This document shows, one piece after another, positions 1-48,825 of a DNA stretch of 48,825 nt. Source of the DNA: a virus; IMG/VR virus record IMGVR_UViG_3300030101_003277, positions 1-48,825 of that record, one strand, 5' to 3'. The position numbers and the translations under genes are program-made. Position 1 is the stretch's first letter, and the number at the start of each line of letters is the position of its first letter. Under the pieces are notes generated by a model. It did no database searches. It worked only from the letters and a program-made list of their open reading frames with translations, and was not told the DNA's origin.

Positions 1-72
1 CTTTACGAGATTCTTGAGCAATGGGGATATGATTATGATGAGGTAGTAGACTATGCCCTTGATAACTTATAA
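1..72 (+). CDS. C-terminal end of an early gene cut by the window edge
   Basis: Frame 1 is open from the first base for 23 codons and stops at TAA 70-72. The visible peptide is acidic and ends DYALDNL. The start lies outside the window, so neither size nor family can be judged. It is followed 11 nt later by another tiny gene on the same strand, in the same tightly packed early-gene style as the next five genes. It could be a chance open frame, but its fit into the series of tiny genes favours a real one. Confidence 0.4.
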   Translation, partial: LYEILEQWGYDYDEVVDYALDNL

Positions 73-83
73 AACTAAATAAA

Positions 84-185
84 ATGAAAAACGAACACAC
101 AGACAAAGAAATTGTAGATATATTGTATCACGAGTACCCAAGAATATTTAACGATATTGTAGAGTATTTAGATAACCAAGACTAA
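84..185 (+). CDS. Small hypothetical early protein (33 aa)
   Basis: An ATG at 84 opens a 33-codon frame ending at TAA 183-185. The product is rich in Asp, Glu, Ile and Tyr (MKNEHTDKEIVDILYHEYPR at its start), which suggests a short acidic helical peptide. It has no recognisable domain. The leader ACTAAATAAA directly before its ATG is repeated exactly before the next gene, which supports both starts. I do not recognise a family and assign no function. Small acidic early proteins of phages often bind host factors, but nothing here shows that. Confidence 0.45.
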   Translation: MKNEHTDKEIVDILYHEYPRIFNDIVEYLDNQD

Positions 186-190
186 ATAAA

Positions 191-328
191 ATGAAAAAAA
201 TAAACCAACTAAAAGATCAACTAGATAAAAATAATATTCCTCCACTAACCCAAGAGCACAAATATCAACTGCTCTTTGGGTCGGATAAAGAGGTAACCGA
301 AACTTTAAAAAAAATATTAAAGCTATGA
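191..328 (+). CDS. Small hypothetical early protein (45 aa)
   Basis: An ATG at 191 opens 45 codons and ends at TGA 326-328. The product begins MKKINQLKDQLDKNNIPPL and ends in a Lys-rich helix (ETLKKILKL), so it is probably a short helical protein. Its stop codon overlaps the start of the next gene (ATGA, 325-328), which suggests translational coupling. The 13-nt leader and start ACTAAATAAAATG at 181-193 repeats the one at 74-86. There is no recognised domain and function is unknown. Confidence 0.45.
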   Translation: MKKINQLKDQLDKNNIPPLTQEHKYQLLFGSDKEVTETLKKILKL

Positions 329-552
329 ATAAAATAAGAGCAACCTATCAGCGAGTAGAAAAAGACTATACTTTGTCAGTAGACTACACTTACTATTGGT
401 GGGATGGGGATTATATGAGCCCTCCTGAGTCAGAACTCGAAGTAACCGATGCTTACATTGATTCAGATTTATTACCTTTAGAATTTTATCTTGACTTTAT
501 ACATGAAAAGATTGAGGAAGATATACATGAATATGCTCAAGCCAACAGATGA
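325..552 (+). CDS. Hypothetical early protein (75 aa)
   Basis: This 75-aa acidic protein starts at the ATG that overlaps the previous stop (ATGA) and itself ends in TGA overlapping the next ATG (549-552). The N-terminus looks like a beta segment rich in Tyr and Trp (YTYYWWDGDYMSPP, residues about 22-35), followed by acidic helices (EFYLDFIHEKIEEDIHEYA). I recognise no family. The two four-base overlaps show that it belongs to a translationally coupled row of tiny early genes. Confidence 0.6.
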   Translation: MNKIRATYQRVEKDYTLSVDYTYYWWDGDYMSPPESELEVTDAYIDSDLLPLEFYLDFIHEKIEEDIHEYAQANR

Positions 553-794
553 AAGTCATAGAAAATTTTGGTAGAAGAAAAGGATACCACGAACTCCATA
601 TTGCCTTTATTATAAAAGCAAAATACAGAAGGAGAGCCGGAGTAAATATGGAGATTTTTGTAGAGGCCACTCTTGATGCAGATGGTGTTCGCAACATTTC
701 GTTAAGAGAAAACGGAACAAATAATATATTATCTTTAGACCTCTTGGATGAGAAAGACAAACTATATGAAATAATATTAAACAAAACATTATGA
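549..794 (+). CDS. Hypothetical early protein (81 aa)
   Basis: An 81-aa protein whose ATG overlaps the preceding TGA and whose TGA (792-794) overlaps the next ATG at 791. Residues about 15-50 alternate hydrophobic and polar residues (YHELHIAFIIKAKYRRR, then VNMEIFVEATLDADGVRNIS), as expected for a small beta sheet. The C-terminal part is an acidic helix. No catalytic motif is visible. The family is unknown. The coupled overlaps are the main evidence that it is real. Confidence 0.6.
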   Translation: MKVIENFGRRKGYHELHIAFIIKAKYRRRAGVNMEIFVEATLDADGVRNISLRENGTNNILSLDLLDEKDKLYEIILNKTL

Positions 795-1060
795 AAAACT
801 TTCTGCGATTCCTAAAACTCAAGCTAGTAAAAAGAAAAAGAAAAAGAAGCAGAGAGTTTATCTTATGGTCGCAGATGATGAAGAATGAGAGAGAGATAAG
901 AGAACTGATAAAGCAGATGGTAACTCGAAACAAATATGTTTCTGCAAAATCCAGGTATAAGATTACGCTTTCAAAACCTCGCCAAATTGTTTATCTTTAT
1001 AAACAGAATGAGGAAATTAGAGACCAACTCAGAACAATTAGAGCCAATAGTAGCTCCTAA
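791..1060 (+). CDS. Basic helical hypothetical protein (89 aa)
   Basis: An 89-aa protein starting in the ATGA overlap with the previous gene. Residues about 8-22 are extremely basic (KLKLVKRKRKRSRE) and the rest is mostly helical with heptad-like spacing (NEREIRELIKQMVTRNKYV, later YKQNEEIRDQLRTIR). Nucleic-acid binding is a reasonable inference from charge alone. It ends at TAA 1058-1060, 53 bases inside an overlapping open frame that also looks coding (1008-1148). Its C-terminus may therefore be real, or may result from a frameshift or sequencing error. Confidence 0.55.
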   Translation: MKNFLRFLKLKLVKRKRKRSREFILWSQMMKNEREIRELIKQMVTRNKYVSAKSRYKITLSKPRQIVYLYKQNEEIRDQLRTIRANSSS

Positions 1061-1148
1061 CGATCCAGAATTTCTCTGGCATTCTAACATTGCTTTAAGA
1101 GAAAAGATAAAAGAGTTAGAGCAAATAATAAAAGATCTTAAAAATTAA
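1008..1148 (+). CDS. Small coiled-coil-like protein overlapping the previous gene
   Basis: An ATG at 1008 opens 46 codons in a different frame from the 89-aa gene and runs up to the terminator at 1164. The part beyond the overlap reads like real protein: a PNDPEFLWHSN segment and then a Lys/Glu-rich helix with leucine spacing (LREKIKELEQIIKDLKN). Its overlap of 53 nt is longer than the usual four-base overlaps of this operon, so it may be a separate gene or the frameshifted C-terminus of the upstream protein. Function unknown. Confidence 0.45.
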   Translation: MRKLETNSEQLEPIVAPNDPEFLWHSNIALREKIKELEQIIKDLKN

Positions 1149-1163
1149 TTCTGTTTGTTCATG

Positions 1164-1196
1164 AAAGAGGGTAGCAGAAATGTTGCCCTTTTTTTT
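1164..1196 (+). terminator. Rho-independent terminator of the first early operon
   Basis: AGGGTAGC (1168-1175) pairs with GTTGCCCT (1182-1189) across the 6-nt loop AGAAAT, with two G-T pairs. It is followed by an uninterrupted T run (1189-1196). It lies 19 nt after the stop of the last tiny gene and in front of a promoter-like sequence, so it separates two early transcription units. Confidence 0.8.
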
Positions 1197-1220
1197 GTAT
1201 AAAAAAAACATAAATAAAGA

Positions 1221-1252
1221 TTAGGATTTAAATAAATAAATTCATATCTTCG
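1221..1252 (+). promoter_or_regulatory. Bacteroidetes-type promoter before the replication operon
   Basis: TATCTTCG at 1245-1252 matches the Bacteroidetes -7 consensus TAnnTTTG at all but one position, and TTAG at 1221-1224 sits 20 nt upstream where a -33 TTTG is expected. The leader from 1253 to the ATG at 1278 is AT-rich with ATTAAATTAAATTAAAT and no Shine-Dalgarno sequence. The stretch 1197-1277 holds no gene. The preceding terminator makes a new promoter necessary here. Confidence 0.5.
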
Positions 1253-1277
1253 ATCAAATTAAATTAAATTAAATCAA

Positions 1278-1466
1278 ATGCCAACACTAACCAACAACCC
1301 AAACTTTGACCAATTCTTAGACGATGACTATCAGTCAAGAGGATACGTTGAAGCAAGAAAAGTGGTCGATAACTTAAGGGCCACGACATTCAGAACACTT
1401 AACAACAAAGAGCTAGAAGATTTCCGTAAGGAAGTAGCTTCGGCTTTTGATATGACACTTAAATAA
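1278..1466 (+). CDS. Hypothetical early protein (62 aa)
   Basis: A 62-aa protein, first gene of the replication operon, starting at the ATG after the repeated TTAAAT leader. The product begins MPTLTNNPNFDQFLDDDYQS and continues with a helix containing the segment RTLNNKELEDFRKEVA. It is mildly acidic, without Cys or membrane segments. I recognise no family. The next gene starts 4 nt after its stop, so the two are co-transcribed. Its promoter-proximal position suggests high early expression, but no role can be given. Confidence 0.6.
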   Translation: MPTLTNNPNFDQFLDDDYQSRGYVEARKVVDNLRATTFRTLNNKELEDFRKEVASAFDMTLK

Positions 1467-1470
1467 AAAC

Positions 1471-1767
1471 ATGAAAGAGCATATATTTAATAAGTTTATC
1501 GACAACATCCTCAAACATACCGGCTTAAGCCGAGAGGATTTTTTTTCAAAGTCTCAAAATGGAGAGATTGTATTAGCAAGACAAACTTTGTTTTACCTAT
1601 GCAGTAAGAGAGGTTTGACAACTGCCATGATAAGACAATACATGGAGAACAATGAATGTCATTTAACTCGGCCACCTATAACTTATGGTGTGTCTATTGT
1701 AGAGGGATTACTAAAGGAAGATAGTGATCTTCAAAATGTAATAGATAAATTAAGCATCGTTGACTAA
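1471..1767 (+). CDS. DnaA domain IV-like DNA-binding protein
   Basis: A 98-aa protein that resembles the DNA-binding domain IV of the replication initiator DnaA without the ATPase. Residues 36-44 (ARQTLFYLC) correspond to the DnaA segment that begins with the conserved ARQ and the YLxR helix. Residues 67-80 (RPPITYGVSIVEGL) take the place of the RDHTTVLHAV signature helix, although D and H of that signature are not kept. DnaA domain IV binds DnaA boxes at origins. A phage copy could bind phage origin sites or regulate transcription (inference). It is followed by recombination and replication genes and lies 3 kb from the candidate origin. The similarity is by eye and needs a profile search. 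Confidence 0.5.
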   Translation: MKEHIFNKFIDNILKHTGLSREDFFSKSQNGEIVLARQTLFYLCSKRGLTTAMIRQYMENNECHLTRPPITYGVSIVEGLLKEDSDLQNVIDKLSIVD

Positions 1768-2161
1768 AGAGCAGTTAGATATGATATTTCAACAAGCTAA
1801 ATCAGACGATTCTAGTAAGAAGATCAGCTCCTCTCCTTATGAGTCTTATATGTACAAAGGAATTAAAATATTGAAAGACGAAAAATCTATCCGGATTCAG
1901 ACCTCTGGTATGTCTTACTATCAAGAGCTTAATGAAGAACAATATCGTTTCTTTGAAAATGGATGGGTAGAAGGAAGTTGTCGTTTATTATTAAAGAAAT
2001 ATCAGAATCAAAAAAAAAATTTAGAACTAAAAATCCGTGACGAGATAAACGGAAACAACTCTATGAAGGTCTTAGCAGGACACAGGATCCGTAGAGAAAC
2101 CATTAATACTAAACATCAAGAAGTGTCCAATAAATTAAATGATATAACCAACAAAAAATGA
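1760..2161 (+). CDS. Hypothetical protein in the recombination operon (133 aa)
   Basis: A 133-aa basic, mostly helical protein. The best start is TTG at 1760, overlapping the stop region of the previous gene and giving the natural N-terminus MTKEQLDMIFQQAKSDD. An ATG at 1781 would give a protein seven residues shorter. The middle has a beta-like part (YKGIKILKDEKSIRIQTSG) and the C-terminal half is Lys/Asn-rich helix. The stop TGA overlaps the ATG of the ERF gene, so the two are translationally coupled. No family is recognised. The position suggests an accessory to recombination or annealing. Confidence 0.6.
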   Translation: MTKEQLDMIFQQAKSDDSSKKISSSPYESYMYKGIKILKDEKSIRIQTSGMSYYQELNEEQYRFFENGWVEGSCRLLLKKYQNQKKNLELKIRDEINGNNSMKVLAGHRIRRETINTKHQEVSNKLNDITNKK

Positions 2162-2796
2162 AAAATTATTATAAAGCACTCGCAGGATTTCAGCAAGAAT
2201 GTCCTGTGTTATTAAAAGAGACCGAAGGCTACGGCTATAAGTACGTAGACCTTACTAAAATTATCCACTCTATCAATCCCCTCATGCAAAAGCATGGGCT
2301 TGGATTTACACAGAAGCTAGGAACTAATAAAGAAACTGGGCAGTCATGCTTGACAACCACAATATTTCATGTCCCAAGTGGAGAGGCTGACTCTTCTACT
2401 GTTGACATTCCCTTAGTAGAAATGAAAGGTCAAAACCTTTATCAAGCTTTTGGATCGGGAACGACATACTTTAGACGTTACCAAATTTCAAGTCAACTCG
2501 GTATAATTTCCGACAAGGATGTTGATGCTTATGGAGAGCAAGTTGTTCCCGCTGTAGCTAAACAAGAGTTAGACTTAGGGGTAGCTAAAAAACCAATACC
2601 TAAAAAAGAAACGACTCATGTGTCATTGGATATAGGAGATGAGCATTGGGGGGATGTGTTAAACAAAATACTTTCTTTTAAAAAGCTAGGCTATTCTTTA
2701 GATAAGATAACCGAAGGTTTAAAAAAGAAATATAAGTACACAGAAAAAGTAAATAAGGAAATCAAAAAAGCATACGATGGCAAAGAAAGTAAATAA
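2158..2796 (+). CDS. erf: ERF-family single-strand DNA annealing protein
   Basis: A 212-aa protein of the ERF recombinase type (P22 Erf family), which anneals complementary single strands during phage recombination and end repair. The core is visible: YGYKYVDLTKIIHSINPLM (residues 26-44), where the YxYxxL and paired-helix region lies, and GSGTTYFRRYQISSQLGI (99-116) with the conserved RRY, followed by SDKDVDA (118-124), the acidic end of the domain. The C-terminal 85 residues are Lys-rich and variable, as in other family members. It acts with the exonuclease encoded 1 kb downstream. Start ATG overlaps the previous stop (ATGA). Confidence 0.85.
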   Translation: MKNYYKALAGFQQECPVLLKETEGYGYKYVDLTKIIHSINPLMQKHGLGFTQKLGTNKETGQSCLTTTIFHVPSGEADSSTVDIPLVEMKGQNLYQAFGSGTTYFRRYQISSQLGIISDKDVDAYGEQVVPAVAKQELDLGVAKKPIPKKETTHVSLDIGDEHWGDVLNKILSFKKLGYSLDKITEGLKKKYKYTEKVNKEIKKAYDGKESK

Positions 2797-3391
2797 TTCT
2801 CGGCATACTGATGTATATGGAGACCCAGTACAAAGAAATCGAACTTTAAGAGAAGAGTATTTTGAACCGGGAGGATATTTAAGTGGAATTAAATATATAA
2901 CCGAAAAAACCACTTTGTATTCATTGCATAAACATGGATATATAAAAACTTATTTATTTAACAGGCTTTGCGGGGCTCAAAGATATGGAAAGCTAAAAGC
3001 GTTGAATACAATAGGGGAGCTACTGGATGTGCCACTAGCTGAATTATGGGCATTCCCTAATTTTGGAAGCGGATGCCAACAAGATTTAAGAAAATTTTTT
3101 GAAGAACACCATGACAAGTTTAAATTAAAAGACCGACACAAAATTGTTAAGAATAAAAAAATTTCTGATGAACAAATAATTAAATTTCTTGAAGAAAGGT
3201 TACATGATCAAATATTCATGGCGGAGAAAAATTGCCAAGATAGAATTGATGGTTTAGAAGAAAGGATAAAACAAAAAGACATAGAGTTAGGTAGACTAAA
3301 ACTTTCAGAAAACGAGGCCTACAAGGCATTAAAATTATTAAAAAAAAGACATGACAAAACAAAAATTAAAACAGAAACAGATCATAGATAA
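2777..3391 (+). CDS. Helix-hairpin-helix protein resembling RNA polymerase alpha C-terminal domain
   Basis: A 204-aa protein. Residues 65-110 read like the helix-hairpin-helix fold of the alpha-subunit C-terminal domain: a Cys/Gly start (LCGAQRYGKLKAL), NTIGELLDVPLAEL (77-90) and FPNFGSGCQQDLRKFF (93-108), matching the NTVGDLL...L..I.NFGKKSL.EI pattern of that domain. The N-terminal 60 residues are unassigned. Residues about 130-192 form a long charged helix, probably a coiled coil for dimerisation. Alpha-CTD binds UP-element DNA and activators, so this protein might recruit or redirect host RNA polymerase. Alternatively the hairpin may simply bind DNA at forks or in recombination. It overlaps ERF by 20 nt and the exonuclease gene by 41 nt. 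Confidence 0.5.
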   Translation: MAKKVNNSRHTDVYGDPVQRNRTLREEYFEPGGYLSGIKYITEKTTLYSLHKHGYIKTYLFNRLCGAQRYGKLKALNTIGELLDVPLAELWAFPNFGSGCQQDLRKFFEEHHDKFKLKDRHKIVKNKKISDEQIIKFLEERLHDQIFMAEKNCQDRIDGLEERIKQKDIELGRLKLSENEAYKALKLLKKRHDKTKIKTETDHR

Positions 3392-4166
3392 ACTACGTAT
3401 CGATGAGCATTACTATGGAGAGTTTGGAAGGCAATGGCTTTCCAACTCTGACATTCAGAACCTCCAACCTTCTACCTTTAAGCAGTTTGGAAAGGTAGAG
3501 CCTGACAATGAGAACTTTATTAAAGGCAGGTATTTTCATCAACTAATCCTAGAACCTGAGAAGGCAAAAAATTTTCCAATTTTTAGTGACACCAAAACAA
3601 GAGGGGTAAAGTACGACACATTTATACAAGAGAACAATATTACTGGCGCAGTTCTAGAGCATGAGGCTTTACTGATGGAACAATTACGTGATGAAATTTT
3701 AAATGTAAAGGGGTTAGAAGGAGCAAAAAAACAAGTCGCTGATCTTATTACTCACAAGGATGCCGAATATGAGGTTCCAGTAGTGGGAGAAATATTTGGC
3801 CATCCGTTTAAGGCGAAAGCAGATATTATATCTCAAGGAATAATTATAGACTTAAAAACTACAACGGCTAAAAACATAGAAGACTTTGTCAGATTTGGTA
3901 AGAATAACTATTATTACCACACTCAAGCTTTTATATATCAGACTTTGTTTAATAAGTCAATGACTTTTATAGCTATAGACAAGACTAAAAAAGAGTATGG
4001 AAATACAGGAGAGTTCTACCATGAAATTTATGTCTGCCCTGTGAGTGAGGAAACGGTACTCCTGGGAAAACAAGATGTAGAACGAGCCGTCCAAATCTAT
4101 GAGAACTATCATGGCAAGGACAAGAAAGAAGACATAAGAAACGTAATATATAATTTAAATTTTTAA
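3351..4166 (+). CDS. PD-(D/E)XK exonuclease, Cas4/RecB-like
   Basis: A 271-aa nuclease of the PD-(D/E)XK type found beside annealing proteins in many phages (DUF3799-like). The motifs are in order: GRYFHQLI with H63, KADII with the metal-binding D158, the DLKT core with D167 and K169, and QAFIY with Q192 and Y196, the RecB-family QxxxY motif. There is no Cys cluster, so the iron-sulphur site of Cas4 is absent. The probable job is resecting double-strand ends to give single strands for the ERF protein. It overlaps the previous gene by 41 nt and is followed 3 nt later by the SSB-like gene. Confidence 0.8.
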   Translation: MTKQKLKQKQIIDKLRIDEHYYGEFGRQWLSNSDIQNLQPSTFKQFGKVEPDNENFIKGRYFHQLILEPEKAKNFPIFSDTKTRGVKYDTFIQENNITGAVLEHEALLMEQLRDEILNVKGLEGAKKQVADLITHKDAEYEVPVVGEIFGHPFKAKADIISQGIIIDLKTTTAKNIEDFVRFGKNNYYYHTQAFIYQTLFNKSMTFIAIDKTKKEYGNTGEFYHEIYVCPVSEETVLLGKQDVERAVQIYENYHGKDKKEDIRNVIYNLNF

Positions 4167-4169
4167 AAA

Positions 4170-4427
4170 ATGAGTGAAAAGTATGTACACCCTAACGGGA
4201 AAGGAAGTTTATTTATTAACTCCTATAAAAAAGAAGGAGATAATCAGCCTTATTATAAAGGCACGGGCACTACTATAGATGGAAATCAGATAGAGATTGC
4301 CGGATGGAAAGGCCAAACACAAAATGGAGATGAAAAGATTTCATTACAATTTAGTGAGCCCTATGTAAAGCCCGAAGAAAAATCAACACCCTCAGAAAAT
4401 AAGGAGGATGATGGTTTAGGCTTCTAA
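4170..4427 (+). CDS. Probable single-strand DNA-binding protein with acidic tail
   Basis: An 85-aa protein with a beta-rich core (GSLFINSYKKEGDNQPYYKG, then IEIAGWKGQTQNGDEKISLQF) and a Glu/Asp/Pro/Ser-rich tail ending EDDGLGF. An acidic tail ending in an aromatic residue is the hallmark of bacterial SSB and T7 gp2.5, where it recruits partner enzymes. The core is shorter than a full OB fold of SSB and also resembles DUF736-type small beta proteins, so the assignment rests on tail and context. The gene is the last one before the terminator, directly after ERF and exonuclease genes and before primase-helicase. Confidence 0.5.
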   Translation: MSEKYVHPNGKGSLFINSYKKEGDNQPYYKGTGTTIDGNQIEIAGWKGQTQNGDEKISLQFSEPYVKPEEKSTPSENKEDDGLGF

Positions 4428-4448
4428 AACACTAGCATCTCGAAGACA

Positions 4449-4474
4449 GGGGAGGTAAGAGCTTCCCCTTTTTT
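4449..4474 (+). terminator. Rho-independent terminator after the recombination operon
   Basis: GGGGAGGT (4449-4456) and GCTTCCCC (4461-4468) pair around the tetraloop AAGA, with two G-T pairs, and six T follow (4469-4474). It lies 22 nt after the SSB-like gene and closes the operon that begins at the promoter near 1.23 kb. The AT-rich candidate origin begins directly behind it. Confidence 0.8.
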
Positions 4475-4475
4475 G

Positions 4476-4577
4476 GGTGTTGAATGTTGATAATTAGTTG
4501 CTATTTTATATATATATATTTATTATATATTATATTTTAGAATTTTTTTTAAGAAAAAAATCAACATTTTTAACACC
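4476..4577 (+). other. Candidate replication origin: AT-rich core between inverted repeats
   Basis: The non-coding interval 4475-4621 contains GGTGTT-GA-ATGTTGA (4476-4490) and, 70 nt further, TCAACAT-TTTT-AACACC (4561-4577). These are reverse complements except for the 2- versus 4-nt centre. Between them lies almost pure A/T, including a TATATATATATA run and TTATTATATATTATATTTT, the sort of segment that melts easily. A third CAACATC lies at 4612-4618, just before the primase start. Being next to the primase-helicase gene and after a terminator, it is the best origin candidate in the window. It could instead be a promoter/operator region for the primase. Confidence 0.45.
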
Positions 4578-4621
4578 TTGTAGGAAAAATAAGGGTTAAT
4601 AATATAAAAACCAACATCAAA

Positions 4622-7042
4622 ATGAGCATCAATCAAGAAAATATCGTCACTATCTTTAAAAATATTAAAGAAACCGACACCCCATTTTACAGAAATGTAG
4701 ATTCAATTCTCAAAAGAATACAAGAAGGGGCTTCTAAAGATTTGATAATTAAAATCAGATCAATAGACAATAAGAATAAGCGTAATGATTTGAAAAAAGA
4801 ATTACCCTCTATTTGTTTCAGCGGTAAATTTAATAAAAGAAGTGACGTTGCTCTTCAAGAACATAGTGGATTAATATGTTTAGATTTTGATGGATACACT
4901 ACTAAAAAAGCATTACGTTCTGATAAAGATAAATTTAAGGATAACAAATATGTCTATAGTGTTTTTGTTTCTCCATCGGGAAAAGGGTTGAAAGTCTTAA
5001 TAAAAATCCCCAGGGATCCCGATAATCATACAGGTTATTTTTTAGCATTGGAAAAACATTTCAAGTCTGAGTTCTTTGATAAGACCACAAAGAATATCAG
5101 CCGTGTATGTTATGAAAGTTTTGATGAAGATATATATGTTAATCCAAAATCAAAAGAGTGGACCGATGTAGAAGAGGTGGAGTATAAAGAAATAATAAGA
5201 AGTCAAGGTATAAAGACCATACCTATAACAGACGAAAGTAGGATTACAAATTATCTTGTCTCCTGGTGGACCAAGAATTTTCCTATGGTTGATGGCCAAA
5301 GAAATAATAATGCTTTTACATTAGCAATGGCCTTTAATGAGTATGGTATATCTGAAGCAACGGCAACTGTGGTTCTTAATCAATATGCTTCCTCTGATTT
5401 TACACCCAATGAAATAAATAAAACTATAAAAAACGCATACTCTCACAAGGACAAATACAACACCAAGTATTACGAAGACGAAGAGAGAATAGATCAAATA
5501 CAACAACAATTAAGACGAGGAGAGTCAAAAAAAGTAATCCGCCAACAGTTATCTGAGTCGATGTTGGACACGGAAATTATAGACTCAGTGCTTGAAACGG
5601 CAGAAGAAAACAACTCAGTAAAGTTTTGGGTTAAAAGTAACAAAGGAGTAATTAAAGCTTTGCCGTTAATATTTAAAAAGTTTTTAGAATCAAATGGTTT
5701 CTATAAATATTGTCCAGATAATCAAAATACTTATGTTTTTGTAAAGGTCACTAATAATCTAATAGACAACACTACAGAAAAAGAAATAAAAGATTTTATA
5801 TTAGGCCATCTTATTGAGCAAGATGATATGAGTGTATATAATTATTTTGCGGATCAAACTCGATTATTTAAAGAAGAGTTTTTAACTCTATTAGACACTA
5901 TTGATATATATTTTAACGAAGATACTGTAGATACTAGCTATTTGTATTACCAAAACTGTGCAGTAAAGATTACCAAAGATTCTGTAGAAGCTATAGACTA
6001 TTTAAGTCTTGATGCTTTTGTGTGGAAAAATCACATTATAGACAGGATATATAGCGACTGTGAACTTAAAAACCCTGACTTTCGTCAGTTTGTTTCTAAT
6101 GTATCTGGTAAAGATCCTGATCGTATAAAGTCAATGGAATCAACAATAGGATATTTGTTGCATGGACATAAGAATGTCTCCTACTGTCCTGCAGTTATAT
6201 TGAATGATGAAATGATTTCAGACACTGCTAACGGAGGAACAGGTAAAGGAATTTTTTTTCAAGGTATAAGTGCTATTAAAAAAGTAGCTACTATTGATGG
6301 CAAGGCTTTTAATTTTGAGAAGTCATTTGCATTTCAGACAGTATCTCCCGACACGCAGATTGTTTTGTTTGATGATGTTAAAGAAAGGTTTCAATTTGTC
6401 AGACTCTTTAGTGTCATTACAGAGTCTATGACCATTGAAAAGAAAAATAAAGACGCCATTACGATACCTTTTGAGAAGAGTCCAAAGATTGCTATTACGA
6501 CAAACGATGTTATAGAGGGCACGGGGAACTCATTTAAAAGGAGAAAGTATGAATTGGAACTTACTGACCATTACATTTTAAAGACTCCCGTTGAGGAACA
6601 CGGACGTTTCTTTTTTAGCGGTTGGGATGAAGACGAGTATTGTCAGTTTGATAACTATATGATTTCATGTCTTCAATTATATTTAAATAAAGGCCTCATA
6701 GAAAGCGAGCAGAAAAATATAAAGCTCAAACAATTCTTTGTGCAGACCGACAAAATCTTTGCAGAGTGGTGTGGTCTTATAGACAATCAAGAAAATACTT
6801 TATTAAAAATAAATGAGAAAATTTATACCGATCATTTGTTTGGAGACTTTGTTATGCTCAACCCCGATTTCGGTGCCACTGGCAAACGTAAACTTTCTAG
6901 GACCAGGTTTAATAAATGGCTTTTAGCTTATGGTGTATATACTCAAAACATAGAACCGGAAACTAATAGGGATAAACAAGGCAAGTGGATTAGGATTAAA
7001 CCGAGGGAAGAGGGTGAGGTCCAACAAGAACTTGTGTTTTAA
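4622..7042 (+). CDS. Primase-helicase, VirE/BT4734 N-terminus plus SF3-like helicase
   Basis: An 806-aa replicative protein combining priming and unwinding. Residues about 50-185 match the BT4734/VirE-type domain: LPSICFSGKFNKRSD, the acidic LICLDFDGY (likely metal site), SPSGKGLKVLIKI and ISRVCYES. Residues about 220-285 look like a primase C-terminal helical domain (NNNAFTLAMAFNEYGIS). The ATPase part has a Walker A-like NGGTGKG at about 537-543, a Walker B IVLFDDVKE at about 580-588 and SPKIAITTNDV with an RR pair at about 618-642. The end (about 740-800) looks like a winged helix (LSRTRFNKWLLAYGV). Size and order are usual for Bacteroidetes phage primase-helicases. The helicase gene follows with no gap. 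Confidence 0.85.
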   Translation: MSINQENIVTIFKNIKETDTPFYRNVDSILKRIQEGASKDLIIKIRSIDNKNKRNDLKKELPSICFSGKFNKRSDVALQEHSGLICLDFDGYTTKKALRSDKDKFKDNKYVYSVFVSPSGKGLKVLIKIPRDPDNHTGYFLALEKHFKSEFFDKTTKNISRVCYESFDEDIYVNPKSKEWTDVEEVEYKEIIRSQGIKTIPITDESRITNYLVSWWTKNFPMVDGQRNNNAFTLAMAFNEYGISEATATVVLNQYASSDFTPNEINKTIKNAYSHKDKYNTKYYEDEERIDQIQQQLRRGESKKVIRQQLSESMLDTEIIDSVLETAEENNSVKFWVKSNKGVIKALPLIFKKFLESNGFYKYCPDNQNTYVFVKVTNNLIDNTTEKEIKDFILGHLIEQDDMSVYNYFADQTRLFKEEFLTLLDTIDIYFNEDTVDTSYLYYQNCAVKITKDSVEAIDYLSLDAFVWKNHIIDRIYSDCELKNPDFRQFVSNVSGKDPDRIKSMESTIGYLLHGHKNVSYCPAVILNDEMISDTANGGTGKGIFFQGISAIKKVATIDGKAFNFEKSFAFQTVSPDTQIVLFDDVKERFQFVRLFSVITESMTIEKKNKDAITIPFEKSPKIAITTNDVIEGTGNSFKRRKYELELTDHYILKTPVEEHGRFFFSGWDEDEYCQFDNYMISCLQLYLNKGLIESEQKNIKLKQFFVQTDKIFAEWCGLIDNQENTLLKINEKIYTDHLFGDFVMLNPDFGATGKRKLSRTRFNKWLLAYGVYTQNIEPETNRDKQGKWIRIKPREEGEVQQELVF

Positions 7043-8269
7043 ATGGAGTTTAGAGATTACCAAGAGGATATAATAAAAAAGGGTAGTAATGTTATAGCTG
7101 AGCATGGTTTTGTTTACTTAGCTATGGAGGTTAGAACGGGAAAGACGCTTACAAGTTTGGGTATAGCGAAAAAAATGGGAGCTCAGCAGGTTCTGTTTAT
7201 TACCAAAAAGAAAGCCATCAGCTCTATTAAACATGACTATCAACTTCTTCAACCTAACTTTAGTTTAGAGATTATTAACTACGAGAGTTTACACAAGATA
7301 GAAGGAAGTTTTGATTTGGTTGTCTTAGATGAAGCGCACTCTATGGGAGCCTTTCCTAAACCAAGCAAGAGAGCTAAGCAGGTTAAGATAATTATCCAAA
7401 AGAATAACCCTTTAGTAATTCTATTGTCAGGAACCCCTACTCCTGAGTCTTACAGTCAAATGTACCATCAGGTGTATGCTATACCTAGCAACCCCTTTAA
7501 AAGATTTATAAACTTTTACCGGTTTTGTGATCAGTATGTTAATGTTACTCAAAAACCTATCAACGGAATATATATTAAAGATTATTCTAAGGGCCTACCT
7601 ACTATAATGGATGCCATGAAACCTTATTTTATTTCTTATAGTCAACAAGAAGCAGGTTTTAAAACCGTAACAAGCGAGACCATCATGTATGTTGAGATGA
7701 ATCCTTTGACCTACACCATAGCAAACAAGTTAAAAAAAGATTTAGTTGTAGAAGGGAATAATGAAGTTATCCTTGCCGACTCTGCAGTTGTGTTGATGCA
7801 AAAACTTCATCAAATATATTCTGGGACTGTCATTTTTAAAAGCCAATCTTCAAAAGTTCTTGATTACTCCAAAGCTATATTTATAAAAAAGAAATTCAAG
7901 AACCAAAAAATTGGAATATTTTATAAATTTAAAGAGGAGCTCAACGCACTAAAAGAAGTATTCCAACAAAATATTACCACAGAACTTGATGAATTTGTTA
8001 ACACTGACAAAAACATAGCACTTCAGATAGTAAGTGGTAGAGAAGGTATTAGTTTACGACAAGCCGATTGTCTTGTATATTATAATATAGACTTTAGCGC
8101 TACAAGTTATTGGCAGTCGCGTGATCGGATGACAACTAAGGACCGCACAAAAAATGAAGTCTATTGGATTTTTTCTAAAAGAGGTATAGAAGATCAGATA
8201 TACAAAGCTGTTGTTAACAAGAAAGATTATACTCTTAATCATTTCAAAAAAGATTTATTAAATTTATAA
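7043..8269 (+). CDS. SNF2-type DEAD-box helicase
   Basis: A 408-aa superfamily 2 ATPase with SNF2-like layout. Motif I is MEVRTGKTLTS (residues about 28-38). Motif II is VVLDEAHS, with DEAH near residue 96. Motif III is LLSGTPTPES near 129-138. Motif VI is YWQSRDRMTTKDRT near 357-370. The N-terminal FRDYQEDII is a Q-motif-like start. The size fits the short phage helicases used in replication restart or branch migration. Its ATG directly follows the TAA of the primase-helicase and its own stop directly precedes the VRR-NUC gene, so the three are one transcript. Confidence 0.85.
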   Translation: MEFRDYQEDIIKKGSNVIAEHGFVYLAMEVRTGKTLTSLGIAKKMGAQQVLFITKKKAISSIKHDYQLLQPNFSLEIINYESLHKIEGSFDLVVLDEAHSMGAFPKPSKRAKQVKIIIQKNNPLVILLSGTPTPESYSQMYHQVYAIPSNPFKRFINFYRFCDQYVNVTQKPINGIYIKDYSKGLPTIMDAMKPYFISYSQQEAGFKTVTSETIMYVEMNPLTYTIANKLKKDLVVEGNNEVILADSAVVLMQKLHQIYSGTVIFKSQSSKVLDYSKAIFIKKKFKNQKIGIFYKFKEELNALKEVFQQNITTELDEFVNTDKNIALQIVSGREGISLRQADCLVYYNIDFSATSYWQSRDRMTTKDRTKNEVYWIFSKRGIEDQIYKAVVNKKDYTLNHFKKDLLNL

Positions 8270-8509
8270 ATGACCGAGCAACAAGTACAAGCCAAAAAGA
8301 TTAAGGAGTTAGAATCAAAAGGCTATTATGTACTAAAGCTTATCAAGACAAATAAAAATGGTATACCAGATTTAGTTGCTCTACACCCAGACAAAGAAGT
8401 ATTGTTTGTAGAGGTGAAAACTAAAAAAGGTAAGGTTTCAAAGCTCCAAGCGTATAGGTTAAAAGAATTAGAAGAGCATGGATTTCAGACAGAAGTACAC
8501 AGAGGTTAG
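8270..8509 (+). CDS. VRR-NUC family nuclease
   Basis: A 79-aa stand-alone VRR-NUC domain, a PD-(D/E)XK endonuclease fold. The catalytic set is visible: GIPDLVAL with D34, FVEVKTKKGK with E48 and K50, and a following Q60 in KLQAYRL. Single-domain phage VRR-NUC proteins cut branched DNA such as Holliday junctions, which fits its place right after a helicase. It starts at the ATG directly after the helicase stop and overlaps the next gene by 32 nt. Identification is confident; substrate is inferred from the family. Confidence 0.85.
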   Translation: MTEQQVQAKKIKELESKGYYVLKLIKTNKNGIPDLVALHPDKEVLFVEVKTKKGKVSKLQAYRLKELEEHGFQTEVHRG

Positions 8510-8813
8510 TTCAAGTTATAATGAAGGTGTGTTATACACTTTTGATAGCGACTTTGTATTAGAGCTGATGCGTCATGACCTTATGACTTCTGTCCCTATT
8601 GTTATGCAAATAGAAAAGTATGTAGACAATAATTATAACTACCCTTTAGATGATGTTTTAGAATTAGCAGGTGTAATAAAACACGAAACCCCTTTTTACT
8701 TTGTAGTAACATTATCTCACTATGACGAGATGATTTTTCAAAGCTTACACCCTATAGATTCTGACGAGTATTTAGATTATTACAACAAGAATCAGCTCCT
8801 AGTCAAAACTTAG
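8478..8813 (+). CDS. Hypothetical early protein (111 aa)
   Basis: A 111-aa acidic protein, unrecognised. The visible features are Tyr/Asp-rich segments (YNEGVLYTFDSDFVLELMRH), a likely helix with DDVLELAGVIKHE, and FYFVVTLSHYDEMIFQSL. Its only in-frame ATG (8478) lies inside the nuclease gene, giving a 32-nt overlap. If translation instead starts at a rare codon further on, the first ten residues are not real. There is no membrane segment and no Cys. It is downstream of the replication enzymes, but its role is unknown. Confidence 0.55.
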   Translation: MDFRQKYTEVSSSYNEGVLYTFDSDFVLELMRHDLMTSVPIVMQIEKYVDNNYNYPLDDVLELAGVIKHETPFYFVVTLSHYDEMIFQSLHPIDSDEYLDYYNKNQLLVKT

Positions 8814-8873
8814 TTAAAAAATATTTATTATTTGTTCTTTTATTTATAAAAAAATATTTATAATTTAGAGTTC

Positions 8874-9068
8874 ATGAAACTTAGAGTGCCTCAAGTCGAG
8901 CAAAAAAGAATACAACATATTAATTTTGTAATGGCTGATCTTCACTCTTCACTAAACAATATTTACGAGTTGCTTATGGATAAAGAATATACACCTCTGC
9001 GGACGGAAGTAAATTTATTATCTAAAAAACTTAAAAGCGTAAGCGATTCTGTTACTGATGAAGTTTAA
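8874..9068 (+). CDS. Small helical hypothetical protein (64 aa)
   Basis: A 64-aa protein, mainly helical with regular leucines (INFVMADLHSSLNNIYELL, NLLSKKLKSVSDSV), likely a small coiled coil. A 60-nt AT-rich spacer without a gene precedes it. The spacer holds A/T runs and a TAATTTAG box close to the -7 consensus, so it may have its own weak promoter. Its stop overlaps the next tiny gene by 11 nt. No family recognised. Confidence 0.5.
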   Translation: MKLRVPQVEQKRIQHINFVMADLHSSLNNIYELLMDKEYTPLRTEVNLLSKKLKSVSDSVTDEV

Positions 9069-9144
9069 TACAGACATAGAGTTTATAGCTGCTATAATGA
9101 TAACTGTTTTAGTTTGTTATATTCTGTATTTATTTATCTTCTAA
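9058..9144 (+). CDS. Tiny single-pass membrane peptide (28 aa)
   Basis: An ATG at 9058, inside the last codons of the preceding gene, opens 28 codons. The product has a short charged start (MKFNTDIEF) and then one hydrophobic segment to the end (IAAIMITVLVCYILYLFIF), typical of a membrane-spanning peptide. It is the last early gene and its end overlaps the last late gene on the other strand by 11 nt. Small membrane peptides of phages may act in superinfection exclusion or lysis control; nothing here decides that. Confidence 0.4.
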   Translation: MKFNTDIEFIAAIMITVLVCYILYLFIF

Positions 9145-9307
9145 CTTTTCTTCTTCTTCTTCGCTGTGTCAACAATGACCTTTTAGGTTTCTTGGGATGT
9201 ATTCTTTTAGGTAAGACTCCAGAAGTCGTTTCTTTTTCCCACTGCTCTGCTATTTCAGGTAGGTTCTTATACATGTAGGCTCTTTGAGCTTGGCTTCTAA
9301 ATGGCAT
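9134..9307 (-). CDS. Small basic phage protein (57 aa), MPFxSxAQRxYM type
   Basis: Starting at the ATG on the minus strand at 9307, 2 nt after the stop of the giant protein gene, this 57-aa frame reads MPFRSQAQRAYMYKNLPEIA and ends with an Arg-rich run (QRRRRRKVRR). The N-terminal pattern (MPF.S.AQR.YMY...PEIA..WE.E) recurs in many tailed phages as a small protein of unknown function. The basic tail suggests nucleic-acid or scaffold contact. It is the last gene of the late arm. Confidence 0.7.
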   Translation of the reverse strand: MPFRSQAQRAYMYKNLPEIAEQWEKETTSGVLPKRIHPKKPKRSLLTQRRRRRKVRR

Positions 9308-9309
9308 AA

Positions 9310-12300
9310 TTATTTTCTTCTTTTTCTTTCTTCAGCTTTTCTTTTTTTATCTCTTGCATAAAAACTCTTAGGCCCATATTCTTGCTCCCACCTTCTTCGA
9401 TTAGTTCGTTTTAACCTGGCTTGATCCTTAGCGTTTAAATATTTGGGTGCTTTAGAAACTTTTCTTTTAATCGTTCGCATGTTGTATCTCGCAATACTCC
9501 CAGCTTCAGCTGGCAATGCACCTATAGTATACAAAAATAATAGTAATGTACTGTATTGAGCAGCTTTCTTTTCGTCTGTTGACAACTGGTGCGTTTTACT
9601 TCCTCCAAAAGCATTTTCTTTTTTATACTCTCCTGTCGCCATTACATTAGCAAAATCATATAATTCAAATATCTTATCTAGAGATATACTAATCAATCCT
9701 AAATCCTCAATTAGTTTTTTATTACTTTCAAAAAACTGAAAGGGATCTTCATCATCGTCTATCATTTTTATACCCCCATTTATCGCCCTGATTAATAAAT
9801 CATCTGCAGGAGGAGCTGGATTAGATACATCTAAAATTACATTTTGTAATCTTCCTTTGAGCCTGTTTTCTAAATCTTTTGCAGCTTGCTCTTCATCATC
9901 TTCTCCCATAAGATAGTTTGAAGCCGCAGCGGTAGCTTGGGTAAGCATTAAGCCTAAATAATTAAATATACCGGTCTCAACCACAAGACCACCTAGCGAT
10001 CTTAAGGCTTTAGCCTTGTCTTCTTTTGCAGCAGTTTTACTAACTAAAGTTCTACCATCAGAATACATTCTTGCTTTTTGATTTAACAAAAAGTTAGAAA
10101 AGGGTAATAAAACTTGTCTTGTTATGGTAACCCAAGGATTATTAGAACTAAATAATTTTCCTTGTAAGTCACGATCCGATATGTTTTGTTGTCGGTCAAC
10201 TTGTTGTTGAGCATAGTCTCCAGCTTTTTTATTTACTTTATGATTTTCCCAATCAAATCCTGGAGCAGTAATATCTATGCCTTGTTTCTTCATGTCTTTT
10301 GCATAATAAGCCATCCATGATGCATTAGCAGCTATTTTATCTGGCGTTACTAAGAACTTGTCAATCCACCAATTTTGTACATTTTGAAATCCGCGTCTAA
10401 GTTTTTCGGGCTTACTGTTAGCGGCTTCATCTACTTTTCTACTTAAACTTTCCAGGTTAGCTGACGCTGAGATTCCTCTATTAGCTATATCGTAACCACT
10501 ATTTTTCAACCAAGTTATAACTGTAGGATTAGTAAACAATCTAATCCCATCAATGGTATTTACTCCTCCCGCATTTACCATTGTGTTAAACAGGGGGGTA
10601 AGCTGTTTAATAAATTGGCCCATACTCCCTAAAGTTCTCGAAACCCCTAAAGATGTTAGTGTGTTAAAATATTTTAAAATTGTTTTAGTTGCTTGCGGAG
10701 TATATTCTAAGCCTCTCTTCTTGGCAATATATTCTTTCATTCGATTGTAAACTATATCTCTATCAGCTTTTTTTGGTATAAGTTTATCAAAATCACCAGA
10801 CTCAGTAAATCCTTTTACTTGCTGTATAGCTGCAGCAGTATTGACATCAGTCAAAGCTTTTCTTAAGCTATTTATGTTTGCGGTATCAAAACTAAGATTA
10901 ACATATCTTCTTTCGTCCAAAGATTTAGGGCGTTTGGATTTTTTCAGCACCCCTGTTTCTTTATTGTAGATTCTTCTTCCTGATGTATCAAACATAGGCT
11001 CATCTATTTTTTGTTGAGAGGTATCTGGCTCTAGCAAACTAAATACATCGGGGGTATAATTAATATCTTGATCTAGTTTTTTATTATATATATTTAAATT
11101 AGTGTTGCTTAAATCTTTATAGTGCTTTTTCCATTCTTCTGTCATCCACTCAACAGCTTCGATATTTTTTTTATCTACTTTCGATTCAACATCGGTAACA
11201 TTATTAGAATCTTTAAGTATTTTATCAAAGACTTCTTGATAAAAATCTGCCTTCTCATTATCTGTCTTATTATTAGTAGCCTTTAATTTTTCTATAGACT
11301 CTAAAATTAAAGCTTTCTTTCTTTCAAACTCTTGTTGTTGCTCCGCTTCTGTCCCTACTAATGTTCTCCTCATAAAAGCAAACATTCCGCGTTCAATCAT
11401 ATTTAGGGAGGTATTGAACGCTTCTCCGTTTGGCTTAGATTTATCAAATTTCTTAACATAATTTTCTTCAATTTGTCGGGTTTGTGTTTCTGCTTTAGCG
11501 GCGCCATTTACCACATCTTGAAAGCCTGAAAGAGATAAAATTTTGGCAGCTCGTGACTGTCCCTTAAAAATCATTTCTAGCATTAAGGGAACTGAAGCAA
11601 TATTTGACGACCAGAAATTTCCAGCAGCATTTAAAGAAATGCCCTTAAGGCCATCTTTTATTGCTTTGACTAAATTAGTTCGCCCTACATAATTACTTAC
11701 TACGGCTTCCATTCCTCCAGTAGAGGCGTTAGTAGCAAAATTAATTAAAGAGTCTAACGCTTGTAAAGCTTCTTGATCTGTTAGAACATTTAAATCCATG
11801 TTCATAAAGGCCCTTACTATTCGTTTTTGATCTGCAGTTATTTCAATTTTTTCTCCAGTATCCAGGTCTCTTTTAAAAGGATCTGTTTTGGTTTTTAATT
11901 GTTCATCTACAACAGAAGTATAAACGCTGAAAGCATTTTTTAAAGCATCAAATATTACTTTGCTTTTCTTTTCCGCTTTAGTTTTTTTCGCCTCTTCAGT
12001 TGTCTCTTCATTATAAATTATATCACGAACCTCGCTTAATGATAAATCTGCAGGAGGAACTCCTGTTAAAGCCTCAAAAGCATCTGCTTCTAACTGAGCT
12101 TGTCTCTTATCTTGCGCCTCAATTTCTTTGGCAGAATATTCTTCCGTCGATTTAATATCAACAGCTGGCGCTACTTTTACCCCTGTCTTTGTTCTTCTAG
12201 TAGACCTAAGTCCTTGGAGCAACTCCTCCGCTTTTTGTTGATACTGCGCCAAATCATCTACTGTCAATGGATCAATTCTTAAAAACTCTTTCGCTGCCGT

Positions 12301-15300
12301 CGAGACATTAGCATCTAGATTTTTATTACTAGCGGCTTTTTTTATTTGTTTTTTAGTTTTGTTTGCTACACTCAAAGCTTCTACATTGTTTGCTTTGTCA
12401 AAGGTTTTAGTAATCTTTTGAATAGTTTTCTCTACGGTAACGGGATTTTTATAGTTAAGCTTTTCTACTTCTTTAATTAAAGATTTAGCTCTTCGAGCTG
12501 CTACTTTACCTTTAGTTTTAATTTTATTTATAATATCAACGAAGGCTTTTCTTCTGGTTTCTAATGGCGTTTTAGGGTCTCGAATAGATTTAAAAAGTGT
12601 TTTGTTTTCATTAACAGTTAAAGGCTTACCTTCTTCAATAACAACCTCTTCCTCAGATTCAGTTTCCGTTTCTGTTGTTTCAACTTCTATAACATCACCC
12701 TCACCGTAATCCCAATTTGCTGAGCCATCTTTTGTTGCTAAAAACTCTGCATCTTTTTTAGTTTTAGAATAAACTATTCTACCGGTTTTTTTGTTTCTGA
12801 CAACCCATTTTCCCGCGCCATCTTCTTCTATTTCTAAACCTTGCGCTCGGTCTCTATTATCAAGAACTTCAAAATCTTTACGAGCTTCAACAGGGTCCGT
12901 GGGCAATGTGTAAGTTTCTTCTATAGTTTCGACCTCTTGTTCTGTTTTTGGTTTACCTTTTCTATAAGTACCAAAATCATTTTTAATTTTTCCTGCCTTT
13001 TTTCCTTCTATAAATTCTTTTAGTGCCGCTATTTCGCTATTATCAAAACCATAGCGTGGGGTAATTCTATCTAATATTTCTTGAGTAGTTTGCCCTTTTT
13101 CTATTCCATCATTTACCGTTTTTTCAACAAACCTATCTCCTACCTCAGCCTCAACTCCAGTTTTGTTTGTAAGTGTTTCTCTGTCCCTAAAAGCTATCGT
13201 TTGATCTGAAAACTCTGCAAATTCATTATCTACTTCAATTTCTCCCCTAGCAGTCTGATCTGTGTCTGCTTGTTTTGGGGGAACAACTTTATCTTTTATT
13301 TTATTTTGCTCGTTGTCTCTTTCTTTAGCTTGGTTTATTTGCTCATCTACGTCAGCAATTTTTTGGTCAATTTCTTCAGCTAAAGGACCCTCTAAATCTT
13401 TTTTCTGATCAATCAAGCGTTGACGCTGGTTCAACAAATCAGAAACTTCTAACATGTTGTCAGAATTAACTATTGTCCCTTTAGTTCTATTCTCTGCAGT
13501 CTGCATCGCATAGATTTCATCATACACTTCTTTCCCTTCTTGCTCAGTTATGTTATTATTGTCTACTAATTTTTTAATAGTCCCCTCTAAATCATTTACA
13601 TTTCTAGCCACATAACGAAGAGCGTCTGATCTTTTGTTTTTAGTTAATAAATTTTTTGATCCTAAAGCGGTTGTAGCTCCGAGAGTTAAAATTATTGTTT
13701 CTATTATCTCACTGTCTTTAACTTTACTTGACCTAACTTCTGTATCCACTACCTCATTAACCAAAGCGTTGATTCCTTTTTCCGAAAACAACACAGGTAA
13801 TTCCTCTATTACAACTTCTTTAAAATTTTCTTTAGCTAAATCTTTGGCTTTTTGTTTTAATTGATCATTAGTAAATTTAGCTCCATCTTTTTTTACTGCA
13901 TTAATTATAGCCGTTCTAAACCCTTGAAGACTAAATAATATTTTTTTGTTATCCCCCGCCAAAGCCGAGAATACACCATCTAAAGTAGCAATAGCGTTTC
14001 CAGCAATAGCTGCTTTATCTAAAGCTTCCTTTTCAGTTAGCCCTGCATTTATTAAATCTTGCTTCATATCCTCTACAGCTTGAGCAGCGGTGCTTGAATA
14101 GGAAGCTAATCCCATTCCAACGCTGGGAGAAACCCCAGCCGCTTTTGCAAATCTTTGACCCCCTTTTATTAAAGCAAAAAGATTAGCAAGAGTTTGCACT
14201 CCTCCTTGAAGTAAACTTCCTCCACTGAAATTGGTTTCAGAAAACTTAACATTTTTTGCGCGTTCTTTTATTAGCGCAAGCTTATCGTCTGAAATTATAC
14301 CTATCATACTTACATTAGTAATAGGATCAATAACATCGCCTTCCTCTGTTACTATATACTCGTTGCCCCCCACCGTTACAGGCTTTCCTTCTGTGACACC
14401 CGATCTTTTTACGGGCCCTATTTCAATATCTAAAGCCTGACTGCTATCTAACAACATCTCGGTAATACCAGCTAAAACTCCTTTTTTATCTCCTCCAGCA
14501 GCTGCAATACCCTGATCTAGCAAAGATGTTACTACGGCCGCTGTATTAAGAGCAAAATCTGCTATTGTTGTGGGTATAGTTTTTGCGGTTTCTCCGAGTT
14601 CAGTTAACACTCTTACTGCCCCGCCTTTTTGTCCAGCGTTATATATTTTTTTTCTTCTTTCTAAATCCAAATCATAAGTAAACTCCTTAAACTTAGGAAA
14701 CAGCTCTCCCATTTTGCCTAATATTTTAGTTTGATCTATTAGAGAGGTTTCTAATTTACCCTTTATATTTAAAAGCTTCAGCTTATCTTTAGGGTCTGTT
14801 ACTAATTGAAGACGTGAATCAATGGTGGCTATATCCTGTCTGAGATTATTCATTATCTCCATTTTATAAGAAAGAACGCGCTCAGAGTCTTTTTTTTCTT
14901 GTTCAAACTGAGCTCCCTCTTCGGTAGGCAAAGCTTCTTTTAAAAACTTATACGAGGCAGATTCTTCTCTTAAAGATTGAGCGGCCCATTTAGCGTAATC
15001 TTCAGCATCGATTGCAAGTTTTTCTAGTATTTTTTCATCTATAGAAGGCGGTGTAACTTCAACATCAACTTCTTCAGTACGCATAAGAGGTTTTAAAAGA
15101 TTAGACTCTAAGTCAGTAACTATATCTTGAGACGCGTTGGTGGTAATATAACTATTATATATTAAATTTATATCTCCTTCTTCATTACCCGTAGTATCTT
15201 TGTTTCCAAATTTTCTCTCTCTTAATTCAGCATCTACATTTACGCCTTGAGTTTCTAAAAACTCTCTTTGTTTTTTAATTTCATCAGCGGAAATAGTTTG

Positions 15301-15639
15301 GGGATCTTCTTCTAAAACTTCGGGAATAACAAATGATTCTTCTGTAGTCTCAGAAACAACCTCTTGAGTTTCGACAGGCGGCTCATTAGTTGGTGTCTGG
15401 TTTTGCCCAAACACTAAATCTTTTTCTAAAACCTCTAAATCCCCAGGGCTAAACTCTTCTTCTGGAGTAACACTCTGTTCTTCAGCTATAACCTCCCCTT
15501 CAGGAGAGACAGCCTGATTGATAGATTTTTTTTTTAATAATCCTTGCGCTACAAATTCATCAAATCTGTCTCCATATTCTTGACGTAACTCAGATTCAGT
15601 TAATTCTAAACCATTCGGAGTAATGTATATTTCTTCCAT
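9310..15639 (-). CDS. Giant internal virion/ejection protein (2109 aa)
   Basis: A 2109-aa protein, the largest in the window and at the end of the late arm, where podoviruses and crAss-like phages encode cargo proteins that are ejected with DNA. It starts with EEIYITPNGLELTESELRQEYG, then a long acidic low-complexity region. Several apolar helix stretches could insert in membranes: about 350-385, 480-560, 645-665, 1885-1915 and 2030-2055. The middle is Lys/Glu-rich helix. The end is strongly basic (DKKRKAEERKRRK). No lytic transglycosylase, protease or RNA polymerase motif (no DxDxD metal triad) was found by eye. It probably forms part of the DNA translocation channel (inference). Confidence 0.65.
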   Translation of the reverse strand: MEEIYITPNGLELTESELRQEYGDRFDEFVAQGLLKKKSINQAVSPEGEVIAEEQSVTPEEEFSPGDLEVLEKDLVFGQNQTPTNEPPVETQEVVSETTEESFVIPEVLEEDPQTISADEIKKQREFLETQGVNVDAELRERKFGNKDTTGNEEGDINLIYNSYITTNASQDIVTDLESNLLKPLMRTEEVDVEVTPPSIDEKILEKLAIDAEDYAKWAAQSLREESASYKFLKEALPTEEGAQFEQEKKDSERVLSYKMEIMNNLRQDIATIDSRLQLVTDPKDKLKLLNIKGKLETSLIDQTKILGKMGELFPKFKEFTYDLDLERRKKIYNAGQKGGAVRVLTELGETAKTIPTTIADFALNTAAVVTSLLDQGIAAAGGDKKGVLAGITEMLLDSSQALDIEIGPVKRSGVTEGKPVTVGGNEYIVTEEGDVIDPITNVSMIGIISDDKLALIKERAKNVKFSETNFSGGSLLQGGVQTLANLFALIKGGQRFAKAAGVSPSVGMGLASYSSTAAQAVEDMKQDLINAGLTEKEALDKAAIAGNAIATLDGVFSALAGDNKKILFSLQGFRTAIINAVKKDGAKFTNDQLKQKAKDLAKENFKEVVIEELPVLFSEKGINALVNEVVDTEVRSSKVKDSEIIETIILTLGATTALGSKNLLTKNKRSDALRYVARNVNDLEGTIKKLVDNNNITEQEGKEVYDEIYAMQTAENRTKGTIVNSDNMLEVSDLLNQRQRLIDQKKDLEGPLAEEIDQKIADVDEQINQAKERDNEQNKIKDKVVPPKQADTDQTARGEIEVDNEFAEFSDQTIAFRDRETLTNKTGVEAEVGDRFVEKTVNDGIEKGQTTQEILDRITPRYGFDNSEIAALKEFIEGKKAGKIKNDFGTYRKGKPKTEQEVETIEETYTLPTDPVEARKDFEVLDNRDRAQGLEIEEDGAGKWVVRNKKTGRIVYSKTKKDAEFLATKDGSANWDYGEGDVIEVETTETETESEEEVVIEEGKPLTVNENKTLFKSIRDPKTPLETRRKAFVDIINKIKTKGKVAARRAKSLIKEVEKLNYKNPVTVEKTIQKITKTFDKANNVEALSVANKTKKQIKKAASNKNLDANVSTAAKEFLRIDPLTVDDLAQYQQKAEELLQGLRSTRRTKTGVKVAPAVDIKSTEEYSAKEIEAQDKRQAQLEADAFEALTGVPPADLSLSEVRDIIYNEETTEEAKKTKAEKKSKVIFDALKNAFSVYTSVVDEQLKTKTDPFKRDLDTGEKIEITADQKRIVRAFMNMDLNVLTDQEALQALDSLINFATNASTGGMEAVVSNYVGRTNLVKAIKDGLKGISLNAAGNFWSSNIASVPLMLEMIFKGQSRAAKILSLSGFQDVVNGAAKAETQTRQIEENYVKKFDKSKPNGEAFNTSLNMIERGMFAFMRRTLVGTEAEQQQEFERKKALILESIEKLKATNNKTDNEKADFYQEVFDKILKDSNNVTDVESKVDKKNIEAVEWMTEEWKKHYKDLSNTNLNIYNKKLDQDINYTPDVFSLLEPDTSQQKIDEPMFDTSGRRIYNKETGVLKKSKRPKSLDERRYVNLSFDTANINSLRKALTDVNTAAAIQQVKGFTESGDFDKLIPKKADRDIVYNRMKEYIAKKRGLEYTPQATKTILKYFNTLTSLGVSRTLGSMGQFIKQLTPLFNTMVNAGGVNTIDGIRLFTNPTVITWLKNSGYDIANRGISASANLESLSRKVDEAANSKPEKLRRGFQNVQNWWIDKFLVTPDKIAANASWMAYYAKDMKKQGIDITAPGFDWENHKVNKKAGDYAQQQVDRQQNISDRDLQGKLFSSNNPWVTITRQVLLPFSNFLLNQKARMYSDGRTLVSKTAAKEDKAKALRSLGGLVVETGIFNYLGLMLTQATAAASNYLMGEDDEEQAAKDLENRLKGRLQNVILDVSNPAPPADDLLIRAINGGIKMIDDDEDPFQFFESNKKLIEDLGLISISLDKIFELYDFANVMATGEYKKENAFGGSKTHQLSTDEKKAAQYSTLLLFLYTIGALPAEAGSIARYNMRTIKRKVSKAPKYLNAKDQARLKRTNRRRWEQEYGPKSFYARDKKRKAEERKRRK

Positions 15640-15644
15640 TGGCG

Positions 15645-17654
15645 TTATTTTTTATTGTGTTTTGAAACGTCAAATGGAAGTCCTTTGGCAATAGAATTAA
15701 ATAAGTCTTTTATCGCATTAGTAAATTTTTGTTTTGTTGTTCCATCAAAAGTATATTTATTGTCTAGTAAAAGCGTTCCTTCAAATATACCAGGAGCTTT
15801 TATTTCCAGCCCTTTGTTGGTGGGGGTAGACTGTATATTTAAATCCGGAAAATCCTCTTTTAAAATAGAAAACGCCGCTTCGGCACCTTTACTCATTTCT
15901 TTAGATCTCTCCAAAGGCGCATTACGGTACGTCAGGTAAGTGCCTACATCTAGTTTTTCTATAATGTCTTTTAACTTTTTGTTTCCCGCAGGAGTATCTC
16001 CTAATACCGTAGCGGTTTCAAAATCTATCGTCGATGTAATTTTTTGCTTTGTTTTACCAGCCGCAGATTGACCTTTGTAATTAGGGTTGTCTATAAATTG
16101 TGGCTCTACAGGCAACCCTTTGTCATCTAATTTTGTAGGGTCGTACTTAGGATTTTTAATTTTTCGAGTTGTAAAACCTCCTTCTTGTTTGTTAAAATCT
16201 TGTAACAATTCCTCATAAGAGCCTTTAACATTTGGAAAGAAAAGCTCCACCATAACTTCCCCTGCTTTGTTAGGATCAGAAATATCATACGGAGTAGTTG
16301 ACTTTAAGCCGTCTTGATCTATTCGAGTTACAGTTAAAGTGTTCCCATCCTCAGACCTTACAGCGTCTTCTATTTCTGCTAATCCAGGAGATTTACCATA
16401 TATAGCATTTGCCCCTACAATCATTGCATCAATAGAGGCTTGAGCTGTGGTAGGGTCACCTGATATTGCATTATCAATACTTTTTAAATACCCTATTTCT
16501 TTAGTCCTTAATGCCCTAGCGCTTTTATCAGCAGCTGTGTCCCTTGGTGGTTTTTGAGGAGGAAATTCAGTTCGCGCAGTCTCCTTAATATCAAGCTTGG
16601 TTCTTATTTGTTTAAGCACACCCATTTCAGCTTCTTTTTTCTGCTCATCGGTTATCTGCGGTTGCTGTTGGCCGTTAACGGTTTCAAATAATATAGCGTC
16701 CTCAACCTTTCCAGTATACTCTTTACCTGTTAAAATGTTAGTATACCCTTCACCCTTTGTGTCTTTTGCTATTGGCTCTTTGCCTAGCGTGTCGTATAGC
16801 ATACTAGCATAATCCATATCCGAAGCAAAGGTTGCCTTAATTTGAGTCATAATAGCTTTACCTTCTTCAGTGATACCCTCTTCTACTAAATTTCCTTTTT
16901 CATCTACCGCAAACATTCTTGCAAAAGCATCTTCTTTAGTTTTAATATCTCCAGTCATAATGACATCCACATAAGCTCCCGCTTGGTCAGCTAAATTTGT
17001 AGCAACATCATTTGACTGATACCTGTTAACATCTCTAGATATAATATCACCGGCTGCTCCTACATCCATCAATGAATATGCTTTGCCATCTATGGTTGCT
17101 ACTTGTCCTGGTGTAGTTTTATCACTTCCTACCTTAGCTAAGAAAGCCTCGCCTGTGGTAGGATCCATATAATATCTAGTAGTGTCGGGATTGCTAAAGG
17201 TTTCCACTTGCTTTAAAAATAAAGCTCCTAATCCGCTACCTTGTATTTTCCCATTTTCATCAGGCTTCAAAGAGTCCATGTGTCTTTGAAAGTTCTCTTG
17301 GTATTTTTTAGAAAGATTAAAAAGTTTTTTTGTGGAAGAGCCCGCAGTGTTAGTTCTGGCGGTATATTCTTTTAAGGTTATACCTCCTGATTTTAAAAGT
17401 TTTTGATTAGCCAAAGCAACAGCTGAGGCTTGTTCGGCATAGTTGGCAATAATTTGATTCTGTCCAGCGTCTTGACCTTGAGGTTTGTCTGCTAAAGTTT
17501 CTAGATTAGTGAGGACTTCATTGTCTATTTTTTCTTTCTTATCCGCACGCTCTTTAGCGATCCGATTCATATCATCAGTAATCCCTTGAGTAATACCTCT
17601 CCAGTCTATCTGATCTTCACCTTCTCTCGATTTATACTTGTAGTACGTTGCCAT
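15645..17654 (-). CDS. Internal virion/ejection protein (669 aa)
   Basis: A 669-aa, mostly helical protein located between a small Ala-rich protein and the giant 2109-aa protein, the usual three-gene ejection set of short-tailed phages. It starts ATYYKYKSREGEDQIDWRG and has helical, Lys/Glu/Gln-rich segments (MNRIAKERADKKEKIDNEV, residues about 31-49). The middle has SxDxN-type loops and the end is globular and basic. It has no membrane segment or catalytic motif. The role as cargo or core protein is inferred from gene order, size and composition. It ends 5 nt before the next gene. Confidence 0.55.
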   Translation of the reverse strand: MATYYKYKSREGEDQIDWRGITQGITDDMNRIAKERADKKEKIDNEVLTNLETLADKPQGQDAGQNQIIANYAEQASAVALANQKLLKSGGITLKEYTARTNTAGSSTKKLFNLSKKYQENFQRHMDSLKPDENGKIQGSGLGALFLKQVETFSNPDTTRYYMDPTTGEAFLAKVGSDKTTPGQVATIDGKAYSLMDVGAAGDIISRDVNRYQSNDVATNLADQAGAYVDVIMTGDIKTKEDAFARMFAVDEKGNLVEEGITEEGKAIMTQIKATFASDMDYASMLYDTLGKEPIAKDTKGEGYTNILTGKEYTGKVEDAILFETVNGQQQPQITDEQKKEAEMGVLKQIRTKLDIKETARTEFPPQKPPRDTAADKSARALRTKEIGYLKSIDNAISGDPTTAQASIDAMIVGANAIYGKSPGLAEIEDAVRSEDGNTLTVTRIDQDGLKSTTPYDISDPNKAGEVMVELFFPNVKGSYEELLQDFNKQEGGFTTRKIKNPKYDPTKLDDKGLPVEPQFIDNPNYKGQSAAGKTKQKITSTIDFETATVLGDTPAGNKKLKDIIEKLDVGTYLTYRNAPLERSKEMSKGAEAAFSILKEDFPDLNIQSTPTNKGLEIKAPGIFEGTLLLDNKYTFDGTTKQKFTNAIKDLFNSIAKGLPFDVSKHNKK

Positions 17655-17664
17655 TATTTATTTT

Positions 17665-18420
17665 TTAATTACCTCCTTTAAATAAACCTGTGACTCCTTG
17701 AAATATGTTTTGGAATACCCCTCCTCCTTTAGATAAAGCGTCACCAGAACCATCAATTCCACCACCTCTTAGCATATCTTGTAAAGCGCCCTGGTTAACT
17801 TTGACCCCGCTGTTAGGAAGTATTTTGCCCGCATCAACTTGCCGAGCGGTTCTAGCTGCTTGTCTAGCTCCTTTTGAACCATATAGCTCGGAAGAAGCTG
17901 AAAGACCTGTGGCAGCTGCTCCTAGCCCTTGTATCCCCGCGCTGATGTTTGCTGCTTGATTTTTAGCAGCTTCCGCCGCCGCCTCTTGAGCTCCTTCGAC
18001 TTCAGCTAAATCTAAACGGGCTCTAGACGTAGCTAATCTTGACTCTTCCTGCGCTACTGTTTGCTCTAATTTTTCTAAACTATCTATTTGTCGGTCAGTA
18101 ATGTTTTGTTCTCCTTGCTGAGTTCCTAACATTACTCTTCCCGCTACTGCTGCTGCACCTCTATCTGATTCTTGACCAGCTTGAAGTATCTGTTGGCCTT
18201 GTCGGGCCAATGAATCTCGTTCCCTATCAAATGATTTAAGATTAATATCTAATCCCTTGTAAAAGTTTTTTTCTAATTCACTACGAGCAGCCGCCATAGC
18301 TTTATCGGCTTCTTGTTCTGCTTGTCGCTGAAGCTTTCCTTGTTTTGCTGCTTGAGCAAAATTCATTGCTGCTCCACCTACAGCTAATGTGGTTCCTATG
18401 ATTGCTGTTGCTGCTGCCAT
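17665..18420 (-). CDS. Ala-rich internal virion protein, T7 gp14-like type (251 aa)
   Basis: A 251-aa protein with an apolar Ala/Gly N-terminal segment (AAATAIIGTTLAVGGAAMNF, residues 2-21), then a long Ala/Gln/Glu helix region (residues about 25-150) and a Gly-rich C-terminus (FQNIFQGVTGLFKGGN). This composition matches small core/ejection proteins that form part of the channel across the envelope in podoviruses. It is first of three ejection-type genes and begins 1 nt after the acetyltransferase stop. Function is inferred from type and order, not from a motif. Confidence 0.6.
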   Translation of the reverse strand: MAAATAIIGTTLAVGGAAMNFAQAAKQGKLQRQAEQEADKAMAAARSELEKNFYKGLDINLKSFDRERDSLARQGQQILQAGQESDRGAAAVAGRVMLGTQQGEQNITDRQIDSLEKLEQTVAQEESRLATSRARLDLAEVEGAQEAAAEAAKNQAANISAGIQGLGAAATGLSASSELYGSKGARQAARTARQVDAGKILPNSGVKVNQGALQDMLRGGGIDGSGDALSKGGGVFQNIFQGVTGLFKGGN

Positions 18421-18421
18421 A

Positions 18422-18832
18422 TTATAATAATTTTATCATTTCTTGTGAGTAATTATCTGCTGCGGTGTATCCCAAGTTCTCATACGTTTTTATTAAACTT
18501 TTATTTTTTAAAAGAGCATAGCTGAATTTTTTGCCGCTATCCTTGCAGATGTTTGTTAATGTTTTAATGAGTAATGTCAAAGCCTCTTTTCGGTGTGGTT
18601 TTTTCTTATACTCTTTATTAGATATAATCCAGTCTACCCAAGCTACTTTTGAATTAGTCATATATATAAATCCTGCACATACAGGTATGTTTTTATCTAA
18701 AACCATTACGCCACCTTTACCGTTATCGGGTAAAAATGCAGGAACTGGAGCCGTCCATTTCCAATCTCGCCACCAGCCTACAAGAACTTCTTCATAGTCA
18801 GTGTCGTTCAATGGTCTTATGTTAAATTCCAT
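18422..18832 (-). CDS. GNAT-family N-acetyltransferase
   Basis: A 136-aa protein with the GNAT fold pattern: N-terminal MEFNIRPLNDTDYEEVLVGW, a central beta strand GGVMVLDKNIPVCAGFIYM, a second strand VAWVDWIISNKEYKKKPHR with the basic acetyl-CoA loop, a helix EALTLLIKTLTNICKDSG, and the terminal KTYENLGYTAAD, where GNATs end with a Tyr-containing helix-strand. It transfers an acetyl group from acetyl-CoA, substrate unknown. The gene sits among tail and ejection genes with its own TATCTTTG promoter 7 nt before the ATG, so it may be expressed apart from the long late operon, possibly without a leader. Confidence 0.75.
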   Translation of the reverse strand: MEFNIRPLNDTDYEEVLVGWWRDWKWTAPVPAFLPDNGKGGVMVLDKNIPVCAGFIYMTNSKVAWVDWIISNKEYKKKPHRKEALTLLIKTLTNICKDSGKKFSYALLKNKSLIKTYENLGYTAADNYSQEMIKLL

Positions 18833-18839
18833 TTGTTAA

Positions 18840-18851
18840 CAAAGATACTAA
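18840..18851 (-). promoter_or_regulatory. TTAGTATCTTTG promoter before the acetyltransferase gene
   Basis: On the minus strand TTAGTATCTTTG contains a perfect -7 box TATCTTTG (18847 to 18840). Only 7 nt separate it from the ATG at 18832, so the transcript would start at or near the start codon. The same 12-nt string occurs at 48710-48721. No clear -33 TTG is visible. Confidence 0.5.
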
Positions 18852-18854
18852 TTT

Positions 18855-19649
18855 TTAAGGATTGCTTTTCATCACCTGAGACTCTACAGCAAAGAGCTCT
18901 GTTGGCACTGTTGCTGTATTCTGTAAAACGAATTTCATATAGTGTCCAAGTATACCATGCGACTCAGCTTCTTGATTTTTTATGTAAAGGATAAAAGAGT
19001 CTTGAAGGGTAGGAGCAGCGCCTCCAACTACTGTAGCGTCAGTAGTAATTCTATTGATGCTATTAACTAAATCTATTTCTATATCGGTAACCGTGCCAAT
19101 AAGTGTAGGGCCTGTATAAGGTGGGTTGGCAGAATATAGATTATCTCCAATACTTATAATATTTCCTATGTTTATGGAGGTTGCAAAATTTATAATAGGA
19201 TTGTTGGTAGTTCCAGTTACTGAAAGACTTTGTGCAATACCATTCATAGATCTCAAAGCATATTCTGTTAAAGCGGCAGGGTCTCCTCCTGCAGTTCTAA
19301 TATACGCAAACCAATCTCCTTCTTTTTGGACAAACCAGCTGTAGTCAATAAGACCCGTGTTAGGAAGGTCAGTTTCTAATGAAGCCGACCATGCAGTGTC
19401 GGACTCTAAGTTTAATGTTTTAAATATTTTATTAGTTAAAGGATCTTCATTAAAAACGCTCGTTATCTCTGATATACCCTGGATGCCATAATAATTATTT
19501 CTAACTGTATTGGTGTTGTGTTGGTAAATATTTCCCCCTGAAAATGAATATAAATAATTATTCATACCCACCATATACTCTGGATAATAAGAATAAAAAG
19601 AAGGCCATCCGTTAGATGTTTCGCTATAAGTTAAAGTATAGTCTGGCAT
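18855..19649 (-). CDS. Tail structural protein of a marine phage type (264 aa)
   Basis: A 264-aa protein starting PDYTLTYSETSNGWPSFYSY, followed by YPEYMVGMNNYLYSFSGGN and IYQHNTNTVRNNYYG. I recall this GWPSFYSY...M.GMN...YSF..G..YxHN pattern from virion proteins of several marine phages. It has no Cys, no membrane segment and is predicted beta-rich. The exact place in the tail is not known to me. It lies between the glycosyltransferase and acetyltransferase genes in the late operon. Upstream, only a weak -7-like TATATCTA is visible. Confidence 0.6.
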   Translation of the reverse strand: MPDYTLTYSETSNGWPSFYSYYPEYMVGMNNYLYSFSGGNIYQHNTNTVRNNYYGIQGISEITSVFNEDPLTNKIFKTLNLESDTAWSASLETDLPNTGLIDYSWFVQKEGDWFAYIRTAGGDPAALTEYALRSMNGIAQSLSVTGTTNNPIINFATSINIGNIISIGDNLYSANPPYTGPTLIGTVTDIEIDLVNSINRITTDATVVGGAAPTLQDSFILYIKNQEAESHGILGHYMKFVLQNTATVPTELFAVESQVMKSNP

Positions 19650-19676
19650 AATAAAAAATTTAGATATACAAATTTA

Positions 19677-20900
19677 CTAAAAATAACTAACCACTTTATC
19701 TCCCCATCCATGCGATTGGCTGTAAGGCCATATCAAATATCTCAAAGGCTTAACCCCTATCACACTTCTAGATATATTCATATAAACCATATTAGACGAT
19801 TTAAGGGCGTTTATTTCGTCTTTTGTTATTGTATCGTGGTGAACTACTATCCCGTTATTATCTTCCATTACAAGCGCTGCAAATGCAGTATCTTCATATA
19901 AGAAGTCATACTTGTTTAATTTTATATGATATTCTTTTGACTCATGGTAGATAGAGTCTCCTTCCATTCCAGGGGGAGGCAGGTTTTGTTTACACCTATG
20001 TGTTATAGTCTGATCAGCAAATTTTACCCCAGCATACAACTCATACTCTTCTAATGTTCTCACCTCGCCAAGGCCATATTCTTTAAAAGTGTTTTTATTG
20101 CACGGTGAACAAACTTCTCCATTGACACCTAAAAGTTGACGAGTCCGTGCTTTTGAAGCGGCGTCTCTATCAAACCATCTACTATGATCGTCCCAATGCT
20201 TTGACCTTCCCTCTCTAGTGTATTCATGCCATACCACAGGTTTGTGGGGTGCAAATAAATCATAGCCATGAGTAAAAGCTCTTACTGAGATAGATATTTC
20301 TTCTCCATAAAAATACATAAGAGGATCATGAGGAACCTCCTTACAAAACTGTCCTAATGTAAATGCAAAATGCCCTGAGTAAAATCTTGAAGGAACCGGA
20401 GCCGTAGTTTTTCCCATTGCATAAGGATGAAATAAAGCTACACCATCATTCCAAACATTAATTTGCATACCATAAGCTGTGGTGTCTCTAGGCTTAGTGG
20501 TATTTAATTCATAAGCTGGACAATAAGAGGTCAGTAATGGCTTTTTAAAACCCTGCTTTTGTAGCTTTGTTAATGTGTTTATACATTCCGTGTCCCACCC
20601 AGCTTCAAAACGATGATGAGAGTCTAAATGAAGAGTATAATCTTCACCATTATAATGTCTTTGGATTTCACTTCTCGCCCAACAAGTTCCTTGAGATTCT
20701 TGATAAGGAATTTGTATGACGGTAAATCGTCCGTCATCAGCAAACTGATCTAAGCGGTCCCACTCATCTTCCTCTGCATATTGATGAGCAATGCATATTT
20801 TTAAATTCTCAGGTTTATGAGCCGTTTCAATTAGATCCTTTATAGTGGGAATAAGTTCGGGGTCGCGATAGCTAGCTATCTGCACAAATATAGATTTCAT
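19677..20900 (-). CDS. Glycosyltransferase, GT-A type (GlcNAc-transferase-like)
   Basis: A 407-aa enzyme with the GT-A fold of the family usually annotated as GlcNAc transferase. It starts KSIFVQIASYRDPELIPTI (sugar-nucleotide binding strand and loop, residues 2-20). It has WARSEIQRHYNGEDYTLHLD ending in the DSHH acidic metal-binding site (92-96), and then the RFEAGWDTEC strand. About residues 200-230 (YFYGEEISISVRAFTHGYDL) hold the acceptor-side EE. The last 100 residues are an extra domain of unknown role. Targets could be virion proteins, host surface sugars or wall polymers. It has its own TATCTTAG box 18 nt upstream and stands among tail genes. Confidence 0.8.
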   Translation of the reverse strand: MKSIFVQIASYRDPELIPTIKDLIETAHKPENLKICIAHQYAEEDEWDRLDQFADDGRFTVIQIPYQESQGTCWARSEIQRHYNGEDYTLHLDSHHRFEAGWDTECINTLTKLQKQGFKKPLLTSYCPAYELNTTKPRDTTAYGMQINVWNDGVALFHPYAMGKTTAPVPSRFYSGHFAFTLGQFCKEVPHDPLMYFYGEEISISVRAFTHGYDLFAPHKPVVWHEYTREGRSKHWDDHSRWFDRDAASKARTRQLLGVNGEVCSPCNKNTFKEYGLGEVRTLEEYELYAGVKFADQTITHRCKQNLPPPGMEGDSIYHESKEYHIKLNKYDFLYEDTAFAALVMEDNNGIVVHHDTITKDEINALKSSNMVYMNISRSVIGVKPLRYLIWPYSQSHGWGDKVVSYF

Positions 20901-20918
20901 TAAATTTAATTTTATATA

Positions 20919-20930
20919 CTAAGATACTAA
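20919..20930 (-). promoter_or_regulatory. Promoter-like TTAGTATCTTAG before the glycosyltransferase gene
   Basis: On the minus strand this is TTAGTATCTTAG, identical in 11 of 12 bases to the strings at 18840-18851 and 48710-48721. The box TATCTTAG differs from the consensus TAnnTTTG in one base. The leader between it and the ATG is the A/T sequence TATATAAAATTAAATTTA, with no Shine-Dalgarno sequence. Confidence 0.4.
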
Positions 20931-20938
20931 ATTAAATT

Positions 20939-23164
20939 TTAGAACATAGGATTGAAACTCCCTTGCGTACACAAACTGTTGTTACAACCTTGAGAAGTAA
21001 TTATTTGAATCAAGTCAGCGTTCTTAGCCCCTAAATCTGTGCCTTGTACTGTTCCACACAACACTTGACCAGCGGTAGATCTAAAGTAAATTACTGTTCC
21101 GTTTGATAAAGCAGAAGGGGACTCAACTCTATAGTATAGTAAATTACCACATGATAACACAAAATAAACATTGGTAGGCGCATCTTCCGTTATTGTCCCT
21201 TCTAGTCTTACTGTAACACTTGAATTTTGGGTTATGCTTGTAGGATTGTAAATAACGTCGGCGCCTGTTATACTAAAGCCTGGATTTACTGATATAGCAG
21301 TGTTAAAAGGTGAATTTCCGCCAGATGGTATAGACAAAGGCGAAGCTCCAGTAGTTGAGGAATTTATTCCCGACCCTGTTACTGTGTAACCCACGCCTTC
21401 AGTGCTTCCTTTAATTTTATTATCAAATGATGTTATAGTAGCTGTTACATTTTGCGGTGTACTGCTGCATACAGTAGCGTTTCCAAGTGTAACACCATCC
21501 CAATATCTAGATATTTTACTAGTCGAAGTAGTAACAGTATAAGTTCCATCAAGCGCAGGTGCCGAGTTTACACATCCATTCGATGAATATAATTTAGTAG
21601 CTGCGGAAAAATCACTATTATCAGCAAAAGTAACCCCAAATGTACCAGCGGTACACACAGTAAAGCTATTCACATAATCTACTTGATGAAGAAAACAATT
21701 GGCAGGAGGGTTACATTCATTACAATTATCTGTTAGATCAGTTATATCATTGATTGCTGTCTCGATTCCTGAAGTTCCTTTAATTTCATAACAAGTAGTT
21801 CCACCGTCTACTTTAACTGCCTGACCCTCTTCGGGAAGTGTCCCATCGGTTTTCACAATTATTTCTGCGCCTCCATCACATGGTACGGCCCTAAAATAAT
21901 CAAAACCTGTGGGCTCAAAAGGAATGTCAGTAATACAAGTTCCAATTTGTGTTGCACCCCCTGAAAAATTCGCAGTTTCTAATCGTGCACACACTTCTCC
22001 TGAAGGGTCTGAGCTATAATCTCTAAAAACACTCTGACCGTCTGAACACCTATTAAATGTACCACTGCCAATAACTCTATAGGTTGCACATGCAGATACA
22101 TCAGGGCAATCATTTATTATAGTGTTAGTGGTAGGAGTAGTAGACTGGCTAACTAACTTATAACACCCAGCAATTTGTACACCCCCGCTTGTTTGTATTT
22201 CTACATTATCATTCACTTTAAAACCTGATTTCATTAGAACATGATACTCAGCAAGAGTTGTATTCTCTCTAGCTAAGAAAGAAGTGTTTGGTGGTACAGC
22301 AGCAATACAAGGCGTAGCTCCAGTGGTACAACCTGTGTAAACAGCTCCTCCTGCTAAATATTGTATATCAAAAGTAGTAGCTGATCCTACCCTTTGACTT
22401 GTTATTTCATAACACGTATTAGATATTTTAACTGACTGACCCACTACAAAACTAGTTCCATCGGGAGCTTGAATTATTTTAGTAATGTTAGGGTTATTAC
22501 ACTCTTGAGCGTTCCAATATGTATAAAGGGTTGGAACTGTAGGACAAGCACTAGCAGCAGTTAAAGAAATGCCTGTTTCAATTAATGGTATCCCAGGTAC
22601 GGGAGTAGTTACAGGCTGAGCATTGTTGTATAGATAATAAGCGTTATTATAAATATTAACTACATATAATCTCTGTCCTGAAGTAGGCGTTAATGAACTG
22701 TAAATTTTAGTAGGGACGCCCGTATTAGCAGAAATAGGACACAAATCTAATTCATAATACTCAGCAGGCGGCGGTGGTACAACAGCACATTTACCTGTAA
22801 TAACATTAGTCGTGCTATTTACTGCCTTTTCATTTATAAGCCAACAATTAGAAGAAATATCCGTAGTCACCTCTTCTCCCACGGTGAAATTGTTATCTAG
22901 AACAACGTGATCAATTACTGAGGTTACCTTATCTGTTACTTTAAAAGCATTGTTTGGAGTTGGAGTAGGATCCGGTGATGGTTTAGCGCAAGAAGGACAA
23001 GGTTCTGCGGGTAGTAATATACCGCCTACTTGTTGGCGAGCAGTTGCTCCACCCATTTGATAATAACCATCGGGAGCAAACGTCGTTAGGGCCGCATCTG
23101 TATATACTGCAGTAGCATCTGCAAAATTAAATGTGTCTATGTAGTATATTCCAGCTGTTGCCAT
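20939..23164 (-). CDS. Cys-rich repeat tail fibre or spike protein (741 aa)
   Basis: A 741-aa protein built of degenerate modules. A short N-terminal part (GIYYIDTFNFADATAVYTDA) is followed by a Pro/Asp/Thr linker (PSPDPTPTPN, about residues 64-73). At least six Cys-containing modules of about 60-80 residues follow, of the kind Y...C...V-G-x-V...C-Y-E-I...C, for example EEGQAVKVDGGTTCYEI and VVGQSVKISNTCYEIT. The same module type forms the C-terminus of the adjacent 1912-aa protein. The protein probably extends the tail tip for receptor binding (inference). Paired Cys are unusual in intracellularly assembled phage proteins and may form disulphides after release. Confidence 0.6.
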   Translation of the reverse strand: MATAGIYYIDTFNFADATAVYTDAALTTFAPDGYYQMGGATARQQVGGILLPAEPCPSCAKPSPDPTPTPNNAFKVTDKVTSVIDHVVLDNNFTVGEEVTTDISSNCWLINEKAVNSTTNVITGKCAVVPPPPAEYYELDLCPISANTGVPTKIYSSLTPTSGQRLYVVNIYNNAYYLYNNAQPVTTPVPGIPLIETGISLTAASACPTVPTLYTYWNAQECNNPNITKIIQAPDGTSFVVGQSVKISNTCYEITSQRVGSATTFDIQYLAGGAVYTGCTTGATPCIAAVPPNTSFLARENTTLAEYHVLMKSGFKVNDNVEIQTSGGVQIAGCYKLVSQSTTPTTNTIINDCPDVSACATYRVIGSGTFNRCSDGQSVFRDYSSDPSGEVCARLETANFSGGATQIGTCITDIPFEPTGFDYFRAVPCDGGAEIIVKTDGTLPEEGQAVKVDGGTTCYEIKGTSGIETAINDITDLTDNCNECNPPANCFLHQVDYVNSFTVCTAGTFGVTFADNSDFSAATKLYSSNGCVNSAPALDGTYTVTTSTSKISRYWDGVTLGNATVCSSTPQNVTATITSFDNKIKGSTEGVGYTVTGSGINSSTTGASPLSIPSGGNSPFNTAISVNPGFSITGADVIYNPTSITQNSSVTVRLEGTITEDAPTNVYFVLSCGNLLYYRVESPSALSNGTVIYFRSTAGQVLCGTVQGTDLGAKNADLIQIITSQGCNNSLCTQGSFNPMF

Positions 23165-23184
23165 TGTGTAAAATTAATTAATTT

Positions 23185-26100
23185 TTAACATGTAAAGAAT
23201 GATATTACCCTTCCGTCACTACCTATCTGCACCCATCCTTCCATAAAATCTTGAGTTGCATACTTGCTTCCTGGTGGAGGAGCAACAAATCCATAATATT
23301 TATTATTCCCGTTGAAAGGTAAATTAAAATCTCTGTCTGAGAAAAATAAAGTATTATTAGCAAATAAATTTGCAGTAGTAGTAATAGAAGTAAATGCCGG
23401 TGCAGCGCAAAATACCGTGTTGTTACACGTTAAATTAGCAGGAGTATCAAACCCTCCATCTTGGTTTGTGTTAAACATCCATACAGGGTTATCCGTTAAA
23501 TCACTTGGACAATTTGTAGCATCTTTACACGAAGACGCTTGACCCACTATTTCTCCACCATTTCCATTGCCCCAATTAATTTTTTCTATTGTAGCGCATT
23601 TTCTTATAGGTATATTTGAGCCGCTTAAATTTATCTCATCATAGTAGACAACATTACCTACGCTAAAGACTCCAAGAGAAGCACTTCCCGACAAGAAAAC
23701 TCTTGTACCACTACTACCGCATTGTATTGCTGCGTAATATTTTTCTTCACATGCTGCTCCTGCCGTCACTGTTCCATTAGTACCTACTGACCTTACAGGT
23801 ATATTTGAAGCACAAACCACACTTGAATCTCCCCCTCCTACTGTTTCCTCTAATTGTACTCCATTACATGCCAACCAAGTAAATGTATTGGCTGTACCAC
23901 CGCAACTCACACCTGCTGTAACAGTACCTGTTCCAGGAGTAGTCGTAGGGACAGTAGTTGAACACACGTCTACAGCATCTCCAGCAGGAACATTTGCTAC
24001 AAAATCAGCATCTCCATCACAATTAGTAAAATCAATACGAATGGTATCTGCGTTTGCTTTAACATCGTAACTCGTACAAGTAGATGGTGAAGCTAACGTA
24101 TAGGATATACATCCTATAGGAGTAGGCGTAGGCTCCGGAGTAGGAACCGGCGTTGGTTCTACATTACACCCTACACAGCATACATCATTTAGATCTACTG
24201 TTGAATAACATAATTGTACCGCAGTTGAATCCCTGTAATCATATATTAAATATAAATTATCATTAGTAGCCCCGCTTGGCATAGTAAATGTAGCAGAAAA
24301 TTCTGGCGCATTATTTTGAAGCGGTGTGACATTAGTAGATGCCGCTAATAAAGAAATTATATCGGAAGTTATATTACCATAAACTGTTGCTGATCTTAAA
24401 AATCTAAAGTTGTTAGTGTTAGGCTCAAAATCATAGTCATCAAAATTAATTTTATTACTTATGATTGTCACCTTGGCGTCGTCATCTGGGATAACCCCCG
24501 CTCCTTGGCTTCCAGTTAAACTTAAATATTGACTTACTAAGGGATTTTCTTTGCCACTTTTAAACTCCATTAATTCACTGTGTAAAGGAGAATTAAATAA
24601 ACCATCTTGCCATCTATATTCATTATGAATAAATTTACCTTTATCGGCATTACTTCCAATACCTACTTGAATGATAGTTATATCATCGGGCGTAGGGCAA
24701 TTTACTGTAATCTCAATAGTATCTTCAGTTATACTATTAGACGAAACTTCAACAGTTAAATTTTCTGCATATACAGAGTTTTTAGCTACAGTTAAAATAC
24801 CATTTATAGACGTGGTTACGCTTGTAGTGGTTCCATTATATAAAGCTGTTATAGTATAAGTATTATTTGAAGTAGAGTCTTCTACGACTATCTCGTTCCC
24901 AGAAGATGCCGTTGAATTAGTTTCAGTTATAACATTAACCAATCCAGCACTAGGATTGGGTGTATTGGCTTCAGTAATAACATTGTTATTACCACCACTG
25001 GGAATAACATATTCAATCTCTACAGTGCCTACTTCTTGTGTTACATCCACACAATAAGATATTGTTTCGCCTACAGGTATAGCTATGTCTCTAGAACTTC
25101 CACATAAATCACAATTCCCAACAAATGGCAAAGTTATACTGTTGGCGGATAAAATATATTCGTTCATATACGGATCGAATCCACCTAACTTTTGAGCATC
25201 AAAATTATTATGAAACAAATCCCTAAACCAAGACCTCATACCGAGTTCAGAAATGACTGTTAAAGACTCTTGATTATAAGCGCCTCCTTTCAGTTGAATA
25301 ACTGCTCCTCTTTGCTCGTCAGTAAAAAATTTATCTGCACCAAACACTGCAAAACTTTCAGGATTTCTACTAATCCCATATTCTTCTATACGAGAGATTT
25401 GCTGGCCTAATACTTCTGGAACAGAAGTAAGGTTCCCTGATCCCCCTGCATCAGTAAGCAAATCTTTGCCAGCTAATACGTAAGATATTTTATCTTCTTG
25501 CAAAGTAAGTATGTCTGTTTTTCTAGCATGAAGTTTTTGAATAGAACCAAAGGAGTCTTCAAGCGGTTTAAAATTGGCTAATCCTAAATTAAACTCATTA
25601 AGTTTATTTACATTACTTTCATCGTTAAACACCCCGCTATAGGTTAAATCAGCGAACCTATGGGCCTCTTTATAATCTTGACCTGATGTTGTTGTCACTC
25701 TATTTCCTAAAGCTAAAGCTTCGCCTTTTACAGAGTCTCTTACAGTATAACTTTCTACACCATTACCAAATGAATAACAATTAAAAAATCCAGTGTCTGA
25801 TACCGCCGAAGTTTTTGTTTGAACATTTTGCCAACCGTAGCTACCTTGATGTTCTCCATTAGCATTGACTTCAAAATTAACATCATTTTCATACCATATA
25901 TCAGGAGATGCGTCTGAAGGAATTGTTTCAAAAACAACTACCCCTCCTTGATCAGCTCTTTGAACTGTAATTTTCATGTATACACTAGACGCGCGCCCGC
26001 CTACATTCCCACCAAAGAGATTAGCAGCAGCTTTACAGCTTGATGTACCAGTCGCTAACAACCATTTAGACCCATCATTAGCGTTAAAAAATTGATACGT

Positions 26101-28923
26101 ATTGGTTCCTAAAGCAACAGGAATAAATGGATTTTGATCAGTGCTGTTTATAGTTTCAGGTGGCTCACTGACATTTAATCCAGTACTAGTTCCATCTATT
26201 GGAGTTCCTGCAATATAAGTGTTGGTAGTTTGACTGCCGTCTCCGTTGTCTACTCTACTCATTTGTGTAATTAAATCTCCTATATTATCACCTTCAAACC
26301 ATGCTTGAAAATTTGCATAATCTGTTGAAGCAATTAAATCTGGAGACTCATAAGTGTTATACCTATATTCACATCTTCCTGCAAATCCACCTCTAGCCCC
26401 TTCTCTTCGTTGCTCTATTGTAATGTTAATTTGACTATTAACTGGAATAGTATAATCTATATATTTTGCGGTAGGACTAGCATTTGGATCTAAGTTTGGA
26501 ACATTTACCAACGCACGCCCCACAGGGAAACCTTTAGTTTTTACCCTGATTGGAAAAGTGGAGGTTACAGGTGTATTTGCTACTGCACTACCACCTACAC
26601 TAGTTGTTTCAGTTATATTAAATCCACTAGGAACCATCTCCATGTAAGGCCCTGCTGGGAGATTAATGTAATATCCTACAGCAAATGGGTCTTCTGGTGG
26701 TTCCTCAGGGTAAGTTGTAGTGTCAAAAGGGTTTCGTATTTTTAAAAAATCAGAAGACTGTACTTGTTTGTCCGTTACCACAGCTTCAACACATTGCTCC
26801 ACTGCTCCTCCGCTATCTCTTTTGACTATCAGTCTTTGACCCGCTTCAACTTTGGCTGCATTTTCTCCTTCTAATAAAAAGAAATAACTATTGCTTTGAG
26901 GGTCCTTAAAAAATATTTCACTATAAATTGTTTCATAAGTTGACTGATCTGGTTTAAGAACAAACTTATAATACTTAGCCCAGTAGGGTGCTCTTTGCGC
27001 CCAAGGGATACTTACTTGTATTTGGTTTTGAGATCTAGAGTTAGAGCACGGGATTTGTATAGTGTTATTAGGACTAACTAAAGCTGTAGAAGAGCGCAAA
27101 AACTCATCCATATAAACCACTCCTATTTCATACCCTCTATTACTATGTAAACTTTTTGGATTAGATACAGTAGTAAATTGAGCGGTTAGGGAAATATATT
27201 TGTAATACTCATACCATCCTCCGCTTGGACTTGCAGGGTCCGTTACATATCGCATTGCCGGTAATTGCAGCTTTATACTTGTAGTAGCTGGTGTATTGTC
27301 TACAATTTTTACAGGCTCTCCTGCAGCAGTAATACCACTAGAAAATTTAGTTACTGTTCCTGTAGAAGTGGTTTGAGTAGTAGGAATAAAACAATTTACA
27401 AAATCTGTTAAAGTATATCCCGAACATGAAGTAGGGTTTACCGCATCATAAACGGGTTTTATATTAGAGACCGTACCGATAGCTTCTTGAAAATCTGCAG
27501 CTGCAACCAAGTCATATATAGACGTATAGTCTTGAGGTAAGACATAAGCAAACTGAACATCTACATTTTCTGTAGTAGTGGTAGGCTGACTGGCTGTTGG
27601 GTCATATTTAGAATGTTCAAACGTAAAATATATAACAAAAGAAGTCCCTGCTTTGAGCTGTGTAAAAGTATCCACACTAGAAAAATCTACTTTAGCTATA
27701 GAATTAGGAATTGTCTGGACGCTTCCAAAAGTATAAGATCCAGCTTCTAGGCTTGTCGTTAAAGAAAAGTTTTGTATTTGGTTCTCTACTAAATTAGTAA
27801 TAAATTCTAATTTAACGGGGTTGTTAAATATATCTTTTAAATCATAACCCTCAATATAATTACCATAAACTAACCGATTACCCATTAAAGTTTGACCCAA
27901 TGCTTTTATAGGGACATTGTCGTAAAGACGAAGCAATTCAGTGGATGGAAGTACCGTAAATATTTTACTGTTGTCAAACGTAAAGCTATACTGGGTATTA
28001 TCAGCAAAACCTTGAAGGTCTTTAGATAACTTATCCACTATTTTAACAGTACCATCGGTAATTTCTTTATATAAGATTTCGATGTTTTTAACTAACGCGC
28101 TTCCAGAATTAAATTGAACATCCACTCCGGTTACTGTATTAACCATCCCTTCATTTAAATTCGTAGCATAACTGTAGTTATAATTGTTTGGATCAAACGC
28201 AGGCTCTGACCATTGGGATGTAGCTGAATATTCACCGTTAGCGTATTGATAACGATATGCAAAACAAATAAATCTAGTTTCTAAAAAATCATCTAAATTA
28301 TTTATTTGTTGTTTTAAAATTAAAACTGGCGCAGTTACTGGGGGTTTTTTAATAACCATAAACTCCTCAGCAGTAGTTTGATCTATGTCAAATAAAGGGT
28401 TAGGATAATTTTGAGTAACATTTATATATCTCGGAGGATTTATATTGTCTGTAAAAAATAATAAATCCTCTACTAAATCTACTCCTGTAATCAAATGTTT
28501 TGGATTAAAATTCAGGGTAGTATTCCCTCCATATCCATCGTCAATACTAATTATGTGGTAGGTTAAATTTTGTGTCGTGGGATTAAAAGAAACAATCATA
28601 TCTATTTTTCCTGTATTTCCTACAGAAAAAGCAGGGTCGTGTACAAACCAATAAATTCTATTGTTTTGTCCATCTTCATAAGCCCCGATACACCTTGCTT
28701 GATTACTTAAGAGTACAGCTCCAGTAACACTATTTGTTTGCTCATACTGCAAACTTGTCATTTTAGTATTGCCTTTTGAGTTTTCTACTGACCCTATCTC
28801 GGAAGCTTCAGTAGAACCAAGCCTAACATTTAATGCGTCTATATACTCTCCATTCGGTACAAGCCTTTCGTCGAGAGACTTGTTCATCCTTCCCGCGATA
28901 AAATTTCTTTGTAGGTTTGCCAT
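23185..28923 (-). CDS. Tail muzzle/stabilisation protein with tail-tip extensions (1912 aa)
   Basis: The N-terminal part (ANLQRNFIAGRMNKSLDERL, then VPNGEYIDALNVRLGSTEAS) is the signature I associate with the stabilisation or muzzle protein of crAss-like phages, which forms the distal tail tube at the portal vertex. Much of the first 1300 residues is beta-rich (DNINPPRYINVTQNYP, DEFLRSS...). From about residue 1590 a PTPVPTPEPTPTP linker leads to about 300 residues of Cys-rich modules (YYAAIQCGSSGTRVF, NIPIRKCATIEKI) shared with the next gene. The total is larger than the muzzle proteins I recall, the excess being this C-terminal extension, probably for host attachment. Confidence 0.7.
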   Translation of the reverse strand: MANLQRNFIAGRMNKSLDERLVPNGEYIDALNVRLGSTEASEIGSVENSKGNTKMTSLQYEQTNSVTGAVLLSNQARCIGAYEDGQNNRIYWFVHDPAFSVGNTGKIDMIVSFNPTTQNLTYHIISIDDGYGGNTTLNFNPKHLITGVDLVEDLLFFTDNINPPRYINVTQNYPNPLFDIDQTTAEEFMVIKKPPVTAPVLILKQQINNLDDFLETRFICFAYRYQYANGEYSATSQWSEPAFDPNNYNYSYATNLNEGMVNTVTGVDVQFNSGSALVKNIEILYKEITDGTVKIVDKLSKDLQGFADNTQYSFTFDNSKIFTVLPSTELLRLYDNVPIKALGQTLMGNRLVYGNYIEGYDLKDIFNNPVKLEFITNLVENQIQNFSLTTSLEAGSYTFGSVQTIPNSIAKVDFSSVDTFTQLKAGTSFVIYFTFEHSKYDPTASQPTTTTENVDVQFAYVLPQDYTSIYDLVAAADFQEAIGTVSNIKPVYDAVNPTSCSGYTLTDFVNCFIPTTQTTSTGTVTKFSSGITAAGEPVKIVDNTPATTSIKLQLPAMRYVTDPASPSGGWYEYYKYISLTAQFTTVSNPKSLHSNRGYEIGVVYMDEFLRSSTALVSPNNTIQIPCSNSRSQNQIQVSIPWAQRAPYWAKYYKFVLKPDQSTYETIYSEIFFKDPQSNSYFFLLEGENAAKVEAGQRLIVKRDSGGAVEQCVEAVVTDKQVQSSDFLKIRNPFDTTTYPEEPPEDPFAVGYYINLPAGPYMEMVPSGFNITETTSVGGSAVANTPVTSTFPIRVKTKGFPVGRALVNVPNLDPNASPTAKYIDYTIPVNSQINITIEQRREGARGGFAGRCEYRYNTYESPDLIASTDYANFQAWFEGDNIGDLITQMSRVDNGDGSQTTNTYIAGTPIDGTSTGLNVSEPPETINSTDQNPFIPVALGTNTYQFFNANDGSKWLLATGTSSCKAAANLFGGNVGGRASSVYMKITVQRADQGGVVVFETIPSDASPDIWYENDVNFEVNANGEHQGSYGWQNVQTKTSAVSDTGFFNCYSFGNGVESYTVRDSVKGEALALGNRVTTTSGQDYKEAHRFADLTYSGVFNDESNVNKLNEFNLGLANFKPLEDSFGSIQKLHARKTDILTLQEDKISYVLAGKDLLTDAGGSGNLTSVPEVLGQQISRIEEYGISRNPESFAVFGADKFFTDEQRGAVIQLKGGAYNQESLTVISELGMRSWFRDLFHNNFDAQKLGGFDPYMNEYILSANSITLPFVGNCDLCGSSRDIAIPVGETISYCVDVTQEVGTVEIEYVIPSGGNNNVITEANTPNPSAGLVNVITETNSTASSGNEIVVEDSTSNNTYTITALYNGTTTSVTTSINGILTVAKNSVYAENLTVEVSSNSITEDTIEITVNCPTPDDITIIQVGIGSNADKGKFIHNEYRWQDGLFNSPLHSELMEFKSGKENPLVSQYLSLTGSQGAGVIPDDDAKVTIISNKINFDDYDFEPNTNNFRFLRSATVYGNITSDIISLLAASTNVTPLQNNAPEFSATFTMPSGATNDNLYLIYDYRDSTAVQLCYSTVDLNDVCCVGCNVEPTPVPTPEPTPTPIGCISYTLASPSTCTSYDVKANADTIRIDFTNCDGDADFVANVPAGDAVDVCSTTVPTTTPGTGTVTAGVSCGGTANTFTWLACNGVQLEETVGGGDSSVVCASNIPVRSVGTNGTVTAGAACEEKYYAAIQCGSSGTRVFLSGSASLGVFSVGNVVYYDEINLSGSNIPIRKCATIEKINWGNGNGGEIVGQASSCKDATNCPSDLTDNPVWMFNTNQDGGFDTPANLTCNNTVFCAAPAFTSITTTANLFANNTLFFSDRDFNLPFNGNNKYYGFVAPPPGSKYATQDFMEGWVQIGSDGRVISFFTC

Positions 28924-28924
28924 T

Positions 28925-29845
28925 TTATTTAATCCACTTATTCTCTCCTCGTAGATTCATTAATAGCCTACCAGGGTGAATATTACTTATTCTTATTTTT
29001 GCGTTTCTTAATAAAGAACTTTTATCTTTTCGCGCTCTATTGATTATATATTCCTGTACTCCAAATTTGTTATTTAATATTTCATATTTAATGTAAGCAT
29101 ATAAAAAATCTTCAAATAGTTTATTTACACTAACTAATGAATCATTTCCACCTTCCATGCCATCGGCTATATATTCTAATATACATTGCTCGTTAGCCAT
29201 TGTAGAATCAAAGTTTATTACCCCAGATTTTTTGTCTATTCTAAACGTAGGATTAAAATTTGCTGTTTCAGTATTTAATCCATATCGTGCTCCAATATTA
29301 TAATCTTTCCATGCGTCAGGATTTTCCGAGGCTATATCTGATGCATCATTAGAATTATTTTGATTTAAATATATACTTTGTTGTGACCCATCCACTCTTT
29401 GCGTATCTAAAGTAGAAGTTGTAGTTTGTATAGTACCATCGGCATTAAAACTTAAAGAACCCGAGGCGCTCTGTAAATAAGACGCCGCAGCATTAACTTG
29501 AATATTTTCTGTGAGAGGCCTTAAATAGCCATCTTTATACAAAGAGATACGCACCCAATTTACATAATCTGAAGGAAGAATAAATTTTAAATCATCAAAC
29601 ACTTTCATTTCTAAAGCTTTTATTTCTTTAAATGCATCGTAGTTTAATTCTTGTATTCCTCTTTTTGCATGAAATAATATTTTGTATCGCTCTTCGTTAT
29701 TAACTAAAGAGTGGTTTCCAGAGTACATCAATAAAAAATTATTAACAACATCTGTTAAGGGAACATACTGGTAAGACCCCCAATTAGCATCTGTAGGCGA
29801 TACACCTGCGTTTTCGTAATATTGATATTGAGATAAATATGCCAT
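28925..29845 (-). CDS. Tail ring / head-tail connector protein (306 aa)
   Basis: A 306-aa protein starting AYLSQYQYYENAGVSPTDAN, with LTDVVNNFLLMYSGN and ERYKILFHAKRGIQELNYD (about residues 53-71), a pattern I associate with the second ring protein of crAss-like and related marine phages. It contains an insertion rich in Ser/Thr/Asn (about 125-190) and a helical C-terminus (FEDFLYAYIKYEILNNKFG) ending in basic residues. It would connect portal-attached rings to the tail muzzle. Its ATG overlaps the stop of the preceding 243-aa gene (TAATG), suggesting coupled synthesis of the two rings. Confidence 0.65.
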   Translation of the reverse strand: MAYLSQYQYYENAGVSPTDANWGSYQYVPLTDVVNNFLLMYSGNHSLVNNEERYKILFHAKRGIQELNYDAFKEIKALEMKVFDDLKFILPSDYVNWVRISLYKDGYLRPLTENIQVNAAASYLQSASGSLSFNADGTIQTTTSTLDTQRVDGSQQSIYLNQNNSNDASDIASENPDAWKDYNIGARYGLNTETANFNPTFRIDKKSGVINFDSTMANEQCILEYIADGMEGGNDSLVSVNKLFEDFLYAYIKYEILNNKFGVQEYIINRARKDKSSLLRNAKIRISNIHPGRLLMNLRGENKWIK

Positions 29846-30576
29846 TAGTTTTCTTTTTGTTCTTCCATTTGTTCTTGTTCTGCACCAAACTGTGCCTCTT
29901 GAATATCTCTAATAGACATTCCAGCGTATTGCAATATCTTAAACACTAGCGATGTTTCATCATCTCTAGATAATTCAAAGTCTTGATAATCTGCATTACT
30001 TTGGTTAAATGCAGGTTCCCCATTAGCTACGTTTAAATACGTCCAATTAGGATCTTTAGGATAGCGAATATATTGCGCTTCAATATCTGTAGCTCCATTA
30101 AACTGAGCAGGGAATATTGTAATAAATGCTCCCTGTAATGTATATGCTGGATATGTAAGCGTTGGCGATGTTAAATTAGAACCGTTTAAAAGAGTTATAT
30201 TGCTATTGGATACCTTTTCCGCTTCTCCTTGATACACGCCTCCACTGGAACAAAGAACTTTATTTATTAAATAATAGTCGTCCCCTGTTGTGCTTTGAGA
30301 TGGTAAAAAATATTGGTTAAGTAAATTTTGGGTTAAAGTTTTAGTTTCCGAAAATAAATCTATAACCTCTTCGTAACCCTTTCGTATGTCAGCATATCCC
30401 GACCCTACCATTCTAGCGTTTTCTTGATTAATTAATTGATTATACTGATAAAAGTAATCATCAAAAATATCAAGTTGTGCTTGCTTTGCGAATAAATTAA
30501 AATCTTGCGGTGATATATAGCCGTAGTTATTTTTATTAAGGACGGCTAAAACTGTATTTCGTACAGAATTTATCAT
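29845..30576 (-). CDS. Tail ring / adaptor protein (243 aa)
   Basis: I place the start at the ATG 30576, giving MINSVRNTVLAVLNKNNYGY. The longer frame begins at a TTG (30594) that lies inside the -7 promoter box and could not be transcribed from it. The segment NNYGYISPQDFNLFAKQAQLDIFDDYFYQYNQLIN (residues about 16-50) is the pattern of the first ring/adaptor protein in crAss-like phages that attaches below the portal. The C-terminus is Glu/Gln-rich (EQEQMEEQKEN). It has its own consensus promoter and a leader of only 15 nt from box to ATG. Confidence 0.65.
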   Translation of the reverse strand: MINSVRNTVLAVLNKNNYGYISPQDFNLFAKQAQLDIFDDYFYQYNQLINQENARMVGSGYADIRKGYEEVIDLFSETKTLTQNLLNQYFLPSQSTTGDDYYLINKVLCSSGGVYQGEAEKVSNSNITLLNGSNLTSPTLTYPAYTLQGAFITIFPAQFNGATDIEAQYIRYPKDPNWTYLNVANGEPAFNQSNADYQDFELSRDDETSLVFKILQYAGMSIRDIQEAQFGAEQEQMEEQKEN

Positions 30577-30591
30577 TGTTATTCTTTTACA

Positions 30592-30620
30592 CAAAGATAA
30601 GTAAAAAAAAAAGAGGTCAA
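30592..30620 (-). promoter_or_regulatory. Consensus Bacteroidetes promoter for the ring-protein genes
   Basis: On the minus strand TTG (30620-30618), an 18-nt spacer and TATCTTTG (30599-30592) match the TTG-N(17-23)-TAnnTTTG consensus exactly. The TTG lies in the stem and loop of the terminator at 30604-30636, so terminator and promoter are interlocked. The promoter ends 15 nt before the ATG at 30576. Confidence 0.65.
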
Positions 30621-30636
30621 TTTTTCATGACCTCTT
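30604..30636 (-). terminator. Rho-independent terminator after the small-paralogue unit
   Basis: On the minus strand AAGAGGTCA (30636-30628) pairs perfectly over 9 bp with TGACCTCTT (30619-30611) around an 8-nt loop, and seven or more T follow (30610-30604). It lies 26 nt after the stop of the 80-aa gene and partly overlaps the next promoter. Confidence 0.85.
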
Positions 30637-30661
30637 CTTAGATTGTCGACTAAAACGAGTT

Positions 30662-30904
30662 TTATGAAATCGTTGTTATCGCTTGACTTAGAGTTACGTC
30701 AATGGTTGCGTCAGTATAACCTTGGCCCCAAACACTTACAAGAGCAGCTTCGATAGCCGTTTTGTCTGCGGCAGTCATACTTCCTGAACCTGCTAAAGTT
30801 ATTTGCTTGTCACGATAGTTCAAAACAATATTGTTTGTAACTAATCCAACGTATAATACATCGCCTCCAAAAACATAATTTCCCATTTTCAAAAATTTAT
30901 TCAT
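30662..30904 (-). CDS. Small virion-type accessory protein (80 aa), paralogue of the next gene upstream
   Basis: An 80-aa protein with a short basic N-terminus (MNKFLKMGNYVFGG), a beta core (VLYVGLVTNNIVLNYRDKQI, residues about 16-35), a helix SMTAADKTAIEAALVSVWG and a terminal strand. The order strand-strand-helix-strand and the spacing match the 91-aa neighbour, so the two look like paralogues. Together they form a unit with a promoter in front (31220) and a perfect terminator behind (30604-30636). This would be expected for abundantly made head decoration or accessory proteins, though that role is inference. Confidence 0.5.
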   Translation of the reverse strand: MNKFLKMGNYVFGGDVLYVGLVTNNIVLNYRDKQITLAGSGSMTAADKTAIEAALVSVWGQGYTDATIDVTLSQAITTIS

Positions 30905-30916
30905 AATTTCTAAGGT

Positions 30917-31192
30917 TTAAAAGGTGAATGTAAAGGCGTTTACCGTTTGGCTCAATGCCGGTATAACGAATAATACTTGAGTCCATTTCTCTTGTTGAGC
31001 ACTTTTAATGGCATCGAATACGATGTCTACGTCCGCTTGCACTAAGGCCGAGCCTGACGCAATTTTACTTTGAGAGCCATCATTGTAATCGATAACAATA
31101 TCATCTGAACTATCTAAATAGCAAGATGCTACATCTTTTACCGAAAACTGCTCTGCTGCACCGCTAACGGTGATACTTGCATACTTGTTCAT
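30917..31192 (-). CDS. Small virion-type accessory protein (91 aa), paralogue of the 80-aa protein
   Basis: A 91-aa protein with MNKYASITVSG at the start, then the beta core VASCYLDSSDDIVIDYNDG, a helix LVQADVDIVFDAIKSAQQ and a last strand (TQVLFVIPALSQTVNAF). The same layout appears in the 80-aa protein 12 nt downstream, which shares the MNK start and the helix position. It starts 27 nt after a perfect -7 box (TATATTTG). It has no known domain I can name. Candidate role: capsid decoration or other high-copy virion protein, from expression layout only. Confidence 0.5.
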   Translation of the reverse strand: MNKYASITVSGAAEQFSVKDVASCYLDSSDDIVIDYNDGSQSKIASGSALVQADVDIVFDAIKSAQQEKWTQVLFVIPALSQTVNAFTFTF

Positions 31193-31219
31193 AATAAAAA
31201 AATTTATGTGTTAAAAAAA

Positions 31220-31227
31220 CAAATATA
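31220..31227 (-). promoter_or_regulatory. TATATTTG -7 box before the 91/80-aa gene pair
   Basis: On the minus strand TATATTTG (31227 to 31220) matches TAnnTTTG exactly. No -33 TTG is seen 17-23 nt upstream. The 27-nt leader is almost entirely T/A and has no Shine-Dalgarno sequence. Confidence 0.45.
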
Positions 31228-31246
31228 CGGAAAATAAAAACACACT

Positions 31247-32002
31247 TTATTCCATGTTTTTAGCCAATCCCGACAAATGCTTTAATACTTCTACACCATC
31301 TTCCGACTCAAAAAACGAAACCACCATGTAAACAGGGTCTTCTCCATAAGGCACATTTAACATTTTCTTCTTATTGGAAGGAGTATTAAACCATACCTCT
31401 TTGTTTTGATTTCTTAACTGTAAAATGTTTTTGTCAAAAAAGCCTTGTATAGTTGCATTCATTTTAAGCATTGGATCTTGCAGTAGCATTAGAAAATCTT
31501 TAGGCTGATTTTTAGCAAAAACAAGAATATCTCTTCTCAGCTCCGAAGTAGTCATTCGAGTTACGTCTTGCTGAAACAAAACACGGCCCACATTTTCTAC
31601 TTGATCTACCGTTAGTTGACGCGCTTCTATTAAGGCATCAACTTCTAAGTTTAAATTTTCAACAACATCAGAAGCTTCTTTAGCTTTATCTACCTCCACA
31701 TATATCCGTCCTTTTCCTGGATGATATTCTAAAAATTTTTGTAACACTTGATTATTTTTTGGAACAGACAAAAATCCATCCTCAAATACAATAGGTTCTA
31801 ATATAGCATTATCATCTTGCTCATCTTGAAAGGGTGAGTTTTGATTTCTTGCATATCTTAATGCTTTATTAATTCCATTTTTTTCATCAAACCAAAGCAA
31901 AGGAAATCTTTTAGTATGTCTCGACGCTAAGGTTAATGATAGGGGCGCTGTGTCGCGCGTTAGTTTGTAGATTTTATCTACATATTTAGTAGTAGTTTTC
32001 AT
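31247..32002 (-). CDS. Conserved structural-region protein (251 aa)
   Basis: A 251-aa protein following the capsid gene and its terminator. Residues about 45-95 hold the phrase RYARNQNSPFQDEQDDNAIL plus EPIVFEDGFLSVPKNNQVLQ, then FLEYHPGKGRIYVEVD, a pattern I recall from proteins encoded near the capsid gene of marine phages. The rest is helical (DVVENLNLEVDALIEARQLT). I know no experimental function. It must be expressed by read-through of the terminator or from a promoter not recognised in the 66-nt gap. The gap holds the AAATTTAAATTTAATCTA leader seen at other starts. Confidence 0.55.
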   Translation of the reverse strand: MKTTTKYVDKIYKLTRDTAPLSLTLASRHTKRFPLLWFDEKNGINKALRYARNQNSPFQDEQDDNAILEPIVFEDGFLSVPKNNQVLQKFLEYHPGKGRIYVEVDKAKEASDVVENLNLEVDALIEARQLTVDQVENVGRVLFQQDVTRMTTSELRRDILVFAKNQPKDFLMLLQDPMLKMNATIQGFFDKNILQLRNQNKEVWFNTPSNKKKMLNVPYGEDPVYMVVSFFESEDGVEVLKHLSGLAKNME

Positions 32003-32023
32003 TAGATTAAATTTAAATTTTAT

Positions 32024-32050
32024 AAAAAAAGGGGAGCCCGTAAGCTCCCC
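32024..32050 (-). terminator. Rho-independent terminator after the capsid gene
   Basis: On the minus strand GGGGAGC (32050-32044) pairs with GCTCCCC (32037-32031) over 7 G/C-rich base pairs around a 6-nt loop, and seven T follow (32030-32024). It lies 18 nt after the capsid gene stop and 22 nt before the next ATG, so it separates capsid mRNA from downstream genes. Confidence 0.85.
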
Positions 32051-32068
32051 AGAAAAAACAATTATTAA

Positions 32069-33532
32069 CTATTCTTGAAATATAAAGAAGTTGTTAGCAC
32101 CTAAAGTACATACAGCTCTTTCTGACAAGAAGTTAACTTGCATGTTATCCACATCACTTGTTCTTGCACCACCAGCAGAACCAGTAATCCAAGTTTTGTA
32201 ACGTCTGTCTTCTGTTTCAGAAGCTCTATATCTAACATGTAAGAAAGGTCTCTTAGCGTTTTTACCAAGAATTTGGTCATAAACACTAGTTGATCCAGCT
32301 GGTACAAGTAGTCCGTTTACACGTCCTGATCCTGCTCCTGTTGGAAGTCCACCTCTCATAGTAGGGTCATTTAAGTATTTCCAGTCAGTTTTGTAGAAGT
32401 CGTAACCTCTTCTGAATCCAGAGAATCCTAAATTTAACGCCATTTCTTCGTCATTGTCAAATAGACCGTATGATGTACCACCTGCTCCGTAAGAGTTTTG
32501 AGCGGCTAACATATCATCGATATCAAAAGCAAACTGTCTGTCAACGAATATTACGTTTTCTTCAATTGCTCCTTGCTTGTCAAGACGACTAATTACATTG
32601 TCAAAGTCTGCTAATGTAGTTGGGTTTCCACCATCCCAGATATTTCCTCTGTTTTGAACAGCATAAAATATACCATCCGAACCAGCTCCTGGATCAGCAG
32701 CAGCACCTGAGCTACCTAAGATTGCCGCAGCACCAGAGTTTTGCTCTGCAGGTACAGCTTCAATCATTGCAGTTTCTAAATAATCATCAAATCTAAGTCT
32801 TGTTTCATGCTCAGATTTTAAATACCAAAGGTATCCTGTTGCTCCATCTTCAGTAGTAATTTCTACCCAGCCAATTTGAGCCATATCAGATCCAGATACA
32901 TTGTAAGTATCTTTAATAATAATAGGCTTATTGTCAAAGATGAAGTCGTTAGATTCAAGAGAACCTACCATTCCAGCAGTTCCTTTCTTAAATTCTGATC
33001 CGTAAATAAATACAGTAACATCAGCGTTAGTTACTCCTGTTCCTGCAGTTACTAATCCACCAGCCTCATAAAAATCAGCTGTAAATCTACCTCTACCTCC
33101 AAGGGTATTATCAACAGCGCTTACAACCGCTTTGTTAGAACCAGATCCGTCATTTTGGACAACCACAATAGTTTGTCCTACTCTAATAACTTGTTCTGCA
33201 GCTGTTGGGTCTAGTACGTCATTTACTTGAAAGACAACTTGATCATCTGTTGCAGATCCCGTTGAACCCACTTGAGTGTATTTAGTATGTAATCTACCTT
33301 GTTCTGCCCATTTGATAAGGTCAGAGTTGGTAGGCATCTCTGCTCCTACCATACGTAGGAAAGAAGAGATTGTTCTGTTACCATAACGCTCGAATTCTTT
33401 TTCGTACGTATCAGGTAAATATTGATTCAACCAATCAAAATCTGCATTGGTTAAATAGTTTTGAGCTGTAGGAGTTCTTTCTGAACTCGGCGTTAGCGCA
33501 AATGTTGGAGTCGATTTTACTTGTCCAGCCAT
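32069..33532 (-). CDS. Major capsid protein (crAss-like/marine HK97-type)
   Basis: A 487-aa protein with the length of crAss-like capsid proteins. It begins AGQVKSTPTFALTPSSERTP, and residues about 24-70 (LTNADFDWLNQYLPDTYEKE, then FERYGNRTISSFLRMVGAEM) include the GNRT...FLRMVGAE and IKWAEQGRLH segments I associate with this clade. Gly/Ala-rich loops occupy about 255-275. The gene follows the scaffold-like gene and is followed directly by a strong terminator, as expected for the most abundant virion protein. Its leader lacks a clear -7 box, so it may depend on the promoter before the scaffold gene. Confidence 0.8.
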   Translation of the reverse strand: MAGQVKSTPTFALTPSSERTPTAQNYLTNADFDWLNQYLPDTYEKEFERYGNRTISSFLRMVGAEMPTNSDLIKWAEQGRLHTKYTQVGSTGSATDDQVVFQVNDVLDPTAAEQVIRVGQTIVVVQNDGSGSNKAVVSAVDNTLGGRGRFTADFYEAGGLVTAGTGVTNADVTVFIYGSEFKKGTAGMVGSLESNDFIFDNKPIIIKDTYNVSGSDMAQIGWVEITTEDGATGYLWYLKSEHETRLRFDDYLETAMIEAVPAEQNSGAAAILGSSGAAADPGAGSDGIFYAVQNRGNIWDGGNPTTLADFDNVISRLDKQGAIEENVIFVDRQFAFDIDDMLAAQNSYGAGGTSYGLFDNDEEMALNLGFSGFRRGYDFYKTDWKYLNDPTMRGGLPTGAGSGRVNGLLVPAGSTSVYDQILGKNAKRPFLHVRYRASETEDRRYKTWITGSAGGARTSDVDNMQVNFLSERAVCTLGANNFFIFQE

Positions 33533-33561
33533 AATATATAATTTTTAATTAATTTTTAAAT

Positions 33562-34740
33562 TTAACTTCGTTTTACACTTTTAATTTTCAGTCCTCTACT
33601 CGAAGGTTGAGATACTGATTTAACTTGCATTCCTCCTTTAGTCGATATTTCTGGTGTTGTGCGCTCAGTCATATTTATATTTTTAGTCTTACGCATAACA
33701 TCTTCAGTCGCATTTGATTTGCCCTGATCATAAAAAAACTGAGCAAACTTTTCAGGATTCATTGCTATAGCTAAAGAGCGGTGGTATCCTTCTGCGTCTT
33801 TAAGCATTCCACCTTCATCCAAAAATTTATTTACAAAATTCATTGGAGTATCTTGGACTTTCCTTAAATCAGCTGGGCTACCAGGAGAAAATATTACTTC
33901 TGAATCATCTACCTTGAATTTAAAACCTTTAAACTCGGTATTAAATAACTCATCGCTTTTTTTCGCAAACCACTGAGACTTGCGGTTACTTTCTTCTTGT
34001 TGCGTTTTAGCTTCACTCATATATTGCTTATAAGCTTCATATTCTTGTGAGGGCGGGGCTGAACTTTCTCTTGACTCAAGAGGCTGTTTGTATATTTCCT
34101 GCTGTTCTCTAAAGAATTTTTTAGCTTTGGCAATATCTTTTTTCTTTGCTAGTTTGAGTTTTTTTATAGCTGCTGGCTCATCAACCTCTTCATCGTAGTC
34201 ATATTCTTCCATTAAGGAATCAATGTCTTCAGGGTCTAAACCTTCTTCAGTTATAGTTAAATACTCTCGAAGCAAAGAGTCAGGATTCATGTTAGAAAAA
34301 TCTTGCTGTAACTTTACATAATCTTCTAAACTTCTTCCTGTTTCTTTTTTATATTTAAAATAAGCAGCTACATCTTCGGGCAGAGGCTCGGCCTCTTCTC
34401 TTTCAGCTGTAAGTTCCTCTAAAGAACTAATCTGCTTACCATATCTTTTTTCAATAAATGAAAGAACATCTGTTTCTTGTATTGGCGGAGGCTCACTTTG
34501 TTCTGTCTTTGGTGTTTCCGTTTCAGGTTCTTTAACACTTTCGACAGGCTCTGGTTCGCTTACCGGATCTTCTGTTTTTTGTTCAGGCTCAGAAGATACA
34601 TCTTTAACTACCTGTTTTTGTTCTGGCTTATCATCAAACTCTAGCTTTTGCTGAGCTTCATGTTTATCTAAAAGCTCTTGTTCGATTTGCTGTTTAGATT
34701 TTTCAACCACATCGGTGACTTCTCTTACTTTTATGTCCAT
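33562..34740 (-). CDS. Scaffold-like acidic protein before the capsid gene (392 aa)
   Basis: A 392-aa protein, extremely Glu/Lys/Pro-rich in the first 100 residues (SEPEQKTEDPVSEPEPVESV), then long charged helices (ELTAEREEAEPLPEDVAAYF, ESRESSAPPSQEYEAYKQYM), and a short basic C-terminus (RGLKIKSVKRS). An acidic, helical protein directly before a capsid gene is the typical place for the scaffold or assembly factor, and the basic end would be the capsid-binding part. No protease motif is visible. It has its own -7 box TAATTTTG 23 nt upstream of the ATG. Confidence 0.6.
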   Translation of the reverse strand: MDIKVREVTDVVEKSKQQIEQELLDKHEAQQKLEFDDKPEQKQVVKDVSSEPEQKTEDPVSEPEPVESVKEPETETPKTEQSEPPPIQETDVLSFIEKRYGKQISSLEELTAEREEAEPLPEDVAAYFKYKKETGRSLEDYVKLQQDFSNMNPDSLLREYLTITEEGLDPEDIDSLMEEYDYDEEVDEPAAIKKLKLAKKKDIAKAKKFFREQQEIYKQPLESRESSAPPSQEYEAYKQYMSEAKTQQEESNRKSQWFAKKSDELFNTEFKGFKFKVDDSEVIFSPGSPADLRKVQDTPMNFVNKFLDEGGMLKDAEGYHRSLAIAMNPEKFAQFFYDQGKSNATEDVMRKTKNINMTERTTPEISTKGGMQVKSVSQPSSRGLKIKSVKRS

Positions 34741-34763
34741 TTGATTAAATTTGATTTATAAAA

Positions 34764-34771
34764 CAAAATTA
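34764..34771 (-). promoter_or_regulatory. TAATTTTG -7 box before the scaffold/capsid genes
   Basis: On the minus strand TAATTTTG (34771 to 34764) matches TAnnTTTG. No clear TTG -33 box is seen. The 23-nt leader TTTTATAAATCAAATTTAATCAA leads to the ATG and resembles the leaders at 1278, 20900, 32002 and 40518. Confidence 0.45.
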
Positions 34772-34795
34772 ATAAAAAAAGAAATACGTTTTTTG

Positions 34796-37231
34796 CTACC
34801 TAGGATCAAACTCCGCAAGGTCAAAACCGTCCATAGAATCTTCATTTGACTCAAAGTTTTTAGGCGGTAAATTGTTTTTTCTTTGGTTAATTAATTCAGA
34901 TTGTTCTGTGTTTTGTTGACTAATTCTTTTACTTTTAGCCTCTTCTCTAGCCCCTTCTCTAAAAGCTAAAGCGTTTTCAGATACATTTCTAAGTTGCTGA
35001 TTATAAGCAAATTCCTGTTTCATAAGCTGAGCTTTAAGATTTGCTTCATTATTTTGTTTCTCTATCTCAAAAGCAATTTCAGCTTGCTTTACTTTCATTT
35101 CAGCTTGCGCCTCAAGTTCTATTTTTTGTACCGCTACTTGAGCAGCCATCTCTTGAGATTTAAGTTGTTGTTGAGAAATCATAGCTTGTTTTTGCATTTC
35201 TCTTTTTTCGTCAGCTTCTTGTTTAGATTTTCTTTTTACTTTTAATAACTGATTAGCTAGTTTTAGATTTTTAATTTCACGAATGTCAATAGCGTCTTCA
35301 AGATTAATATCTTGTTTGGATAAAGCCATTTGTATATTCTGCTCAAGCATAGCTTTTTGCTCTTCATCGGGAGACAACTCAATAAACACCCCAAAGTCAT
35401 AGATGTAAAGCTGAGAAATTTCTCCTAATATGCTGACATTATACTTTCCTATTTTATTTATAAAGTCATCTTTAAAATCTGCAAACTCTAATATATCAGC
35501 CACCCTATACGTTAGCGCTTCAGCTAACGTGCGATATATGTAAAGACTTCCGTCTAATATATGGCGGGTAGCTGTGTTTGAGTTGAGTGCCGCTAATTTT
35601 TGCACACCCACTAAAGCATCTGGGTTTGGGGTCGAACCGTCTCTAGCTTCATTTAAACCTGTAACTGATCTAATCATATCCAGGTAATGATTATAATTTG
35701 CTATGAGCATTTGAGTTTTAGAGGCCCCTGAATTACTTGTTAATTGTTGAATAGGAGTACGCCCTTGATTATATTCTCCCTCTTGCGTGTAACTACGCCC
35801 AACGACGCTACCTGTTTGAAAATAAAGCCGAAGTGCATCTTCTGGATTATACGCGGCTCCTGTACCTAAATCAACCTCATTTAAACCATCGGCATCTATA
35901 TACACACCATCGGGAACTACTCGAGCTATCACTTGTTGTAGTTTAAGATGTGTCATTTGAATTAAATCTGCAAAAGGAATCATTCTTCTTACTAAAGATT
36001 CTATTACCCCTTTATACATTCTAGGCGCAACAGCCACATAATTAGGTAAAGCATGTTGAGATGACGACTTAGGACGTACCATATTTTTTGCAAGCTCCCA
36101 TTTTAAGATTATGTTAGTGCCCATGACCATAACGCCATCATACCATACATCGATAGTCTTTTCTATTTTTTCAAACTTACCTTCTTCCAACATTTCTTCC
36201 GGTGGATTGAAAGTATCATCTTTTTCGATCATTCTACTAGACCCTGTATCTGTAATCTTTTTTTTATAAACCATTTTTTTGGTGGTCTTATAATTAAAAT
36301 ACATTAAAGTACAAGTGTCTCTATAAAATATATCATTCTCGTAATACTGAGCAGTGTTAAAGTAATCGTACCAGCTTTGGCTATATTGAGATATTTTTTC
36401 TAAATCTTCTCTAGTTAATGTAGGATCTATTTTTATTAACTCACTTATTCCAACCGTTTTTATTTCCCCCCAGTAAAAACAATCTTTAAAATAAGGATCT
36501 TCCGTATAACTATATACCACATTTGCAGGGTCTACGTAGGAAACTTTTACTCCTGATCCTGGCAAAAACTCATGCTTTGCCATGCCTACACCTACAACCA
36601 TCTGGTCATAGTCTATTCGTTTTCTAATATCTTCATAATGATTCTCTGCAAACATAGTATCTATAGCTTCTTCTTCCGCTATTTCTATTGCTGGCTTATA
36701 ATTTAAATTCATATACAATGAAAGCTCTTCATCGGATGCAGGCAATTCATCAGGGTCCATTATAAATGGATCAAAACCGGTTTCATCTTTTATCGTACTT
36801 AATACAGGTTTAGCGGCCATTTGACCTTCTATCATGTCTTGATATTTACTTCTTTTAGATTGAGATAACGCGTCTTGTGCATAAGCTTTTACTTTAAACA
36901 GTCTGTCTTGCATTCCGTTTACTACTATATCTACAAACTTAGGAAGGATAGGGACGGGCGTCCAATCTAAATTTAGATAAGACAAATCTCCGTCAACAGC
37001 TAATTCGTTTTTATACTTAGCAATTGACTGCTCTCCACGAGCATAAAGTCTTAATCTATTGAAATCTCTCCACTGACTGTAGTATCTACACCCATTAGAG
37101 TCTTTTCTAAACCATTCGTATTGTATCGCTTGTCCTATCTGTAATCCGAACTGGTCGGTGGCTTTTTCGGCGTCTGATACAAACTGACTTGGAAAACCTA
37201 CAGATGAAATATTTATTTTTACGTCCTTCAT
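34796..37231 (-). CDS. Portal protein (crAss-like/marine type)
   Basis: An 811-aa portal protein, which forms the ring at the DNA entry vertex. It begins KDVKINISSVGFPSQFVSDA. The RYYSQWRDFNRLRLYARGEQ segment (about residues 49-68) and LSYLNLDWTPVPILPKFVDI (about 84-103) are the pattern I recall from crAss-like portals. Helical parts and a Gln/Lys/Glu-rich coiled segment occupy about 660-750 (LLKVKRKSKQEADEKREMQK), as in the long portal crown. It is larger than classic podovirus portals (P22 about 725). It lies directly after terminase, the normal order. Confidence 0.8.
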   Translation of the reverse strand: MKDVKINISSVGFPSQFVSDAEKATDQFGLQIGQAIQYEWFRKDSNGCRYYSQWRDFNRLRLYARGEQSIAKYKNELAVDGDLSYLNLDWTPVPILPKFVDIVVNGMQDRLFKVKAYAQDALSQSKRSKYQDMIEGQMAAKPVLSTIKDETGFDPFIMDPDELPASDEELSLYMNLNYKPAIEIAEEEAIDTMFAENHYEDIRKRIDYDQMVVGVGMAKHEFLPGSGVKVSYVDPANVVYSYTEDPYFKDCFYWGEIKTVGISELIKIDPTLTREDLEKISQYSQSWYDYFNTAQYYENDIFYRDTCTLMYFNYKTTKKMVYKKKITDTGSSRMIEKDDTFNPPEEMLEEGKFEKIEKTIDVWYDGVMVMGTNIILKWELAKNMVRPKSSSQHALPNYVAVAPRMYKGVIESLVRRMIPFADLIQMTHLKLQQVIARVVPDGVYIDADGLNEVDLGTGAAYNPEDALRLYFQTGSVVGRSYTQEGEYNQGRTPIQQLTSNSGASKTQMLIANYNHYLDMIRSVTGLNEARDGSTPNPDALVGVQKLAALNSNTATRHILDGSLYIYRTLAEALTYRVADILEFADFKDDFINKIGKYNVSILGEISQLYIYDFGVFIELSPDEEQKAMLEQNIQMALSKQDINLEDAIDIREIKNLKLANQLLKVKRKSKQEADEKREMQKQAMISQQQLKSQEMAAQVAVQKIELEAQAEMKVKQAEIAFEIEKQNNEANLKAQLMKQEFAYNQQLRNVSENALAFREGAREEAKSKRISQQNTEQSELINQRKNNLPPKNFESNEDSMDGFDLAEFDPR

Positions 37232-39478
37232 CTATTTAATTAATTCGCTGTAAATTCCACTATTAGCATATCTTGCAAAGTTAATATTTATTTTGGTTTG
37301 TTTTTGTTCAGGTAAATACAGGTTTTTTTGATTAGCCATTACCGCTAAACCCGAACTAATACTAGCGTCAAACTGAGTTCTGTTGTTAATATCAAATCTA
37401 GACCATTCTTCTAGTGTCCTCATAAAATACATAGTCCCCATAGCGTTCGGGTCCCTATATGTTCCCTCAAGGTCTAATCCTACATACTTTTCAATATAAG
37501 ATTCAATAGCTGCGGCATGTGATTGTTTCACATCTTCAGATGTATTAGGTATTCCTCCTAATTCTTTTTCAGCCTTAGATAGTTTATTAAAGTGTCTGTC
37601 GGGTCTGTTCATGCTAAATCCTCTATATCCCCTATTTTTAAAATGGTACAAAAGTCTCGGCTTGTTATTCTCCACCAAAATAGGCATACTGTAAAAGACG
37701 CACGCCATTAAAACTTCTTCAAAAAATATTTCAGCAGTCTGCGGCCGGGCAACGTACTCTAAAAAAAACTCATTACTAGGAGCTTGCTCCATACTAAATT
37801 TAGTTAATCCATGCAATGCACCGTTAGAACCTCTTCCTCCTACCGTTCCTGAAATATCATAGGAGTCACATCCAAAAGCCCCTATGTGTTCATTAACAGG
37901 GTAATAAGTTCCGTTTCGGTTTTGTTTTTTATTTGTTAATGATTTATTTGGTGTCCAAGAAACTTTAAACCTTCCTTTAGGATCTGGGCTAAATATCACT
38001 TCAGTATCTTTCACTCCGTCTTTCCAATAAAATCTTCCAGTCGTAACGTGCTGACCCATTATTAGTGAGTCATTGTAGTCGATCTGTTGATATATTTTAC
38101 TTAAATTAAAAAGAGAGGATTTACTTTCATCCCTAAATGCATGAGATACACTTCTAGGAAACTGACGGTAGTATTCATTCAAAGCATCAGGATCTTTTTT
38201 TAAGGAGTCAACTTCTGCTTGCCAGTAGTCTATGGCCCCATTTGTTATCATTTCACCGTCCACCCCCATTACTGGTTTTTCTGGTCTATAAAAAACAGGC
38301 ATCCCGTACCTATCAATAAATCCTTCCATGTTCCATTCCATAGGAATAAACAAAGAATACATGCCGCTTTTTGTTTGGCCGTTAGAGTTTCTTGTGTTTA
38401 CGTCTGAATCTTCAAATAATTTTTTGAAGTTAGCCCCTCCTTTGCTTAAGGCATTAGACGTTGATCCCATCATGCATTTCCCAATAATTTTACTTCCGAG
38501 TCTTAAACACGTCTTGGTTACTCGCCAATTGTTTAAAATGTTATTGGGCTTTAACCACTTACCGCTTTCATCATGTACTAAAAGCAAAAGCTTTTCCCCG
38601 TCATAAGAGTTCTCATCTGTATTTTTCCAATCTATTGTGGTGTCTAGTCCATACAGTTCATCATCAGCTATGTCATACATGTTTTTCTTAGTGATTTTAG
38701 ATGCAGGGATTCTAAAAGCTAATTCTGTTTTTGGCTTATCCATTCCATCTTGTATCGGTTTGAAAAAAAATGGTAGCCTGTTGGCTATAGGTACAACTTT
38801 ATCTGTAAACATTTTTTTAGCATCCGATCCAGTTTTAGATAATATACCTACCCTTGCATCTTTAGCTAAAGTTCCAGTGTTTACACACTCAGAAGAACCC
38901 ATAAAAGAAAATCCAGATCGTCTGATTTTTAAATAATCTAAACCAAAACATCTGTTATCAGCTTTACAAGCCTCCCAATAAATAAAAAAGATTCTATTAG
39001 CTTCCCTAAAATCTGGATACCCTACATCTATTGTAGTCCATTGCAAATACATATAATGAGCTCCGGTAATATAAGTTGGTTTTCCATTGTTATAAAAAGT
39101 ATATCCTAATTCGCGCCTATCAAACTCTCCCTCAATATAATCTACCCATTTATTTTTAAATGCAGCAGGCATTTCATTCCATTGAAATATAGAAGATATT
39201 CTAGAGAGCTCTCTGGGTAAAAGTTTTCGCTCCCAATACTGGTTTGATTTTGTCTCCGATCTTTTATAACCGCTGCCTTCTATAGGCGGAAGAGCTATAT
39301 GTAGCCCGTTTATTTCTACTACCTCGCCTATTTTTCCAGATTTGGAAATAACTACTACATCATACTTTTCATTATAACCATAAAACCAAGTGCGTCCTTT
39401 GTTTTTACGCTTTATAATAGCGCTAGGTATATAATTTATAACACTGCTATATATTTTATTTTGATCTTCGTTCTGCAA
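37232..39478 (-). CDS. terL: Terminase large subunit
   Basis: A 748-aa packaging ATPase-nuclease. Motor part: a P-loop position KIRRSGFSF (about residues 182-190), where the usual Gly-Lys-Thr is replaced, Walker B LLLLVHDESG (about 291-300) and the coupling motif GSTSNALSKGG (about 337-347). The nuclease part has GCDSYDISGT (about 531-540), with the first catalytic Asp, and DVKQSHAAAIESY (about 650). The start appears to be TTG at 39478, since no ATG lies in frame before residue 100. It overlaps the 92-aa gene by 23 nt. Size is typical for this crAss-like/marine type. The portal gene follows without a gap. Confidence 0.85.
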   Translation of the reverse strand: MQNEDQNKIYSSVINYIPSAIIKRKNKGRTWFYGYNEKYDVVVISKSGKIGEVVEINGLHIALPPIEGSGYKRSETKSNQYWERKLLPRELSRISSIFQWNEMPAAFKNKWVDYIEGEFDRRELGYTFYNNGKPTYITGAHYMYLQWTTIDVGYPDFREANRIFFIYWEACKADNRCFGLDYLKIRRSGFSFMGSSECVNTGTLAKDARVGILSKTGSDAKKMFTDKVVPIANRLPFFFKPIQDGMDKPKTELAFRIPASKITKKNMYDIADDELYGLDTTIDWKNTDENSYDGEKLLLLVHDESGKWLKPNNILNNWRVTKTCLRLGSKIIGKCMMGSTSNALSKGGANFKKLFEDSDVNTRNSNGQTKSGMYSLFIPMEWNMEGFIDRYGMPVFYRPEKPVMGVDGEMITNGAIDYWQAEVDSLKKDPDALNEYYRQFPRSVSHAFRDESKSSLFNLSKIYQQIDYNDSLIMGQHVTTGRFYWKDGVKDTEVIFSPDPKGRFKVSWTPNKSLTNKKQNRNGTYYPVNEHIGAFGCDSYDISGTVGGRGSNGALHGLTKFSMEQAPSNEFFLEYVARPQTAEIFFEEVLMACVFYSMPILVENNKPRLLYHFKNRGYRGFSMNRPDRHFNKLSKAEKELGGIPNTSEDVKQSHAAAIESYIEKYVGLDLEGTYRDPNAMGTMYFMRTLEEWSRFDINNRTQFDASISSGLAVMANQKNLYLPEQKQTKININFARYANSGIYSELIK

Positions 39479-39734
39479 ATCCTTGTTTTGTGTCTGTCTT
39501 TTGATTATTAACAGACATGTTTATATTTTCTTGTTCTGCATCTATTTTATTTAATATTTCAAATGCATCAAAAATTGCTAACTTTTTAGTAGCCGCTGCA
39601 TTCTTTAATCTGTCTGCAGCTAATTCATCCTCTGGATCAGGCTTAATAATATTTTCTTTGGCCACTTTGATAAGTTGCTCTACGGCTTTTCTGCCAGCCT
39701 CTATAATTTGTACTTTTAACAATTCTGAGCTCAT
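39456..39734 (-). CDS. Possible small terminase subunit (92 aa)
   Basis: A 92-aa helical protein immediately before TerL. Its N-terminal helix (SELLKVQIIEAGRKAVEQLI) is followed by ENIIKPDPEDELAADRLKNA, ATKKLAIFDAFEILNKID and a polar end. It is short for a small terminase and has no visible helix-turn-helix DNA-binding segment. The position before TerL, with a four-base overlap upstream and a 23-nt overlap downstream, makes the small-subunit role possible but unproven. I recall similar ADRLKNAAATKK-type small proteins before TerL in marine phages. Confidence 0.4.
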   Translation of the reverse strand: MSSELLKVQIIEAGRKAVEQLIKVAKENIIKPDPEDELAADRLKNAAATKKLAIFDAFEILNKIDAEQENINMSVNNQKTDTKQGFAERRSK

Positions 39735-40294
39735 AACATTAATGTTATTTGATGGTCGTACATCCTATAGAGTTTCTCTTGGTCTACTTCAAACTCATAT
39801 TCACTTTCTGGTTTAAAGCTCACGTGTTGTCCTTTTTGAACTCCTTGAGAAATTAAATACTTATTAGGATATTTCATTTCTCCCATTAAAGGCTCTTCTT
39901 GTCCTCTTTTAAATATAAAAGATTTTTTTGTTTTTAAAGGCTTTATAAAACAATAGCGATCATGACTATACCATTTGCCGTTTTGTTTATACATGTAGAA
40001 CTGATCATTGTCTATAAAAAACAAATCATCTTTAAAATAACTTTTACCACTTTGTTGCCTACCTCTCATATCATTATAGTATTTGAAAACATTATGGTGA
40101 ACTAAAAGTATATCAGATATTCTTATATCCCCTTTATAGTTAAGCGGGAGCTCTTTTACTATAGCATATCTGTTGGAATACTTATAATCCTCTTCCGATG
40201 AACTAGTAATAAAATCTAGTCCAGCAATGGATTTAGTATTATTATATCTTTTTCCAAACAGAGGTTTAACAATAAAATAAAATGGCGATCTCAT
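39731..40294 (-). CDS. GroES-like co-chaperonin candidate (187 aa)
   Basis: A 187-aa beta-rich protein. N-terminal FYFIVKPLFGKRYNNTKSIA gives a V-K-P-L strand followed by the AIVKELPLNY and DILLVHHNVFK strands. The second half contains FKPESEYEFEVDQEKLYRM and HQITLML, which resembles the terminal strand and the DGEKLxxM region of GroES. The length would allow two such folds, or a GroES with an insertion. If correct, it would help the host chaperonin fold the capsid protein (known for T4 gp31 and related proteins). The gene stands just before the packaging genes. The resemblance is by eye only. Confidence 0.4.
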   Translation of the reverse strand: MRSPFYFIVKPLFGKRYNNTKSIAGLDFITSSSEEDYKYSNRYAIVKELPLNYKGDIRISDILLVHHNVFKYYNDMRGRQQSGKSYFKDDLFFIDNDQFYMYKQNGKWYSHDRYCFIKPLKTKKSFIFKRGQEEPLMGEMKYPNKYLISQGVQKGQHVSFKPESEYEFEVDQEKLYRMYDHQITLML

Positions 40295-40518
40295 TAAAAA
40301 TTTATATTATATTCAATAGATATAGGGACATGTGAATTAAATTCTTTCCATAACAATATTTCATCTTTTCGCTGAATCCATATTTTAATTGATTGATTTT
40401 CAGAAACATATTGAATTAAATGAATGAAGTATTTTCCGTTTAATATTTCTTGTCCTACAATGTAATGCATAGCGCCAGATTTATAATCTGGTCCTACAGA
40501 AATCTTTCGGATGTCCAT
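40294..40518 (-). CDS. Conserved small phage protein (74 aa)
   Basis: A 74-aa protein starting MDIRKISVGPDYKSGAMHYI, then VGQEILNGKYFIHLIQYVSE and a beta strand series ending in PISIEYNINF. I recall the start and the HYxVGQE core from small proteins next to packaging genes in marine and crAss-like phages, without a known function. It starts 22 nt after a TATCTTTA box (40541-40548), and its stop overlaps the ATG of the GroES-like gene. It is beta-rich and has no Cys. Confidence 0.55.
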   Translation of the reverse strand: MDIRKISVGPDYKSGAMHYIVGQEILNGKYFIHLIQYVSENQSIKIWIQRKDEILLWKEFNSHVPISIEYNINF

Positions 40519-40540
40519 TAGATTAAATTTAATTTAAATA

Positions 40541-40548
40541 TAAAGATA
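40541..40548 (-). promoter_or_regulatory. TATCTTTA promoter-like box before the packaging genes
   Basis: On the minus strand TATCTTTA (40548 to 40541) differs from TAnnTTTG only in the last base, and is preceded by TTTG. The leader that follows (TATTTAAATTAAATTTAATCTA) is the A/T leader shared with the starts at 1278, 20900, 32002 and 34740. No clear -33 box is visible. Confidence 0.35.
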
Positions 40549-40556
40549 CAAATAAT

Positions 40557-40694
40557 TTAACGCCCTTGTCCTCGATAGATTTTGCGATAGTTTTTAGAAG
40601 ATTTTAGCGCTGAAGTTTTTGTCTTTGAATGAACGCCTGGACGTCTAACTTTAGGTTTAGCTTGAAAAGAACTATAGTTGATTGTTTTCGCCAC
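40557..40694 (-). CDS. Small basic phage protein (45 aa), RRPGVHSKTKT type, GTG start
   Basis: A 45-aa frame begins at GTG 40694, 23 nt inside the end of the 165-aa gene. It reads AKTINYSSFQAKPKVRRPGV followed by HSKTKTSALKSSKNYRKIYR and ends GQGR. This basic RPGVHSKTKTS...K...YRGQGR string recurs in many marine phages as a tiny protein of unknown function. In this frame the only candidate start before the conserved part is GTG, since stops lie upstream. Confidence 0.65.
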   Translation of the reverse strand: MAKTINYSSFQAKPKVRRPGVHSKTKTSALKSSKNYRKIYRGQGR

Positions 40695-41169
40695 TACTCA
40701 TCATGTTAGTTTTATGCTTGCTACCTGCTGAAGATCCAAAGTAGTATCCTATAACTTGAGTAAAAGCTGCTACAACGGCGCCGAATCCCATATCAAATAA
40801 CCTTTGTGACTCTTCGGGAATTTGCCATAAGCCAATAGCTCCTGCTACCACACCTACAAAGCAAATTGTAATACCCCATCCGACCGTTTTAAAAAGAATA
40901 TCATTAGACCCTGCCGCTAATGCTGCCATCTCTCTTTGTCTAGCGCTTGCTCTGTCTTGAACCTCAGCCTCGTATGCTTCGAGCACCATTTCTTGTGCTC
41001 TTATTTTATCCTCTGCTGGTGCATCTGAATTTTTGATTGAAGATACTACTTGCTCCACCGACATGTCCCCTTGGATAATACTTCCTAAAGTTGGGTTTAT
41101 TAAACCTACAGAGGCTTTTAAAAGTTTGCCAACTACAGTCTGTCCGAATTTTTTCTTAGGTTTGCTCAT
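40672..41169 (-). CDS. Three-transmembrane holin-like protein (165 aa)
   Basis: A 165-aa protein resembling the 3-TM holin group of phages and gene transfer agents. A polar basic N-terminus (SKPKKKFGQTVVGKLLKA) is followed by a helical linker with Glu/Asp/Lys/Arg (EDKIRAQEMVLEAYEAEVQD). Membrane segments are at about 97-118 (VGWGITICFVGVVAGAIGLW) and 129-147 (GAVVAAFTQVIGYYFG), with a weaker third near 20-35. Its neighbour is the M15 peptidase, with the genes overlapping by 4 nt. It would make the membrane holes that release the peptidase. The C-terminus is polar (SKHKTNMMSS). Confidence 0.65.
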   Translation of the reverse strand: MSKPKKKFGQTVVGKLLKASVGLINPTLGSIIQGDMSVEQVVSSIKNSDAPAEDKIRAQEMVLEAYEAEVQDRASARQREMAALAAGSNDILFKTVGWGITICFVGVVAGAIGLWQIPEESQRLFDMGFGAVVAAFTQVIGYYFGSSAGSKHKTNMMSSGENNQL

Positions 41170-41627
41170 ATTACTTGATAATTAGTTTTCCCATCCTCTC
41201 TTACAGCTTTTAAAGCTCGTCCTCTATTTTCACTCTCTGATATAAAGCTTACATGAACCCAGTCTGGATTAGTTTCATCCCCAAACTCCCAAATAATTTG
41301 ATCAAAATTTAAATTTTCTCTAATATACTGAAACATCTCAGCATTTGTTTTATGTCCAAACGTATCATCTAGGTCAATAGCTCGACCCTGGCAATGCTGT
41401 GATCGGGAACTTCCTCCGATAGCTCGGTTTAAATCTTCACATCTGAAAAAACTATTTATTTTTATAGGTCCACCCACCCATTTTCGTAATGGCTCAAAAA
41501 GATTGTCAGCCAAGATACCCATGTTAGAAAGCTCATATGAGCCAGGGGTATTGTCGATGTTTAACCTAGTAGCGGTATTTGACTTAACACCTTCTTTGTA
41601 CGATACGTGCTCACTTATTCTTTCCAT
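41166..41627 (-). CDS. M15-family peptidase endolysin
   Basis: A 153-aa zinc peptidase of the M15 type (D-Ala-D-Ala carboxypeptidase or L-Ala-D-Glu endolysin, peptidase M15_3-like). The zinc set is complete: SQHCQGRAIDLD with H78 and D85, and DWVHVSF with H125. KINSFFRCEDLNRAI marks the core before the first ligand. It has no signal peptide, so it depends on a holin to reach the wall. Its ATG lies in the overlap with the 51-aa membrane gene and its stop overlaps the next ATG (ATGA), forming a compact lysis cassette. Confidence 0.85.
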   Translation of the reverse strand: MERISEHVSYKEGVKSNTATRLNIDNTPGSYELSNMGILADNLFEPLRKWVGGPIKINSFFRCEDLNRAIGGSSRSQHCQGRAIDLDDTFGHKTNAEMFQYIRENLNFDQIIWEFGDETNPDWVHVSFISESENRGRALKAVREDGKTNYQVI

Positions 41628-41766
41628 GCATTATATACCATTTGTGCAAGGTATAGCCTATAGCAACAATAGTGGCTAGAATTTTAAGTGCCACATCAAT
41701 GTCAGTCATTGAAGTAGCTAAAGCTCCTACTGTAAGAGCATAGATTTTTATATCAGTCACATCCAT
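41611..41766 (-). CDS. Small two-segment membrane protein, candidate holin (51 aa)
   Basis: An ATG at 41766 opens 51 codons reading MDVTDIKIYALTVGALATSM, then TDIDVALKILATIVAIGYTL, and a polar end HKWYIMHGKNK. Two apolar stretches separated by acidic residues and a basic end is the layout of small class II holins. The start of the endolysin overlaps its last codons, as in classic holin-endolysin pairs. Start choice: the ATG is the only one in frame giving both segments. Confidence 0.55.
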   Translation of the reverse strand: MDVTDIKIYALTVGALATSMTDIDVALKILATIVAIGYTLHKWYIMHGKNK

Positions 41767-41836
41767 TTTCTTTAGATTCAACATAAATGTAGTTTACTGT
41801 TATCTCTCCAGCTGTAGTGTCTTGCACGTAATTCAT
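41753..41836 (-). CDS. Very small peptide in the lysis cassette (27 aa)
   Basis: An ATG at 41836 opens 27 codons (MNYVQDTTAGEITVNYIYVE...), linking the 99-aa gene (4-nt overlap) to the 51-aa membrane gene (14-nt overlap). The peptide is acidic, without a membrane segment. The four-base overlap is the typical phage arrangement and supports it, but the length allows chance. Confidence 0.3.
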   Translation of the reverse strand: MNYVQDTTAGEITVNYIYVESKENGCD

Positions 41837-42132
41837 CTTTTTTTAGATTTTTTACCAGATCGGTTTTTTCCTTGTATAGCACTAGGCACATCTCCGATTT
41901 GGTTACCCACCTCTTTAATAGCCTTAGTAACGTCTTTAAGCTCTTCTCCGACACGATCAACACGCTTAGATACATCATCCTTCATCTTAGCAAATTTCTC
42001 CTCTAAGATGTCGGGAATCATATTGTTGTTATCGTCTTTGGTAAGACCTTTCTTTGTAAGCCATATTGCGGCTATGTTTATTACGATCAGTAAAACTACT
42101 AATCCGATTAATATTAAAATAGTTGTGTTCAT
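41833..42132 (-). CDS. N-terminal membrane-anchored coiled-coil protein (99 aa)
   Basis: A 99-aa protein with an N-terminal membrane segment (NTTILILIGLVVLLIVINIA, residues 2-21), a D-x-N-N-N loop (KDDNNNMIPDILEEK, about 32-46) of the calcium-binding type, a helical coiled coil (FAKMKDDVSKRVDRVGEELK) and a very basic end (NRSGKKSKKR). Such a layout is seen in i-spanin or lysis accessory proteins and in phage membrane proteins of unknown function. It opens the lysis cassette and its stop overlaps the next ATG. An outer-membrane partner spanin was not found. Confidence 0.5.
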   Translation of the reverse strand: MNTTILILIGLVVLLIVINIAAIWLTKKGLTKDDNNNMIPDILEEKFAKMKDDVSKRVDRVGEELKDVTKAIKEVGNQIGDVPSAIQGKNRSGKKSKKR

Positions 42133-42150
42133 AGTTTTTATTTTAAATTT

Positions 42151-43467
42151 TTAAGCCCAAGCCATATAAATATAACTTGTTCCCGAAGCATCCCACGTCC
42201 CTCCATTTGGTGTAAATCCATCTGAATCAAAAGACCATCCTGTTGCAGTTTGCTCATTAGAATTTGTATTTATATATAATTGCTTGTTAGCCCCTCTTTC
42301 TGCGTCAATCACTAACCAATCAGTATTACTAGAGCCTGAGTATGATTTAACAATTAAAAGTCGTGGCTGAAATCCTAACCCAGTTACAGGCGTTCCCGTT
42401 CCACTCCCTGCAAATGAGCCGAATGATGATACCCCCGTCTTATTTGCCCAAGCATAGCACATATAATCATAACTTGATCCGGTCCAATTATTTTCGATAA
42501 TTGTAGAACTTACTGTCGAAAAACTACTTGCCCTTGTAAACTGATTATCTTTACCTGAACCTGCACCATCCTCATTCCTTGTAAAACTCATATATTTTCC
42601 TGTGCCTATAGTTGAGTGCCACACCTGCCAATCTTCTGTTTGTGTGGGTTTTAAAATAATAAAATCAGGTGTTACGCCTAATGAATGAGGCGTTTGAACG
42701 GCTCCCCCTCCTGTTACTTTACTAATACTAAAATTTTTATCACTGTTAATAGTTTGTTTAGTAGGGTAATTTGTGGAGGTGGCAAAATTACTTGTGCTTG
42801 CCACTCCATCTAACATTTTAGAACCTGAAGTTGGTGTTACTCCTCCCGAGTTAACTGCTGTAGGAAATCCACCACCTTTAAAATAATAATTCAAATACTT
42901 TACTCCAGTATCATTCATGCCGTAATCATTATTGCCATTACCCCAATTGTAACTTTGATTTCCAGCACTTGTATTAGTGGTGTCTTTTAAAGTAGCATAA
43001 GCAATCGTGCCTGAGCCTCCAGATGTTTCAGCATTAGTATTATTAAAGTTCATTACCACACCGCCTATTATATTAAATCCTGTACCATTATCAGTGTCGT
43101 TTCGTAAAGTATCACACACATTCCAAGACCTCAATGGCCCATCGAGTGCTTTTGTAATTGACAAATCAAAAGAAAAATCAGTAGAAATTGTTTGCGAAGT
43201 GGAACTAGGATAAGAAACCGTGGAGTCGCCCGTATATTCTCTTACATTAAAAAAATCAAATGGAATAGTTTCGGTATCTATCTGTCTCCAGACTAATCCA
43301 TCCCAAAATTCTACATATTTCTCATCCGTATTATATCTCCATTCTCCTGTGCTAGGAGCTGCGGGCCTACCCCCTGTTCCGCTAGTAGGTCCCGTTGGTA
43401 ACTGAAGCGCGGTATTCAAGTCGCTAAAGTCAAATAATTCCGGTGTTGTTATTTTTGTTAATGCCAT
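42151..43467 (-). CDS. Tail fibre protein with marine-phage repeat domains (438 aa)
   Basis: A 438-aa fibre. Residues 1-70 (ALTKITTPELFDF, PSTGEWRYNTDEKYVEFWDG, LVWRQI) are the N-terminal attachment module seen in many phage fibres. Two repeats of a beta domain follow at the end: HSLGVTPDFIILKPTQTEDW...AWANKT, and GLGFQPRLLIVKSYSGSSNT...FTPNGGTWDASGTSYIYMAWA. I recall this W...SFDSDGFT.. repeat as common in marine phage fibres. It should bind host receptors at its C-terminus. It follows two glycine-rich fibre genes. Confidence 0.7.
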   Translation of the reverse strand: MALTKITTPELFDFSDLNTALQLPTGPTSGTGGRPAAPSTGEWRYNTDEKYVEFWDGLVWRQIDTETIPFDFFNVREYTGDSTVSYPSSTSQTISTDFSFDLSITKALDGPLRSWNVCDTLRNDTDNGTGFNIIGGVVMNFNNTNAETSGGSGTIAYATLKDTTNTSAGNQSYNWGNGNNDYGMNDTGVKYLNYYFKGGGFPTAVNSGGVTPTSGSKMLDGVASTSNFATSTNYPTKQTINSDKNFSISKVTGGGAVQTPHSLGVTPDFIILKPTQTEDWQVWHSTIGTGKYMSFTRNEDGAGSGKDNQFTRASSFSTVSSTIIENNWTGSSYDYMCYAWANKTGVSSFGSFAGSGTGTPVTGLGFQPRLLIVKSYSGSSNTDWLVIDAERGANKQLYINTNSNEQTATGWSFDSDGFTPNGGTWDASGTSYIYMAWA

Positions 43468-43469
43468 AG

Positions 43470-44546
43470 TTAAAATGTTACTGTTCCTGTTCCTTGTTTA
43501 GCTATAAATATTTTTTTAGTTGCATCATCGTTTGCTGTAAATGGGCCTGAAGATGCAGTAAATCCAGAGACAGTTAAAGTTTTTGATCCATCATAACGAA
43601 GTATTACAACGCCTCTTCCGCCGCTTCCTCCAACACCTCCAGCTCCAACTTCACCGCCTCCGCCTCCGCCGCCAGTGTTTGCCGTGCCGCTTGTTACAGC
43701 AATACTTCCTGAATTTTGTGCTCCGTTACCGCCTCCACCTAATCCTCCTGCATGCGGGCCGCCTGAATTACAGCCGCCTCCGCCGCCACCAGCAAAATAT
43801 ACATTTCCACCATCTACCTCTCCAGTTGAGTAAGTAGCAGCATCACTCGTGTCTATAATAGTAGTTGTTGCTCCTATACCTCCTGGGCCCGGAGAACTAC
43901 CGGCTCCTCCGGCTCCTCCGCCTCCGCCGCCTGGGAAAGTGCCACCGTCTGTTCCATTACCTCCTGCATTTCCTTGACTAGGAGTGGTGCTTGGTGTATT
44001 TCCTGCTGCACCTGCTGCCGTGGAAGTAAGAGCACCTCCACCACCACCAGATCCTCCAGCGCTAGCTGAGTTTCCGCTACGGTCTCCTCCTCTTCCTCCT
44101 CCTGTTACTGTTACGTCGGTAATATCTGATCCACTAATAGAAGAGTCGGATCCAGCTAATCCAGCAGAAGGAGAGGTTGACCCTGCCCCTCCTTCACCTA
44201 TAGTTAAAGTATAAGTAATCCCTGGGTTAAAAACCAAAGTTCCTGTTAAAAGACCACCAGCGCCACCGCCTCCTGCTACGTTGCCACCAGATCCTCCTCC
44301 TCCTGCTACAGCTAGATATGTAACGTCGACGGGAGGGTTACTGTTTACATAGTTTTTCCAGTCTGTTCCATTGTAATGTTGCATGCAACTATTAGAGCCT
44401 TCAGAGGTTTGACTTGTATCATTGCGCATCATCCCCTCAGCTGGTGATCCCGAGAAAGCCGTATTATCCGAAGGCATTTTTAATCCATTCTCGGAACCTG
44501 TTTGGTTTAAGTCCGTTGCTGCTGCTCCTACTTTAGTTAGTGCCAT
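43470..44546 (-). CDS. Glycine-rich tail fibre adhesin (358 aa)
   Basis: A 358-aa protein with an N-terminal attachment module (ALTKVGAAATDLNQTG, then a SCMQHYNGTDWKNYVN segment) and a long Gly-rich C-terminal domain. It contains runs such as AVAGGGGSGGNVAGGGGAG, SASAGGSGGGGGALTS and FAGGGGGGCNSGGPHAGGLG. Such runs are the mark of polyglycine II helix adhesins, known from phage S16 gp38 and related tail tips (the assignment of this protein is by analogy). The last residues (VVILRYDGSKTLTVSGF) resemble the beta end. A second Gly-rich fibre is encoded 774 nt upstream in the same operon. Confidence 0.65.
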   Translation of the reverse strand: MALTKVGAAATDLNQTGSENGLKMPSDNTAFSGSPAEGMMRNDTSQTSEGSNSCMQHYNGTDWKNYVNSNPPVDVTYLAVAGGGGSGGNVAGGGGAGGLLTGTLVFNPGITYTLTIGEGGAGSTSPSAGLAGSDSSISGSDITDVTVTGGGRGGDRSGNSASAGGSGGGGGALTSTAAGAAGNTPSTTPSQGNAGGNGTDGGTFPGGGGGGAGGAGSSPGPGGIGATTTIIDTSDAATYSTGEVDGGNVYFAGGGGGGCNSGGPHAGGLGGGGNGAQNSGSIAVTSGTANTGGGGGGGEVGAGGVGGSGGRGVVILRYDGSKTLTVSGFTASSGPFTANDDATKKIFIAKQGTGTVTF

Positions 44547-44550
44547 ATTA

Positions 44551-45318
44551 TTAACAATTTATCCAATTTAATTCACTTTCTATCCACATATAACACCCTT
44601 CTTCTGGTTTTTCCACGGGCGGAACCCATTGGAGTCCATCGTACGTCCAACTAGGAAAAGGTTGAGGAGAGATGGGAGAGGTATAAGGATAATCTACCCA
44701 CTCTGTTGTATCTTCTTTCCAATACCAACCTTTCCCCTCAGGCATAGGAGTTGGTGGTTCCCAATAACAAGTGTCCTCATTTAGCACCCAACTTGCGTAA
44801 GGTTTTTCCGTGTAAAATGCATCTCGTACAGGGTCGTAGATATGTCCTACACCTGCATAATTTTTTCTAAAAGGCGTGTCGCCTAACTTGTGCGTGCCTC
44901 CTTGTGTATTGTATGATGTTCTTTTACAAAAAGTAGGATTTCCTCCATAAACTCCTTCCCAATATACTGTGTTATCTACATCAGTAACTCCTCCATCAGC
45001 AGATATAAATTCATCAGCCCCAGTCCACGTGTGAGTTACTCTACATAAGGAATTAGCTATTGTAGAATTTAATGTTGTAATTTCAGTAGTTAAAGCCTCT
45101 GTTCCTTCAGCTTCCTTAGCATTAAGATTATCTAAAGCTGTTATTTGTTCGGCCTCACTTCCACTAAAAGAATCTTCATAAGCTGTTTTAAGCAACGCAT
45201 ATTCTTCGCTTGCTCTGTTATTAGCCTCTATAACACTTTTTTCTATCTCAGCTTCCCTAAGTCTAATCTTTTCACTTACTGTGAACTCATCATTTGATAT
45301 TTTTGCGTAATGTGCCAT
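44551..45318 (-). CDS. Virion protein with PxPSW-type repeats (255 aa)
   Basis: A 255-aa protein with a coiled-coil N-terminus (EFTVSEKIRLREAEIEKSV, residues about 11-30), a central beta part (CKRTSYNTQGGTHKLGDTPF, RKNYAGVGHIYDPVRDAFYT) and two Trp-Pro-rich terminal repeats (PYASWVLNEDTCYWEPPTPM and PFPSWTYDGLQWVPPVEKPE). I recall this combination from a common marine phage structural protein, but no experimental role. It stands between the two Gly-rich fibres, perhaps as a spacer or chaperone-like fibre part. Confidence 0.6.
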   Translation of the reverse strand: MAHYAKISNDEFTVSEKIRLREAEIEKSVIEANNRASEEYALLKTAYEDSFSGSEAEQITALDNLNAKEAEGTEALTTEITTLNSTIANSLCRVTHTWTGADEFISADGGVTDVDNTVYWEGVYGGNPTFCKRTSYNTQGGTHKLGDTPFRKNYAGVGHIYDPVRDAFYTEKPYASWVLNEDTCYWEPPTPMPEGKGWYWKEDTTEWVDYPYTSPISPQPFPSWTYDGLQWVPPVEKPEEGCYMWIESELNWINC

Positions 45319-45319
45319 A

Positions 45320-46399
45320 TTAACTAAAAGTTATTGTGGAGCCTCCTGCTGCCGTTGTTATTGAATAAAAATATTCTCCTGCGGGCATATTAGAAGTGTC
45401 TCCATTTACACTTTGTCCCGCTGTTGTAGTCGTGCCATTTACAACTACACCGGCAGTAAATGTTGCTGCAGCTTGTGTACATCTTATTATTATTATTCCT
45501 GAACCACCGGTTCCGCCTGAATTAGAACTACCAAAATTACCACTTCCACCGCCTCCTGAACCTGAGTTAGCCGTTCCACTTCCACCAGCTCCATTACCGC
45601 TTCCGCTACCTCCTCCAGCTTGACCAGCGCCCGGGGTGAGATTGTAAGTTCCTCCGCCGCCACCGCCAGCACGAGGACCTGTAGATACGCCTGTTATAGA
45701 GCTAGATAATCCACTTCCTCCGTCAGTTCCATTTCCTCCAGTAGTGTTTACACCAGCGCTTCCAGCTCCGCCTCCTCCTGCGCCTCCCACATTCGCAGCA
45801 GTTGAATCACCTCCAGCATTACCTTGACCCGCAGGAGAGGCTGCTCCTCCTGTATTTGCGCCTACTCCTGTTGAACCGCCGCCGCCAGAACCTCCATCTT
45901 TTCCTTTATTTATTCCTGTGCCATCACCTGCACCGCCGCCGCCGCCGCCAGTTGCAGTGATTGATGCAAAAACAGAGTTGCCTCCATTTGTTCCTTGACC
46001 ATTAATGCCCCCAGCTCCACCTGTGCCAACCTCAATATCATAAGCGCCGGAACTTATTAATAAAGCTGTACCACCAAAATTAGTTAAGTATCCTCCAGCT
46101 CCTCCACCGCCTGAGCCGTTTCCAGCAGCCACTATTGCAGATCCGCCACCGCCGCCTCCTGCGATTACTAAATAAGAAACAGAAAATCCCGCCCCTGTTT
46201 CTTTTAGATTTCTCCACTCTGATGTGCCTGTTTGGTCGGTATATATTTCAGTACGGTTTGTATCAGTGTTTTCTCGAAGGGTACCCACTCCTGTGGAAGG
46301 GGTAGCCTCTCGCTGAGCAGTAGTGCCCTTTACCCAGGTAAGCCCTCCAGCATTACCACTCATGTCAATTACGTTCGTAGTTACTTTGGTGAGTGCCAT
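45320..46399 (-). CDS. Second glycine-rich tail fibre adhesin (359 aa)
   Basis: A 359-aa protein with the fibre N-terminus ALTKVTTNVIDMSGNAGGLT, VKGTTAQREATPSTGVGTL and RENTDTNRTEIYTD, then the beta start VSYLVIAGGGGGGSAIVA, and long Gly-rich runs (ITATGGGGGGAGDGTGINKG, GGAGGGGAGSAGVNTTGG). A short beta end (AAATFTAGVVVNGTTTTAGQ) follows. Same layout as the 358-aa fibre, but the Gly-rich sequence is different, so the two are diverged relatives rather than a recent duplicate. Adhesin role is inferred from the polyglycine type. Confidence 0.65.
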   Translation of the reverse strand: MALTKVTTNVIDMSGNAGGLTWVKGTTAQREATPSTGVGTLRENTDTNRTEIYTDQTGTSEWRNLKETGAGFSVSYLVIAGGGGGGSAIVAAGNGSGGGGAGGYLTNFGGTALLISSGAYDIEVGTGGAGGINGQGTNGGNSVFASITATGGGGGGAGDGTGINKGKDGGSGGGGSTGVGANTGGAASPAGQGNAGGDSTAANVGGAGGGGAGSAGVNTTGGNGTDGGSGLSSSITGVSTGPRAGGGGGGTYNLTPGAGQAGGGSGSGNGAGGSGTANSGSGGGGSGNFGSSNSGGTGGSGIIIIRCTQAAATFTAGVVVNGTTTTAGQSVNGDTSNMPAGEYFYSITTAAGGSTITFS

Positions 46400-46408
46400 C
46401 AGCTAGTG

Positions 46409-47413
46409 TTATGTTATAGTTGTCGCTTCTACTGCAGAACCATTAGGAAATTTTTCTCCGCCGTCTAAAACTAAATTTGATCCTGTAACAGTATAAGCGC
46501 TTTTACTTTGATACACTCCATCTATATATAATTGAACGTTGTCATCACTTCCTGGTGAAACGCCTAAGGCTAATGTGTCGTTTGATCCTGTTCCTGCAAC
46601 GGTTGCAACAGTAAAGGTTCCACCTCCACCTCCTGATGGTGTTGACCACGCTCCGGTATAATCTAAATATTGGCCCGCTGCCCCGCCTGTTATACCTATG
46701 GTTAGATCTCCTGTGGCTGTAACAGGGTTGGTGCCGCCTGAAGAATTAAATGCAGCAATTGCAGTGACATCTAATCCTACCGAAGTTACTGTTCCGGAAG
46801 TAAGCGTTCCTAAACTTAGGTCTCCTAGTATTACTTGCGAGGCAGTACCTGCGCCTGCAATATTAATATCTCCACTTGTTGTTATAGGCGAATTTGTTAT
46901 AGTAAGAGCCGAACCCGTTTCAGTTAATCCAATACTCGTTACAGTACCGGATCCTCCTCCGCCTGTCCCGTTTATGGTAATTGTTCCACTTGATGAGGTT
47001 ACCCCCACGGTACCTGATCCAATTATGTTTATTGTATCTGTTCCTACATCTCCTCCACCTACACCATCTAATAGGACAGGTGTGTTTTGAGCAGGGTCGG
47101 CATTATCTGTTGCTGACAATGTGTAAACTGTACTAGCGAAATCAACAGTAGTGCTTCCATCGCCATTAAGCAATGTAGCTCCTGAGCCTGTAAGGCTAAC
47201 TGTTGAAGGGCTAATAGCTGGTTGATTAGGTTTTGTTCCCTGAAGATTTATTGTTGGTGAAGCTCCGGCATTTCCGGTAGACACCACATAAGTAGTATCA
47301 AGATTTGCTGGAGGGATTCTTACGTTTAGCTCTCCTGAGGTTAAATAACCTACTACTTCGGTTACGTCGCTAACCAAAGATTTTGCGGTGAACTCTGAAA
47401 ATTTAACTGCCAT
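46409..47413 (-). CDS. Tail fibre protein with Gly/Thr-rich repeats (334 aa)
   Basis: A 334-aa fibre protein starting AVKFSEFTAKSLVSDVTEVV, then a GELNVRIPPANLDTTYVVST attachment region, and a beta-rich Ser/Thr/Gly middle with two related phrases (GTVTSIGLTETGSALTITNS and GTVTSVGLDVTAIAAFNSSG). The end is VYQSKSAYTVTGSNLVLDGG, a common fibre-tip strand pattern. It belongs to the four-gene fibre block but lacks the ALTKV start of the next three, so it may occupy another position on the virion. Confidence 0.6.
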   Translation of the reverse strand: MAVKFSEFTAKSLVSDVTEVVGYLTSGELNVRIPPANLDTTYVVSTGNAGASPTINLQGTKPNQPAISPSTVSLTGSGATLLNGDGSTTVDFASTVYTLSATDNADPAQNTPVLLDGVGGGDVGTDTINIIGSGTVGVTSSSGTITINGTGGGGSGTVTSIGLTETGSALTITNSPITTSGDINIAGAGTASQVILGDLSLGTLTSGTVTSVGLDVTAIAAFNSSGGTNPVTATGDLTIGITGGAAGQYLDYTGAWSTPSGGGGGTFTVATVAGTGSNDTLALGVSPGSDDNVQLYIDGVYQSKSAYTVTGSNLVLDGGEKFPNGSAVEATTIT

Positions 47414-47414
47414 T

Positions 47415-47603
47415 TTATATTAGTTTTTCTGTTATTAAATCTGAGTTTGGTAATCCAGTTCCTGCTTCACTTACCATTTGAAGAGGCCCAAGCCCAAGCC
47501 CAGGGGTATTTATTTCTGTTATTATGTCCGAACCACCATAAGGAGGACTTACTCCATACTGGTTAGTTCCGATAAAATTTGCTATGGCAATTAAATTAGG
47601 CAT
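47415..47603 (-). CDS. Small hypothetical protein in the fibre block (62 aa)
   Basis: A 62-aa apolar, Gly/Pro-rich protein (PNLIAIANFIGTNQYGVSPP, then GGSDIITEINTPGLGLGPLQ). There are no charged runs and no membrane-length segment. It is placed 1 nt before the ATG of the 334-aa fibre gene and 24 nt after the stop of the 167-aa gene. No family is recognised. Composition is compatible with a virion beta protein. Confidence 0.4.
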   Translation of the reverse strand: MPNLIAIANFIGTNQYGVSPPYGGSDIITEINTPGLGLGPLQMVSEAGTGLPNSDLITEKLI

Positions 47604-47627
47604 GTATAAATGATATTATAATACCTA

Positions 47628-48131
47628 TTACCAAAGCGCTATGATTTGAGCAGCTGTCGTAGATGTATTCCAAACTTTAATAACATTAACAGGGAAAAAT
47701 GTTCCCGTGTTAATTCCTTGAAAAATAACATCATCACCAGCAACCGTAGTCACCCTTATGTTTCCTGCTGAACCTATATAAAGTACAGCGCCTTCTTGAG
47801 TGCCTCCATATATTGCGTAAGCCTTAGCTGTAACTGCAAATATGTTTTGATCCACTCCTAGGGTCGTTCCGTCTATAACTCTATTAATTGTTGTTTGAGT
47901 GCCATCTGTTGTATTGACAGCAATCATCCCTGGTTTAATACCTGCTTCTAAAAAGTTTAAAGTTGTCATGTCGTCAGGATCCGTGCCCACTCTGTTTGCA
48001 TCTATAAGCTGTGTTGCCGAACCCGTTGTGGTTGTTCCTGTCGCTCCACCTAAACCTGTGTTAGGGATAACAGTATTATCACTTGGGTAAACCGACCATG
48101 CTTTTCCTGCTTGTAATTTTTGATATGCCAT
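47628..48131 (-). CDS. Small structural protein of the marine phage type (167 aa)
   Basis: A 167-aa beta-rich protein beginning AYQKLQAGKAWSVYPSDNTV, with the later phrases GTTLGVDQNIFAVTAKAYAI and VIFQGINTGTFFPVNVIKVW. I recall the MAYQKLQ..RA..V.PSD start and the final FPVxVxxVWxTxTTA pattern as a frequent virion protein of marine phages. Role unknown, perhaps head-associated. It stands 5 nt before the CGC-motif gene and is read into the fibre block. Confidence 0.6.
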   Translation of the reverse strand: MAYQKLQAGKAWSVYPSDNTVIPNTGLGGATGTTTTGSATQLIDANRVGTDPDDMTTLNFLEAGIKPGMIAVNTTDGTQTTINRVIDGTTLGVDQNIFAVTAKAYAIYGGTQEGAVLYIGSAGNIRVTTVAGDDVIFQGINTGTFFPVNVIKVWNTSTTAAQIIALW

Positions 48132-48136
48132 ATTAT

Positions 48137-48292
48137 TTATCTTTTATAAGGAAATACTCTGTTTAAGGTGTCACGTCTTTCATCACAACCGCAATCAGAA
48201 TTTGTAGCCTCAGCAACTTTATCAACAACATATTTAATTCCTGTCGCTTTTGTAAATTTAGCCACCGTATCACCAAATCCTTTTGATTTCAT
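48137..48292 (-). CDS. Small CGC-motif protein (51 aa)
   Basis: The start at ATG 48292 gives MKSKGFGDTVAKFTKATGIK, then YVVDKVAEATNSDCGCDERR and DTLNRVFPYKR. A longer frame with an ATG at 48376 would overlap the 54-aa gene by 77 nt and lacks sense. The sequence GDTVAKFTKATGI...CGC..R...LN..FPY is a conserved small protein in marine phages; the CxC pair may bind metal. Function is unknown. Confidence 0.65.
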   Translation of the reverse strand: MKSKGFGDTVAKFTKATGIKYVVDKVAEATNSDCGCDERRDTLNRVFPYKR

Positions 48293-48299
48293 TTTATAT

Positions 48300-48464
48300 T
48301 TATTTATTGGCGTGCATGGCTGATAATTGATTAACAGCTGCGCGTCTAGATTTAAAACCTTTTCTCCAAACTCCACCCTTTTTATTATTTAGTATATAAA
48401 AAGTGCTGCCACTTTTTCTAATGCAACCTTTTTTTGTGTCTGCACATCCTTTTCCTGCTGCCAT
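48300..48464 (-). CDS. Small basic Cys/Gly protein (54 aa)
   Basis: The ATG at 48464 overlaps the previous stop by one base (TAATG) and opens 54 codons: MAAGKGCADTKKGCIRKSGS, then TFYILNNKKGGVWRKGFKSR and the helix RAAVNQLSAMHANK. It is basic, with two Cys near the start. I recognise it only as one of the tiny basic proteins common in marine phages. Confidence 0.6.
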   Translation of the reverse strand: MAAGKGCADTKKGCIRKSGSTFYILNNKKGGVWRKGFKSRRAAVNQLSAMHANK

Positions 48465-48679
48465 TATTTTTTAATTAACGATCCCACGTGTTTTTTTACA
48501 CTTCTTTTTTCGTAGCTCATTGAATGGTCAGCTCCGTATGCATGTCCGTAAATTTTTTTAGACATCGCTTTACTTTCATCTCTTCTGTCTTTGAATGACT
48601 GAGATTTTTTTCCGTTTTTTGCTCCTAGAGATTCATCTAGTCTAGCATTGTATCCTTGTGAATATTTTACTGTAGGCAT
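48464..48679 (-). CDS. Small basic protein (71 aa), KYSQGYNARLDESLG type
   Basis: A 71-aa basic protein starting PTVKYSQGYNARLDESLGAK with KSQSFKDRRDESKAMSKKIY, ending VKKHVGSLIKK. I recall this GYNARLDESLG...RRDESK...K pattern from tiny conserved proteins of marine phages, function unknown. It is the first complete late gene in the window and is preceded by a TTAGTATCTTTG promoter 30 nt upstream of the ATG. Confidence 0.65.
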   Translation of the reverse strand: MPTVKYSQGYNARLDESLGAKNGKKSQSFKDRRDESKAMSKKIYGHAYGADHSMSYEKRSVKKHVGSLIKK

Positions 48680-48709
48680 AATTTTTATATTTTTAAATTA
48701 AACATACAA

Positions 48710-48721
48710 CAAAGATACTAA
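48710..48721 (-). promoter_or_regulatory. TTAGTATCTTTG promoter at the right end of the late arm
   Basis: On the minus strand TTAGTATCTTTG (48721 to 48710) has a perfect -7 box, TATCTTTG. The same 12 bases occur at 18840-18851. No -33 TTG is visible. The TTAG part contains the TAG stop of the partial gene before it. The leader to the ATG at 48679 is A/T-rich. Confidence 0.5.
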
Positions 48722-48825
48722 TATTTTCCTTTCCTATTTTTGGGGGAGCTTTTAGTTGAACCACCCGGACCTGACCATAGTGTTTTACAGGCCCAATATC
48801 TTGCAGTTAGCTTTGATTTTGCGGT
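48718..48825 (-). CDS. C-terminal end of a small basic late gene cut by the window edge
   Basis: The minus strand is open from the window edge for 35 codons to TAG 48720-48718: TAKSKLTARYWACKTLWSGP, then GGSTKSSPKNRKGKY. It is basic, with Cys and aromatic residues near one another, in the style of the following tiny proteins. The start is outside the window. Real coding is likely from composition and from the promoter directly behind the stop. Confidence 0.5.
   Translation of the reverse strand, partial: TAKSKLTARYWACKTLWSGPGGSTKSSPKNRKGKY

Follow-up and report, generated by a model that had tools for sequence, protein, structure and literature searches.

A marine phage locus resembling a host-recognition cassette: a glycine-rich tail fiber, its probable assembly partner, and an exchangeable fiber slot

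We analyzed a 48,825-nt stretch of viral DNA (IMG/VR record IMGVR_UViG_3300030101_003277, positions 1 to 48,825), hereafter called the window, in which two glycine-rich fiber genes, G2 and G1, flank a gene for a Trp/Pro-rich protein, W. The region is, we think, rather likely to be best read as a fiber (G2) with a dedicated assembly partner (W) and an exchangeable receptor-binding slot; together these would form the cassette for host recognition in a marine phage whose relatives include podoviruses of Flavobacterium and Cellulophaga. In it, G2 would be paired with W. G2 would be a tail fiber, presumably a trimer located in the virion, whose C-terminal part is predicted to be a TNF-like sandwich extended by a polyglycine-II–type loop bundle; the variable tips of its loops would contact the host and bind the receptor. 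W, most likely a chaperone or a transient cap dedicated to G2, would guide the glycine-rich chains until fiber formation is complete. The gene after W would act as a cartridge slot with a related docking start and an exchangeable receptor-binding end; in the window, this end would be a second glycine-rich bundle (G1), and relatives carry ends that are lectin-like, of the DUF7483 type, or unassigned. F would be a further fiber sharing the same kind of start. Family membership, the predicted G2 fold, the linkage of W to fiber genes, and slot variation were established by computation. The features are as follows.

46409–47413, minus strand: 334-aa protein before G2, possible further tail protein (ORF, Pfam)
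45320–46399, minus strand: G2, 359-aa glycine-rich fiber of the type found ahead of W in relatives (ORF, PF21722, AlphaFold2 model)
46196–46399, minus strand: N-terminal module of G2 with MALTK start, residues 1 to 68 (start comparison with F and G1)
45479–46183, minus strand: Gly_rich_2 domain of G2, predicted TNF-like sandwich and glycine-rich bundle (PF21722 placement, model)
44551–45318, minus strand: W, 255-aa Trp/Pro-rich putative partner, PHROG 7759 (ORF, PHROG match)
45043–45303, minus strand: helix-like stretch of W, residues 6 to 92 (alignment; helix by eye)
44689–45042, minus strand: part of W matching PHROG 7759, residues 93 to 210 (PHROG match; conserved in W alignment)
43470–44546, minus strand: G1, 358-aa glycine-rich fiber in the exchangeable slot behind W (ORF, PF21722, slot survey)
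43593–44327, minus strand: Gly_rich_2 domain of G1 (PF21722 placement)
42151–43467, minus strand: F, 438-aa fiber with MALTK start and DUF7483 end at residues 230 to 438 (ORF, PHROG, Pfam)

The arrangement given in the preliminary description, two Gly-rich proteins on either side of a Trp/Pro-rich one, was confirmed. Gly makes up 28.5% of G1 (runs of up to 7) and 30.9% of G2 (runs of up to 6) versus 6.7% of the 18 other coding sequences of the window pooled (11,067 aa), and the richest 100-aa stretch holds 43 Gly in G1 and 46 in G2 versus 21 in these 18. Between residues 71 and 310, there are 23 Gly triplets in G1 (shuffle mean of 11.9, maximum of 28) and 21 in G2 (mean of 14.8, maximum of 27; 2000 shuffles each); their clustering exceeds the expectation from composition only moderately. 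Of the 255 residues of W, 11 are Trp and 16 are Pro, with nine of the Trp within residues 177 to 252. F matched PHROG 24898, annotated “tail fiber protein.” The C terminus of the 334-aa protein resembles DUF4183 (24.9 bits, slightly below the cut-off of 25.1), and a PHROG search with this protein gave no match.

Both G1 (65.0 bits) and G2 (52.0 bits) scored above the curated cut-off of 24.3 for PF21722 (Gly_rich_2), and both matched PHROG 2295. As had been proposed, their Gly-rich parts differ in sequence (40% identity in the family alignment), though the two are related: The local alignment of G1 with G2 had a z of 11.5, a score reached in 0 of 200 shuffles, and the kinship of the Gly-rich parts goes further than shared composition. 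In the family alignment, Gly motifs are conserved while the intervening segments vary in sequence and length, and the start of G2 aligns with that of G1. Comparison of starts gave z values of 7.0 for G2 and F and 5.1 for G1 and F; because an unrelated control pair, G1 and W, reached 4.2, only the G2-F kinship is clear. Comparing the glycine-rich genes with named phages by BLAST returned nothing useful, with either no match or, among the matches listed, only start-region ones at E ≥ 0.3, probably because low-complexity filtering strips the glycine-rich domain. Profile searches took the place of BLAST for these genes. Single-sequence phmmer searches of the PDB with G1 and G2 yielded chance matches only (best values of 0.034 and 0.54, respectively).

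A PDB search with a profile of 39 relatives placed the tail fiber of cyanophage Pam3 best (7yfw, 4.5e-4; 7ypx, 5e-4). The alignment-based AlphaFold2 model of the G2 monomer had a pLDDT of 86.7 and a pTM of 0.81. In structure comparison, model residues 69 to 308 matched the Bxb1 tail tip (9d93_Qb; Z of 14.5, 174 residues, 2.9 Å), and residues 69 to 313 matched the Pam3 fiber 7ypx (Z of 13.2, 172 residues, 2.8 Å); the Pam3-type fold of a TNF-like domain with a glycine-rich bundle was matched with Z of 13.2 and 12.6 over 172 residues. LTK/ALK followed at Z of 4.7 to 5.0, residues 22 to 67 weakly matched a piece of the tailspike CBA120 TSP3 (Z of 4.8, 42 residues), and matches with Z below 4.5 (cupins, ppnP, and others) were disregarded as reflecting a common sandwich arrangement. 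Foldseek gave E values of 1.7e-4 for Bxb1 and 4.5e-3 for Pam3, with low TM-scores of 0.28 to 0.32 by query length for the best PDB matches and of 0.31 for the Pam3-type fold. Passages of PMC13243192 describe PPII helical bundles resembling those of S16 gp38 in 7YFW and 9D93 and mention, for 9D93, subdomains of gp29 as well as wing brush domains (gp33). The polyglycine-II fold proposed at the outset is thus supported for the predicted G2 model, since this model matches Pam3 and Bxb1 entries reported to contain PPII bundles. In model residues 1 to 68, of which 1 to 10 are of low confidence, there are short strands and one 3-residue helix, and an N-terminal helical trimerization/docking domain of the Pam3 type is absent from this part. 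For G1, the single-sequence model (pLDDT of 36.5) was useless; as G1 was modeled without an alignment only, its fold rests on homology.

The likeness to S16 drawn in the preliminary description holds in part, for the same kind of lattice is predicted. A gp38 sequence family exists in Pfam, and a Pfam scan of G1 and G2 at E ≤ 0.1 found Gly_rich_2 only; membership of either protein in the gp38 family was therefore dropped, and the likeness is limited to the lattice. The S16 structure 6F45 was not among the matches listed for the G2 model by Foldseek and structure comparison.

On the minus strand, W lies 1 nt behind G2 and 4 nt ahead of G1, and is thus directly downstream of a fiber gene, as would be expected of a fiber chaperone. 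In a scan of loci selected by W only, covering the best 80 of 568 confirmed loci, 70 of 81 W genes were located directly behind a glycine-rich ORF (called by Gly content or by a profile from the glycine-rich family alignment) compared to 38 of 412 other ORFs. Two of 83 W genes with less than 200 nt of upstream sequence were left out of these counts, and L220 and L240, where W overlaps the glycine-rich frame, apparently through an early start codon, were scored as nonadjacent. In loci selected by terminase, all 11 W genes (9 loci) followed a glycine-rich ORF versus 1 of the 89 other ORFs in W-bearing loci, with 3 W genes dropped for having less than 200 nt upstream; in this set, as in the named-record and slot sets, glycine-rich frames were called at ≥38 Gly per 120 residues rather than by Pfam. 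Among named records (20 W-bearing ones fetched of 45 listed), 14 of 21 W genes lie directly behind a glycine-rich gene and 7 do not; in P-RSM4, the gene immediately preceding W is annotated as ferrochelatase. Gly_rich_2 was found somewhere in 20 of 20 W-bearing named records versus 0 of 3 that had been retrieved on other grounds. Conversely, 49 of 119 glycine-rich frames in W-selected loci have no W behind them, and G1 of the window is itself followed by F.

Given how regularly W comes right after glycine-rich fibers, it probably helps to assemble them. An assembly role had been suggested earlier; the position of W fits it, and the role itself we infer. The label “chaperone” rests on position, because a PDB search for a solved relative of W found none (best E of 1.1) and the Pfam names of the family are scattered: Over 31 members at E ≤ 1, the best among the matches listed was Med9 (4.1e-4, in 3 of 31), and Tfa and DUF4376 were not among the matches listed (25 of 31 Pfam names). 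A tip or connector role would agree with this position as well. PF13640 was present in 9 of 21 records but not in that of the window, and a general tie of W to 2OG-Fe(II) oxygenases was rejected. W of the window matched PHROG 7759 at E of 3.7e-32, as did all 31 aligned relatives at E ≤ 0.01; the annotation of this family is “function unknown.” The start of W had been described beforehand as a coiled coil; in the alignment, residues ~6 to 92, which look helical by eye, fall inside an insertion present in 20 long members and missing in 11 short ones (115 to 188 aa), and the Trp/Pro tail is repetitive and variable.

Among 30 contigs whose W is of the long form, the preceding gene is glycine-rich in 29, while the following gene starts with MxxTK in 29 and is glycine-rich in 13. 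Ten of the 16 remaining slot proteins were scanned, and Laminin_G_3 was found in 5, DUF7483 in 2, and no domain in 3. This contig list was compiled manually, some entries having come from searches with G2 or W, and it contains near-duplicates (the window and 20465_000120 are 99.98% identical). Contig L157, which is 91.2% identical to the window over 44683–46400 and 86.5% over 40949–43474, carries a 298-aa Laminin_G_3 (lectin-like) protein in place of G1. Its slot start is still 70.6% alike to the window DNA (44344–44561), so the exchange is limited to the gene end. Compared with the window, L157 retains G2 and the W start but has another slot-gene end and another W tail; L158 and L183 show the reverse, sharing the slot gene and W tail with the window but not G2 and the W start.

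That the W tail is kept or changed jointly with the slot gene in two close relatives, and that this Trp/Pro tail is repetitive and variable, would suit a W that is a permanent part of the fiber, its tip or a connector. According to passages of PMC7289586, Mu Tfa and S16 gp38 do stay bound. We regard such a role as possible but rather unlikely, since Pam3 gp25, whose gene likewise lies behind that of a fiber with a matching fold, went undetected in virions, as stated in a passage of PMC9608196. A mirror-tree comparison of 23 hand-picked contigs also speaks against it: The tail of W correlates no better with the slot end (r of 0.24) than with G2 (0.27), whereas the N-part and core of W gave 0.37 to 0.59 with G2 and 0.13 to 0.25 with the slot; these correlations are modest and include shared ancestry.

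Lectin-like ends swapped at one slot are the usual pattern of receptor-binding genes. Their presence in the slot of relatives, together with the variation between Gly motifs, makes it improbable that the glycine-rich proteins act in the tail as structural or brush components and play no part in host choice, although the best structure match is a Bxb1 tail-tip chain from an entry with wing brush domains (passages of PMC13243192). If W were a two-sided adaptor, its N-part fitting G2 and its Trp/Pro tail fitting the slot fiber, one small protein would let the phage retain one fiber and swap the other. The patterns in L157 and in L158 and L183 agree with this idea, which we nonetheless hold to be quite improbable; recombination within the conserved middle of W would produce the same picture, and the wider 23-contig comparison does not favor it.

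A pair of glycine-rich fibers such as this one was previously thought to be without a described podovirus counterpart. This uniqueness is refuted. Three Gly_rich_2 genes occur in CRP-143, an isolated Roseobacter phage of the Autographiviridae, where a W-like gene lies between two of them (gly-W-gly-gly), and MW202674 (Podoviridae sp., Manatee Spring) has the order gly-W-gly. The CRP-143 pair is known from the genome record, not the paper, since the text of PMC11092137 is without “tail fib,” “glycine,” or “receptor.” At least two separate Gly_rich_2 frames are present in 7 of 23 named records searched whole, including CRP-143, MW202674, and HTVC023P (in Greip, two matches that extend across the origin were taken as a single gene), and in 8 of a further 21 virus records retrieved with G1, where the frames are not necessarily neighbors and some records are near-duplicates. 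Among terminase relatives, 8 of 50 searched had Gly_rich_2 (80 found; many are fragments). The comparison with related marine phages proposed earlier thus revealed frequent Gly_rich_2 genes, often several per genome. With these counts, and with the second fiber of relatives often ending differently, it is highly unlikely that two adjacent adhesins, differing as their domains are, constitute a host range–widening device special to this podovirus; that two such fibers widen host range is possible.

Polyglycine-bundle adhesins have been solved for few phages. Glycine-rich fibers of this kind are common in marine phages: Gly_rich_2 genes are frequent in the examined marine phage records and closely tied to PHROG 7759. 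The tie between W and the fibers offers a direct and cheap route to test the role of PHROG 7759, and a single slot with glycine-rich, lectin-like, and DUF7483 ends provides a natural series for receptor change in marine phages. The spread of the domain among phages is called an interesting problem in a passage of PMC13243795.

Among known systems, the Bxb1 tail tip (9D93 chain Q, known here as a tail-tip chain only) is the best structure match of G2 and differs in its mycobacterial host. The adhesin gp38 of Salmonella phage S16 (6F45) would share the polyglycine-II lattice with variable tips by way of the literature comparison with Pam3 and Bxb1 (passages of PMC9608196 and PMC13243192). It has a β-helix and a Trp-bearing attachment domain and is a monomer capping the gp37 trimer, whereas G1 and G2 show only Gly_rich_2. 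In CRP-143, gp39 to gp42 (Gly_rich_2, W-like, Gly_rich_2, Gly_rich_2) repeat the order of the window plus one gene, with a short, 124-aa form of W and in another phage family. Alteromonas phage V22 is a marine case of a fiber, gp26, with a dedicated chaperone, gp27, in the neighboring gene (passages of PMC7289586); this chaperone has DUF4376, and the word “glycine” is absent from the searched main text of that paper. Pam3 gp24 begins with a helical bundle (a passage of PMC9608196), whereas G2 is predicted to begin with short strands and loops, and gp25 is a Tfa-like chaperone, whereas no Tfa was among the Pfam matches listed for W. Pam3 gp24 and gp25 (7YFW, 7YPX) nevertheless appear, judging from the model, to resemble G2 and W in combining a TNF-like and glycine-rich domain with a small adjoining partner gene, and W behind G2 takes the gene position of V22 gp27 behind gp26 (PMC7289586) and of Pam3 gp25 behind gp24 (PMC9608196).

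The record is 49,561 bases long, of which the window covers 48,825. The terminase shares 74.2% identity with that of MW202828 (Podoviridae sp., Manatee Spring) and 45.5% with those of Flavobacterium elemo phages. Because the 89 named records matched by terminase are mainly Flavobacterium (68) and Cellulophaga (15) phages, the window probably derives from a podovirus of marine Bacteroidota. Four genes form a tight minus-strand series ahead of the endolysin and terminase:

45320-46399, minus strand: G2, glycine-rich candidate fibre (359 aa; Pfam Gly_rich_2, PHROG 2295)
44551-45318, minus strand: W, Trp/Pro-rich protein (255 aa; PHROG 7759)
43470-44546, minus strand: G1, glycine-rich candidate fibre (358 aa; Pfam Gly_rich_2, PHROG 2295)
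42151-43467, minus strand: F, fibre (438 aa; DUF7483 and a tail-fibre PHROG)

A recount agreed with the coordinates and composition given in the preliminary description. Not far from the fibre genes, a 187-aa protein (39731-40294) matches a PHROG named co-chaperonin GroES (1.9e-17); annotated GroEL/GroES genes are present in the relatives MW202828 and elemo. Very large proteins are encoded at 9310-15639 (2109 aa) and 23185-28923 (1912 aa); the former had no match in a PHROG search, nor did a 1396-aa piece of it in a Pfam search.

The G2 model, built with 39 aligned relatives, reached a mean pLDDT of 86.7 and a pTM of 0.81; the G1 model, built without an alignment, was not usable (pLDDT 36.5). 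Among the VIA-align matches listed for residues 69-313 of the G2 model, the Bxb1 tail tip scored Z 14.5 and the Pam3 fibre Z 13.2 and 12.6, far more than the rest, the next being the LTK and ALK glycine-rich domains (Z 4.7-5.0). Foldseek returned the same top two, Bxb1 (E 1.7e-4) and Pam3 (E 4.5e-3), with low TM-scores of 0.28-0.32 by query length, and the best PDB match in a sequence-profile search was likewise the Pam3 fibre (E 4.5e-4). PMC13243192 reports PPII helical bundles, likened to S16 gp38, in the Pam3 entry 7YFW and in two proteins, gp33 and gp29, of the Bxb1 entry 9D93, whose chain Q matches the G2 model. PMC9608196 describes the Pam3 domain as TNF-like with twelve glycine-rich motifs and dihedral angles close to beta-sheet, remarks on its likeness to ALK, and proposes the variable tips as receptor binders. 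Since the predicted G2 monomer matches proteins whose entries reportedly hold PPII bundles, the polyglycine reading proposed earlier gains support for G2; for G1, it is supported through homology (Gly_rich_2, alignment with G2). The G2 model had 132 BFVD matches at E <= 0.001, and the best 50 of these include many glycine-rich domain proteins from uncultured phages, as well as HTVC025P and S-TIM4, so that G2-type domains, as modeled, are a large known family. Over their first 72 residues, G2 and F show a clear likeness (z 7.0; none of 300 shuffles as high). The start likeness of G1 to F (z 5.1) and to G2 (z 3.4) is weak when taken alone, because the unrelated control pair G1-W reached z 4.2.

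PHROG 7759, a family annotated as of unknown function, was matched by all 31 aligned W members. A core of ~120 aa is common to phages of Pelagibacter, Synechococcus, Methylophilales, and Roseobacter hosts; the W proteins of the window group (222-365 aa) have added helix-like insertions and extra Trp/Pro repeats. In terminase-selected loci, all 11 W genes (9 loci) lie directly behind a glycine-rich frame, compared to 1 of 89 other frames of the W-bearing loci. In W-selected loci (best 80 of 568), the corresponding values were 70/81 and 38/412; conversely, W comes next after 70 of 119 glycine-rich frames. The order holds for 14 of 21 W genes in named records, the seven exceptions being DSL-LC04, two ct2KA10 assemblies, and four cyanophages, and Gly_rich_2 occurs somewhere in 20/20 W-bearing records. 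Given how closely W tracks one fibre kind, it is most simply read as an assembly partner of the glycine-rich fibre, a role that PMC9608196 and PMC7289586 describe for Pam3 gp25 and V22 gp27, respectively, with their own fibres. PDB and Pfam profile searches found no clear relation of W to known families, and W may instead be a tip or connector of the fibre. As to the assembly role suggested for W in the preliminary description, its position argues for such a partner, while chaperone action, like binding and virion presence, is what we infer. In seven relatives (L039, L047, L163, L165, L176, L178, and L180), a ~1000-aa protein that includes a glycine-rich stretch is followed by an additional, short W (121-125 aa); possibly every fibre of this kind comes with a W of its own.

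The gene position right behind W, the slot, holds G1 in the window. It was surveyed in 30 hand-listed contigs with a long W, including the window and several near-duplicates. The gene preceding W is glycine-rich in 29/30; the gene following it has an MxxTK start in 29/30 and is glycine-rich in 13/30. Ten of 16 non–glycine-rich slot proteins were scanned, yielding Laminin_G_3 (lectin-like) in five, DUF7483 in two, and no match in three. Exchange can be seen directly in two comparisons. The close relative L157 resembles the window over 44683-46400 (91.2%) and 40949-43474 (86.5%) and carries, in place of G1, a 298-aa lectin-like protein whose gene start is still 70.6% alike in DNA (44344-44561). 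L158/L183 are 90.7% alike over 43270-44928; their G2 has 58% protein identity to that of the window, with a better-kept start (46143-46400, 83.7%). Of F, they retain roughly 66 N-terminal residues, in a protein that measures 973 aa; in L158 (9246-12167), repeated stretches are visible by eye, and this long F is perhaps a second exchangeable slot. The W tail travels with the slot gene in both L157 and L158/L183; over 23 contigs, this tail is no more closely correlated with the slot end than with G2 (r 0.24 and 0.27), and the W start and core correlate with G2 (r 0.37-0.59) above the slot (0.13-0.25). Exchange at the slot is the usual behavior of receptor-binding genes, and this resemblance is the main support for a putative host-recognition role.

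In other phages, 2OG-Fe(II) oxygenase genes are annotated near W: L149 (S-SM1), L211 (MW202483), L214 (P-RSM4), L215 (S-SSM5), L216 (S-RSM4), L217 (HTVC023P), L218 (S-MS29), and L219 (S-CAM8). PF13640 occurs in 9/21 records searched (8 over the cut-off); a profile search did not find it in the window's own record. These oxygenases might modify fibre residues. The late gene region of the window encodes a glycosyltransferase (19677-20900; PF11397, E 1.8e-73; PHROG 24687) that may decorate the virion or host surface; PF11397 presumably includes enzymes acting on hydroxyproline.

According to the preliminary description, no described podovirus is known to pair two such adhesins. At least two separate Gly_rich_2 frames are present in 9 of the 22 records found through G1 (8/21 once a near-duplicate of the window is excluded); in another five, one frame contains two domains, and in a further record a single frame contains three. 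The same holds for 7/23 named records searched whole: Melnitz-3, CRP-143, two ct2KA10 assemblies, zth2-2, MW202674, and HTVC023P. The pair is therefore not new, although the text of the paper on CRP-143 (PMC11092137) passes over it. The feature is real and well observed. Two glycine-rich adhesins side by side are nothing unusual; a modest novelty lies in the pairing of fibre and partner, with an exchangeable slot, and in the unstudied partner family. In CRP-143 (Autographiviridae; isolated on a host of the Roseobacter group), gp39 is Gly_rich_2, gp40 is W-like, and gp41 and gp42 are again Gly_rich_2, while MW202674 has the same glycine-rich–W–glycine-rich order as the window.
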